Below, in pieces: positions 1 through 64,000 of a DNA stretch of 64,000 bases (the stretch's first letter is position 1; each line of letters opens with the position of its first letter). The notes below the pieces were generated by a model that saw only the letters and a program-made list of their open reading frames with translations, ran no database searches and was not told the origin of the DNA. The position numbers and the translations under genes were made by a program. The DNA is from Anadara kagoshimensis (Eukaryota > Mollusca > Bivalvia > Arcoida > Arcidae), in the NCBI GenBank assembly GCA_021292105.1, contig CM037857.1:39470916-39534915 (forward strand). Reading direction: 5' to 3'.

Positions 1-517
1 GTTTAGTACTTATTTTGCTGCCATATTTCAAAAGCAATTTCACAATTTCTATTTTCCGGCTAAATATGGCTGCTTGAAGAGCGGTAATACCCCCCTGTTG
101 AAACAGGGAAGCTAATTTCTCACCAAACAGAATATCCAAAACATCATCGATGTCAGAGTATTCAGAATCATTATTTTCATAGTCATCGTTTTCATACTTC
201 CTATATTCACTTGCCGTTTCTATGTACTCGAGGTTGGGTTCTTTCTCTAAAATATTTTGTATTACAGGTAAAGACAATCCTTTGCCACAAGCCGTAACAA
301 GAGCTTGTGATAGTTCTCTAACGTTTATATCAAAATTTTGTAAGGCAGTTAAAACAAGAGTTTCTTTTCGATAAAATACTGCCCAGTAAAAAAAGGATCT
401 CGCGCAGCAAATCATCTTTACAAGATCACTTAGGCTCTTGTCCATATTTGTATCATTTTGAGACTTTCCTGAGGTAGCCAACAGAAATTCTCTATCTTCC
501 CAGGCTTGATGTTTCAT
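1..517 (-). CDS. Ankyrin-repeat segment, frame-shifted from the NTPase exon, runs off the edge
   Basis: Reading the minus strand from an ATG at 517 gives 172 codons with no stop to the window edge. The end of this stretch contains GGITALQAAIFSRKIE followed by IVKLLLKYGSKI, a clear ankyrin repeat. Before it lies an acidic loop (ENDDYENNDSEYSDIDD) and a helical region with CARSFFYWAVFYRKETLV. nSTAND3 proteins in invertebrates commonly carry ankyrin repeats directly after the NTPase module, so this is very likely the C-terminal part of the same protein. It sits one base out of frame from the exon at 526-1664. The two frames are both open between 526 and 544, so a single-base indel there (assembly error or real mutation), an unseen short intron, or two separate products would each explain it. 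Confidence 0.72.
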   Translation of the reverse strand, partial: MKHQAWEDREFLLATSGKSQNDTNMDKSLSDLVKMICCARSFFYWAVFYRKETLVLTALQNFDINVRELSQALVTACGKGLSLPVIQNILEKEPNLEYIETASEYRKYENDDYENNDSEYSDIDDVLDILFGEKLASLFQQGGITALQAAIFSRKIEIVKLLLKYGSKISTK

Positions 518-3500
518 GCATTGTTTTAAATTTTCTTTTCTATTTCAGTGTATAATCTTCTCCATAACATGGGATACATGTTATGCGGAATACATATAGC
601 TAAAACATCTCTTCCTTTCTTCCATGCTTGAGTTTTAATTCTTTTGTTTATAAACTTCAAATCCATGTATCTTAGTGCGAACTCTAGATTTGATTTTGAA
701 AGGGAATAGCAAACTGCCTCTGATACTGTCTCGTGATGAAAAACAAACGACCCATCAGGTACTTGTCGTACATACACTGTGTTCATACATATCAATGCCT
801 CTTTCATGATTGAAAACGGTGTATTATCCGGTAAACCGCAAACCCTTATCAACGTTTTGGTTTGTTTATGTTTTGGATTCATATCATTAAGAAATGTTTC
901 AGTGAGGTTACCGCCCTCCATTGCCATTAAGGCCAGAACACAGAATTTATTCTTATCAGAGAGTCTGAACCTTTCGATTTCTGAATTCAAACACTCAATG
1001 GGATTCTTGAAAAAAGACAAACCTTGTTGATAAAGAAAAAAACTTGACGTAAAAAGTTTGGCGCAATGGGGAAATCCATGAGGTGCACATGTGTAACTAA
1101 TACGTTTAATTGTGCTTTTATCTAATTTATAATTATTTAACTGTAGATGTTTATTCAATATGTCTCCCTTTTCAAATTTAGAAAGTTCAAACTCTTTATG
1201 TGATAAGTTGATGATATACTGAGATTTAAAAAGAGAAGTTTTGTCTAGAAATGGTTTTATCTGTTCTATTATGTAAAACCTAGATGTAAAAATAATATAA
1301 ATGTTACCATTGCTACCTTTAATAATCCGTTCCATGTTCTCGAAACGTGAAATCCATGGTTTAGATTTCATCTCATCATATACATACGTGCCGAATACAT
1401 CATCAACCATTACAGCCACTTTTCTTCCTTTCCAACCTGCGATGGCTTCCCAATGTTCTGGTGTTTGGCAAATGAAACATGTTCTCTTATTTTTGCTGTA
1501 CTCAATCAGAAGACGTATTGCTATTGTGGTTTTACCATCACCGGGTCTGCCTGTTACTGTAATAAAGTATGAACTTTCTAACTCATCCTTAATTTGTTTA
1601 TACGCACATGTTGGAACGAACACTTCTTCCTCTTCATAATTTTTCATTGCTATCCGAGTTTGTTCTGAAAAAGATATAATTGATAGTTTTTAACTAATAA
1701 ATGCTATTAAAGTCGGTGATTGTTTGATTCAATCTTTCAAATGTTATCCATTATTTAGATAATTTGTTAATTGAGTTATTATTTCTTGAAAAGTTATAAT
1801 ATTCTATAATACACCAGGCGTAATTGTACTCAGAGGTTTTAGAAAATGTAATGATGGTTCCAATATACTAGTACTAGTTGAAGAAACAAAAGTGTTATGT
1901 TAATCATATAATCTTAACAACAGGCACCTCAATTAAGGAACCAACACTATATAGATTTATGATAGAAACAATCAAGCAAGACACGACAAAAAGACATATC
2001 AAAATTTTGGAGCTTTGAATATATAATGCCCTTAATATAAAACAAACATTGGAGTAAATATCTAATGGTCAAGATGTAACATTTTGAGGCCACCAACTAT
2101 CATTGGTATTTAACAGTCAGAGATTTTTAAAACTGAATGACAACCTTATTTTTTTCGAACAATTTACCAACAATCCTAACATGTTATTGTTATCCATAAT
2201 ATTTTACGTAATTCAAAACAGTAATAGTGATAATAGGACAATATACTTTTTTCAAAGAACAATGTTGTATGAATATGTTTGACCTATATGCAGCGTTAGT
2301 ACTGACAAAATGAAGACTTGTCTGAACTTAAAAAGCAGACCAGTGCATTTCAAAGCATGGGTTAACGCTCACATTACATATCCTATACATAGATTTAATG
2401 GTTAATGACATTAATTAAAGAGAATGTCAAACTGTTCTGCAATTAGGGGCCAATTATATGAAAGGATGTTTGCAAATTAATTATAACTTTTCCTGAGAAA
2501 ACTACATAAAAATAATTGCTGCAGTATAATTTTCATTAACAGCTGAAATAGTAAAAGAAAAAAGTATTAACATGAAAAACTAGGCCATTTCAGTTTGCAT
2601 CTGAGACCTTGCCCTTTAAATGCATGACCTTCATTCATAATATGAAAATGATTGTTATACTGTTTATAATTCTAATACACATGTCAACAAAAACAGTTTC
2701 CAAAACAACTAACCATTTTTGTATTTTCCATATATTACCTTGACCTTTGACCCCTGACCTTCATTCATTTATAAAAATAATTTCTATGCCATTACAAACA
2801 ATATTCTAATATACATGTCTATACAAAAAGGTGATACTTTTTGTGATAATAAACCATTCATCTTTTGCACCTGTGACTTTGATCTTTGAACCCATGACCT
2901 TCATACATATATCAAAATGATTGTTATGCGATTACATACACTACTCACTTATTCATGCCAATATAAAACAATTAAAGATTTAGAGATGATTAAATTTTTC
3001 AGTATCTGTTTGCAACTGTGACCTTGACCTTCGAAGCCATGACCATCACTCATGCATTAAAATGATCGTTAGGACAATTCCGACAGTATTCTTATATACA
3101 TGTGTAAACAAATAGCTTATAGTTTTTGAGATAATTAATCATTTTAGTGTTTGTTTGCACCTGTGACCTTGACCTTTGAACCTATGACCTTCATCTATAT
3201 AACAAAATTATTGTTAGGCCAATGCATACATTATTCTGATATACATGTCTATATTAAAAACGTTTTGAGATAATTGCAGTATTAATTGCACCTGTGACCT
3301 TTACCTTTGAATCCATGACCTTCATCTATATATCATAATGAACTAAAATATTATGATTTATCACATACCAATAAAATCTTACTATAGCGATACATTACAT
3401 TTTCTTGCCATGTGATACAAAGGTCCGTATCGCACATGTGCAAAACAATATTCCGTATCACCATATTAGCCGAAACTCTTTTAGGCGAATTCCCTTTTCC

Positions 3501-4843
3501 GATAACAATAATATCACGTCATTCATTGGTTATAATTTTGACGTCATGACGTCATGTTAAGTTGGGAGAATTTTTCTAGTTGGGAGAATCGCGGACGATG
3601 TTAAATAATTTTGTAAAATCAATGTTTGTTTTTTAATTTTTTCCCCAGTGTTTATAATGGTATAAGTAAAATGTAAACCAATGATGTTTAAACGAAGAGT
3701 TATCTGTTGTTTTTTAATACTTCTTTATCAGTTTTTCAATTCAGGTATCCTATTTTTCGAATCAGATAAAAATCAAAATAAAATAGTTGATTGTGAATTT
3801 AATGACAGATTTAGCCAAAGAAAGCTTTTGCATTTAGTTTGGTAGGATATGTGATAAATACAAAACCACAAAATGTGGTTTTCTGACGTAGTTGATCGCA
3901 CTCGTTTATTGTGCGGACGCAATCGTGTAAATGTATCCGTCCGCACAATAACTCGTGCAATCAGATACACCAAAAAACCACATATATGTGGTTTTGCGTA
4001 TATACATGCCACTACAACAAGTTTACAGCTTTTGAGATAATCAGGTATGTCAGCAGTCGTTTGTACCTACGACCTTATCCTTTGAAACAATGACCTTCAT
4101 TCGTGTAACTTTATCGTTGTTCCAATTACCTACAATATTCTAATATACATGCCTAGTTTTAAATTTCCATATATATTGCCAAATCCACTAATTCTAGCAA
4201 TTTCCCACTTTAGTACCTTGTCATTACCCAATGCCGACCCCTACAGCTACGATTTGTGCAAATCTGAAAAGAGGTGACCCAAGTATATTTAAGATGGAAT
4301 ATCTAAGCTGTATCTCTTATATGTTCAGAGGAGAGAATTGTAAAAGAGATTCACACTTCCCCTCTTTGCGCAAGTCTAAAAGCCCTAGACAGCATTATTG
4401 CAAAACATCATTCAATTTGGCCGAGTAGTTTTGGAGGAGTTGATTTTTACACAAGACGCACGACGGACGACGAACGGCGATAGACGGCAATAGATCATCT
4501 GAGCTAAAATATTTAAAAAAAACTTAGAAAACTATTCGTTATCGAATAGTATTTTGTTGGATCTAACAAAAATGAGTTTATTTTTTGAAAATTTCAGATC
4601 GTTCAATAGAGTTAAAAATTTTATCCTAATGCATGTAAAATATTACATTTTAGAACCCGTTGTCTTGGTAAAAAATGTCACTGGAAAAGTTTTGATATAT
4701 CTTAAAAGATGTATATTACATTGAAAAAGAAATAGCAATAGGTAAAAATAAGTTAAACAATTTTCAAAGAGAATGGCAACAAATCCACCTTATTATTATG
4801 TAGAATACAAAGAACAATCTTGTAATTATAGTGTGAAAATAAA

Positions 4844-4881
<38 letters not shown>

Positions 4882-7800
4882 CTGTTCAATATATATGCTC
4901 TTTAAAATGTATGTATCGTTGTGTTCAATATATATGCTCATCAAAATGTATGTATCGTTGTATTATCGTTAGTTTTTGTGTTCAATATATATTGAATACG
5001 AAATACACAAAATTAATATTAAAAAAAACTAAAAAAGAAACGAATTACCTTCTTTTTAAAATGATTTGTTTTTGGCAAAATAAGCCATATGCATGTTTAA
5101 TAATGCACTATAGAAACGAATTACCTTCAATAGTAGAAATTTATGAAAATATGTAAAATGTAATGAAATATAATACAATGACTTTAGGAATAAATTAGAT
5201 ACAATAACAAATATTTTTTAAGGTTTGAAAGTTATGTAAGTTACTCCGAAGGCAACAAACGATACAATTTACAGAATAGACATTATTTCACAGTCCTTTG
5301 TGCGCATGCCAAATATTTTGCACTTACGTTGTGTATCGGTCAAACTGATTCAAACAACGTCTTCCTTGAAATTTACTTTCTATTGCCCTAATATTTCAAT
5401 TAGCATTGCGTATTTCATCTTCCAGCTTTAGGCTTTTGATATTCACAGGACTATAAATGGCACTTTATCGCAACGATTCACTATGTTTGAATATCAATAT
5501 CGGCAATACACATCTCGGAACTTTAACCCGGTAAATAAAGTAGCCTCCATGTTCTCAGGTAGCTTAGTATCGAAAGCCTTTTTGGTTGATGATCAAGTTT
5601 TTTTTTTTTTTACAAAATTACAGTCTATCGAAAGTTTCCATGTATAAATCGAATAAGATAGTTACTCATAATGCACGATAGAATTTCTTCTGGACTATTT
5701 AACATGCCTTAGTGTCTGTCCAGTGGATATGCATTGACTCAAAGACAATATTGGTTACGTAATACACAACTACGTCACGTATTATACGTATTACGCCATA
5801 AATATCGTGTGACACATGAACGTTTAATTTTGTGGTCGAAACGCTCGAAAACAAATTCCAGAAGTGAACGCAAATAAACCTTTAAAAAATTCCAGTATTA
5901 AAAAAAATGAATTATTTTATTTTGAATTTAAATATAGTTGAACCCTTAATTTATATGCGCATTATTCAGTTTGACGTGCAAAGGGTTGGTATTCATATTG
6001 ACTATGAACGCCAATTCAAAACAGTACAATTAAGAATTGACATTTTTTCCTGGTTCATCAAATAATAAACCAGATTTTAAAACTAGCAAATATAAAATGA
6101 ACTGCTTCGCAGTTCATCAGATTTGCTAGTTTTAAAATCTGGTTCATTACTTGATGAACCAGGAAAAAATGACAGTCAATTCTTATATTTACAATTTATT
6201 CTTTCTTTACGAGAGCAAGATTGGAAATACCGTTGAATGAAATAAATTCAAATGTTTTGAAAAAGAATTTTTAACGACGGACGTAAGCTGGACATGGAAC
6301 AGCTGTTCAAAAACATTAAGCCCCGCCCATTTGACGTCATGTCTGGAAGCAACAAAATAGGTCATCAATCTTGGATAATATTTCAAACAAATTTTATTTC
6401 AGTCAATGACAAAAATTACATATTCATATTTATGGTCAAGTTACAGTTATTGAAGGTAGAGCTTGTTAAAAAAACAGACTTAATAGACGACAGAGTGCTT
6501 GACATCTGGACTTGCGGATTGGTATTCGACTCGGGAGTATTGGTATTCATGCGCGATGTGAAAAACCGATGTTTATGCGAATCATGAAAAAAAATCAAAC
6601 TGGGTTCAACGTTGAAGTTATTTTTCTATTGTAAATATTTGTTAATTATTACTAAATCTGTTTTAAAAATAGTTCAATTGTCTTTAAATATTATGTAAAT
6701 CGTGTTATGCCAAAACAATTTTGACTGGCGAGTACACTATAATATTATTATTAGTCCGTAAGGTGACATGAGTAAAAAAAAAGTTATTTCGTATTTTTGC
6801 AATAGTTATATTGTATTTTCGAAACAGTATTTCGTATTTTCGAAATAGTATTTCGTATAATCGCAACAGTCATTTCGTATTTCCGAAATAATATTTAGGT
6901 ATTGATATCTTACCTTCTAATGTTTGTATCCTTATATCAACATCTTCCTTCATTCGATTGTGTGTTATAGTGATGTTATCGCCGATAATACAACCAGAGG
7001 CCCCCTTGACATAAGTATTCTTGGACTGAATACTTTTACTTTTCTTGACAACTGCATACCTGTAAAAAAGATCATTCGAAAAACTCATTAGCATACAAAT
7101 ATTTAAATAAGTGTTGAGACGGGGTCTTCATTTTAATAAGTAAAACCATCATTATCGATATCGTTTAGATTCCTCAATCACTTTTTTATTCACTAATATG
7201 TATGAAAATATATCAATTGGTTCCCTTTTCATGACTAGTATAAAGACGGCTATACAAATGTATAGCCCTGTATTTGTATAGCCCTGTTGAAATAGAAAAA
7301 CCAATGCCCTCAATTCCCATGTAAAACTAATTACCTGTTTTTGTATGATGAACTATAGGGTGCCAAATATATCCATATTAATTTCGGAAACAGAGATATC
7401 ATACTTTTCAACAATTCTGTGATGGCGGTTATAAAGCTCACTTGGATAGATGACATTCACGTAATCTCCGCCAGTCTTTTCCCAGATGTAACATAGGTCT
7501 TCATAAGTTTGTTTTATATGAATAAAGAAACAAATCAGAGAGCAATGACACGCGGTTGTGCTTATTGTTATACCGATTGTTTGTTTGAAATGTATATAAT
7601 AAACATATCAAATATTATGTCTATCAGAATATCTAACATTTTCATAGTATTAGTAGTATTGTTTGTTCGAATCCGTAATGTTTTTGACAAAAACACCAGT
7701 ATCATTGTTTATCACTAGATTTCTTTATCTTGTTTTACAGATTTATAAAAAGAGTGAAGAATTTGCGTTAGTCAGTCTTTAAATTAAGAATGAGGGATAT

Positions 7801-10800
7801 TGAAGTAAAGTGTAGTAAAAAGATTTTATCGTTTACACGCGATAAAGTATTAGAAGCAAGCTGTTTAGGGAATTTTCTAAAATGATGTAGAATCCACATT
7901 TGATTGATGCCAGATGTAGAATATTCTTTATCTGAATCAGACTGAATACCATCTTTGACGACTGGCAAAATTTGTGTTAGAATTACGGATAACGATTTCG
8001 TAGTACATTTAGAAGAATCTGCTATATAACTTTCATGTATGCATTATTATTAAATTTCCGAATCAAAAACAAACATATCAAACCAAAATCCCACAGCTTT
8101 AAAGCTGGCAAATAAGGTTAAACATTTGACCTCCCACCAAGGAAGTGATGCTAATTAAAGAAAGTAATGCAAGCTTTCGTCTTTTAGATTGAAAAAGAAA
8201 GACCCAAAATCTCATCTATGGTTGGGAAGAATTTCAGCTCTGTGAATTTAGTTGTGTATTCACTTCGGAATTCGCTTTCAATCTACTTTACGTTCCCGTA
8301 TCACGTGATTATCTAGTCAGCAATTGAACACATTTTAGTTTTTTTCTCTTTTCACTGTCATGTTCCTGCCTTCATTTAATATTGTTTTTACTCTTTTTTC
8401 TTATATAATTTACCTGAATGTTGTTTCTTTGCTAGTTGTCCTTGCACCTTTAATGGTTGATAACTTGGTTGATTTCTTGCTAATAATGTTGTCTGCTTTT
8501 GATTTGACCATTTGCCTCCTTCATTGTCAAAATCCGACTCTCCACTCTCTGATGATGATCCGTCAAATGACGTATGAAGCACATCACTGTCTAAACTTGA
8601 TTCTTCACTGCTGACATCAATCACTCTGATAGTAACATCTTCTGAAGAGGTCGGTTTATCTATGGATCTTCAACAAAACAATAAGACATTTAAGATCGTA
8701 TGCCTATGTTATTCAATATACAACATCAAATCTTACTTGGAAAACTGATAATTCCTAGGAAATTGAAGTTTTCCTCGCAGCATCATTAAAAAAAAAAATA
8801 AAATCATCAGTTACGTTAAATTATCAAAATTTGACGCGATTTTCAATCGGGCCAAATATTATTGTTACTGGAAAGTACAAAGTCATAAGATTTATACATG
8901 TATGTCCTATATTTTTGTTCAACAATAAAAACAACTGTTGGAAGTGGTTTTCATCAAACTCAATGTTATTTCGTATATCAAATGTTCAGTATACCATAAA
9001 TCTCTGTTACTAATATAAGTCAATGTATATTTATGGTATATATTGCAAAACAAATAAATAAAATAAATAAACAAATAAACAAATTAATTAATTAATTAAT
9101 TAATTAATTAATTAAAATGAACAAATGAAAAGAATGACAAGAGTCACAAAGACTTATTCCATATTGAAGGTACATTTGGAACAACGATTACGATTCGTAC
9201 TTACGGCGGTTTTGTATCAACTGTATCATGTCCAACTTTAGCATGCACGGTTTCCAATGTTCTATGCTGGTCAATTTGATCATTAATAGTTCTAATGTGA
9301 TCATCTTCCTCGTCTCTATTTACAATTCCAACGTGCTCATCATGTTGATCTCTTTTTACAGTTTCCATATAGTCATCTTTCTCACCTCTTTTTACAGTTC
9401 CAATGTGGTCATCTGAGTACTCTCTATCTTCAGTTCCAAGGCGGTCATCTTGATAATCTCTATTTAAAATTCCATCTTTATTTACAGTTAGAAGGTGGGC
9501 ATCTTGGTCATCTTTATTTACAGCACCACGGTGGTCATCTTGGTCATCTATGTCTACAGTTCGATGTCTGTCATCTTTATTTACAGGTATAAGTTGGTCA
9601 TCTTTATTTCCAGCACCACAGTGGTCATCTTGGCCACCTATATCTACAGTTCCACGTTTTTCATCATTATTTACAGGTAAAAGGTGGTCATCTTGGTCAT
9701 CTGTATTTGCAATTCCACGGCCATCATCTTGGACATCTGTCTTCGCCGTTTTAAGAGTGCTATTTTCGGTACATTTATCAATAATTCTAAAGGAATCATC
9801 TTCTTCATCTTTAATTACAAAGATATCATCTAATTAACATGCATGTAGCAACTATTAGCAACAATCAAAATACCAGATACATGTATTTGTTATCAGACTT
9901 TCAAAATTCTAAACGTAATGTGTTTAACTTTATGTTTTAACTGTATTTTCCAGTTTCAAAAATTTTATTTTGCTTTTGAAATTGTGATTTAGACCGGGTT
10001 TAACTTTATGTTTTAACTGTATTTTCCAGTTTAAAGAAATTTATTTTGCTTTTGGAATTGTGATTTAGACCGGTTTTAAACAGTTTAAAATGTAAGGTTT
10101 GTGTCTTTATATGTTAAGCTGATTAGAAAGTTACATATAAAATAAGATAAATAACTACCCAATATTGTATTGTTCATTGAACTCCATAATACCATCAGAT
10201 GATATCGATGTAATCAACACTAATATACTCAACAAAAATGTTCAGGACCGCATCATAAACATGGACACATTCCGTATAACGTTAATCATTTAATTCCATC
10301 TTTACAATTCTCGTAATTTCACTAATGAGATTTTAAGTTTATGCACAAACACATCATTTAAACAAAAAAAAATGAACTAAATACAGATGAATTTTATACT
10401 TTGCAGTTTTTAGATTTTTGTTTCGAATTTTCAATCGGTGCCTAATTTTTTTGTCGAGTATATTTCATAGCGGTATCATATTTTGCTATATTAAAATATG
10501 ATATGCTATCAATCTGACAATCAACATACACTTGTAATCTTTGATGAGCCCAAGTGGTATACAGGTGACAAGCAACAAATAAACACAATGGTATGTCGTC
10601 AACTTGATAACTTTACGACCCATAATTTGCAGGATGATATTTAGGGTTATTGAACTGATATTGTGAAACACTTCCCGAGTTGACTCGATCTTTGCACGAG
10701 CTTGCGAGTGCAAATTTCGAGTCAACGAGGGACAATATTTCACAATATCAGTTCAATAACCAATTTATTATATAATAATACATTTCATTTACTTCCCACT

Positions 10801-11725
10801 AGTATTTCATATCAAAATACCATTTCGTCTTACAATACAAAAAATATAACACTAGTTCTTGTATACGGATATAAGAACTAGTGCAATACGATAGCAACAC
10901 AGTCATGACGTCTTCAGCCATGTTACAGCAATCATATGACGTCATAAATGACAACTCATGTAACAAAGCGTGCAATATGAAAAATTGATTCGGTAAACCT
11001 CGGACTAGAACCAAGTTAGCGCGAAAATATCGATATTTATTGCACGTTACCACCTCAGGATTTACCGTTTAATTTCCATGTGATGCATATATTGCTATAT
11101 AATAATATAGCATATCATATCCTGTGACATGCAACAGAATTGGACAATGATGTGGATGGTCGTAACTATGATAGGTCTTTAAATCTATGCCGTATACCTT
11201 AAACTGCTCGTGAATATACTACTATAATTGCAACGTACCTGTAGAAATAATAAGGATTTCCGGTCTAAATGTATTCTCGGCACTGCTTTTCAGTGTTGGT
11301 TGTGATTCAAATGCGACGCCTCTGTGGTCTTGGTTACCTGAAGTTGTTGATACCAGCGTACTTTGACCAGATTCATAAATTTCCGTTGACAAGTTTAAAT
11401 TTTCATCTTGAGTTTTTACTTTTCTTTTATAACTCACGTGTGCTGTAACTTCCGGTTGTGTTCTTCGTTCTGCTGTATCTGTTTGCAAGCCTTTTACAAG
11501 TCTTCGCAGGACAGACTTCTGGCCTAAAGGGATTTCTAGAGCTTGCAAGTCTGGTTCATCAATAGCAGATATGGTAGCAATGTTATTGTATCCATTTTCC
11601 AACAAAACCTGAAAAGTATGTTCCGTCAAACCTAATATCAAGGCATCCTTATAATATGGTTGGATCTCTGGTGGAATTGGGATCTTCTTTTTTATTTTCC
11701 TTTTCTTTTTCAACTTCAACGGCAT
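1..11725 (-). CDS. SAM-like / acidic-repeat / nSTAND3 NTPase / ankyrin gene (partial, multi-exon)
   Basis: Gene-level model on the minus strand. Coding exons in transcript order are 11725-11239, 9829-9205, 8667-8414, 7416-7335 (tentative), 7059-6914 and 1664-526, followed by an ankyrin-coding frame from 517 to beyond the left edge. Donors are GTACGT, GTAAGT, GTAAAT, GTAATT and GTAAGA. Phases across the introns are 1, 2, 1, 2, 1 and all agree; the exons to 526 sum to 2733 bases, a multiple of three. The product would have a lysine-rich N-terminus, a SAM-like helical domain, an acidic repeat linker, a Ser/Asp-rich linker, an nSTAND3 P-loop NTPase and ankyrin repeats. nSTAND proteins are NLR-like regulated oligomerising NTPases, so a cytoplasmic sensor or scaffold role is inferred. 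The start of transcription and the 3' end are not seen. The order of domains is firm; that all exons belong to one transcript is inferred from phase agreement. Confidence 0.7.
526..1664 (-). CDS. nSTAND3 P-loop NTPase exon
   Basis: Large exon with acceptor TTTTTCAG just before 1664 and an open frame to a TAA at 526-528. Counting from the first Met at 1647 (373 residues), the nSTAND3 entry motif FVPT is at residues 10-13. The Walker A loop GRPGDGKTT is at 33-41, Walker B VAVMVDD at 77-83, and a sensor-1-like IIFTSR at 118-123. This spacing is typical of the novel STAND 3 family, NLR-like ATPases with large copy number in molluscs. The frame is also open upstream of that Met to the acceptor (QTRIA), and the acceptor phase matches the exon at 6914-7059, so the Met at 1647 is probably internal and not the true start. 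The stop at 526 falls where ankyrin repeats begin in another frame, so it may not be the real protein end. Confidence 0.88.
2580..4515. mobile_element. TGACCT-array interspersed element with nested insertion
   Basis: Degenerate monomers of about 140 bp follow one another from 2590 to 3360 and resume at 4020-4160. Each contains 'acctgtgaccttgacctttgaa', a 'catgaccttcat' segment and a 'ctaatatacatgtctat' segment. The 3' part (4230-4515) ends in a 'gacggacgacgaacggcg' low-complexity tail. I have seen this tail on common repeats in bivalve genomes, but this is recollection only. It has no coding capacity. Class is uncertain (non-autonomous DNA element or composite repeat). Confidence 0.55.
3345..4012. 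mobile_element. Insertion within the TGACCT array, with hairpin and CRE-like palindrome
   Basis: The 140-bp array stops near 3345 and restarts near 4012 with the next part of its monomer, so the intervening 0.65 kb looks inserted. It carries TGACGTCATGACGTCA at 3539-3554 and a duplicated GTTGGGAGAA (3561-3590). It also has a hairpin whose arms (about 3894-3914 and 3934-3957) contain 'tattgtgcggacg' and its complement, flanked by 'aaccacaaaatgtggtt' and 'aaccacatatatgtggtt'. Exact ends and a target-site duplication were not resolved. Confidence 0.4.
6031..6186. repeat. Foldback inverted repeat, arms about 75 bp
   Basis: 'taagaattgacattttttcc' at the left is matched by 'ggaaaaaatgacagtcaatt' at the right, and the pairing continues inward through 'ctggttcatcaa', 'ccagattttaaaactagcaa' and 'gaactgc' to a centre near 6107. 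It is followed by 'tatttacaat...ttctttctt' and a TGACGTCA at about 6331, as are other hairpins in this window. Likely the end of a non-autonomous foldback or MITE-type transposon in the intron. Confidence 0.7.
6914..7059 (-). CDS. Exon joining linker to nSTAND3 module
   Basis: Acceptor CTTTTTTACAG and donor GTAAGA flank 48 whole codons. The peptide runs YAVVKKSKSIQSKNTYVKG, then ASGCIIGDNITITHNRMKE and DVDIRIQTLE. The end of this exon plus the start of the next reads as a heptad-like helix leading into the FVPT entry of the NTPase, as is usual just upstream of nSTAND3 domains. The phase at its 3' end (1) matches the acceptor at 1664 exactly. Confidence 0.68.
7335..7416 (-). CDS. Tentative 82-nt exon inside a reverse-transcriptase remnant
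   Basis: Without an exon here, the exon at 8414-8667 (ending in phase 1) cannot join that at 6914-7059 (needing phase 2). This segment has an acceptor (CCATCACAG), a donor (AAAAACAG|GTAATT), no stop in the required frame and exactly the right phases. It would encode ELLKSMISLFPKLIWIYLAP and then YSSSYKN. The same DNA read in another frame matches the C-terminal end of a Penelope-like RT (HHRIVEKYDISVSE), so if it is used it is an exonised transposon fragment. The acceptor's pyrimidine tract is modest, so this is a hypothesis based on phase and splice-site fit. Confidence 0.38.
7370..8250 (-). mobile_element. Penelope-like reverse transcriptase remnant, internally incomplete
   Basis: Minus-strand translation gives an N-terminal-type RT segment at 7968-7768 (VKDGIQSDSDKEYSTSGINQ) and a C-terminal-type segment at 7500-7370 (YNRHHRIVEKYDISVSEI). 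The middle is missing or replaced. At 8080-8190 there is a copy of the dispersed non-coding repeat that accompanies this RT family elsewhere in the window. It is an old, broken fossil. Family assignment to Penelope-like elements is from motif memory; another non-LTR-type RT is possible. Confidence 0.5.
8414..8667 (-). CDS. Exon encoding Ser/Asp/Glu-rich linker
   Basis: Bounded by acceptor TTTGTTGAAG and donor CAG|GTAAAT. It supplies 84 whole codons, entering in phase 2 and leaving in phase 1, consistent with the exon at 9205-9829 upstream. The peptide is acidic and serine-rich (SSEESSLDSDVLHTSFDG, then SSSESGESDFDNEGG) and then turns basic and Gln-rich. This composition suggests a disordered, possibly phosphorylated (CK2-like S-x-x-E/D) linker. 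No known fold is seen. Confidence 0.6.
9057..9115. repeat. ATTA microsatellite
   Basis: A perfect run of the tetranucleotide ATTA (nine or so units) preceded by degenerate AAAT units, in the intron between the exons at 8414-8667 and 9205-9829. Confidence 0.9.
9205..9829 (-). CDS. Exon encoding acidic tandem peptide repeats
   Basis: Open through 208 codons between an AG acceptor (TTAATTAG) and a perfect GTAAGT donor, starting in phase 1 and ending in phase 2. The translation is a degenerate repeat of about 12-24 residues built on the pattern D-D-Q-D-D-H-x-G-x-V-N-K/R, with units such as DDQDDHRGAVNKDDQDAH. It is strongly charged (Asp, Lys, Arg, His) with no hydrophobic core, so it is predicted to be a disordered or coiled linker. 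At the DNA level it is a minisatellite within a coding exon, so length variation between alleles is likely. No known domain was recognised. Confidence 0.65.
9925..10080 (+). repeat. Two tandem copies of an RT-associated dispersed repeat
   Basis: The segment 'tttaactttatgttttaact' through 'attgtgatttagaccggg' occurs twice in a row (about 76-80 bp per unit). It matches the 3' flank of the RT remnants at 20940-22060, where a similar 'ttttgcttttggaattgtg' motif is present. It lies in the first intron of the nSTAND3 gene and is non-coding. Confidence 0.6.
10645..10892. repeat. Foldback element: 45-bp inverted arms plus a second small hairpin
   Basis: 'ggttattgaactgatattgt' at 10645 pairs with 'acaatatcagttcaataacc' ending at 10761, and the pairing continues inward to 'gagttgactcga/tcgagtcaacg'. 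A second hairpin, 'actagttcttgtatacggat' with 'ataagaactagt', lies at 10852-10883. TGACGTCA occurs nearby at about 10936. The arrangement matches the other hairpins here and suggests one family of foldback or MITE elements. Confidence 0.65.
11239..11725 (-). CDS. First coding exon: polybasic N-terminus and SAM-like domain
   Basis: The chosen start is the ATG at 11725; an in-frame stop lies upstream and short out-of-frame ATGs occur in the leader. The N-terminus is lysine-rich (KLKKKRKIKKK, residues 4-14), which could be a nuclear signal or a membrane-binding patch. Residues about 24-81 (from YYKDALILGLTE to LRRLVKGLQ) have the pattern of a SAM-like helical bundle: a xLLENGYxNIATI segment, then DEPDLQALEIPLGQK before a final helix. 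SAM domains mediate homo- and hetero-oligomerisation. The rest is Ser/Thr/Gln-rich linker. The exon ends at 11239 on a GTACGT donor in phase 1, matching the next exon. Confidence 0.7.
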
Positions 11726-12419
11726 TACATTTTGGTCCAATACAATCAAATCATAGTCTTTTCAAACAGATGATAAATGTATTTATAGAAACTGCCTAAA
11801 ATAAAAGATATATAGAATGTTTTAAGGATGTATGTAAGACATTTGTACGCATTGTTGGAAAATTATTGTAAATTATACCGGTAAATTATCGTACCTGGTG
11901 TACGAGACTTAAATATATGAAAATCACGAAATAACATGACGTTTTGTTTTCTATGAAAACAAATTAGGCAGCGACCTTGATAAACATTGTTACAACGTTA
12001 AGATGTAAACAGCGTTCTCTGTGTTAAGTATGCGATTTATTGCATATATATATGCAACAGACATCCTCATTGATACACGTCGTGGAAATGATATATTTAT
12101 AAATACATATGAATGCTTAGTATGACATGCATTTTACCTAACATTATATACTAGTTTTCTGTCTAAATTTGACGAAATTTATCGAAAACGTATGATATAC
12201 AACATTGGTGGTTAAGTACACGTGTATTTCAGATTTGACAAGTGGACAAACAAAGAATTTTAGAGGACTAAATTATTAAATTTGATTTATAAACTGTGCT
12301 AACAGGTGGTCTTTATTTGGGGATGAGTACTAATACAGGCACCCCCTGGTTGACCTAACTGTGATTAATAGATAAAGCATTTACAATTTGGTAAAAAAAA
12401 ACACCTGTATAACTATATG

Positions 12420-12880
12420 GGATCAAATGGTTATCATTTGATTACATGCATAAAGCAGAATTTATTCAGAACATTGTTAAATCTGAAGAGAAGACTATCT
12501 GTATATCATTCAACTCCACATACAGATATATATACAGATGATGTTTATAGTATTAATTACACTTGTGAATGTCATCTATCCTAGTGATCTTGAAATAAAA
12601 GATACGACTGCTGCCTCAAGTTTTGCTTCATATTTAACTCTACCTTAATTATGACGACCATGAAAGGCTACATTTGTGGTAGTATGGCACACTTGATGAC
12701 TTCAATTATTCTATTGTCAACTTTTCTTTTCCATGCAGCAAGATACCGGCATCTCCTGCTTATGATGTATTTGTTTCACAATTAAGAAGCTCTTGTAAAA
12801 CCAGCTGGTTTGCATTACGGGAACCATATACAACGCAGCAAGCTGCAAGCTGCTTTTGGTGATGGGTCAGTGTGTTTCTT
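12420..12880 (+). mobile_element. Penelope-like RT remnant (core and C-terminal part)
   Basis: Plus-strand reading gives KAEFIQNIVKSEEKT and a following segment that resembles the catalytic-core and C-terminal region of the same RT family seen at 20940-22060 and 57715-58060. The two plus-strand copies also share 'ataaagcagaatttat'. It is a degenerate fossil with no long frame. Confidence 0.45.
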
Positions 12881-14016
12881 TTACTAACCACTTTAATATA
12901 AGTAGATTCTTATAAGTTATCTTGATTAGGGCACATAAATCCTTACCAGTATATTGATATAGCAAATTAAATCTGATACACTGTTGAAACATTGAAACAA
13001 ATTCATGAAGCGAAAAAAGCTCAAAGGATTTGACATTGCTGGTAGTTTCTAACATTTCAGTTATAATCTCATAATTAAATATTCGGCAGCGTACAAAATT
13101 TCTTATGGTGTTCAAAACTACACGTTCTTTGAATTTGAGCTCGATTTACGGCTACATAAATAAGCAGGAGACGTTGAAATTACATGAGGTGAACTGGGAA
13201 TTGCTAACGTGACAATACATAAGCAAATAGTTGTATCGGGAATGAGAAGCCTAAAATCTTTCTGCATGTCAGCTTTAAGTTTTTTATGTTTTAATGAATA
13301 TTATAGTAAGAATAATACAATGAAATTGTTTTTCAAAGACAAGCAAAACAATTATTATTTATTTATGTTTTCAGCAAAAACATCCATAGCTCCATGTGAC
13401 GAGGTGAAGATGAAACGTATTTGAATGGGCTTAATGTTAAATAAAATCATACGTCTTGGAACTATAATCAATAAATTGATGTATAATTCATATATATATA
13501 TTTGCTGTTTTTAAACGTTTTACGTACGCGTGGTTCCTTCGTGTACTTATTTTGACTTTCTAGACAAAAACAAGTTGTTAGTATCAAGCACCAAATGGCT
13601 GCAGTTGCACATTCATTTCTTAACTTAAGAGATTTTCCTTAATTTAAAATAAGCAAGGCCCATTGCACTTCCGATAGCATGCTTTCTAGCAAATTTAGTG
13701 GTTTCGGTCAAACGAATCGCATTTTTCAAGTCTATAATAATGGCCCTTTACAAGCGACGTTAAAATCACAGGCGAGCACTTGACCTTCATCAAATTGTTT
13801 CAATGTTTAACCTTTTATCAAATGCAATTGGCGATCATTTTATGTGTCCGATTGATGAATCAATACACCATCATATGTTTAAATGAACAGGAAGTAAACA
13901 ACCAGCTTTCAACTTATGCTGATGTTGTTTGCGTGAACGGTTCTGCTCGCTTTATGCTACAATATACAGTACGTTGTACTACAATGCGTATGCTTCTGAA
14001 TGTGTTTTGTTTCAAT

Positions 14017-14067
<51 letters not shown>

Positions 14068-15131
14068 TATACATGTACACAAGCATATACGTATCCTGCG
14101 CTATGTCATAACCTTTAATAACATATAATCTAATGCCAACATGTTAGTCAGTTTCTGGAAGGTTTCAAGAAGTAGGCATCTCGATACAAGTAAACTGTTC
14201 TTACTGTAGGCGCAAAATACCACTCCATCCTCACGTGCTCTGTTCTATATCTGTCAAAATTCATTTAGGTCTAAATTTTGTCTTCTTCGTTGAGTTCCTG
14301 TTTAATCTTAATGACATGATTTAGACTTACCTATGATCTAATACCCAGGCCAACACAGATCGGTATGTTTGTAGTTGACAATTGGTTAGAATATGGTTAA
14401 ATATCATTTAATCACCAAGCACCTGTCGAACGGCCGACTATCTAGTTAGCTATTCGTATATGAAATGAATCTAAGGGTTACCACCAGGGCGGCGTTTTAT
14501 TATCAGTAATTACGGGATCTGTAAAGGTAGATGCAGGTAGAGAGATAAAGTTTTAAACTTGTGTTAGCATTATTTTATCTGACGTAACATAATTTTAAAA
14601 ATCCAAACTCGTATGTCAGAACATCTCGATTTGCAATAGGAGGGGTTGATTCCCTTGATGATATCAAACCGATTTGACATCACGCTGTAAAACTCATTGT
14701 ATGAAATAATAAATGAAATTAGCCGTGAAACGATATGCATTATGATTAATTGTACAATATTATTAGTCACACTGTGTTGATGGCCTAATATGGTTTATTC
14801 AGGGTCGGAAAATTCCATATCGGGCGAGGGCGAAGGTACAGAATGCCCAACACAGTTTTTAATTCCAACCAAGCAGCTGTGTGGATGCATTCAAATGGGT
14901 GTGAAATGATATAGTGAAGTGATCGGTATGATATAATCATTACATGGTGATTTAGTCACCTAGTATGGTAAATGAAGAATTAATTTGGTTTGTCTAACGG
15001 AAAGTATCGGTTACAACATCCAGTAGTTTCTCATCCACTTGAACTACTCTCCGGTCTCCGTCCACGTGTTTGATTGTGTACATGAATCCATCGTAGTTCT
15101 TCAGGGTAATCGTTACAGAGTCTGTTGTTAA

Positions 15132-15201
15132 CGTAATATGGTTTATACAGGGTCAGTAAATTCCATATCTAGTCTCGGGCGAATATGGAATTTACTGACC
15201 C
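15132..15201. repeat. Short perfect hairpin
   Basis: 'gggtcagtaaattccatat' pairs with 'atatggaatttactgaccc' around a 14-base loop. A related half, 'gggtcggaaaattccatatc', occurs at about 14801, so this is part of a dispersed family and not a unique regulatory hairpin. Confidence 0.75.
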
Positions 15202-15289
15202 ATTTTCTGTGGAATGATGGGAACTTTTATTAAAATGATTTTTCTGGTTGGTCACCACGACAACCAATCAAAAATAGACCTCTTAATTA

Positions 15290-15570
15290 AATGCTGAACT
15301 TCGTACTTTGGGAATAAGGACATTTGCACACTAATCAAGGCTCACAAAAAGTCTTACGGCTGTCATCACAATACTGTTGATTAGTATGATGTCTTTGTAT
15401 CCAAAATAACCATGGATATATTTAGCTTCTCATAGTTATATGTCCCTTTCATTCTTTATTTTGATTTCATACGTGGGGTATAGCTGGCTAAAAAGCAGGC
15501 GCACACCCTTTCGAGCGCCCGTCATCACTCCCCTGGTGGGAATTGACGTGTTTAACTTAATTTGTGAGTG
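15290..15570 (+). mobile_element. RT C-terminal remnant plus its 3' dispersed repeat
   Basis: A stretch with 'tcaaggctcacaaaaagtct' and 'gatgtctttgtatccaaaat' parallels the C-terminal RT region at 21750-21830. It is followed by the repeat that reads 'cagg(c/a)...caccctttcgag' and 'ggtgggaattgacgtgtttaa'. Degenerate fossil. Confidence 0.45.
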
Positions 15571-16540
15571 ACAAAGTTGGACATTGATTAGCATGTTCGT
15601 TTTTATATCATTGTTATATTTTCAAAAAATCATTTTAATCATTCCAAAATAACATTCAAAGTAATAAATCAATCGCCCAATCATTCACCAAAATACAAAA
15701 TATAATAGATTAATATTTAATTCGTTGCCATGGCAACAAGAAAAATGGTTTCGGTTCTATAAAAAAATTTTTTTTTTATATTTTCAAATTGCATATTACA
15801 CATACGCATCATTTAAGAGGGAATGTACCCAAATTTCAACAGAATTCTATAAAAATAGGTAAATATATAAATAGATTCATTAGATAAAAATAATGACCAT
15901 AGCAACAATTCAGATGTGCTATACTGATACGATGTAAATAGGTAAAATTGATTTCGTTTTTCTTTGGTAAAGTATGGGGTTTAAACAGTCTTTACATGTA
16001 AGCATATTCTAATTTTAATTTAATTCTTCTTTCTTTGAATAAAAAGGCAAAGTTAAGTATTACATCTGTTGCTATAGTATCAACAATAAGCCAATTTGAA
16101 ATTAAAGGTACATTTCGTCTATAAATATGAAATACTGTTATAATCAACATTTGGATTTGAACAAGACTTTTATACATTTGTTCTTAGTAGCCGAAAGATC
16201 TACCCATTGCGTTGCGACGTTTAAACACTAATCATATTCTGAAAAAATCCTAATCGAGAAAGTCTGTCAAAATCGTTGCTGTGCACGGCAATAATATAAC
16301 CCTGTATTTCTAGTTTGCTGTGGCAAATTTTATCAAAAGGCCTTGCAAAAATTATAGTAGACTTTATCCAAGAATTGTTTTTCAATAATAACAACTGAAA
16401 CACGACCATATAATTTTTTTTTAATTTGTATTTAAAAATTCAAAAATGGTATATGGCATAATTAAAAGTTTGTGGTACATACTACATTTTGGTCCTAAAG
16501 GAACTGACTGTTTGATATGCAGAGTCGCAGATTAAACAGC

Positions 16541-16790
16541 AGGGTCCAGTTGTTCGAAGGTTAGATTAGTTTAATCAATTGATTAGTCAAAATTTTAATT
16601 TTGTAAAGTGTCAGATATATTCTGATATTAATGTTGAAATCCTCGAAATGAATAAAATTCCATGAAACTATTTAAAGGACTTTGATGTAAAACCATCAAT
16701 TTTGTAATGATATGTTGATTATTATTATTGATGTTTTTTATTCTTTAAATCGTTGATTAATCTAATCAAGCTCCCAGCAACTGGGTCCCG
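16541..16790. mobile_element. MITE-like element with terminal inverted repeats
   Basis: The left end reads 'gggtccagttgttcgaaggt' then 'tagattag...ttgattag'. The right end, reverse-complemented, reads 'gggacccagttgctgggagc' then 'ttgattagattaatcaa'. About 250 bp, AT-rich, non-coding. TIR ends suggest a non-autonomous DNA transposon; target-site duplication not resolved. Confidence 0.6.
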
Positions 16791-17110
16791 GAGTGATATC
16801 TTACAATTATATCATGATTTTCAAGTTTTATCATGTTCTTTTATTATGATTACTTTTGATTAACACGGTTTTACTGCCGGTAGTGGGAATCTTGTTTAAT
16901 GTCCTGTCATATAACCTTTTTTACTTTAATCATAAAATACATTTTAAAAAAAATGTATATGCCGGTTCTGTCAAGATCATTTACTTACTTGTACAGCTAG
17001 ACGGTTAGTTGTGGAATTGTCGGGGGAACCATAGACTCTTTAACACATTTCATATTTATTAGAATTTTCCTAAATTTATAAGTTTTAACCTTGATCATAA
17101 GGTACAGATC

Positions 17111-17145
17111 CTCCCTCCCCACCCCCCCCACCCCCACCCCCCCTT
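17111..17145. repeat. C-rich tract with G-quadruplex potential on the minus strand
   Basis: Four C-runs of at least four bases, separated by single A or short spacers, so the minus strand meets the simple G4 pattern and the plus strand an i-motif pattern. It stands out in very AT-rich surroundings. Confidence 0.7.
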
Positions 17146-17982
17146 ACACTAAGGTAGTGTAATGTGCAGATTTTTGGGGGGTGTTACCAACATTTTGTAC
17201 TTGTTTTGAATATTTCTTTTTGTGAAAATGTTATTTTCTGCATATGATAGTATTATAGTATAATACTTTCATATACATGATACAAGCACCAACAGGCACA
17301 CGAACATACCCACACAGTGACTTCAATACGTACAAGGTAGGACATATAATCTATATTTCTATATTTAGAATTTTTTTAAAGCCTTATAATAATATTAGAG
17401 TCACTTAAACATAAGAGGGCATCCGAAAGAATTTAATAAAGTGGTTTAAGTTCACCCTATCTCTCTCGGGATTTAACAAAATTATTAAACTTCCGTCTCG
17501 GATACTGGGAAAGTGATGATGACAATTGTTACCATAATTATGGAAAATCCATAATGACTGATGCCCCATATTTGTTCATTTATTTGTGGATTTATACATT
17601 GACATGTTGTGTTCAAACTTCGGTGAGTATAATAATTGTTTATCAGATATATACATGATTATCTCCTTCGTGGTCTCGGTTCAGTAGATTTGATAAATAT
17701 TTACAGGAAAACTGGTATACAGATATACGGTGAATAATGAGAGAGAGAGAGAGAGAGAGAGAAGAGAGAGAAGAGAGAGAAGAACGAGAGAGAGAGATAT
17801 ATGTGGATAGTGTGTGTGAGCGTGTGTTACTTAGAGTGGGGGGGGGGCCTGGATAATTTAACCCATTTATGTTTCATGCACTTGACACATACAATGGACA
17901 CTTAACATGCTTAACTCATAAAGGTATTAGATAATATTCATTTCTATAATATTTTTAAGCCTTTAAACTTTGATTTCATTTT

Positions 17983-18031
<49 letters not shown>

Positions 18032-18475
18032 GACGAAACGAATGATAATGTCTTATTTCACTACCGGTCCACATCTCCTCAGCCGCTTATTAAGGTCAAC
18101 ATTGCTTACATTTTATGCACTTTTTCATCATGTTTAGTAACTGTTAATTCATTAGTATAACACGAGACATTATATTTAGGACCTTGGTTTACATATATCT
18201 AACACAGAGAGCCGAATGATTAAGTTACGACATTTATATATACAAGTATATTAAAAACTTGAAAATAAGTTAAAATGTTTTCAAGAAGAACCGTACACAA
18301 CGGTGAAACATGTTAACATGTTTTACAAAGAATAAATTCAGTTATGTTTTAGAAAACATTTAACGTATTTTTAAGTTTCTAATATATGTTTATATTATTT
18401 CAGCAACATTAATACAAATAAACTGTAGCTTGTAATTTGTATTTGTTAATGTTGTTGTTGTTGTTGTTGTTGTTA

Positions 18476-18735
18476 AATCAGGGCGGATCCAGGATTTTTT
18501 TAAAGGGGGGGGGGTGAGAATTATGAGTATATCAATGCTAGGTGCGAGCGCCGAAGGCGCGAGCTTCCAGAGACGCGATCCGGAACAACACGTACATACA
18601 GAAATGGGTTGTTCATTAACATATGGGGGTCACATCAGTCAATAGCTCTCTCTCTCTATCTCTCTTTTAAATTTCTGAAAGGGGGTTGCAACCTCCGCAA
18701 CCCCCCACCCCCTTAAATCCCCCACTGGTTAAATG
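18476..18735. mobile_element. MITE-like repeat with G/C-run ends
   Basis: It begins 'aatcagggcggatccaggat' with a run of ten G and ends 'ccccccacccccttaaatcc' then 'cccactggttaaat', giving loosely inverted ends. The opening sequence resembles an interspersed repeat found in many invertebrates (from memory). Non-coding. Confidence 0.45.
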
Positions 18736-19164
18736 TTGTTAAATGTCGCATCAGCAATTTTTAGCTATTCGCGACGATAGCAGTTTACTGTTTTATTAAT
18801 ATCTGTGGTTTAATCAATGAACAAGTTCTCTCTCTCCCTCTCTCTGTGTGTGTTTGGGTGTGTATGTGGTAATAATTGCAATTGATTTGAAAACTCTATT
18901 TTCTACTTGATAAAATAAAATAAACATAATTACTTTTCTATTATATCTCTTCTCTATGTAGTTGTAAACCAGTTATTGTTTCGTTTAATTTCTTTTGAAT
19001 AACATTTAGAATTGTTTTAAGATATTTCTCAGGAAAGCGTGTGTCATTATCTTCAACAATTAGAGAACACGACATTATAATAATAATAATTTTTAATAAC
19101 CTTAGCGTTTGAGAAAAGATATCATCAAAAGTTAATAAAAGTATGTTTGGAGAACCTATATTCT

Positions 19165-19205
<41 letters not shown>

Positions 19206-19319
19206 GTGTTTACAGTGTTTAGTGACAAAATGGACCGTCATTTTCATGTGCGGCTAGGGTCAAATAAAAAGCCCTCGGTAAGTCCATAAATCTTAAAAAA
19301 TGTCCTGTACACAAGCAAC

Positions 19320-20290
19320 TATTAAATATAAACCAAACGGACTAGAACAATAGGTAAAGACATAAATCAAACGGCTTGCCACCTCCTTTATGACGGGCTA
19401 GAACAATAACTAAAGACACAAACTACTCCCTCTGATTTGACAAACCAGAACAATAGCTAGACACATTAACCAAACAGCCTACCTCCTCCGGTTTGCAAAC
19501 AAGAGCAGAACAATAGGTAAAGGCATAACCCAAACAGCCTACCGCCTCCGGTTTGCCAACAAGAGCAGAACAATAGGTAAGGACATAAACCAAACAGCCT
19601 ACCGCCTCCGGTTTGCCAACAATAGCAGAACAATGGGTATAGGCATAAACCAAACAGCCTACCGCCTCCGGTTTGCCAACAAGAGCAGAACAATAGGTAA
19701 AGGCATAAACCAAACAGCCTACCGCCTCCGGTTTGCCAACAATAGCAGAACAATAGGTAAAGACATAAACCAAACAGCCTACCGCCTCCGGTTTGCCAAC
19801 AATAGCAGAACAATAGGTAAAGGCATAAACCAAACAGCCTACCGCCTCCGGTTTGCCAACAATAGCAGAACAATAGGTAAAGGCATAAACCAAACACCCT
19901 ACCGCCTCCGGTTTGCCCACAATAGCATAACAATAGGTAAAGACATAAATCAAACGGATTGCCACCTCCTTTATGACGGGCTAGAACAATGACTAAAGAC
20001 ACAAACTACTTCCTCTGATTTGACAGACCAGAACAATAGCTAGAGACATTAACCAAACAGCCTACCGCCTCCGGTTTGCCAACAAGAGCAAAACAATGGG
20101 TAAAGGCATAAACCAAACAGCCTACCTCCTCCGGTTTGCCGACAAGAGCAGAACAATAGGTAAAAGCATTAACCAAACAGCCTACCGCCTCCGGTTTGCC
20201 GACCTGAGCAAAACCGAATGCCATAAACAAAACAACTTACCATCTCTGATTTGACGGACAAGAAAAAAAGCCTACATCCTCCGTTCTGAT
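19320..20290. repeat. 60-bp tandem satellite, about 16 units
   Basis: Units of 60 bp read 'aacaataggtaaaggcataa', then 'accaaacagcctaccgcctc', then 'cggtttgccaacaagagcag'. The central units (19480-19920) are nearly identical; the outer units diverge, with a variant 'gattgccacctcctttatga' repeated at both 19370 and 19960, so a higher-order duplication is likely. Because 60 is a multiple of three, several frames stay open on both strands (a 20-residue repeat such as VGCLVYAFTYCSAIVGKPEA). I treat these as by-products: no start, splice or family support. Confidence 0.9.
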
Positions 20291-20939
20291 CGGAGATGTT
20301 TATCTAGTCGAACACCACTATGACATCTTTAATTCCTTTTAAGGGCATGTCATAGGAAGCTACTAACCCTCATAGCTGGCAAATTGATAAGTATTGTAAT
20401 TGTAGAATAAAATAAGTTGCAATAATGTATATATACCCTCAAAGCTTTTCAGAACAGGCGATTCATAATTTTCCATGTCTAATCTCTGTTGGAAGTCAAC
20501 TTGTTTAACTTACTGTGTCAGTTTTCAATGTTTTTTACTTTGCTTTTGGAATTGTGATTTGAAGATCAACCGGTATGTTTAGCTCTCTGTGTCATGACAT
20601 GAAAAAATGAAGCAATTTGCATATTACTACAAACGAACAAACAATATAAAATAAATAATATTTGGACAATTATATGATAAAGCTTTAAATTGTAGATGGG
20701 TTTTTTGACATAATGAAAAATGGTGTCCGGTTGTGTTGTTCAAGTGAAAAATATTCTATGGGATAATCTTGATTTAAATTTTGAAATAACCTTTTCACCA
20801 GCACGTTAACATGTTCACGAGTAGATAAAGGGACATAAGTAATATATTTATACAATATATGCCTCTTCGATAAAGTAGGCATCATAAATTGAACTATTGA
20901 CGCTGGAACAGTCATTTGCGTTAAGATATAACATTCCTG

Positions 20940-22060
20940 CTTGACAGTTGTCAAAGATGGTCTCCAGTCTTTTTCAGATAAAGTCTTTTATACATCTGGT
21001 ATAAAAATTATAAAACAAACAATAATGAAATTACTAAAACATCTTGCTATTAATACTTTATCCCGTGTAAAAAATATAAAAGCCGTCGATTCCTTTATAC
21101 TGTACTCTGCTATTTCTTATTCAAAATTAAATTATTTAATTGTCAATCTTTTACAAAAAAACTGAGATACAAATATCTAGTGCTGAACAGCGATTTTGGT
21201 TGTTTTGTCAAGCACCATACGGATTCCACACAAATAGATACCAAAAATATATCCAACACATTCTTAAGAGATTTTGATAGACAACATATTTGTTGGATTT
21301 GGTAATATAATTTCACAACAAATAATTGGTATGCCAATGGGCACAAACTGTTGTTTCTTGATTCGTATAAAGCAGAATTTATGCAGAACCTTGTTAAATC
21401 CGGAGAGAATCGTTCAACATCACATACACATATATAGATGACGGTTTATCTAATTTGTAGATTCTGCAGATGTTGTCTATCCCAGTGAGCTTGCAATATA
21501 AGATACAACCGCTTCTTCAAGTAGAAATATACCTCAATTTTAACGCCAAAAAAGCTACATTTGAAACAGTATGACAAACGTATGACTCCGATTTTTCTTT
21601 AATCATCTGTCCATTTGTTTGCAGCAATATACATATTTTTATAATAAATACGCTATGGTAGAGCTTATTCCCACCATAGGAACTTTAAACAACGAAGCAA
21701 GCTGCTCAGAATTATATTGTTGATGTTGATATTGCAGGCCGAGGCTTGTCAAGGCTCTCAAAAAGTTTTAAGGCCCCACATAATATTGCTGATAAGTATG
21801 TGTCTGTATCCAAAATTACACTGAATATATTGCAAGTCCAATATTTCCATAATCCTTTCGTTGCCAGTTTTGACACACGTGTCGGGTGGTTCTCACCCTT
21901 CCGAAACACATGGCCTCACTTTCTTGATGGCAGTTCACGTGTTTAACCTAATTTGTCAGCTTAAAATATTTTACTTTGCTTTTTGATTGTTGTTTGGACA
22001 TGTATTGGTATTGTCATATACCATTTTATGAATTCATAAAATGCATTTAAAAAATGGTAT
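20940..22060 (+). mobile_element. Penelope-like RT remnant with 3' dispersed repeat
   Basis: Plus-strand reading gives VVKDGLQSFSDKVFYTSGI near 20947, a MPMGTNC motif near 21330 (the RT 'PMG' signature), and a C-terminal part near 21746-21830. It is then followed by the dispersed repeat ('tggcctcactttcttgatgg', 'cagttcacgtgtttaac', 'ttttactttgctttttgatt'). This is the longest copy in the window and shows which end of the RT the dispersed repeat belongs to. It is a broken, old fossil. Confidence 0.5.
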
Positions 22061-22468
22061 ATGACAGTATGTTTGTTTTTATTGATAAGTTTGTTATTGA
22101 TATCTCGCATGACCCCAACTCTATTTCGGTCACCACTATTTTTCTCTCACTTTCCACACTTGTTTTTGTTCCCTGCCTTTCGAAGAAAGAGGAGGGGGGT
22201 TCATTCGAGTTTCCATCCGTCCGTCCGTCCGCCCGTTAACTCGTCAGAAATTCTTCTATGTGCAAATTCTCCAAAAATATGAAGCACTATTTCACGAAAT
22301 GCCTGCTTGAAACCAAAATCTCATTTCATAGACGGCTTCTTCATAGTCTGAACTAACAATTTATTCGTTTTTGAAATGTGCTCGAAAAATGTGTAACTGA
22401 TGGCGGTGGATGCTAATCAACTCAATTTGCTTTTTTCGCTTGTCTTTACTCGACAATGTAAACACACA

Positions 22469-22524
<56 letters not shown>

Positions 22525-22854
22525 TCATTATTGGTCATTATAATTGTATATTTTTTAATTGCTTTATTCTTATATGGTTAATAATCTAAATTTAAATATA
22601 TAACATGTAGATCTATTTATAGGAACTTCCTGGTGAAATGCAATTGGTTATAATCCAAATATTTTATAAGTTAAGTTCTAAACAGTTATGAATAAGAGAT
22701 TACTATAGTGTAGATGTATATATAAAATACAAGTGTTGACGTACATATTCCCGAATCAATAACATAGATAACATATTTATAAACTAACATGGACATCCTA
22801 GTTTTAGGGGACCGAGTGCTATAAAACAATTCCTTCATAATCATTGGAGTTCAC

Positions 22855-23125
22855 TAATAGTGTTTAACGTCCCTGTCAAAAATATTTCACTTAAATCGAG
22901 ACGTCACCGGCTATAAGCGAAGGTGCAGAAATTTTGCCCATGCGTTGCGCTAATGTCATTATACAGTAGGGTTCTTAATCGTGCCACGCCTACCGTGACA
23001 TGGGGACCTCGTTTATTTTAAGTTCCCATCCGATTGAACCGTGACTTTCCTTATGATGAGTGCTTGCCGAAGCAACAGTCACTACAAGCTTTCAAGTCTT
23101 TGGTCAGACCCGTTCGGGGTCCTTC
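22855..23125 (-). mobile_element. tRNA-derived SINE, minus orientation, degenerate
   Basis: On the minus strand it matches the SINE copies at 30362-30712 and 39513-39850: 'acttgaaag', 'ctttc...atttcgt'-type body segments, 'cttaaaataaacgaggtcc', 'gtcacggtaggcgtggcacg' and the 3' end 'acgttaaacacta'. The tRNA-like head is eroded. Confidence 0.6.
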
Positions 23126-23734
23126 ACAATCATTCACAGCTCTTAGGATTGAATCCTATTTGGGGCAAACCATAGTGAAAGTAAATGTGTCAGTTTTCTG
23201 GTTTTGTACGAATACTTCGGTTTCTCTTCTATTCCAGAACTTATTGTTATCTTAACTACGGCGTAAAATTGCACCATTCACTCGTATTGTCTAACCTGAC
23301 AGGTCTGTCGTTGTTGTCTTTGTGGATATTTAGTTTGTGACCAGAATGCGACACTCGGAAATTTTCTTTTCATTGTTGCAGATTTATAAATTCATTTGAT
23401 TTAATTAGCTCTCAGATTTGTGGAACTGCTATCGGGTAGTTGTCGGATTTAGGTTAAATTATGAACCGACATAGATTTTAGTAGAATATTAAACAGACAT
23501 ACTTTAAAGTTACTACAAATGGTAATAATGGAAGATATATATAACAGTTTTACAGAAAATGATAATGACATTTCATTTGCCGGAATATATTTAAGTACAT
23601 ATACGGTCAATATTTTTCTTGTGTGTTCTAAATCTGAAAATTATATGTCAGAGATGAACTTAAAAACATCACTAACATTTACTTAGTATAAGTTAAAATA
23701 CATTATGTATAAAAGGCCACAATAGAGAAAAATA

Positions 23735-23910
23735 TACAGCCAAACCTGCCTTAAGGGCCACTTAAATATAAGGCTCACGTGCTTTTAAAGTCCAATAATA
23801 TTTTATCCTAATAGCTTGTTATTCATGCTATTTGAACCTCTATTTAAGGACCACCTGCCCATAAATGTCACAAATGCCTTGGATGGCCTTTATAGACATG
23901 TTTGACTGTA
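23735..23910. mobile_element. Short MITE, 'tacagYcaaacctg' family, copy 1
   Basis: The left end 'tacagccaaacctgccttaa' and the right end (reverse-complemented) 'tacagtcaaacatgtctata' form terminal inverted repeats. The internal 'ccttggatggcctttataga' is shared with the copy at 32597-32735. Non-coding. Confidence 0.7.
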
Positions 23911-23913
23911 ATT

Positions 23914-24003
<90 letters not shown>

Positions 24004-24186
24004 GGAGCGGGAGCAGCAAATAACATGTTGTAATAAGAAGACATTTACTTACAATTTGAGGATACTATCGTAGAGTTCAGTCTCCACATTTACATTTTCT
24101 TGTTGATGCTTTCAACAAAATCATTTATAAAGTAGAGATATGTTATCACGTAAAGAATTAAAAATTCTTTTGTCCACACTGTTATG

Positions 24187-24242
<56 letters not shown>

Positions 24243-24461
24243 TCCAGCCGTGGATTTGATCTGGGACATTTATTACTTAGTGTGACACCACCAATAATGT
24301 GATAAAACGCTATTTACAATAAAGCAGGGTATATAAGGTTTGATGGGGACATTTGATTGTTCCTTCAAAATATTTCCCCATCCTTAAATGCCGAAAATGT
24401 TATTTGATTGTAAGTATGTATATTTCTTATGAATCTCACATGGTGTCCCTAGTACTGTGAG

Positions 24462-24496
<35 letters not shown>

Positions 24497-25229
24497 CACA
24501 ACAATATTTGGGCACACATATTGAATGTCATTTTGGACTAGACGGTACCCAAAGAAATCAGAATACTTCAAATTTATACCATTATATCGTAATAAAACAC
24601 GATTTAAGGATTAATTTAATGTGGGCTTCCGGGTTTAATATTTTTCATTCTTTTTCTGAACTGCATCATATCAGCCTCAGTTTCCCAAGTTTCATTTTAT
24701 TTTCCTGGTTTTTACCTCATCATATGATGCACAGAAGAGTCACATGGCAAGCTAGTTATGAAAAACATTTAAAACACGGAAGTGAAATTGAACATGAAAA
24801 TTATTTTATCGGTGTCACAGTATAGAAAAACGATTTATAAAGTCACAGGTAAGCACAAGTTTAAGTAGAAGTTTTTTATCAGTCAGGTAAAACAACATTA
24901 TTTTATCATTCACGCCATGATAAACGTGGCTACTGGAAACAGAACGATGCGTTTTAACATTGTTTCGTTATCATTATATAAGAAAATAACGATGTGCATT
25001 GTAAGTAGAAAACATTAACTACTAAAATATGAATATATTATATTTTGTTAAAAAAGGGTTTTATTCAACGTAAAAAATATAAATAAAATAATAATAATAA
25101 TAATAAAACCAGATTTGATTTCGGTTGCTCCCTAGGTACATGTAGGTATATAATTGTAAATTTTACAAAATCGACAGAGTGTAACGGAGCTAGAGACGGA
25201 AGTAGAAAAGATATTTCATCCGGAGAGAG

Positions 25230-25263
<34 letters not shown>

Positions 25264-25428
25264 AGAGAGGATTTGTCGTATTGGTTTGTAAATTACCAGC
25301 ATTAGTTGAATGGTGATAAGCATCAAAGCTTCAAATTCTTGTGAGACCTTGCTATATACTACGTGACTAATAACTCTTCTTCATTTTTTTGTAGGATGTT
25401 GTGTTTTGGTGACAGATAAAACTTCAGA

Positions 25429-28400
25429 ATGACATTTAAACCCGGTTCAATACCCCAAGTGTTAAGTAATATAGGTAAGTTTTACCAGACACGCCAACAT
25501 TACACCGGGTTAAAATCCTCAAATATTAAACATAATGCGGTACCGGTATTGTGAAGTATGAAGTGCATTCAATATGACCTTTAGAGATACATGTATACAC
25601 ATGAAACTGGTTCAATATAACACTTAAACCAGTTCATTAAAAAGATAAACATTTTTTTTCAATTTGACATTTAAACCAATTGAATACGACGCATTATAAA
25701 CTGGTTAAAATGGCAAAATTAACTTGTCCAATATGACATATAAACTGGTTCATATTGAACTAGTTCGATATTATATTGGTTCATATTGAACTAGTTCGAT
25801 ATTATATTGGTTCATATTGAACTAGTTCAATATTATATTGGTTCATATTGAACTAGTTAGATATTATATTGGTTCATATTGAACTAGTTCGATATTATAT
25901 TGGTTCATATTGAACTACTTCGATATTATATTGGTTCATATTGAACTAGTTCGATATTATATTGGTTCATATTGAACTAGTTCGATATTATATTGGTTCA
26001 TATTGAACTAGTTCAATATTATATTGGTTCATATTGAACTAGTTCGATATTATATTGGTTCATATTGAACTAGTTCGATATTATATTGGTTCATATTGAA
26101 CTCGTTCAATATAATATTGGTTCATATTGAACTCGTTCAATATTATATTGGTTCATATTGAACTCGTTCGATATTGAACTAGTTCGATATTATATTGGTT
26201 CATATTGAACTAGTTCAATATTATATTAGTCCAATATGACATTTCAATATCGCATCAATCCGTTTTACCAAATAACAATAACGAAAGCTTTGAATTGATA
26301 TCGGTTAGATTATATACTACATGTATGTGACAAAAACCAACATTGACTAACTGAGGCGATTTTTTCTACTTTATTAGGGTGCCAGGATCTGTTAACAGAA
26401 GAATATACACACTGTGGATGGCTTAGAAAGAAACATTTCATCAGTAAATTGAAACTGTTTAGATGTAAGTAATAGATTAGATTTAATCGATAGTAGAGAT
26501 ATATTTACGAGACCTGTTCAATTTATAAGGTAACACTTTTGATTTACACGTACAATATAATCTTTAATTTTTCAGATTCACTCTAACAAATGTTGTATTT
26601 ATGAACCGTGGCAGTAATATACCACTCTACAACGCTTTTATCAACTCAAAAGTGTCTGTGTCTTTTGTATGTACATTTAGCTCTGTTCTCTCTGTTCCAG
26701 ATTCTTCCATTCATCTTTGACGGCTTATTAAGACAAGATAAAGTATAGATCTTTCGTTTCTGTAGACGACGTTTTATGATTTCCTAGATACCGTAATCCA
26801 TTGCAACGCAATCGGGACTTTTTGGAATTACTAGTAACTCAGTAACTGATTTTACATTTATTCAGAAATCCAATGGTTTTCTTAGACGTATAACATAAGT
26901 AGAAGCGGAGTCCTAAAGAAACACTGTATCATTTTTATGGCCATTAAACAATCTTGGAACATCTTTGTTAAGAAATGGTTTAAGAACAGAAATTATGTAA
27001 TAATTTGTATTAACTTTTACAGATTCTCAGCGATGTTTGGCAATAAAAACTGACGCCAGCCCAAACATTAAATTCGGGTGCAAAATCATTATTTTTTAAC
27101 GAACTTAGCAAATAGTTTCTGTTCTGTTAGAAGTAAAAGTTTTTAAGTTTGCTAACCTTTTGTTTTTTAATTTAATTTCAGGGCCTCAGGTTTACGTTGT
27201 TATCAGTAGTGGATGTTTATATTATTTTAGAAGTGAATATAGTGAAAAACCTTCAGGAAAGTTTTCTCTTTATGGATATAACTCGTAAGTGACAGATATA
27301 AAACGATCATTTAACTGATAAACAATTAAAATGTCTTCAGTCTACACACATTAACCCACAGGAGCTAGTTACCTGGCCGTCTTTATTTTGATGTTCGTTT
27401 TCAAATAACTGTTTGTCAAAATAAAACTTAGGGTTTATTGATTTCAAGAAATAAAGTATATATAATTTAATATAATTTTATACAGAAAGAAGAAAGACGT
27501 TTTTCATTTAAAATTTACAAATGAGTTCTATTTTACAAAATACATATAAGTTTTGGCAAGTCTTGTCGAGGGAAGAGCCTGAATTGACTATATTCGACTT
27601 TGTGTACAAGTACGTACAATCAGCTTGATACAAAAAAAACGCGTTAAATGATGTGACGTAACAATTCGTAACAGGAACATTTGTTGTCTGGCGTCAAAGA
27701 CAGAGGGATGTCTAGTTGATTATGAAATGCGCTTGTGTGCATTGTAGAATTCGTATCAGTCAGTTATAAAGATATATAACAGTAGAACTTTGATAACTCG
27801 AAGTACACGGGACTTTGATGATGACTTCGAGGAATCGGGAATACAATGAAGAAAGAAATGGAATGGGACTAAACTATTGTCAATACAGTGTATTAGGTTT
27901 TACCCGGATCTATAGCGTTCTTAATATTTCGTATATGAACAAAAACCTGACAAATACTGACAAAGTATTATATCAGCTATCAAAACACTACATTTAAAAA
28001 ACTACACTTCATTTTCATTCTTTCTTTATTTATTTTTACCAGGGTGCATAGGGCTGATGATATTGATAGAGCCGAAACACAATGGGCGTTCAAAATTATC
28101 CATACACACGCAGATGAATTTAAAACTTACTTCTTTGCTGCATCATCTGAGAAGGAGATGAAGGTATCTTATTTACTCGTCTTTGACCTCTGTAAAAAGT
28201 TAACCACTGCACTAAATTTCATTGTTCCATTATTTGCCATTCAGTGCAAGTGTCCATCCAAATTTTGTATTTTATAAATAGTGACCTGAATATGTGTTTT
28301 TTCATCCTTATTTGGTTAGGTGTATATGTTTTGTTGCATCGTTATGTTAATTGTGTAAATAACAAATAGCTTTGTTGTATTATCAACACGTTTATCTTTT

Positions 28401-31400
28401 GTCTTTATCTTATTCTTTTTATTTGTAAAAGTGTGGTTATATCACCGCGATAAGATATTTCACATACCAAAATCCACTGTCCAAACGCAAGGCCGGAGTT
28501 GTTTATGGGACTACATGTATGATTCAGTACTCCGGTTATATTATATACATGTATCTTACCAATAATATCGTCCTTTACCGCCTGGCTTGAACTTCCGCTT
28601 TGACAGATCTTAATATTAACGTTTGTCAATTAGCTTAAAACAAGTGGATGGTTTTCGTCTGTTACTCAGGTTTTCCCCACCAACCCTCACTGACGTCTCG
28701 AATTAATACACACCTTTCAGTGGGACGTAAAATACGGTACCGACTTATCAAAAGTTTAACAATTAAGTGCCAAAATTGGCAGCTCATCTCGGCTCCTCTG
28801 CAGGTATATCTCGGCCCCTCGTTATCTATAACTTGGAACATTTCCGGCACCTGGTGTCCACAGCTTTTCGCGATCGACCGCTCGACCACTCGCCTCCTGG
28901 ACAGCTCTTTGGCCATGGCCACTTGCATATACCCCTCGTTAGCTAGAAAACATCAGCCACTATCTGTCCACAACTCGGGTACTCGACCGACAGCCAAAAT
29001 CGGCTCCTTTTCGTTAGCTCAGTGTTGAATTTTCGACAGTCCTGCACTGTAACATTCAAGTGTGTCATTGGTTCATTCATTTGAAAAATCACTATTCACA
29101 GTTATCCATATTTGGATTTACTCACCATTAGTTTAAGATTATTTACCTGCAGGGTGATCATTTAGTTTACCCTACCAGAATAAATGGTGCTTTCGTTAAA
29201 AAGTATGAAATAATATGTCATATTTTTACTGAAAGTTTAAAATAACCAAAATTATAAGATCAATATGTTAAATTTTAGAAATTCAAAAGTTTTATTTCCT
29301 ACCTTAATTCCATTCCTAACATGCTAGCGTATCGTCCCACCTGTTGATGATGTAAAATATGGACAGGTCATAATACTTATCTCTTGATGAATAAATAAGA
29401 GGTTGTCCTTATTGAACCTATTTTCTGTTGTTTTTACTAAGACGTGGATGCAGTTTATAAAAGCTGAATTGATAGTAGCCAATGGTCAACAAGGAAAAGA
29501 AGATAATTATTATTATACGTACAGGTAGGTGGACTATGCTGTATTAATTTTCGAAGTTTTATTTTAATTCTTTTAAATATTTACAGATGTACATGCATTT
29601 ATTTAATAACCAGATAACTTATTGATTTGTTTGATGTTTCGTTTTATACTGTATATATGAGTATCCAAAGTAGGCCTAAACATCAAACTGTAATGTTAGT
29701 AAAATTCTATTTCCATTTGTACATTTGGAAAATTATTGTTGTTTATAGACTACCATATTTTCTATATTCTTTGTTTTCATGTACCTTTATGTAATCTTAG
29801 TAACTGAAAAAATGTTACTGTCTTTTATTTTCAATAAATACTTTTATTGAAATATGCAATACTATAACTCAAGAATGATATTCAATATTCAATATAAAGG
29901 TAACTATTTCGACAATGACACCTAAACAGGCATTGAGGATAATTTTTTCACCAATATAACATTTACTGTAATTTTCAAATTCTCAATTTGTGTCGTAGTT
30001 AAAATAAATTATGATTTCATTTAATTATTCTTTTCAAAACAAATTGTGGCTAAAGGAGAAGGTTGGTATATATTTTTCTGAACCACATGTACAATTATCG
30101 TTTTGTTTGAAAATTCTTTATAATTTATCTAATGCTTTTTTTACAAAAACCCAATATAATTTGTATTTTTTACTTATCCAGAGGGATCAATTTAGATTAT
30201 AAAGAACCAGAAGAGGACAAATCTTCTCTAACATATCAGGATATTGAAAAAGATATTTATGATGATGCGTCCAAATTTCGTCGTCCTAAAAATTATGGTG
30301 TAAATAACGAAGTGAAAAAGAAAGGAGATGGTATGTTCCATGAGTGTTTTTTAAACGTCAATACCACTGTGGTAGCTCAGTTGGTAGAGTGCTCGTTCCG
30401 TAGGTGGGAAGTCGTTGGTTCGATCCCCGGCCGGGTCTGACTCAAGACTTGAAAGTGGGTAGCGACTGTTCTTTCGCCAAAAACTCGGCATTACGAAATG
30501 AAAGTCACGATTCTTTCCGATGGGAACTTAAAATAAACGATTTCCCGTGTCACAGTGGACTTGGCACGATAAAGAATCCTGCTGTATAATGCCATCAGCG
30601 CAACGCACAGGCAAATTTCTGCACTTTCGCCCATAGCTTGCAACGTCTCGATAAAAGTGAAGTATTTTTGATTGGGACGTTAAACACCCTTACTCAACCC
30701 AACTCAGCTCTAAACGCCAATGTACCAGATGGCTTTTGTCTATTTGTGACGGGTTACTAAGATCAAACACCATGCACAATTGCTTTATTCATTTGTCTGA
30801 TACCCATTTAAAATTTAAAAGTTTTGTAATTCGTTTTTCTGGGATGGTTTTGTTTTGGAGATAGAACTAAGATCCTTAAGTTATAGCTTCTTAAGAATAT
30901 GTACTGTATCTCGTGAATATTGGTCGACAAAGGGGAAACAGTAGATGAACAAATGCAATCAAATCAAAAATAGTTTTTTATTTTTTACACATCACATGCA
31001 TCTACAACATAGTTTGTATAATACATATACCAGATTTAATTTTACAGAACTAGACGGTCGTTTCGGAATGCAATTCCTCATCTGTACTGCTTGGATCAAA
31101 ATTATGAAATCAAAAGTTTATATACTAATTTCACATGTTAAATGTGCTGTACATTTATATCTGTTTCAGCAAACAATTACATTCCATTTGGTTCAACATC
31201 AATCACCTTTTCGCACACCTCCTTCAAAACTTTTGTCTTTTATCTCTGAACTAAAAGGCTAAGCCTAGAATTGCAAATTATATGCTGGTTTTTGATGTCG
31301 TCAAAAGTATGCTTATAGGTTGGTCAATTGCTCTATTGTCTCAATTCAACATCTGAAAAATATCTGGATTTTCACAAATTTCAGTACAGGTTTGAGCTTT

Positions 31401-34400
31401 ACTGATGAGGAATTTTATATTCTGAAACGACCGTCTAGTGCTGCAAAATTAAAACAGATTAAGCAATAATTATATAGACTACATTAATTGTCAGATATTT
31501 GACCGACAGGCTCTGTTTTCTATCACTAGCATCATATTATATTTTTTGTTTATATAACTAACATTTGTCTTGACATCCATATTCACTTCTGTATGGAAAT
31601 GTGGTATTAATATCTTATTTTGTTTCATCGTACATCTTTTATAGTGCTTTGTCTATTTTTAAGTATATGTATTCAACCCCACATTTTCTGGTCTATTTTC
31701 TATTACAGCATCTGATGATGAAGTGGTCTTTTTTCTATTACAGCATTTGATGATAAAGTGGTCTATTTTCTTTTACAGCATCTGATGATGAAGATTTACC
31801 CGAGAAATATGTGCCTGAGAATCCAAGAATATCAAGGGATTCAGGGTACCGCTCTTCTTTCGAAAGACCACCACAACCACTTCCTGATTGTGCCAAACCT
31901 CCACCGATTCCAGAACGCCCGGAAAAGAAACAAAAAAAGAGTAAGCAGAAAGAAAATTGAATAAGAACTATCAGATAACACCTGTATTTGTTATACCATT
32001 TCGAGGTCGTGTCGATATATTGGAGTTCGTGTTAACTCAGGAGTTGTATGTAATTATCAGTGGTCTTCTGATGTTGTTTCATTCCACTCGAGTGTCGCTA
32101 TAGAAACTTGCTATGTTTTCTTATCGTACTGTCGTACTAATGAACAAATAATGGACCGGTCCACGTACAATGTGTTTATGACAGATTTGAATACAGATTT
32201 TTCGATCTAAAGTCTGTTTTCCTTCCATCAGGCATTGATGACAAAACCACGTATGCGCCCACCCCCCAAAAAAACTGTCTTAATAATAGAAAAGCTACTG
32301 TGAACGTATTTAATTTCGCGTGTATTTATTTTCGAGATATATGAAATTTAGACATATTTTAGCTTTTTTTTAAATATGCACTTTAACACATTAAGATAAT
32401 ATAATTTGCGCTCGGCCGCGGTTAAGCGAAAATTAGTACATCGCGAAAATAAATACATTGACAGTATTGGAAAAAGTTATGTACTAAACATACACTATAA
32501 AGACACCAGGAATAAAAAATACGAGTTTTCAACGTACCCCTATAAAGAGTCTACAATTCATTTTTTATTATCCATTTAGATTTTCCTGAAATGTAATACA
32601 ATCAAACCTGCCTTAAAGGCAGTAAAATATTATCCCAATGACTCTTTAGTTAGACCATTCAAACTTATTTATAAGTAAAAACCAACTCCCCATAAAGGTT
32701 ACCTTGGATGACCTTTATAGACAGATTTGATTGTACGTATATTGTTTTTGTTAAATAGGGAGTCACTAAAATGTTTTCATGCGTTATCTTTTTCGATTAT
32801 ACATTCCATTTTACTCTAAAAATGTAAAATTTTCTTTATTAAATGTATGTGTTTAAATAGCATCTACTTGCACAGCAGAACGATTTACAAATGTATTATA
32901 TAAACACTTTCAGAGGATCAAACCGAATTTTCAAGTGGAAGGTATATGGGGGAAATACATGTACAGTCTAACCTGTCTATAAGGGCCACTCGGGGGAAGT
33001 TTCAAAAGTGGCCCTTATGGACAGGTTGCCTTTATTTAGAGGTTTGTAAATCCAGTTATGACATCAATATAAATATTAGTTGTAAAAATAGTGAGCAGTT
33101 CTAATTTACTTATTTTATTTGTTAAAATTTTTGTTACAAAAAAGGCATTAGCTAATTTTAACAGAATAATATCTTTGAAAACAATTAAAGAAAAATCTTC
33201 TGACCACACTATTTATCAATCTTTGAGAGAAAAAACCCTTAAAAATCACATATCTTAAATAAAGACATGTTTTCTTTAATAGGTAAGAGCCAGTAATGAA
33301 AACAATAGAAAATAGTATATGTATCATAATTAATAATGAGTAAAAATCTATCCTTAGTGCTTTATGGCTTCATTTGTTGACATGAGGATAAATGACTTGA
33401 GATTGTTTTAAGTTTTTCAAAAAGTTTCAAAAATATACTTTTTAAAAATTCTTTTCTTATCAACATACAGATTTGGTTACATGTACTTAGTTTAATGATC
33501 AATGGTTTAAAGGTAAATAATCAATGTTTAAAATCTAATTTTAGCTTTAAGATTTTTAAAAAACTACATGGCTATTAACATTTTTGCACAAATTTTTAGA
33601 AACTATAACAAAACTTGTCCCAAAAATACGAATAAAAAGTGGCCTTTATAGACAGGTTCATGAGCCATTTTGTACAAAAATATGGTGGCCTCTGGCTCAG
33701 TTGAACAGTGGCCCTTATATAGAGGTTAAATAAAGAGTAAAATGGCTAGGGAAGAATTGAAAGTGCCCTTTATAGACAGGTGGCCCTTATATAGAGGTGG
33801 CCTTTAACACAGGTTAGACTGTATTGCATTAATTTACGACAAAACTTAAAATGCTAAAACTTATAATTTCCTTGGTATGTTGTTTCTTTTTTACTTTCAA
33901 AAGGTGTTCGATTCTGTTGTACATGTATGGTGAATTTTACTTCAAATTTTAGATTTTTTTCCACTTTGCAACTTCGATGAAAAGTTGGACAAAATACTAT
34001 ACACTGATATACAAAATGTATTTTCTCATTACATACCAAGCCGCTTTCTGTCGGATTTTTTGTGAATATGCAGAGGAGTGGGACAAGGTGACCTAGTGTC
34101 AAGTTATTTGTTGTTAGTGCGTGCTGAAATGTTAGGAAAAACTGATTAAAAAGGGAAAAGAAAAAATCAAAGAAATGTCTAATGTTAAAATTACTAGCAC
34201 AATTTGTTAATGAGACCATTTTTATTTAGATGGTTCTTACAACTCTTTTAAAAGTCTATAAATAAATACCTTAAAAATACTTTTTAGTCTAGCAATAAAT
34301 CCAAGAAAGTAAAATAAATTCTAGAGAAACGTTTAACCATTGATTAAATTTTCTGTTAATTTAGATACTTTATACAGAATAAAATTTGAACGAAAATTAA

Positions 34401-37400
34401 CTATATAAAGACAATACATGCAATTTGGAAACCAGAAAATTAACTAGAATATGTAGAATAACAATACTAAAACACTAATAATTTCGAAGCTTAATTACTC
34501 AATTTCTTTATCATACCCAATTTTGTTTAGAATCATTAAATACATTAGTACTATTTAAATACTTTTTACTCTCTTACAAAAACAGTGAGCAACCATTCTT
34601 TAACAAAATCAGTAAGCCGAGATACAAATAATCACAATCACAATCACTATGTTTTTGTTATTTAAAATATTTATATTTATTATTAATGATTTTTAGTGTA
34701 AGATAGTATTTAGTGTGTTATATTTGTATAGTTAGGTCCCTTTGAATGGACTATTTAGCCATTTACTGAACATTACCTCAAGTGACCGTTCAAAGTAAAT
34801 TGTCTAATAACCAGTGGTACTTGTGTCTCTTGTCCTTTTTTGCCTTGGTATATTTATGGTTTTATGTTCTTTACATGTACTATGAATGTTCTTTGTTGTG
34901 TTCACTGTTACAGATTTCATAAACAAATTTGCAAAAAAGCAATCAATAGTATATACATGTGTATTAATTATCTAAACATTAAGCAAACTATCTGCCATTT
35001 ACATGATATGTTTAAATTGTTTATATATTAATTATCTAAACATTAAGCAAACTATCTGCCATTTACATGATATGTTTAAATTGTTTATATATTATTATCT
35101 AAACATTAAGCAAACTATCTGCCATTTACATGATATGTTTAAATTGTTTATATATTAATTATCTAAACATTAAGCAAACTATCTGCCATTTACATGATAT
35201 GTTTAAATTGTTTATATATTAATTATCTAAACATTAAAAGCAAACTATCTGGCATTTATAAATGTTACATGATATGCTTAAATTGTTCAATTTAGAAAAG
35301 AGAAAACAAAAATCTGTTGAAGAGACGTCTCCATCCAATGAATCATCTACACCGCCGACAATAGCTGATCGACCTTTACCAACACCAACACCTACAGGGC
35401 CATCGATTGCCTCAGGTCTGATGGTAAGAAATTTTTATTGATAGCGTTAACATAGCTTATCATTATCATAGTTAAATCTTTAATTTATACCCCTTTGTCC
35501 AAATCGTCTAATGTAGTATAGTTTTGCATTTAACTTAGCAATGGTAGAGCTTTGTAAACAGGCTTAGGGAGCATTTTATGCCCTTTAAATTCCGAGAGCG
35601 TTTGTGATTTTCTAACATACTTTTGTTTTTTTTTTTTCAAGACGATATTATGCTTTTTCATGGAGTTATCCCCCTTTTGTTTGAATATGAAAGTATGGGG
35701 GAATATTGAAGATGTCTGAAAGGGCAATAACATGAATATCATTGTAATGGGAACTGTAATACTGTTTTGTCTACACAATATATATTGGAAATAGGCGTGA
35801 TCCATTAAACATTTTTCAGAACTTTCTAAATAATGATTTAAAGACTTCATAATAACCGGTTATACGATTATCTCCAAAATAACTAGAGAATGTCAACGTT
35901 TTGGATAAAATAACTTTTTTCTATTATTTTGTTAAATATGAGTTTACATTGGAATAGCTTTGGAACTTTTATATTTCTTGCAGGAGGAATTATCAAAGAA
36001 AACCGAACGGTAAGTGATGAATTTAGTTATTTCTACTAGCACCAAAGGGATAAAAAAAGAGTTGAACTATATTATTATTATGGCCAGTTTCTGTATGTTA
36101 TAACGATTTTGCATAAAGTACAATGTATTGCCTAAAAGTAAATCATTTACAATTTGAGCTAAGATTGTGTCCTTCCTATTTGTAAGGATATAGTGACCAC
36201 TAACCTTTTTCAGTTTGAAGTATATATTTTTGTAATTGGACAATGCTAGTTTTTCCCCATGTCTTAAAATAGCTTCGTTACTTTATTTAAGAAATGACAT
36301 TCTGATCATGGTATTTCAGGGGGTAATGAAAGATAGTGTGGCGCGTGCCAAATTCGACGAAGGGCGCGTGCCACACTATCTTTCATTACCCCTTGAAATA
36401 CCATGAGCAGAAATGTCATTTCTTATATTTACAATTCTTTCTTTTAATAGATATGTTGTACCGTGGTGCAATTTTTTCATTTCTGCTTGTGTGATATAGG
36501 GTTTTAGCCATGCGAGATCGGCGTATTTCACATGATCACGTGACTCACTGTGCGGGACATCACGTAATATTGCGGGAAAATTGATACACATCAAGGGTCA
36601 TGGCCCCTGTTGCTTTTTAATGGGAATTGAAATACAATTGCTTCTGTATGTTTCATCGAAGGGAGATACAGTCATATTGTAAATATATAATTACGATACC
36701 ATAAAATAGGGTGTTATTTAGCATATCTTGTGTTTTTTGGACAGCATTTGGTTACGACTTTATTTGGAACGGTAATGCAAATTTTGCAAACTAAATATAT
36801 TAATGACCAGAGATTTATGCATATGAACTTAATGGCACAACCGGTGACTAAAACGCTACCAGTAAAAATACTAAACACCTTCAGTACCAACCACACATTA
36901 ACTATCTTATGGATACAAATAGTTATATTAATCCTTGATTTTTATATACAATTGAACACATGCATAAAGTGCTTAATAAAAATCATTATATCAATAGTTT
37001 TTCATTAAATTTTCAGAATGAATGTATCGGAATCAAAAGGTGGCGCTAAGGGCAAACCGTTGCCTGATTTACCGGTTGAGGCGAGTGCGACAGCGTCTGC
37101 GTCTGCAACAGCGTCTGCGTCTGCAAAAGTTGTAAAGGTTTGTTATTATGTTACTTTTCTATCCTCTGAACCAAATAGTCTCATGGTACCCTATCAGAGT
37201 GTATGGTGTCTTTAGGACGATATTCCTTTCATTGTCATTTTGGATTTATAAAATGGATGATGTGGCTAGCTAGACAGGAGCTGCTTACCCTTTCAAACCA
37301 CATAGCCTCACTTCGCCGGTTGAATTCCCCTGTTACACATAATATTTTCAAAGTGCTTTTGATTGTGATTTGAACATGGATTGGTGGAATGGTAGGTATG

Positions 37401-40400
37401 TTTTTGGTTTGTTTACATTGTGCTTTTGAAGTTTCTTGGTGCTTGATTCACTCCAAGGGGATTTGGGTATTTGGTTCTCAAGATACAGTTCTAGTTTAGT
37501 TTTATTTAAACAGTGTTATCACTCATCCCATTATATATTTTTAAAATTTATTTCTAAGGTTTTTAATCGGCATTGGTATATACCATTCACTCTGGCAGAC
37601 AGTGTACTCTCTTGGCACAATTGACTTAACTTTAAGGCTAGGGTTCAGGATTAAAGACAACATTTGACGTACTGATTTGACCTTACAGCAAAATCGGATA
37701 AGATCACTGAAAAATTCGCTTTTAGACTGTACAGTAAATTGTTTGGTAAATGCTTAATTATGATTTTTAATGTGTACATTTATGGTCAATTAGCTGTAAA
37801 ATAAGTAGACTGGTTTGACAAACAATCACATCTGGAATTTGTTCGCATTAACGCTTGTGTTCGTCCAAAATATGTGTTTTCTAATCGATATTACAAAATA
37901 TGTGTTTTCTTTTCTAACAGCTGTTATGCCATTGGATTTCTTTTTCCGTGCCACAGTACATGTTTTTCAGATATAATTTATCTCAACTCGATATGCATAA
38001 TATCCGTATTTGTTATTACGTTTATTTACAAAAGTATGTTTTTTTAATATTATTTATAATCTTGTTATGTTTTATCTAGCAGCCGGAAGAGGAAGAAGAA
38101 GTCGACGATGAAAAGTATTGGGAGTCAATATATTTCCGTGATTCAAACAATGAGAAAGCAAATGAGTTAGTATTTCGAATTTTTGAAATAAAATGGAATT
38201 TTGAGTTGAAAAAACATGTTGATCTCCCTCTGTTTTATGTACAAAACCAAAAACGAACATACCAGTCCATGTTAAAACCACAATCCAAACAAATCTATAA
38301 AAGCTTTGAAATCTGTTATTTAGTTTATCAGGCAAACTTCTACTTTACAAAGTGAGGTTATGTGCTCCGGAAAGGTGCGTATGTACCTACTTTTTATAGC
38401 TACAACCACCACATGATAAACCAATAGTCTCTACAATTGTTGTTCAATGTTACAGTATCTTCACAGTTTACATGTGTGTAAATCATCAAAAACAAACACG
38501 CCGTTTCATCAAATATTGTAACTTTGTATACTATTTTTTCACTGGAGTTGCAATATTTTGTTTCTATAATGCAAATTTTAATACAAATTATTGTGTATCG
38601 TTTTATTGAGTATTGATAACATACACGAAATTAGAAGCACGATTTAAGTAATACACCACAAAAATTAGAACCACTTATCTTTTATATCTTTCTATTTACA
38701 GAATTATACGAGCTATAGCTGAGGATGGTGTATACTTAATCAGAGATGGGGCTACTGGAGGACACGTATGTATTAATGTTTATGTTTACAGCTGTATATG
38801 TCTTTATTCTTATTTTTGAAAAAAAAATATGCCAACAGAAAAATTGGAAATAATAAATACTAAAAAAACAAAACAAAAATACAAATCCATGTCCGAATCA
38901 CAATCCAGAAGCAAAGTAACACCATAGGAACTGACAAGTTATATTTTAGGTTAGACACGTGAATCTCCACCAGGAAAGTAAGCTTAGGTGCTCCGGAAGG
39001 GTAAGCACCTTTTGTTGAGCTAGCTACATCCCGCCACGTGTGTAATTAGAATTGCGTGAAAGGAACATGTAACTATGGGACGTCAAATATATCCAGGGCA
39101 ACTAAGAAAGTAGATTAATCCCTTATTTGCAACCAGCCTTTATGCGTCCGGATATTGCAGAATTTTTCATTGTCATTATCAGATACTAACATACCGACTC
39201 GTGGTCAAAACACGATCCCAAAATCAAGGTGATTCAACAACAAAAACTGTCAAATTGAGTAAAACATGTAATTTCTACAACAGAAGCGAGGCCGGGTGCT
39301 TTGGAAGCTAGTCACACCATTCACCTATGAAATTAAAAATTCAGAATGAAAGGAAGCTTAATATAATCAAGATCATTTTGAATGCAAAGACACCCTACAA
39401 GATTGCATTGGCATCGGTCGATAAATATAAGAAATTTGGTCTATTAGCGATTTGTTTTAAAATTCAAGACCGTCTCAACTTTTGAACCTTCTTCAGAACT
39501 TTAGGGAGAGATAGTCATTGCAGTAGCTCATTGGTAGATCTAGAGTGATCACTCCGTTACTAGAAGGACGTTGGTTTGAACCCCGACCGCGTCTGACCCA
39601 AGACTTGAAAGTGGGTAGTGACTGTTCTTTCGCCAAGCACTAGGCATTACGAAATGAAAGTCACGGTTTTTTGGATTCTTAAAATAAACAAAGTCCTGTG
39701 TAACGGTTGACTTGGCACGATAAAGAACCCTGCTGTATAATGGCAACAGCGCAACACACAGGAAAAAATTCTGCATCTTCGTCTATAGCTGGCAACGTCT
39801 CGATATAAGTGAAATATGTTTGACTGTGACGTTAAACACCATTACTCAACTCATTCATTTCAAATTTATGCTCGTGTTGATGACGTTTCTTTTTAAAAAA
39901 ATTTCAGGTTCTGGTTGTTTTCGCTAATAATATACCAAAGAAGTATAGAGTTCAACAAAGTGTAAGTGATATTCAAATTTATTTATTCTCGAATAAGGTA
40001 TTTAGAGCTCGTTTGAACTAGTGTGCTTACTGTAAGCATAACAACGTCTGTGGTTACATAAGCAACCGCTATGTTGCTGAAATATATCATAACAGACCCC
40101 GTTTGGTCAAAGGTTTAGTAACTTCCCATATGGTGTAGTTTAGAATAGAAAAGCTAATCATGAAATAAATGTTCCATTGGAATTTGATAATATGAGTAAC
40201 AGTGTGCACTGATTTTTCTACAATATTTCAAACGTTTTAGCGACAAACGCGATGCATATTTCCAATACCCAACTCTTAATGATTCTTAAATCGTTTCTGT
40301 CAATATACGAATTTGTTTATAAAAGGCCTCACACAATTTATAATCTGCTTTCAATAATGCACAGTTTTGAAAGTTATGACGTCTAGTTGCTTGTTTGGAT

Positions 40401-40763
40401 TTTCCCTCGGCCTAGGGGTTTTTAAATGGTATCGGACTACTTTCTACTTTGGATAGGTACTAAATCAAATGACCAGTGGTATGTTTGTAGTTCTCTTGGA
40501 TTGTCCTAAAATATGATAAATTCGATAAAATCAAAGACAGTACTTAGATAGTAAGGGGTTAAGGAGTTAACTAAACTAAGCGTTTATTTTATTTTATTTA
40601 TACTTTACAGGATGATAAGTATTTTCTTGGAAGAGATGGGCCACACTGTGATACTCTAGAAGAATTATTGTATGAATATTACAATCGTTATTTACCAACA
40701 GTTGATGTAATGCTAACTATACCTTATAAACTGCATCCGAAATATAAAAAGTTACCGAAATAA
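25429..40763 (+). CDS. SH3BP2: SH3BP2 (3BP2) adaptor ortholog, 14 coding exons, 460 aa
   Basis: Exons are 25429-25474, 26378-26464, 27182-27284, 28043-28163, 29442-29524, 30182-30330, 31779-31940, 35296-35423, 35984-36009, 37017-37137, 38080-38165, 38702-38765, 39908-39961 and 40611-40763. All introns are GT-AG, all phases agree, and the sum is 1383 bases (460 residues plus TAA). An in-frame TAA lies just before the ATG at 25429, and a GTAG acceptor at about 25394 suggests a 5'UTR exon. Domains are an N-terminal PH (residues about 25-137), a proline-rich middle with a PPIPER class II SH3-binding motif (238-243), and a C-terminal SH2 (about 354-450). In vertebrates SH3BP2 is a cytoplasmic adaptor linking tyrosine kinases such as ABL and SYK to VAV and PLC-gamma; the same role here is inferred. 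I could not find the vertebrate-type tankyrase-binding motif. Confidence 0.87.
25569..26240. repeat. 31-bp AT-rich satellite in SH3BP2 intron 1
   Basis: From about 25735 to 26235 a unit of 31 bp (containing 'ttcgatattatattggttca' and 'tattgaactag') repeats about 15-16 times, with very little divergence. The junction GAACTAGTTC is palindromic. From 25569 to 25735 the same motif occurs in looser, longer-spaced forms ('tgacatttaaaccaattgaa', 'gacatataaactggttcat'). Confidence 0.92.
26378..29524 (+). CDS. SH3BP2: SH3BP2 exons 2-5 encoding the PH domain
   Basis: The peptide has the PH order: HCGWLRKKHFISKLKLFRW (beta-1/beta-2, residues 27-45), VYVVISSGCLYYFRSE (48-63), then GKFSLYGYNSVHRADD. It continues with WAFKIIHTHADEFKTYFFAA and closes with the conserved tryptophan of the C-terminal helix in MKTWMQFIKAEL (W121). 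The block 'KFSLYGYN...FKII...FFAASSEKE' matches vertebrate SH3BP2 closely from memory. PH domains of this type bind phosphoinositides at the membrane. Confidence 0.85.
28640..29040. other. GC-richer segment of unknown nature in SH3BP2 intron 4
   Basis: This 400-bp block is clearly richer in G+C and CpG than its surroundings and is open on both strands (plus 28648-29028; minus 28928-28662). Neither translation resembles a known family. On the minus strand 'gtggtcgagcggtcgatcgc' loosely resembles a tRNA A-box, and 'gctaacga(a/g)(a/g)(a/g)gg' occurs twice, so an eroded SINE-like insert is possible. I do not call a gene. Confidence 0.35.
30362..30712 (+). mobile_element. tRNA-derived SINE with target-site duplication
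   Basis: The head 'gtggtagctcagttggtaga' carries the pol III A box and 'ggttcgatccc' the B box, about 40 bp apart as in a tRNA gene. The body includes 'cttgaaagtgggtagcgact' and 'cttggcacgataaagaatcc', ending 'acgttaaacacccttactca'. Near-identical 'taaacgtcaat' (about 30352) and 'taaacgccaat' (about 30713) flank it. It starts about 30 bp after the donor of exon 6. It is not a tRNA gene. Confidence 0.8.
31036..31455. mobile_element. MITE-like element with about 45-bp terminal inverted repeats
   Basis: 'tttaattttacagaactaga' with 'cggtcgtttcggaatgcaat' at the left is matched in inverse at the right by 'ctgaaacgaccgtctagtgc' and 'tgcaaaattaaa'. The interior (about 320 bp) is AT-rich and non-coding. 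It lies in SH3BP2 intron 6. A related 'gcgaccgtctatt' occurs at about 50446. Confidence 0.7.
31690..31790 (+). repeat. SH3BP2: Triplicated splice acceptor at SH3BP2 exon 7
   Basis: The pyrimidine tract, CAG and first 15 bases of exon 7 (CATCTGATGATGAAG) occur three times at exact 35-bp spacing, with exon starts possible at 31709, 31744 and 31779. Only the last keeps the frame; use of the first would add 70 bases and of the second 35, both shifting it. The upstream two therefore look like decoy acceptors produced by tandem duplication of the intron-exon junction. Confidence 0.85.
32597..32735. mobile_element. Short MITE, 'tacagYcaaacctg' family, copy 2
   Basis: Ends 'tacaatcaaacctgccttaa' and (reverse-complemented) 'tacaatcaaatctgtctata' form inverted repeats. 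The body shares 'ccttggatgacctttataga' with the copy at 23735-23910. In SH3BP2 intron 7. Confidence 0.7.
32962..33823. mobile_element. Longer MITE of the same family, copy 3
   Basis: Ends 'tacagtctaacctgtctata' and (reverse-complemented) 'tacagtctaacctgtgttaa'. Sub-terminal 'agtggcccttat' and 'cctttatagacaggt' motifs repeat several times at both ends. The 0.7 kb centre is AT-rich without coding potential. Located in SH3BP2 intron 7. At least two internal boundaries repeat the terminal motif, so it may be nested copies. Confidence 0.7.
34960..35295. repeat. 64-bp tandem array ending at the acceptor of SH3BP2 exon 8
   Basis: Units begin 'tctaaacattaagcaaacta' at 34971, 35035, 35098, 35162 and 35226. 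The first four are nearly identical. The fifth is diverged and contains the pyrimidine tract and AG (ending at 35295) of exon 8. So the array grew immediately next to, and partly out of, the intron's 3' end. Confidence 0.9.
36289..36680 (+). mobile_element. Foldback/MITE element in SH3BP2 intron 9
   Basis: 'aagaaatgacattctgatca' pairs with 'tgagcagaaatgtcatttct', and the arms continue through 'gggggtaatgaaagatagtg' and 'tggcgcg' to a centre near 36355. The downstream part ('gccatgcgagatcggcgt', 'tttcatcgaagggagatac') matches the reverse complement of 53020-53375, so the two are copies in opposite orientation. Confidence 0.65.
37255..37400 (+). repeat. RT-associated dispersed repeat, plus copy in SH3BP2 intron 10
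   Basis: It reads 'ctagctagacaggagctgct', 'taccctttc', 'cctcacttcgccggttgaat' and 'gcttttgattgtgatttgaa', the same order as 21880-22030. It is non-coding and about 145 bp. Confidence 0.55.
38080..40763 (+). CDS. SH3BP2: SH3BP2 exons 11-14 encoding the SH2 domain
   Basis: An acidic run (QPEEEEEVDDEKYWE) leads into the SH2: SIYFRDSNNEKANEIIRAIA, then the phosphotyrosine pocket YLIRDGATGGHVLVVF with the key arginine R385. KKYRVQQSDDKYFLGRDG and LEELLYEYYNRYLPTVDV follow. The FLVRES-equivalent arginine is intact, so phosphotyrosine binding should be retained. Exon 11 starts at a TAGCAG tandem acceptor, so one Gln may be optional. The protein ends YKKLPK. Confidence 0.87.
38885..39330 (-). repeat. 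Two successive copies of the RT-associated dispersed repeat
   Basis: The first copy (38885-39060) contains 'ctccaccaggaaagtaagct', 'taggtgctccggaagggtaa' and 'gctagctacatcccgcca'; the second (39170-39330) is weaker ('gaagcgaggccgggtgcttt'). Both lie in SH3BP2 intron 12, in the opposite sense to the gene. Confidence 0.55.
39513..39850 (+). mobile_element. tRNA-derived SINE, second intronic copy
   Basis: It is collinear with 30362-30712: head 'gcagtagctcattggtagat', B box 'ggtttgaaccc', body 'cttgaaagtgggtagtgact', 'cttggcacgataaagaaccc', 3' end 'gacgttaaacaccattactc'. In SH3BP2 intron 12, same orientation as the gene. Confidence 0.75.
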
Positions 40764-41108
40764 TAGTTAGTATATCAATACTAATTGATAATTCAGTGTT
40801 GTTATGGGGATTATTTGGCGTCACCTTGTTTAATGGCAGACTGTGGAGAACAATCGAATTTCTTGTTTCATGGCAGACTGTGCAGAACCATTGCATTTCA
40901 ATTTGTAAAAGTGGTCAAATACATTTAGGTCATTTTATTTTTTAAAGCAGACGCTAACAGCGTCAGCTTTATTGCGATCAGGAAGATTTGACCGGAAGAA
41001 AAACATCAGCGCCATATATTCCACTATCGGCAAAAATGTGCGTAAGTTTGCACACGGCACTGTACTTCACAGAAAGACATCGACACTAACGTTCGTGATA
41101 CTCGATGA

Positions 41109-41114
41109 AATAAA
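41109..41114 (+). terminator. Possible SH3BP2 polyadenylation signal
   Basis: AATAAA about 345 bases after the SH3BP2 stop codon. It is the first such hexamer downstream, but the motif is common in AT-rich DNA, so this is only a candidate. Confidence 0.3.
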
Positions 41115-42659
41115 AAAATAATAATAACGTAAATTTCATATAGAATCTATGAAATACATCTACCATTTTTTAAATGAATAATAATTTTAAGGTCTTACAA
41201 TTAATTATTATAAAAGACATCACAGGACGCAAAGTTCCGGGAATTCCCATTGTACATGCATATATAATTAGGCAATGGATTTGATTGGTCAGTGGGCGGA
41301 ACATTCACTTTCAGATTAAATTAGATTTCACGTTAAATTAAAATGACACTTTCAAACGATATTTTGGCTACTGAAGCATATAAATGTAATAAATAAAAAT
41401 AATTTTTTTGTGGTTAGGCTAAATAAAATTAATTTCACGTCGTCCGTTTATAAAATATTGAGTAGATCTAGAAGATCGTAGGCTGGTTAAACTAGCCCGT
41501 ATGTAAACAAATATAATTTTTGAATCGGCGATCTTTAAATGTAACTGTTGTTTCTTCGTTTTTTCCCCCTTTACATCAATTGAAAATTACGGCCGAGTTG
41601 AGCATCATAATCGGGATTTCAGTTTAAAATTTATCCGGGACAATCGGGGATATTGTGTGAAAATTCAGGACAGAATTTTCACCACTTTACGAGAAGCAAA
41701 ATTAGCGTGTATCAGCATTAATCGTTCATAACGCCATGTTAAAGTAAATAAAAATGAAACTTCATCATATTGTAGTGTAAATTACAGTTCAATCTGAATG
41801 CAAATTTTATATAGCGACCACCCGTGTCTACAACATGCAGTCACTTTTAAATGCCATCCTCGGGAACACAAAAATTATTGAATAAGTGTAAAAACAGTTT
41901 CAATCCATAAATAGTTTCAATCCACGTGTCATGATAAACTTGCACGGACAAAATGGAAAGTCCGAGATTGTGGTATTCTTACCTTAAAAATCCCGGTGGT
42001 CACTTGATAATAATAATTAATCCGTGAATTAGAACCTGATGTTAATAAAATTCTCACTCTGAATAAATAACAACACTTTTACACACTTTGTCAACTATAA
42101 ATAGAACAGTGTCTGGTTCTTCAGACGTATTGATTTTATTCACCTTTTAGTGGGGCCCACAGCGGGAGTAAATTACCTGGACATTTAAAATCAGTAAAAT
42201 AAAATTATCCAACCACCTAATAGTATATAAATTCAAAGTAATTTTATTGCAGCAGAGGATAATGTTGGACATTTCAGTTATCCAAATAATAATAAATTTA
42301 TTATCAATTAATCATATTAAGAAATATTGCCCCCTTTTGTACACCATTCTTGTCAACAAACTTCTGAAAGACAGTTACCTGGACAACTTCTGTTATTGGG
42401 AGATGCAAATTGTTAGCTTAGGGGCGATAGGATGTGTCAGAATTGTTTATAGCAATTCAGGCTTTTGAAGCTCACTTGGTCAATTTATATGAATTCCACA
42501 ATAACTTTAACTACATTTAAATTTACACTAAAACAAAGATTTATTTTTTTAAATTTTGTTTTATTTTTTTTCTTCAAATTAATTGTGAATATAGTGAATT
42601 AAATAAATGACTTAAACATTGGAAAGGAAAACAAGTTTATGTGTCAAATGCAAATAAAG

Positions 42660-43690
42660 GGAAGTAGCTGGTCATGGTGAAGGTTTTTTATGTGATGATG
42701 ACACTTGATGATGATGTGGCATGATGATCTGATGAAAATAATAATAATAGTGGTGACATTCAGTTCTGCTGATGATGATGACGGTGACGATGATGCTGAT
42801 GATGTCACCATGATGTCAGATGATGATAAGACATTATGATGATGATGTTGATGATGATGGTGGTTGTGACACTAGTTCAGTTGATGCCGATAATGATGAT
42901 TATGATGAAGATGATGACAATGGTGGAGGTGATGACATTAAGTTCTGCTACTGCCAATGATGATGATGATGACGATGTGACATAAGCTATGATGATGATG
43001 CTGATTATGATGATTATTATGGTGACATGAGTCCTGTTCCTGCCCATGATGATGATGATGATGATGATGATGAAGTGACCACGTAAATAATGTGACACAT
43101 GTTCTACTGCTGCTGCTGCTGATGATGATAATGGCGATGATGAAGATGTTAATGATGGTGGTGATAACATCTGCTCCTGATGATTATGATGATGGTGATA
43201 ATTCATGATGATGATGATGTCACAATGTTGATGATGATGATATGATATGAAGAGTTGTGATGATGATGGTGATGATGTTGATGAGGAGGATAACTTCACA
43301 ATGTTGATGATGTGACATGATAAGTTATGATGATGATGGTGATGAAGATGATAATGATGCTGGTGATGACATCTGATGATGATGAAGGCGATGTCACAAT
43401 GTTCATTATGATGTGACATGATGATGATTATGTGACATGATGATGATTATGTGACATGATGATGATGATGATGATAAGACAGGATGATGATGAAACCAGT
43501 TAATGATGCAGCAAGGAGATTTATGATGACTGGTGGTAGTGGTGGCGAAATGAGTTCTACTGTTGCTGCAGCTGATAATGATGATTCAAGGAGATTTATG
43601 ATGACTGGTGGTAGTGGTGGCGAAATGAGTTCTACTGTTGCTGCAGCTGATAATGATGATTCATGGTGATGGTGATGTGGCATGAGAATT
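42660..43690. repeat. Imperfect GAT/ATC tract with a 75-bp perfect duplication
   Basis: One kilobase dominated by TGATGA triplets, interrupted by GTGACAT and GCTGCTG motifs. Within it a 75-bp unit starting 'aaggagatttatgatgactg' is duplicated perfectly and in tandem (43513-43587 and 43588-43662). The unit length is a multiple of three. Long ORFs here (minus 43419-42877, both strands at 43447-43683) are His/Ser-rich consequences of the triplet repeat with no other support. Confidence 0.88.
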
Positions 43691-45194
43691 TGTGATGATA
43701 TTAATAAAAATCAGACCTAGAACCAAAATCAGATTTCTTTGTTACTTAAATTTAATTAAAATGACAGACGACATAAGACAATGCATGTGAGGAATTAGAT
43801 GTATTGTAAACTGAATTGTTTAAAGTATATGAATGTTTTATAGCAAGGCGTTAATTGACATTTCTTCTCCACTGTATTGACTAGAAATTCAAACCCAGGG
43901 ATTTTGACTCTCTTGAAAGTTTTGTTTCCTTACTGTCCCAAGGATGTTAAACAATATATATATTTATTTGTTTGTGTGTATGTTAATTTTCCCATCAGTT
44001 CAATATTAATATTGAATTCAAAAAATGGATTGAATACACAATTACCAATCATTTCTTTTCAGTGATAAGGTTCTTTGCAATCAATGAGCCGTCTGCTTTC
44101 AGTACTTTCAGTACTTTGATTCTTATTTCAAAATCCTAAAAAATTGAATTTCTTCATTTTAGTCCGAGCACTACTAATGCTACTTTTTCTTTACCTAAAT
44201 GGTCTTCCAACGTTGCAAAATTAAGTAATTTTTGTAATAACTACAATTAAAAAAATAGAATGGAAATGTACATAAAAGAACATTTTACATACCAAGCACA
44301 AAGCGAGGTGATTAATTGGAAATGTAACGCTTGGGTACTATAGTAGCTTTTCTGTATTTTATTAATAAGCAGTCCTTTACAAAGTGAAGCCAAATATGCC
44401 CCATTATTTCTCTGAAGATATTTTTATACTGAACGGCTAGACAGTTATCTTATGCTCTTACACCAGATGAAACATGGGATATTTCTTAACACCAAAATGT
44501 AATAATACATATGAAAATCGCTGGTGATCGCTTTTACAGTGAATGTATTTAATGATGCATAAGTTAATATTCTCATTGATATTCCATAACTAGCATTGGA
44601 TATGAAAGATCTTCCTAGTGAACTCTTAAAATTCTGCCAGGTCCGAGTACGTATCGACAATATCACTTGAACCATTAGAACTATTATTTATATGTGATAG
44701 TTCAAGTGATAGTTTTGTGAATGATTTTTAATGAATATGGAATTCTGAAAATTAAAAAAAAATCCATAGAGTTGGACCAATATTTATATGACTGGTAAAG
44801 CTTACAAACGTCTCCAAATTCAACAGCACTTTTAAACAATACCTTAGGATCATGTTTGGTCTGAGAACATGTGGACATTGGAGTTCAAGGACATCAAGGG
44901 CATGTGGATATAAATGTGTTCATGTGTTCTGTGATTTCAAGTTTTGTGATATGCATTACAGGAAAGATATTAAAACAAACTCGTGGAACAATATATAGAT
45001 TCACAGATTAGCCACACTTGTTCTACGATGTTTAACATTTATTTGTTTTATCTAAAAATTTATATTTTTTTTGAATATTTATTAAAAACAGTTATGGTTA
45101 TGTTAAAAATTTTATAATACCAGGTCGGTTTCTTTGCTGCTTCAATTGGTTATGGTTTGATTATCTTATCACCGGTGTAATTATGAATCACATC

Positions 45195-45465
45195 ATAACT
45201 GTTTGGTTCATCATAATTGTGATAATACCAGAACTATTTGGTTCCATAATGATTGTGGTAAAACAAGATCTGTTTGATAAAATTGTGATTGTGAAACACC
45301 AGAACTGTTTGGTTCTATTGTGATAGTGATGCCACCGGAACTGATTGGTTCCATTGTGATAGTGGTGATACCAGAACTGTTTGGTTCCATTAGGATTGTG
45401 GTAAAATCAGTTCTGTTTGTTTGTATAATGATTGGGTTAACATCAGAACTGTTGTAACCTCTTAT
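45195..45465. repeat. 36-bp degenerate tandem array
   Basis: About eight units spaced 34-37 bp, each with 'aactgtttggttcca' followed by 'ttgtgatagtggtgataccag' variants of no more than about 80 percent identity. The minus strand reads as a repeating EPNSSGITTITM peptide, which I treat as incidental. Confidence 0.8.
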
Positions 45466-46341
45466 TGGGTCGTTCATTATTGTCCCCTTAATTATTTACA
45501 ATATTGATATCAACAGAAGTGTTTACTATGATTTGTTAATTTATGCATGTTTTAACATTCTTACAGTGCATATACAATCTACCTTCTGATCTTTTTGCTT
45601 ATAATAACTATTGTAATTCTGTTTTAAATCTTTCAGACCTTTGACATCTTGTCTAATTTTTTTTAACTTACACGTGCTGTTTATTGTTTTGAGGTACAGG
45701 AAGGAAAACGATAGAATATATATATATATATTAAAAATTAAAAAACCAATTCCAAATTTGCCGCAGTGAAAAATATAAACAGCACACATTGATTTAGGAA
45801 ATATGTTATAAATACGAGAACATGCACGCAGATTCAAACATAATCATCGTTTGAATATATATTACCAGTTTTATGGTGAAATTGAATGAACTGTTAAAGT
45901 GAATATTGTTTAATTATGGGTTCTCCTGAATGAACTTTTACCAATATATGGAACTACATAATGTCAATCTCTAAACTGGTTGAGTTTATAAACAGATTCG
46001 TCAACAATAGTAATGAATGCGAGTTACCTCGCTTGAAATATTTTTACAGTGTTAGTAATATTACAGATCGTATATGCTTTATAGTATTGTGAAATGTTAC
46101 TGAATTATACTAGTCATTAATTTCACCTATTCTGACTCCTTATGCCGCTTGCAGAAGATTATAATTTCCTTAACTAGTGGATTCGACATTACACAAATAT
46201 TAGTGAATATTTACAATCGCTGATCTTTTTCTTAGATAAACTTATTGACTTTATAAGGAAAAATGTTTACAAATGACGTGTTAACCTCTCTTCAAGTCTG
46301 ATTTGCGTTCGGTTTGGTTATTACCACGTGAATGAATGGGT

Positions 46342-46357
46342 GGGGGGGGGGGGGGGG
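46342..46357. repeat. Run of 16 G
   Basis: Uninterrupted G homopolymer after GGGT in otherwise AT-rich DNA. It has quadruplex potential and is a likely site of assembly length error. Confidence 0.85.
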
Positions 46358-47224
46358 TAAATGCTCTGAAAGGATGAACGGCGCTGTTTCATTCTCTGAT
46401 AAAACCAGTGGATAAGAAATGAAAACTTCTATTTTGAAATGTTAATTGATTTGTCGTTTGCAAACTCTAAACAGAAATGTCAACGATTATTATTGTATAT
46501 ATGAAATGTAATTTTCAATATGTCGTTGTTTACAGGAATATAAACATTATTTTAAAAGTAGCAATTTTATCATAAATTGCTTCCATTTCAAAAATCTTGT
46601 TTGTACCCTATGTAAGATTCATCATCAATGTCAATATTTATCGTAACTAAGCAACAAAATAACAAAATACTGACAATAACAAATATGCAAGTGTTTAATA
46701 TTAAGTAATTACTAAATAAGTATGTTCTCTATGCACGTTATAACCTTTTTGTTTATCAATGCAGCAAAATGAACCATTGGAACACATTTAAACCGTATTT
46801 TGTTAAAAAAAGCTTTCGATAACATGTGCGTGTGTTTGTGTGTGTGTTTGTGTGTGTAAATTTACTTCGTACATTATATTGTACAGCGCATCCGAAATCG
46901 AATAGTTAGAATGCATCATTTCTTATATATTTATATTTTTATATTTTGTACTTGAATATTGATAACGATTTGATTTTGCTACTTTTATGAGTATTTCATT
47001 TTACAATAAAAGGTTAATACTGAGTTATATATATATATATTTTTTTTTTTTGCTGGTCAAAATAAAAGTGAAAACAAAGGCACCATACCTAACCAATGTG
47101 GTACGGATTCAAACACCCGGTTTTCTGTACCTAACAAATCAAAATGATGCTATTTTGATTCCCCAGTCGAACGAATATTATTATAATTCCATGTACATGT
47201 AAACCTAAATAAACGATATGAATT

Positions 47225-47660
47225 CAGATCTCCTTCCCAGAGAGATTTAATTGGGAAATGAAAAATAACATACCAATCCATGTCAAACCACAATCCCAAA
47301 CCAAAGTAAAAACTTTGAAGGTCACAAATCACTATAGTAAAAATTCGGATATTCTGTACATGGAAACCAATTGAATCAAAATGTTGTGTTTTGATTGGGA
47401 TGTCAGTTACGAATTCCGAGCATACTAATAATGATAAGTGTTATTGCAAGATGACCGTCCCATCTTGTATATAGCAATCCAATGTGACTTAATCAAAACC
47501 AAAGATCCAAATAACAATCCCAAAGCAAAGTAAAAATTTTGATATTGACAAATTAGGTGTAACATGCGACCTTTCACCAGGGAAGTGAGAAGGAGTGCTC
47601 CGGAAGAGTAAGCGTCTCCTGTTTAGCTAGTTACATCCGCCATGTTTAAAATGGATATTA
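47225..47660 (-). repeat. RT-associated dispersed repeat, two minus copies
   Basis: 47225-47335 ('agatctccttcccagagaga', 'catgtcaaaccacaatccc') is a short copy. 47500-47660 is fuller, with 'ttcaccagggaagtgagaag', 'gagtgctccggaagagtaag' and 'gctagttacatccgccatgt'. Confidence 0.55.
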
Positions 47661-47939
47661 AAGATAAAAGTAACATAATGACTGTTATTATTAGACTTTA
47701 ACTAGTATTTAAAATAATTATGTTATAAATGTTATAATCGGGCTTGTCATAATCTCCGATCGGAGACATCTTTCAAACGATACAATTTAACATTTTTAAT
47801 TTTAATCAAAGAAGTTGACAATCGCATTTTAAACTATTGTTCCGATTTAAATTTAAAAGGAAATGACTGCCTTTTCTTTGTTTAATCAATTCGATTAATT
47901 TGATTTGGCTTTACCAGCTAAACAAATTACTCACAAGAC

Positions 47940-48690
47940 TATGTGGATACAGCTGGCCTTGTCCAAGTAAATTGCCTCCTGTTTCGACGCTGCCTGCGAA
48001 GAACTGGTACGGCGAATGGTACCACAACTACGTCTACTCGGAACCGCATCTTGGAAGTTGACTTTAGGTAACATGCCCCTGTTTCAACGTTGTCTGTGCA
48101 GAATCAGTCTGGCGAATGGTACCACAGCTACGCTACTCGAGACTACATCTTGCGAGTTGAGTGTATATAACATTCCACCTGTTTCCACGTTGTCTGTGCA
48201 GAATCGGTCCGGCGAATGGTACCACAGCTACGTCTACTCGGGACCGCATCTTGGAAGTTGAGTGTAGGTAACATGCCACCTGTTTCCACGTTGTCCATGC
48301 AGAATCGGTCCGGCGAATGGTACCACAGCTACGCCTACTCAGGACCACATCTTGGAAGTTAAGTGTAGGTAACATGCCACCTGTTTCCACGTTGTCTGTG
48401 CAAAATCGGTCTGGCAAATGGTACCACAGCTACGTCTACTCAGGACCGCATCTTGGAAGTCGAGTGTAGGTAACATGCCACCTGTTTCCACGTTGTCTGT
48501 GCAGAATCGGTCCGGCGAATGGTACCACAGCTACGCCGACTCAGAACCACATCTTGGAAGTTAAGTGTAGGTAACATGCCACCTGTTTCCACATTGTCTG
48601 TGCAGAATCGGTCTGGCAATGGTACCACAGCTACGTCTACTCGGGACCGCATCTTAGAAGATGAGTGTAGGCAACATGCCTCTTTCCATA
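47940..48690. repeat. 101-bp satellite, about seven units
   Basis: 'taacatgccacctgtttcca' recurs at about 101-bp spacing (near 48069, 48169, 48270, 48371, 48472, 48573 and 48673). Each unit also holds 'gcagaatcggtccggcgaat', then GGTACC. It is GC-richer than its surroundings. 101 is not a multiple of three, so the minus-strand ORFs here (repeating RFCTDNVETGGM) shift frame between units and are not genes. Confidence 0.9.
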
Positions 48691-48824
48691 TTGTCTGAAT
48701 TGATTGCAGAACTACATCCCGCTACTCTTGAAAAAGTTCGATGTAAACGTTTTCCAATACGTTGCGCACAAATGTTGTGGGAAATTGTATGCTAGCAAAC
48801 TCAATTATGTGCGAAAAAGTCTGT

Positions 48825-48890
48825 AAGGCTGGGTAACTAAGTTGGTAGAACACTCGTTAATAGTTCTAGGTTCGATCCCCTGTCAGACTG
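48825..48890 (+). mobile_element. tRNA-like sequence, probable SINE head
   Basis: 'gggtaactaagttggtagaa' (A-box-like) and 'ggttcgatccc' (B box) are about 30 bp apart. It cannot fold as a full tRNA with a paired acceptor stem, so a SINE or tRNA fossil is more likely than a working tRNA gene. Confidence 0.5.
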
Positions 48891-49056
48891 TTTTCCTTCC
48901 TCTTACTTTACCCCTGGGTGATGACGCAACTATTCACATATATAAATTGTTTGTATCAGATTAATTGATGATGAGAAAATGCTATTATTTATTAATAAAC
49001 TACTATGATATAAACTTTGTAACCTCTCCCTCCCTCTCTTTCTCTCTCTCCGACTT

Positions 49057-49098
<42 letters not shown>

Positions 49099-49319
49099 TT
49101 TTCACACACACACACACACTTAATCTTACAGTGGAAGGATGGTATACATATTAAGTGTTTTTGTTACATAGGGACATTGATTTACACTTAAACAGGATAT
49201 TAAGTTCCTGTATAGGAGGGTCGCCTCTTTGTCTGGTAAATCGGCTTAGACAGACAGCTTCATTGGAGATGTTAACTTTAATGTGTGTATAAACTCATCT
49301 GATAGATATTTCAATAACA

Positions 49320-49410
49320 ATGGAGGAAACAACAGATGGTAATAGCGCGCACTCTCTCTCTCTCTCCCTCTCAATATGTCTGTTTGACCAACAACTATTA
49401 CGTAAAAAAC

Positions 49411-49454
<44 letters not shown>

Positions 49455-52400
49455 GTACATCAGTCATTTTCGTTTCACTTATCTTGTTCAAACTTTCGAC
49501 ACCACCGGAGATATAGTTAAACAAAACTTATTGAACCTATTATTATTATTATTATTATTATGTCTTTTCGTTTACATTTTTGAATACAATGTGCTTGTTA
49601 CAACTAATTCAAGTCTTATTTCGAACCTTTCTACCAAACTAAGGACGAGCTTGTCTGTTGTTTAAAGCAGTTTATCTTCAAAAGTGATAGAGTCGGATTT
49701 CGTGATTGCTCGGTGCGCATACGAGTAAGTAGGAGTTTACACGAAATAATGTTGTCACAATAATTTTATGGCAGTTAAGAATTAAAACTGTTACAAACAG
49801 TTGATTAGGTTCTCACAAAGTCTTATTTGCGTCACCACAATGTTGTTTATAAGGTATGAAGCCTATACACCCAACATTATCTCGGATACTGTGGACGTCC
49901 AATAGTTCTTTGCTTCTTTTATATTCGATATTGATTACAAAAGTGGTGGGCGGGGTGAACATAGCTTTCTAAACAAGAGATGCTTACCCGACAGCCTCAC
50001 TTCACGTGTTTGGCACTGTGTTTTAACATGGACTGGTATGTATGTTTTTATTGCCATTTGAGAAGAACTACCTTGGATGAAGTACAGTAAAACTTCGATC
50101 GTTCGAACGTCGATACCTGGATAACTCAAAGGTATCCGTTGGTCCCGATTTAATTCCTATTACAATATATATCCTAGCTAAGTATAATTATTACTAGCAG
50201 TATTACATACCTCACTTGATATTTATGTTACTGTATTTTATTTTTAGACGCCATTTTGATAAAACAAGATACAAACAGCGAAGACACGAGTAAGGATCTA
50301 AGTATAGGTATGAAAATTTTAAACTGTTTTTTGTTTGTTTTGGTGCGATACACTAAGGTGGTTTTTCTCATTTCGGCATTTTAAAAATGTCTGAGTTTCC
50401 ACAGTTTTTGTCCGGATGTTGCTAGTGGGACGTTTTTGTTCCGAAGCGACCGTCTATTGATTCACACTTGAAACAATTTGTGATATTTGTATCACTTGCT
50501 TAATTTTTGGTACATTTATATTCAGATTTTTTTTATTTTGAAAAACAGGGTCGATATGAGTTATTTTTTTATATAATTGAACCGTTTTTTATAATTTTCT
50601 GATTTCAGACAGCGAAGAAGAACCACGCACAGACATGGCGGAAGGTAATTCAAGATTCATAAGAGCAACATATGTATAATGCATGGATATTTTAAATTAT
50701 TTTCTAGATGATGTACTCTTTCACAATTGCTGGCTTTGAACGTGCTCAAAATGACATACTAGTTGCATTTCATTTTTTTTCTAATTGTGGCGCATATTAA
50801 ATTGAATTGAAATTATATATAAAACATTGCTGTTTATACGCATATCGGAAATACCACGTTACACTTCTTAAATAAATAAAGAACGTCATCCCGAAGAATC
50901 TTTTGATGCGAAAAATGATAACATAACATTAAAGCACCTTCCTTCAATAAGAAAAAATATTAAACCACAAATTTAAATAATTGGCGGGTTTTATTTAGAT
51001 ATTTGATTTTTTAAATAAATTCCAATTGAAAAAAGTTCAATTGTTGTATCATGTATTCTAGAGAAACTTCCGGAAGTAGGAGAGCAGGAAATCATGGATG
51101 AAATTGACATTCGATCAGCAACTCCAAAAACCACAGGTGCTTATTATTATGTCTTTGATGATATTACTATTGAACAAAACCAACCACAAACCTACTATTT
51201 ATTAGTTTATCATAGAGATGATAAACACATACAACAGGATAAATAAAGATATCCATCAAATCAGATATGCATCAAATCAGATCCTCCATAACAGTTTCGC
51301 AACCAGCATACAAACATGTCAGTCCTTGTCCAAATCACAATCCAATAAAAAAGCAACAACTTTGAAACTGGCTAATTAGGTTACTTTCAACCACGGAAGT
51401 GAGACCAAGTATTCCGGAAAAGTAAGCACCTTCCTATTCAGCTAGCTACATCAACCACATTGTGAATTAAAGGGACATGGATTCTATTGGACGTCAAATA
51501 TATCTAGTGTAACTTTTGATACAGACCCATCATACTTATCAACACTATTGTGATGGCAGTCATGAAACTTTTCGTATGTCTTGATGACAATTAAGAATTA
51601 AAATGACAATTTTTTCATGTTGCATTAGGTTGTATTAATTGTTGAAACAGAGAATGATTTTCACATATTTTTTGTTGAGTTAAATTTCTGTTTTAGTTTC
51701 AAATTGGTTAATTTAGTATTTTTGTTAAAAAATGATTATAATTGTATTTTTTCAGATATAGAAGCTACAATAACGTTCAACTTTGAATTCAAAATAACCG
51801 ACTTAAATACGCAGTCACAACTAGCTGAATACCAGGTAAACGCCAACATGCTTTATTTAGCCATGAATAGCTATACAAGACAAATAGCTGCTAAATTTTA
51901 GTAGTAATATATATATATATATACAATTACATTGATTCTGAATCAGGTAGTCTTTTACCTTTTAATATTTTTTTAATTTTAAAATTAAAATACGTCCTAC
52001 GAAATGTCAGATTATTTGACGCTACTAGATGTAACGGCCATGTCGCTTGATAGCATTATCACTTGTCAAACGTGGCTATGAGTTGTCATGACAACAAATC
52101 AATTTAGGTAATTTGGCCAATAATTATTCCATTTTGCAAGTATTCGGCACACATTAAAATGTTATATATGTTTCACAATAAAACCGTAAGCTAACAATAT
52201 TTAGATTTTTGTTTTGATATTATTTCGGTTTGTGCTTTCGCAGAAGATCTGAAACAACCAATCCTAATGATGGAACACGGAAAGTCTATTCCCGCCCTAT
52301 TACCAGACAATAAAATTATGCTGTTTGAATCGCCAGTATTAATGTAAGTAAGGACTACTAATCTATGTAACTGACTTTACCACTTTATACTTAATTGAAT

Positions 52401-55400
52401 AAATTATCTAGAGGTTCCTTTTTGTCATGATATCGTCAAATTAGATACAAAATAAGTATGCAAAAACAGTATACATGTACATACATTGAATAAATCTTTT
52501 AGTTTTGTTTTCGATTACGACTTCTATTAACGTTATAAAATAAATATGAATATGCAAGAACTGTATGGATACAACACGAGAATGGTAATTTGTCTCTGTA
52601 ACTGCCTTTCTACTACAATATTTTCAGTAGGTTGTTATGCAGTTTGTTTTACTTAAACTTCAGCTATTTATAATTCAACAATTCTGTACATATATAGTCT
52701 AAAGAAGATAGTTATGGTTTCAAATGTGTTTACCTACTTTATTAACTTTGACTTTGAATTTCTTAGTTGATAAAAAATTTACTGAGGACCAATGAGCACA
52801 TAAAATTACTACAACTATGTCCTTCCATACAAAAGATTTAATGACTAACATTTATACTGTAAGACTGTCGATTTCAGGAGACTTACTAAAGTATAATCAG
52901 ACATCAGTATTATGAAACTTTCTAAAAATGAAATTTACTACGCATATGCAACAAGACTAATTTCAACATTTTCGAATTTGCATCTGTACAGTGTAATCAT
53001 TTTACAATATTTACAATGCAAGGGTCATGACCCCGATTGTCTTTCATCGGGAGTTGAAATACAATTGCCTCAGGATGTTTCATCGAAGCGAGGTACAGTG
53101 CGTATGAATTTTCCCGCAAGATGGCGTCATGTTCACCCACAGAGTGACGTTATGTGATTGTCTTTTGATTATGTCGTCACGAAAGGTCACGCCAATCTCG
53201 CATGGCAGAAAAATCCCTGTCTCACATAATCAGGTATGGAAAAAAAAGTGCCAACTGTTGAAACAAAATTGTAAATGAGAAGCCCTTCATCGAATTTGGC
53301 ACACGCCGCACTATCTTGCATTACCTCTTGAACAACCATGAACAGAATGTCATTTCTTAATACATATTCACCGGGTGATTGTAAATACATTGAATTACTA
53401 AAAATATTTTCAGTTATTATTTTTTTAGAGGAAAATAATTGAGTGTAACTCATTTTTGATTATACTTAGTAAATAGAGCTTGGCGACATTTTATATAATA
53501 TTTTTCTGTGTGGGTTTCTGGCGGTTTGTTGTAGGACGTTCATGATTAATTTTTTATACCTATTTGTAAAATTGTATTATAGGGGTAAACAGCCTATCCA
53601 GTCAATAGACGAACTCCGTGAGCTATGTAACGAACTGTTGACAAAACCCTTATATGGCGTGGTAACTACCTTGTACAAAAGACAAAAATCTAAAAACCAA
53701 AGTAAATTCTGGACAGGTATAAATACTGTTATGACTTTATATGTAATCTCAGTAAGAATCAGTTGCCGATATTTTACATGTGTAACTGTCAATTGAGAAA
53801 TAATCAACATTTACCCGTGGTATATCGTCGAATAATACACGGACCGGAGTTCACATGCTGAAAATTCGCCGCATGTTAACGACGCCCGTTAATTATACGA
53901 CGATATACCACGTGTAAATGTTGATCATGATTTAGAAAAACAAGATTGAAATAAATAATGCGAACTCTTTCTTCGTAAGTACATTTTACTTACTATTTAC
54001 AAAAAGGTTCATTGAAAACATTTGGCTGTTGAGATTACCGCCATTGAAATAAATGATTTTATGAATGAAAATTACGTCATAATCATTGTTTGCGGAACAT
54101 AGCATGACGCTATAAGATAAGCAAGGGAGTACGTCATTAAAACAGAACAGCGATGGGTATATCGTTTGTTATATCACGGCTGGCTCTCTACATGTTTCAT
54201 ATGAAGGAAAACGCAGGTTGTGTTAGAATAGTCATGTTAGAATAACCGTTTAACAATTGTGATGATATGGTTTACCTAAAAGTATTTAAAACACACCATA
54301 AGAGTTTAGTTTAGTTTAGTTTATTAGTTTATTAACGTGTTATATGTTAAACTATATCACAATTTATCAATAGACAATGTACCATTGTACCAAAATCAAG
54401 ACGATACTTTCATTACCTCATTATCTGTTTAACATTTTTTCTTTTTCCTTCTTTAAACGTTAATGGTATTATATATCAAGGTTGCCTTTGTCATTGTACT
54501 ACAACTTTATTTGCTCTACCTTTTATATTTCAAATACATTTTAGACGTGTTTGTGTTTAGAAATATTGATTCTGGAAAACTGCAAATTAGATTCCTGGGC
54601 GAGGATTGTATGATTATTGATATATACTAGTTTCAAATAAGAAAAACAAAACTACATGTCATTTTTTTGAAATTAAAAACAAAAATATTAACATGTTTTC
54701 CGCACACGACAGCTAATCATAATATGTACACAGAGATTAAAAAATTTCTTAGAATTAAGCCACATGTGAGTGTATACCTACTATTAGTAGTATAACAAAG
54801 AATCTCCATTTGTTGTTTAAGATGCCAAGAATCATATGGAAATAAAACAAAATATAAAGCTATAGGATAAAAAATTAAAATGATATAAATGGTATGATTT
54901 CATAATTCTCTATTCACAGCGACTCTAGATATTCTCATAAACACTAGTCATCCATCCATTCAGACGCTGCTTAAGACATACTGTGATGAAGCAATTAGAC
55001 ATATGGAGAACGGTACGAAATTTTGTATGGAGGTAAAACTTTAAAATTCTTTAATGTTTTAAATTATACTGCCAGTGGCAACATAAAAAGGTAAATTGTG
55101 GATGCTAAAACGTGGTATATCTGAATCACAGCGGTAAAGACGACTATAAAACACCACTAATTTGTTAAGGTTTTCATCGTTTATCATAAGTGGTGATCAC
55201 TTTCAAAACAAAACATTAATCTAAAATAATTCATTACCACCAAGGTATCCATTTATCAAAAGAAATGAGCCAATGATAACATTTAAATTGTACATTCAAG
55301 TAGTTGTTTGACAAATTTATCAAAAACACTTTTTCAGTCATTCTCGCTTATCATGTACATTTAAAGACCAATCGTGTCTTTCGAAGTTGAAGACCTATGA

Positions 55401-57327
55401 ATTAACTCCTTAATGAATAAATCTTTGACAAATGAACTTATTGATGTACAAAACAATATTTATGAAAAGTTCAAACTAAAATTTTATCAAAAATACCCTT
55501 GCAATTTGTATTACGCATGCGCAAACTTGAGCTGTATGCTAAAATCACGCTGTCCAACGCTAGTATTTTGGTAATTTTTGAATGTTTCTTAAATAACTTA
55601 AATTCATAATATATCTTATGAATGGTACAAAGGTCTTTTAAACAAACCAAATGTAAATAATTTCTACAAATGCATTGGACGAGCAACGAGGTGTTTTATT
55701 TTGTTCAATCATTAGATGTGTCCTACGTAATATTGCTTTCAAAGTGCAATTTTATTAGTGCAATTCGAATGAAATTCTTATTGAGGTAAATTTTGTTAAT
55801 TGTTATGCTTCACACTTATATTCGTTGAAAATTGGAGCGGTTTCTGATAAAATAGAATGCATTTGAATAAAATATATGGGACACATTGTAAACTTTAAAA
55901 AAGTGCCCTACGTAACGCAATTTTTTACACAAAACATAGAGTCAAAAAGTCGAAACTGCTACACACTGTAGGTATCGGTGACTAGAAAAAGAAAAAGACA
56001 CAAAAAGTTGGATAATAAATGTGTTTTTCCGACAGAGTGAAAAAATATTATATTTACAATTCTATTATTTTTCCTTATATGAAACATGTTATCAAAACAA
56101 TTTTCATAACCTCATGGAAATGCTCACGCGACGTGGCCAAGTTTGATGTCACAAAAACAAGCTTTTTCCGACGTGTTAACGGATGTAGATGGAAACACAA
56201 TGCGCATCGAATGCCATTTTATTTGCGTTAATGATGTACATTGAATATAGTTTCTTACCCTTGCAAATATGTTTTCATATCTTAACTAGCTATTAATTTA
56301 TTACTTTAATATCTTTATCTTTTTTTCAGATAAGTTTTGCTCAAGCATTAAAAGAAGTAGTTTCAAAAATCGTTGAACCGTTTGATCACAAGTTTGGTGA
56401 GGGCTGTTCATTATGGTTCAGCATGTATCTTAGCAACTGTAGTAAGAAGTCAGATATATGTTACGCTCCACGTGTCATCTGTTGTTGTTTTTTGTGCTGG
56501 ATATTTGCAGGACCATGCTATATGGTAATCATCAAAACAAACATGCTCAAACATGTCTTAATCTCAATTCAGAAACAAAGTAAAGCTTTAAAAGACTAGT
56601 AATGTTAATCACATGAACCATCGAACAGGTAGCTAGCTACATCCATCACGTGGGAATGATATAAAAAGGAATGGCCAGGAAATATTTTATTTTTGGCTTC
56701 ACAAATCCTCTCTTCAGCTTATCATAATGAAATATAAAAATTTGAATTTAAAGACAAATAAATAGAAACTAAAATAAATAAATAAATAATTTTAAAAAAT
56801 CACATAGTAATGATCTTTGTAAATAGTTAAACTATTCTCGAACACTTTTATGAGTCTTGACTTGAGGGCTTCACTTTTTATCCGAACTTGAACTTTTGGA
56901 TATAAAGCAAGAGTTATTACTATATAATGAAACACCGTTGTCAGTACATGATATTTGTTTAAATTCTTACCATAAGTCTTGGAGACTAGTTTGTGTTGAA
57001 AAATACTTGATGTAAATTCTGATTTACTGTTATACCGGTATCGTGAAACCAGAGGTCTTCAAATTTCATGTGCCAAAGTACCAAGAACTGTGCCCCATTG
57101 GAGTCTTGAGAACTGATGATTGATGAATTGAACAGGCTGGTGAAAGTCGACACACTACATTGTATTTTGAAATGCCTTTTTTTAAATTTCAGATTCACAG
57201 ATATTTTATGGTTACTGATATCCAGAGAGAGTTTTCCAGATTACCCGTTGTATTTGTAAACCAAAAAGGAGACTATGAAGTCATATGCCTAAATGGAAAA
57301 ATAGTACCAACTACCTACAAATATTGA
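49320..57327 (+). CDS. Unrecognised gene, acidic N-terminus and Cys-rich hydrophobic segment (288 aa model)
   Basis: Exons are 49320-49338, 50248-50307, 50609-50644, 51062-51136, 52244-52343, 53583-53716, 54920-55032, 56330-56524 and 57193-57327 (TGA). All introns are GT-AG, phases agree, and the sum is 867 bases. The first exon is the least certain: ATG in an AACAATGG context, six codons, donor GTAATA, phase 1 as the next exon needs. Residues 1-60 are acidic (SEEEPRTDMAEEKLPE). Residues 97-180 look helical (IDELRELCNELL, LLKTYCDEAIRHM). Residues 223-243 (CYAPRVICCCFLCWIFAGPC) form a Cys-rich hydrophobic stretch, possibly a membrane or palmitoylated segment. The tail has VVFVNQKGDYEVICLNGK. 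I do not recognise the family and infer no function; membrane association is a guess. Confidence 0.7.
49955..50060 (+). repeat. RT-associated dispersed repeat, plus copy
   Basis: 'agctttctaaacaagagatg', 'cttacccgacagcctcactt', 'cacgtgtttgg' and 'acatggactggtatgtatgt' follow the order of 21880-22030. It lies in the first intron of the unrecognised gene. Confidence 0.5.
51255..51520 (-). repeat. RT-associated dispersed repeat, minus copy
   Basis: It contains 'catgtcagtccttgtccaaa', 'tcacaatccaat', 'caaccacggaagtgagacca', 'ttccggaaaagtaagcacct' and 'cagctagctacatcaaccac', in an intron of the unrecognised gene and opposite to it. Confidence 0.6.
51756..51835 (+). CDS. Possible frame-breaking cassette exon of the unrecognised gene
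   Basis: Good acceptor (TATTTTTTCAG) and donor (CAG|GTAAAC) flank 80 bases that read DIEATITFNFEFKITDLNTQ in the frame expected after the exon at 51062-51136. Its 3' phase (0) does not fit the next exon at 52244, whereas skipping it restores the frame perfectly. So it is either an optional exon that triggers early termination, a chance ORF, or evidence for another exon I missed between 51836 and 52243. Confidence 0.35.
53020..53375 (-). mobile_element. Copy of the 36289-36680 foldback/MITE, opposite orientation
   Basis: 'tgtttcatcgaagcgaggta', 'gccaatctcgcatggcag', 'cttcatcgaatttggcacac' and 'catgaacagaatgtcatttc' are reverse-complement counterparts of segments at 36289-36680. Here only one arm of the hairpin is preserved. 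It lies in an intron of the unrecognised gene. Confidence 0.6.
53802..53925. repeat. Foldback inverted repeat, arms about 35 bp
   Basis: 'atcaacatttacccgtggta' with 'tatcgtcgaataat' pairs with 'attatacgacgatatacca' and 'cgtgtaaatgttgat', around a loop of about 50 bases. It sits just after the exon ending at 53716, within the intron. Confidence 0.75.
56545..56665 (-). repeat. RT-associated dispersed repeat, short minus copy
   Basis: 'aaacatgctcaaacatgtct', 'aacaaagtaaagctttaaaa', 'gaaccatcga' and 'gctagctacatccatcacgt' match the family in order, with an internal deletion relative to longer copies. Confidence 0.5.
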
Positions 57328-57636
57328 TCATTAAAGAAATATATACTAAACATTGCTCAGGACAATTGAAAACCTTAAGAACTAGGCTTTTACTAGTAAT
57401 ATATAATTAAATGCCTTTAACCAATCGCTTATTATGAGCTTTCGAGATTTAACGTATATGACATATTGGTTTTTTATTTAATGGAAAAAATATTAAATTT
57501 TTGCGAGATGTTATTATGTTGTAAAATTTTAAACATTCAACACATTATGAAAACTGTTTTGTAAAGTATTTGTGTGTTATATTTTGATATTTTCGCCATT
57601 TTGTTCACTATCATGATTAGCTGGTGATATAACTCT

Positions 57637-57642
57637 AATAAA
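57637..57642 (+). terminator. Possible polyadenylation signal of the unrecognised gene
   Basis: AATAAA in 'ctctaataaaccaaat', about 310 bases after the TGA. Candidate only. Confidence 0.35.
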
Positions 57643-57714
57643 CCAAATATGACATAAAAAGACAAAATGTGTCGCAAAATAACGCAAATGCTACCTTATA
57701 AGTTGAATTGTCTC

Positions 57715-58060
57715 TCTAGTTGTAGGGCACCAGCATTTGGAACGAACTTGAAGAATCAGCAATATCATTTATCTCAAGCTCATTAAGATAGACGCCATTC
57801 ACATAATCCCTAAATGTAGGCTTAATAAGAGACAAAACGTCATCTATATATCTAAATGTCTAGTTTAATGATTTGGGGACAGTTTTCTCTTCAAATTCAA
57901 CAACGTTCTGCATAAAGTCTGCATAGCAATAAAGAAACAATTCAAAAAGAGTTGCACTGTTTGCGACCATTGGTAAACTGACTGTTCTATACCAAACAAA
58001 CAAATATGTTTTCTATGAAGAACTCTTACATTTCAAAATAACCAGAATCCCTCTTCAGCA
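57715..58060 (-). mobile_element. Penelope-like RT remnant, core region
   Basis: The minus strand yields segments such as FRYIDDV-type core sequence followed by YVNGVYLNELEINDIADSS, matching the family seen at 7370-8250 and 20940-22060. No flanking repeat remains. Degenerate fossil. Confidence 0.45.
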
Positions 58061-58119
58061 CTAGTATTTATATCTTTATATAATTCATTTTTTTATACTT
58101 TTTAAGTGGTATTGTGTAC

Positions 58120-58910
58120 AGGTCAAAAAGTTCTACTACTAGTACAGATCACCACTACTATAAATGCAAATTCTAATTCAATCTGTATGTAACAACAGTT
58201 TTCATTGGCTGACGTCAAAAATTTGTGACAGTATAACCACCGATATACTGTCGCAAATTCCGACAGTATAATCACAATATACTGCTGCAAATTTTCCGGG
58301 TACTTGCACGTGCGCATTCGGTACCGAACGATCTTGATGGATTAATGGAAACTGACACAGGTTAGATATATCAATCGAGGATGAATATTTTCCTCTCATT
58401 GAAAATATTACACTGTTAGTGGTGTAGGATTCTTTTACGCACACGCCAAAACTCGATTTGTAAACAAATATTTGCATCAGATCAGGCCACCATCCGTGTC
58501 TTCGTTAAATGACGTCATCAAATTTTGTTGACATTCTTGCGTAAAATGATTATGACGTCATGAATATAGTGTCTATAAGTGATCGTGTCTCATCCGGAAG
58601 GCACTTTACTTTTTCATAGAATCAGATTTAAAAGTCAGAGAAATCAAATAATGCAAGAAATGGTTCGTGTGATCTGTCTCAACCAGTTCAAATGGATTTG
58701 GAAAATCCCCGAGTTATTTATAGTATCGTTTTCGGAAAATGCTTACCATATCCTTTAAAGTATGTTTTGAATTAGAATAGGGATAACTGTCGCAAATAAC
58801 GTTTTATTGGCGACGCTGACGCGTCTTCAATAAAACTAATTTGCGACAGTATAACCACCGATATACGTCTGCAAATCGAAAATAACAAGACAGTTATCCC
58901 CTAAATGTGT
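58120..58910. mobile_element. Foldback/MITE cluster with CRE-like sites
   Basis: 'gacagtataaccaccgatat' occurs at about 58228 and 58854, and inverted forms lie nearby. At 58784-58906 'agggataactgtcgcaaata' and 'acagttatccccta' form the ends of a hairpin with an inner pair 'gttttattg/caataaaac'. TGACGTCA occurs at about 58511 and 58552. Likely one or two nested foldback elements. Confidence 0.55.
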
Positions 58911-59724
58911 AAATGTTAGGATATTTTGGTTTCTAGGTGACAAATTGACTTGTAGAAGATATTTGTAAGTCGTCTATCTCTCAAACTGAAGAGGACTGAA
59001 GTTTTTTGACGCCTATCTATTAGTATGTCTGGATAGTTTGAAGACAATAAGTTTAGTTATGGGATGTCTTATCTGAATGAAAAGCGTTCGCTTACTGGGG
59101 ATATTAAAGCAACGTTGCGTACCAGGTCAAACTAAGAACTATTTAAGTCACTACAATAAATGCTACGTGTATATTTAAGTTTGTAGATGGTGTCTTGATA
59201 GATATTAGATGTTAGTGAGTCAAAATCAAGCATATTTATCCAAATTCCAATCACAAACTTATTGCTCATTCAAGCAACGGTTACTATCTGTGGATACAGA
59301 TGTTTAGTTATTGTTTTTTTTTGATTCGCTTTAAGAATAAATTGAATAATACAAAGAAGTATAGGTTAATATTTGCACCTAGCATTTTGATTTGTCAGAC
59401 CTTTTATGTTTTTAAGCATGAGAATTTTAAAACATTTAATTTAATTCTCGACAAATACATGTTTTTGTATTTCTAGGCCATAAAGATATTTTTATTTTAT
59501 TTACATTATTTAAAATAAGAAAAGAAATAACTCCACTGGTTGTTTATTTTAACCTAACGTAAATATTTTTTTCGAAATAGGATTATTATTTATTTATGTT
59601 GTGCTTCGCGAATTATGCAATGAGCAAAATGTCCAATTGAAAAAGAGAAACTAATTCAATTTCTATATTGAGGAAAAACTAGAACACTAGACATAGTGAC
59701 TAAATGGCACCCCCGGTGAGAAAC

Positions 59725-59900
59725 TAACATACTAATCCATGTCCAAATTACATTCCAAAAACAAAATGAAACCTTGAAAATAAGACATTAGGTTAAGCAG
59801 GTAAACTTCCACCAAGGAAGTGAGGTCGGGTGACCCGGAGGGGCAAACAACTCTTGTTTAGCTAGCTACATCCTTCATGTGCTAATATTTGTGTCTTCAA
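59725..59900 (-). repeat. RT-associated dispersed repeat, representative full copy
   Basis: The order is 'aacatactaatccatgtcca', 'acattccaaaaacaaa', 'acattaggttaagcaggtaa', 'acttccaccaaggaagtgag', 'gtcgggtgacccggagggg', 'gctagctacatccttcatgt'. About 175 bp, non-coding. This is the clearest minus copy and can serve as a seed for the family. Confidence 0.65.
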
Positions 59901-61185
59901 GAACTAGTTAAATGCGGTATATTTGGCATTTACAGATGTCATATTACTTGGTATTGTTTAGAAACAAGTATATTATACATTATCAATAATCAAAAACCTT
60001 AGACATATTAAATCCATAGTAACATTATATTTAACTAAAACATGGAAAAATCCATCACTTTCTACATGAATTAGTGTTACATTTTTATTTAATTGTTATC
60101 GGGTTAAACTAACTACAGGTTACGAAATTACAAAAATAGAATAACATTATACATACAAATACAAAACATACCATGTATTTGTTTTGTAATGTTTAGATAA
60201 CTATTTCAAAAATTGAAAACTCTTATTCCACCACTGAAACACCTATTGTGAAATTATATAACATTGAAAAATATATGTTAATATATATTATGTTATTGCT
60301 GAACATAGTTATCGACCATTAACATTTATAACAGATACTAAACTAAAACATAATAAAAAATAACATAAATTGCATCTTAACAAAGTTCAATGACATTGAC
60401 AATGGAGATATAGAACTGCCGTTTCAGAGTTCATGTTAACAATATACAAAATAATGTTAGTCTATGAAGTACATTATGTAAAGTGTCTGTAACTTAAACG
60501 TTAAATGTTATTCTGTAGTAACGAATACGAATGATCATAAAGAATGTGATAAGCTGACTGTATATTGTAAATCATGAAATTTTCGCGTAAATCGTGAGAA
60601 AGACAAATCCTGAAATTATGTGATTGAAAATAAAATTGTTCAAAAAAAAACTCAGTTGACAGGTGAGTATACGTAGATTTGTACATGAAAAAAGATAGCA
60701 TGCGATTTTACTTGCAATATCGAAAAAACTCCATGCCATTGAAGAACAAACTCGCAAAAAAAAAATAATTATTTTACATGATGCGCATGTAATACATTAT
60801 GACTATAAAAATCATGACATGAACAGAGATATCAAGATTCCATCACTAGTATAAAAATATCTTTATAGCATAACTTACGTTTGTGCAACTAAACAAAACT
60901 AAAAAGATATCAGCATATTTACTTTACCATATTACGTCAATAAAACTATTGAAATGTTGTTTTGTTGCAAATTATATTGTTTTTTTTTTAGGAAATCACT
61001 AATTATAAAACTGTCAAGCTGACAAATGCACAAAGCAGAACAGTGCTACTGATGTTATTAATACATCCCAGGAAAATATAAACAGGTTATAGTTCATTAC
61101 AATTTTAAAATTGTCGTTTGTACTGTAGCATATGTCACAAGTATTACAACGATGTATAATCTAATTCTATTTCATTTGTGACCAT

Positions 61186-61191
61186 TTTATT
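61186..61191 (-). terminator. Polyadenylation signal of the minus-strand 3' gene
   Basis: AATAAA on the minus strand, 28-33 bases after the TGA at 61219-61221. Closeness to the stop and the lack of another candidate make it likely, with a very short 3'UTR. Confidence 0.5.
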
Positions 61192-61218
61192 CAGTTTTAA
61201 TATTGTCTTGTAACTGTA

Positions 61219-63816
61219 TCACTTGTCCAAATTTACAGTGAAATGTGAATTCATTTGTATTTCACTTGCTGATTGTGGGGTGATATAATCCTCTTCTGTT
61301 TCAACATTACTGTTCCTGTAAGATAACAAAATACGCTTAATCTTAAAACTCACTTTTCACAATAAAAATAAATCATATGTTTGAAATTTTCCCTTTTTCA
61401 TCAAATTACTTATAAATAATGGATAAGATGTCAGTCTACAAATCAGGGCCTCTCACCGCTGTGAGTAAAAGTCCCGCTCAGACCACATGTGGAAAAGTGA
61501 ATTTTTCTTGCCGTTGCTCTTACCTTTTCATACGGTATAATGTGACTTATGGAGTGGTACGCGCTTGTCTCGCGAAGTGACTCGATGAGCTAACATTTAA
61601 CGTCGCTAAAAGTAAGAGTGTGCGCTGTAAAAGCAGAGCATAAACACACTCGTACTTCACATTGATACACGAACTTGTTCATAGAATAATCCATAGAAAT
61701 AAAGTAATTCTCGTCGCGAATAGCTGATGCGACGTAAGCAATATTAAACAGCATTACTTTCTAATAAAATCAAACATACTGTTTTATGTTCAATCACAAT
61801 CAAAACCAAATTTTGCAAATCTTGCAAATTTGTTATACACGTTTCTACTAGGAAGTGAGGCCGGATGGTCACTACTTGAGAGGGTGATATAATTTGTGTT
61901 CATTTTCAGTCAAATGAGCTTTTTATTTTTGCATGTACCTTTCATAGGTCATTGCAGAAGATGAGCCTTACAATAGTATCATAACCATAAAACAGTCCAC
62001 ATTATCCAATGTCAGCCCAAAGTAATGAGTTTATTATTATACCCCCGCTTAAAAAGTGGGGTATATAGTAATAGGGGTGTCTGTTCGTCCTTCCGTTACA
62101 CCTTAGGGTACCTATCTTTTATCCAAAACTCCTCCTAAACCCTTCAATGGATTTTCATGAAACTTTCACACAATCTTTGTGATATAATGTAGAAGTGCAC
62201 CTTTTATTTAAAAAATTGATCTGATGGATTTTTTTATGTGAGGGAGCGGGGGGTATTTTTGTTAGCTTGTGGCTCACAGTTTTTCTAGTTAATTCTGTTT
62301 GATTTTTCCATCATTAACGGTAACACTATGCGGTGGCCCTGATTGCAGTTGCAAGTACATTTTAATTACATCTTTTTATTGTTTTGTTTTGGTATATGTG
62401 GATGTAGACACAAGAGTGAATTGTACATACGTGGATTTATTATTGCCTGGTATGCATTACCTTCTGTACCGCCTTGTGTATTATCAAGTCTCTCATATAT
62501 AGAAACGTTCCTGTAAATTTTTTTAAATACATTTGTACATGAAAGATATTATTGAGAAAACAAACATACTTATCTATATCCAAAGAATAACAAAAACAAA
62601 AAATACAAATCAAATACAAACATACTAATTCGTGTCCAAATCAAAATCCCAAAGCAAAGTCAAAACAATGAAACTGAAAAGTAAGTTCAACACGTGGACT
62701 TCCAATTGAAAGATAAGGTCGGGTGCTTCGAAATGATAACCACTTCTCAATCAGCTAGATACATCCGTCATGTTTGTAATGGATGTGTAGTATTTTAGAG
62801 AATTGCTAGAACAAAAATAACAAACATGTACCGAGGTTGCTTTCTAACTGTCCATTGTTGCAAAGATATACATCCTCTACAGAACTATATTAGATTGTTA
62901 CTTGTAAATTTTGCATCAGATTCATATGGATACATAATGAAACATTAATCTTTTGGTGTTTGTGATTCATATTGTATAATGAAAGCCCCCATTTGTTCGG
63001 ATAAAAACACGACATTGCATTTGTATAAATCAATTTCCTTATGACAAAAAAGTTTTATTCATGAAAATATAAAATGCGATATGTCCGAAAAAAAAAAACA
63101 AATTGTAAATAAAATAAAATAAATCGGAAAATTTCCTCGGCAGTAAATTTTCTCAAAACATCATTTAAAGGTATTCATGTACTTTATTTTAGCGTCCTTG
63201 TATAAGAGTCAGTGCAGATGCAAGTGAATTATTCGAAAACAAAATATTCGCAAATATTTTTTTTGCATCTTTTTACTCTCGTTAACGTCAAAAAATAATA
63301 CGAACACAAAAAAGTTTCCCGATTGACAATAGACTCATCAATTTAAATGATATTATTAATATCATAATAATGGTAATTATGATATACTTTTTGATTAATA
63401 CGATGTTAAAACATGAAATCAAAAACAAAGAAATTATTTAATAACCGAATAACAATCAAAAAGTAAAGTTAACACTTTAAAGCTGACAAATTAAGTCAGA
63501 CACGTGGACTTCCACCAGGGAAATGAGGCCAGGTGTTCTGGCAGGGTAAGCACTCTTGTTATTGCTAAAATATTTAATAAATTTTTAGCAAAAGCTCTAG
63601 AAGGCCTGGCTTAACATATCGATTGTGTAAATCGGATTAAATAGATACAGTTATAACAATATTTGTCATTGAAACCTGTTCGTGTTCAGATATGATGATA
63701 CTTATATTTTTATTAAATTGAAAAAATAGAAAGAAAATGTAAGTAATGAGAACAATAAAACAAGTAGAAAAAATTATTGAAACCGACTTACTCTGCAGTT
63801 TGTTCCGCAGCATTGG
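61219..63816 (-). CDS. Last two coding exons of a gene ending in an acidic tyrosine-containing tail
   Basis: Exon 63816-63792 (25 nt; acceptor GCATTTCAG, donor GTAAGT) joins exon 61315-61219 (acceptor TTATCTTACAG) with matching phase 2. The combined peptide reads NAAEQTAENSNVETEEDYIT, then PQSASEIQMNSHFTVNLDK and a stop. The EEDYI motif and acidic, Ser/Thr-rich nature recall cytoplasmic tails of scavenger-type (MEGF10-like) or immunoglobulin-type receptors in molluscs, but there is too little sequence to name the family. Upstream exons would lie beyond 64000. Confidence 0.5.
61423..61690 (+). mobile_element. tRNA-like SINE, second type
   Basis: 'aatcagggcctctcaccgct' and 'gtgagtaaaagtcccgctca' look like the anticodon-to-T-arm half of a tRNA-like head with an eroded B box. 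The body has 'gaccacatgtggaaaagtga', 'ttgccgttgctcttacct', 'tacgcgcttgtctcgcgaag' and ends 'gcagagcataaacacactc'. It lies in the last intron of the minus gene, in the opposite sense. Confidence 0.5.
61765..61890 (-). repeat. RT-associated dispersed repeat, minus copy
   Basis: 'tttatgttcaatcacaatc', 'ttctactaggaagtgaggcc' and 'ggatggtcact' match the family; truncated at the end with 'gctagctacatc'. Confidence 0.45.
62037..62290 (+). mobile_element. 'tatacccccgc' interspersed element
   Basis: It starts 'ttattatacccccgcttaaa' with an immediate 'aagtggggtatata' fold, followed by 'tgtctgttcgtccttccg'. I know this opening, with its run of 'tccgtccg', as a very common mollusc interspersed repeat. 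A related 'tccgtccgtccg' region is at 22215-22235. Non-coding. Confidence 0.6.
62570..62790 (-). repeat. RT-associated dispersed repeat, minus copy
   Basis: 'aacatactaattcgtgtcca', 'atcaaaatcccaaagcaaag', 'aacacgtggacttccaattg', 'gtcgggtgcttcgaaatgat' and 'cagctagatacatccgtcat' give the full order of the family. Confidence 0.6.
63420..63570 (-). repeat. RT-associated dispersed repeat, minus copy
   Basis: 'aaaagtaaagttaacacttt', 'aaagctgacaaattaagtca', 'gacacgtggacttccaccag' and 'ggaaatgaggccaggtgttc' match the family. It lies 0.2 kb from the 25-nt exon at 63792-63816. Confidence 0.6.
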
Positions 63817-64000
63817 CTGAAATGCACAAACAAATACAAATCTAATCGTGAGGGATTTAAATACATAATTAGATAAATATCTTACCAAATACGAAACAAT
63901 TCAGATTATCTAATTAGCTAAGTATGTATGAACAGACAACACCATTAAAGTCATTTATGCCCTAAAATAAAATATTTTGGCGGTATACTTATTGGTTTTA

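Follow-up and report, generated by a model that had tools for sequence, protein, structure and literature searches.

The minus strand at the beginning of the window (the whole 64-kb stretch of DNA that was analysed) carries, all inside 11.7 kb, pieces with a SAM-like domain, an acidic repeat, an NTPase and an ankyrin repeat, which have about an even chance of belonging to a single NLR-like gene that runs beyond the window's first base and comprises a SAM-like head, an acidic linker, an nSTAND3 domain and an ankyrin stretch. We favor this reading because of the nSTAND3 match (E=3.1e-31) and the ankyrin match (E=1.7e-5), together with nucleotide-binding motifs in the expected order; because the SAM-like match is absent for the reversed query and the domain is modeled with five helices; because the parts share one strand, with strong donors of exons A and C, a strong acceptor of exon E and open joins in phase; because the codon scores of exons A and B stand out from the background; and because of precedents from bivalves or molluscs (PMC8195603, PMC9646362, PMC8998645). 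A preliminary description of the region had proposed an NLR-like sensor; the STAND switch with ankyrin is still its best reading and the SAM-like head is likely, but the description missed a frame break and its exon chain is one of several. The coordinates are collected in the table below.

Table. Minus-strand features in the first 11.7 kb of the window
Feature	Position	Strand	Remarks
Exon A	11239..11725	-	Contains the first in-frame ATG, a Lys-rich start and the SAM-like domain; donor ACAG/GTACGT (score 6.8)
SAM-like domain, 69 aa	11477..11683	-	phmmer, reversed-query control, AF2 model with five helices
Exon B, acidic repeat linker	9205..9829	-	36-bp (12-aa) units; weak acceptors, donor 2.4
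Exon C, possible Ser/acidic-rich segment	8414..8667	-	In phase after B; acceptor -1.1, donor 4.6
Possible exon D	6914..7059 (or from 7051)	-	Acceptor 5.3 (7059) or -2.5 (7051), donor 6.2
Exon E, STAND NTPase	526..1664	-	In-frame end TAA 528-526; acceptor 4.6; PF20720 and motifs
nSTAND3 NTPase domain	1141..1620	-	PF20720, residues 24-183 of ORF 529-1689
Two-frame overlap (frame break)	526..544	-	NTPase ORF versus ankyrin ORF, within an A-rich run
Second ORF	2..544	-	Single ankyrin repeat (91-8); truncated at window start

The window as a whole is AT-rich (GC 0.326) and free of N; ARAGORN detected no tRNA in it, and Rfam gave no match at gathering scores. Eight ORFs of at least 110 aa are found at 14-64 kb, several of which are repeats, and none of ten ORFs at 28-62 kb has a Pfam match with E <0.1. 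An intron-rich animal gene would fit here.

Judged by its sequence, the NTPase domain is certainly a member of the nSTAND3 family. The Pfam match to PF20720 scores 108.6 bits against a curated cut-off of 27.2 and spans profile positions 1-154 of 155. Walker A (GRPGDGKT, 1551-1528) and Walker B (VAVMVDD, 1419-1399), both already pointed out in the preliminary description, are followed by TSR (1287-1279) and GFP (1077-1069), with the order of motifs kept on the minus strand. The domain thus exhibits Walker A, Walker B with an acidic pair, the sensor Arg and GxP, i.e. the STAND NTPase motifs, and as all of them occur in order, the predicted NTPase switch looks intact. A search of the PDB with the NTPase ORF returned five matches at E up to 1, which we take as chance (best 0.25). 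In the viral_contigs and genome_contigs collections, which are viral or prokaryotic and therefore uninformative on animals, 3 and 20 pattern stretches were found, respectively, and none was confirmed. Matches of the NTPase ORF in NCBIfam (best E=0.00031, at 19.8 bits where the cut-off is 156) and PHROGs (best E=0.0009) were set aside, as they cover mainly the P-loop part; the PADLOC candidate model PDC-S73, which matches over the NTPase at 4.2e-14, was taken to reflect shared NTPase ancestry, not a defence system; and the AF2 model of exon E was discarded (pLDDT 33.8). The HMM searches suggested in the preliminary description for SAM, nSTAND3 and ankyrin thus recovered the second (PF20720) and the third (Ank_3), but yielded no Pfam match for SAM.

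Upstream of exon E the parts can be joined in several ways. Splice sites were scored with matrices of generic frequencies, and twelve exon chains were tried, the two acceptors of exon D being counted apart. Donors are strong at A, C and D and fair at B, and of the acceptors, that of E and that of D at 7059 are strong. For B and C, the acceptors with the highest scores (9786 and 8641, respectively) do not fit the phase of the preceding donors, and those in phase are weak (B: -2.6 at 9808 or -3.9 at 9829; C: -1.1 at 8667). Five of the twelve chains are open from A to E with the NTPase in frame (A-E, A-D2-E, A-B-C-E, A-B-D1-E and A-B-C-D2-E), where D1 denotes the acceptor at 7059, which connects B to E in phase, and D2 that at 7051, which does so for C to E. 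The agreement of phases proposed for the upstream exons therefore holds for A-B-C-E, but this chain is not unique, and with the best acceptors of B and C out of phase the argument from phase is weak. Exon D does not appear in the preliminary description. In the chain B-D1-E its splice sites are superior to those of exon C, but it is devoid of a coding signal: with a codon model trained only on exon E and the ankyrin ORF, the score of D is reached by 67% of background segments, compared to 0.76% for A, 0.08% for B and 2.9% for C. The scores of A and B thus stand out, while D resembles the background.

The acidic repeat linker reported earlier is present as exon B, with 59 D+E and 28 K+R among 208 residues, and has no match in the PDB at E up to 1. 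The differences between its units show no third-position excess, hence nothing in the repeats points to constraint on a protein; the pattern would suit a freely varying tether, and also a non-coding array.

According to the first of the alternatives to a single gene, which we find somewhat unlikely, the SAM-like exon and the acidic repeat are parts of a different transcript, and a separate N-terminus, perhaps provided by exon D, exon E or an unrecognised exon, serves the nSTAND3-ankyrin gene. The gaps of 0.5 to 6.7 kb between the parts, the weak in-phase acceptors of B and C and the lack of a third-position excess in B all agree with such a division, as does the fact that the ORF of exon A stops five codons beyond its donor, so that by itself it could form a short gene; nor is a relative with this order of domains known from the collections and literature searched. 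Against it, exon A has a strong donor (6.8) and exon E a strong acceptor (4.6), which are in phase even if joined directly, and the codon scores of A and B are closer to those of the NTPase and ankyrin ORFs than to the background. We consider it somewhat probable that the SAM-like and NTPase exons are parts of one gene.

At the other end of the NTPase exon, the ankyrin repeat of the preliminary description proved real, albeit as one repeat only. The Ank_3 match (25.2 bits against a cut-off of 22.3) comprises residues 152-179, in the last 30 residues of the ORF at 544-2 and thus at the window edge, while Ank_2, Ank and Ank_4 remained under their own cut-offs. In the PDB this ORF has 110 matches at E up to 0.01, and the best 60 of the 110 consist mostly of ankyrin proteins, including many designed ones. 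It is at the junction of the two ORFs that the claim of exons "whose phases all agree" fails: the NTPase frame ends with K-K-I followed by TAA (528-526), and the start of the ankyrin ORF, at 544, is in a different frame, so that in this assembly the ankyrin is not fused to the NTPase in the same reading frame. Of the 40 codons that follow the break in the NTPase frame four are stops, as are three of the 39 that precede it in the ankyrin frame; because each frame is full of stops there, coding seems to switch frame within ~20 bases, in an A-rich run. Such runs commonly give assembly errors, and the break is most simply explained by a small error of this sort or by a mutation. A search for mini-introns over the break found 73 in-phase pairs, and the best-ranked 12 of these 73 all have poor donors; the top-ranked one (593-469, 125 nt) combines a poor donor (TAT/GTATTC, 2/9 on our own scale) with a fair acceptor. 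The mean codon score is -0.098 for the NTPase frame at 594-529 and 0.156 for the ankyrin frame at 544-467, stretches too short for a clear verdict. Unless the poor mini-intron is spliced, this copy is either misassembled at the break or damaged.

If it is damaged, the locus would be a pseudogene or a haplotype copy, in which the protein is cut short behind the NTPase by the break and from which no ankyrin sensor would be made. This is what one would read from the TAA in the NTPase frame, from an ankyrin frame open only from 544 and from the 12 best-ranked of the 73 mini-introns, none of which is good, but the defect is a single one in ~1.66 kb of NTPase and ankyrin reading frame, the NTPase motifs are present and the break falls where assembly errors are common, and we regard such a copy as improbable.

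The remaining question concerns the head of the protein. That exon A is the first exon is our assumption; an acceptor-like site inside it (11667, score 2.8) would start an exon just inside the SAM-like stretch, and therefore the 5' end of exon A is not fixed. The SAM-like ORF measures 179 aa, while 160 aa is reached by just four of 6831 stop-to-stop stretches at 12-64 kb, and those four (179-189 aa) belong to a tandem array and a TGA-rich simple repeat; its length is thus more than chance. The claim of a SAM-like domain gains from sequence matches and an empty reversed-query search, but not from Pfam, which returned no family for exon A at E up to 1 and, with HMMER filters on and E values of up to 10, none for the SAM-like domain together with its Lys-rich start. 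In a phmmer search of the PDB, the domain matched a CtBP2 isoform 2 chain (9wbj; E=1.1e-4; 62 chains in 2 entries), whose status as a SAM we leave open, and Caskin-1 (3sen; E=0.0041), a modest similarity to a known SAM chain. Seven sequence matches were obtained at E up to 10, and the four with E <0.3 are CtBP2 isoform 2 and Caskin-1 chains; the reversed sequence gave none in the PDB at the same threshold. A profile built from the query and the CtBP2 and Caskin-1 fragments drew 50 sequences, a result with some circularity, Caskin-1 being itself a part of this profile; 40 of them bear names that we take to be those of SAM proteins and 8 do not, the CtBP2 chain and 2eam being left open. With the query and the CtBP2 fragment alone the profile drew 10 sequences, among them Caskin-1 (0.038 to 0.096) beside unrelated chains and NusA (0.36), and it supports a SAM assignment less than the three-sequence profile does.

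The AF2 model of the domain, calculated without an alignment, has five helices (best model pLDDT 75; the five models span 47 to 75). The first three chains retrieved with it by Foldseek are SAM chains, with E values of at least 0.25, and RadA ranks fourth. In terms of fold Z scores, the SAM chains tie with helix-hairpin-helix chains, namely AF1548, Rad51/Dmc1/RadA and NusA. Acidic residues in the mid-loop and basic residues in helix 5 are visible in the domain by eye only. Together with RadA at the fourth rank and NusA in the query and CtBP2 profile, this tie is what could be expected if the head were a helix-hairpin-helix or other five-helix domain, serving nucleic-acid or other binding instead of polymerisation. 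We consider that unlikely, given the top three Foldseek ranks, the restriction of all four sequence matches with E <0.3 to CtBP2 isoform 2 or Caskin-1, and the predominance of SAM proteins in the (partly circular) three-sequence profile. The SAM call is plausible, not secure, and a true SAM domain is the probable identity of the head.

In exon D, the segment CIIGDNITI is reminiscent of a RHIM amyloid motif. This candidate was rejected, as Pfam gave no match with an E value of up to 10 and the segment departs at the Q and N positions from the RHIM core ([IV]Q[IVL]G..N.[ML]). A loose pattern, written after seeing the segment, occurs four times in 119,628 six-frame residues, exon D being one of them, and in the PDB the segment matched three chains (best E 1.7), none of them named as a RHIM protein. 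That C and D are used alternatively as linker exon, the latter placing its beta-prone, RHIM-reminiscent CIIGDNITI beside the NTPase, so that together with a SAM polymer head on the acidic repeat tether one gene has two assembly modes, is very improbable.

STAND NTPases are nucleotide-dependent oligomerising switches with repeat sensors, and SAM domains often polymerise. In the single NLR-like gene that we favor, the ankyrin repeats would sense a ligand, and the ligand bound to them would open the NTPase, which, to judge from its motifs and from the STAND family in general, would bind and hydrolyse nucleotide and change shape or oligomerise. The SAM-like heads, on their flexible acidic tether, would then cluster head-to-tail or recruit a SAM partner, and so signal. 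Along the lines of the preliminary description, we infer that the head could nucleate assembly through the linker. Tankyrases polymerise via SAM, according to PMC12700824. Whether the gene has an immune role we regard as evenly balanced.

The nearest sequence matches of the SAM-like domain are the Caskin-1 SAM (3sen) and the CtBP2 isoform 2 chain (9wbj), and to our knowledge neither of them is joined to a STAND NTPase. Among known systems, the pearl oyster has >200 NACHT genes, with heads that are often death or HEPN domains and tails of LRR, TPR or WD40 repeats (PMC9646362). These NACHT/STAND proteins share with the predicted protein a variable N-terminal domain, a central STAND-type NTPase and C-terminal repeats, but here the NTPase is nSTAND3, the head SAM-like and the repeats ankyrin. 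Bivalve TRADD-N proteins have variable C-terminal regions with STAND NTPases, HEPN or ankyrins (PMC8195603), and likewise attach an assembly domain to STAND NTPases or to ankyrins in combinations that are specific to lineages, whereas Pfam detects neither TRADD-N nor a death-like domain in the scanned parts of the window. Lophotrochozoan RIG-I-like receptors exhibit grafting of N-terminal domains, with a SAM in one species, in the mollusc protein McoRLR10 (PMC8998645), which resembles the present case in that a likely immune sensor has a SAM as its N-terminal domain, but is a helicase-type sensor, not a STAND NTPase. In the two papers found on nSTAND3, title and opening of the abstract mention no mollusc and thus lend no support to the abundance in molluscs given in the preliminary description. 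The SAM-like/nSTAND3/ankyrin order was not found in the literature searched, a weak absence, as this consisted mostly of papers outside subscription.

Thus, the NLR-like kind of protein is known in molluscs, while the SAM-like/nSTAND3/ankyrin order may be new. At present it represents one more shuffled sensor candidate. If one transcript holds all the parts, the SAM-like head would join death, CARD, HEPN and TRADD-N among the assembly domains of animal STAND proteins, and would offer an opportunity to test for SAM polymers in the immunity of invertebrates.

The three exons listed in the table for the plus strand within 38702-40757, once joined, encode a domain that Pfam assigns to SH2 (E=4.4e-6), with a stop codon after it; this locus looks like an SH2 adaptor gene. 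The two ORFs upstream of these exons gave no match in the Pfam scan, and a further Pro-rich or acidic ORF was noticed by eye near 37017.

Features of the window outside the NTPase ORF
Feature	Position	Strand	Remarks
Exon-like stretch (possible exon D)	6914-7059	-	strong splice sites; contains CIIGDNITI
Tandem repeat, 145-bp unit, 4.3 copies	2737-3341		D-E intron
Inverted repeat, 54-nt arms, 94% complementary, 29 nt spacer	6038-6174		D-E intron
Perfect inverted repeat, 24 nt, arms 69 nt apart	10645-10761		A-B intron
Tandem array, 60 bp units	19446-20200		
Tandem array, 31 bp units	25746-26227		
Tandem array, 64 bp units	34962-35258		
Tandem array, 101 bp units	47973-48680		
SH2-encoding exons, three	38702-38765, 39908-39961, 40611-40757	+	boundaries read by eye
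Pro-rich or acidic ORFs	31757-31957, 35262-35438		upstream of SH2 exons; no Pfam match

Among the repeats in the introns of the candidate nSTAND3 gene, the one with 54-nt arms is MITE- or hairpin-like. Elsewhere, both strands of the 60-bp array hold open ORFs (179-185 aa). The short motif in the possible exon D faintly resembles an amyloid RHIM core; the segment itself failed the RHIM test (a Pfam RHIM model match plus the core motif), and this identity was rejected.

The NTPase ORF (529-1689, minus strand), which contains the nSTAND3 domain, matched the PADLOC candidate antiphage model PDC-S73 (4.2e-14), a match that connects animal with bacterial STAND NTPases.
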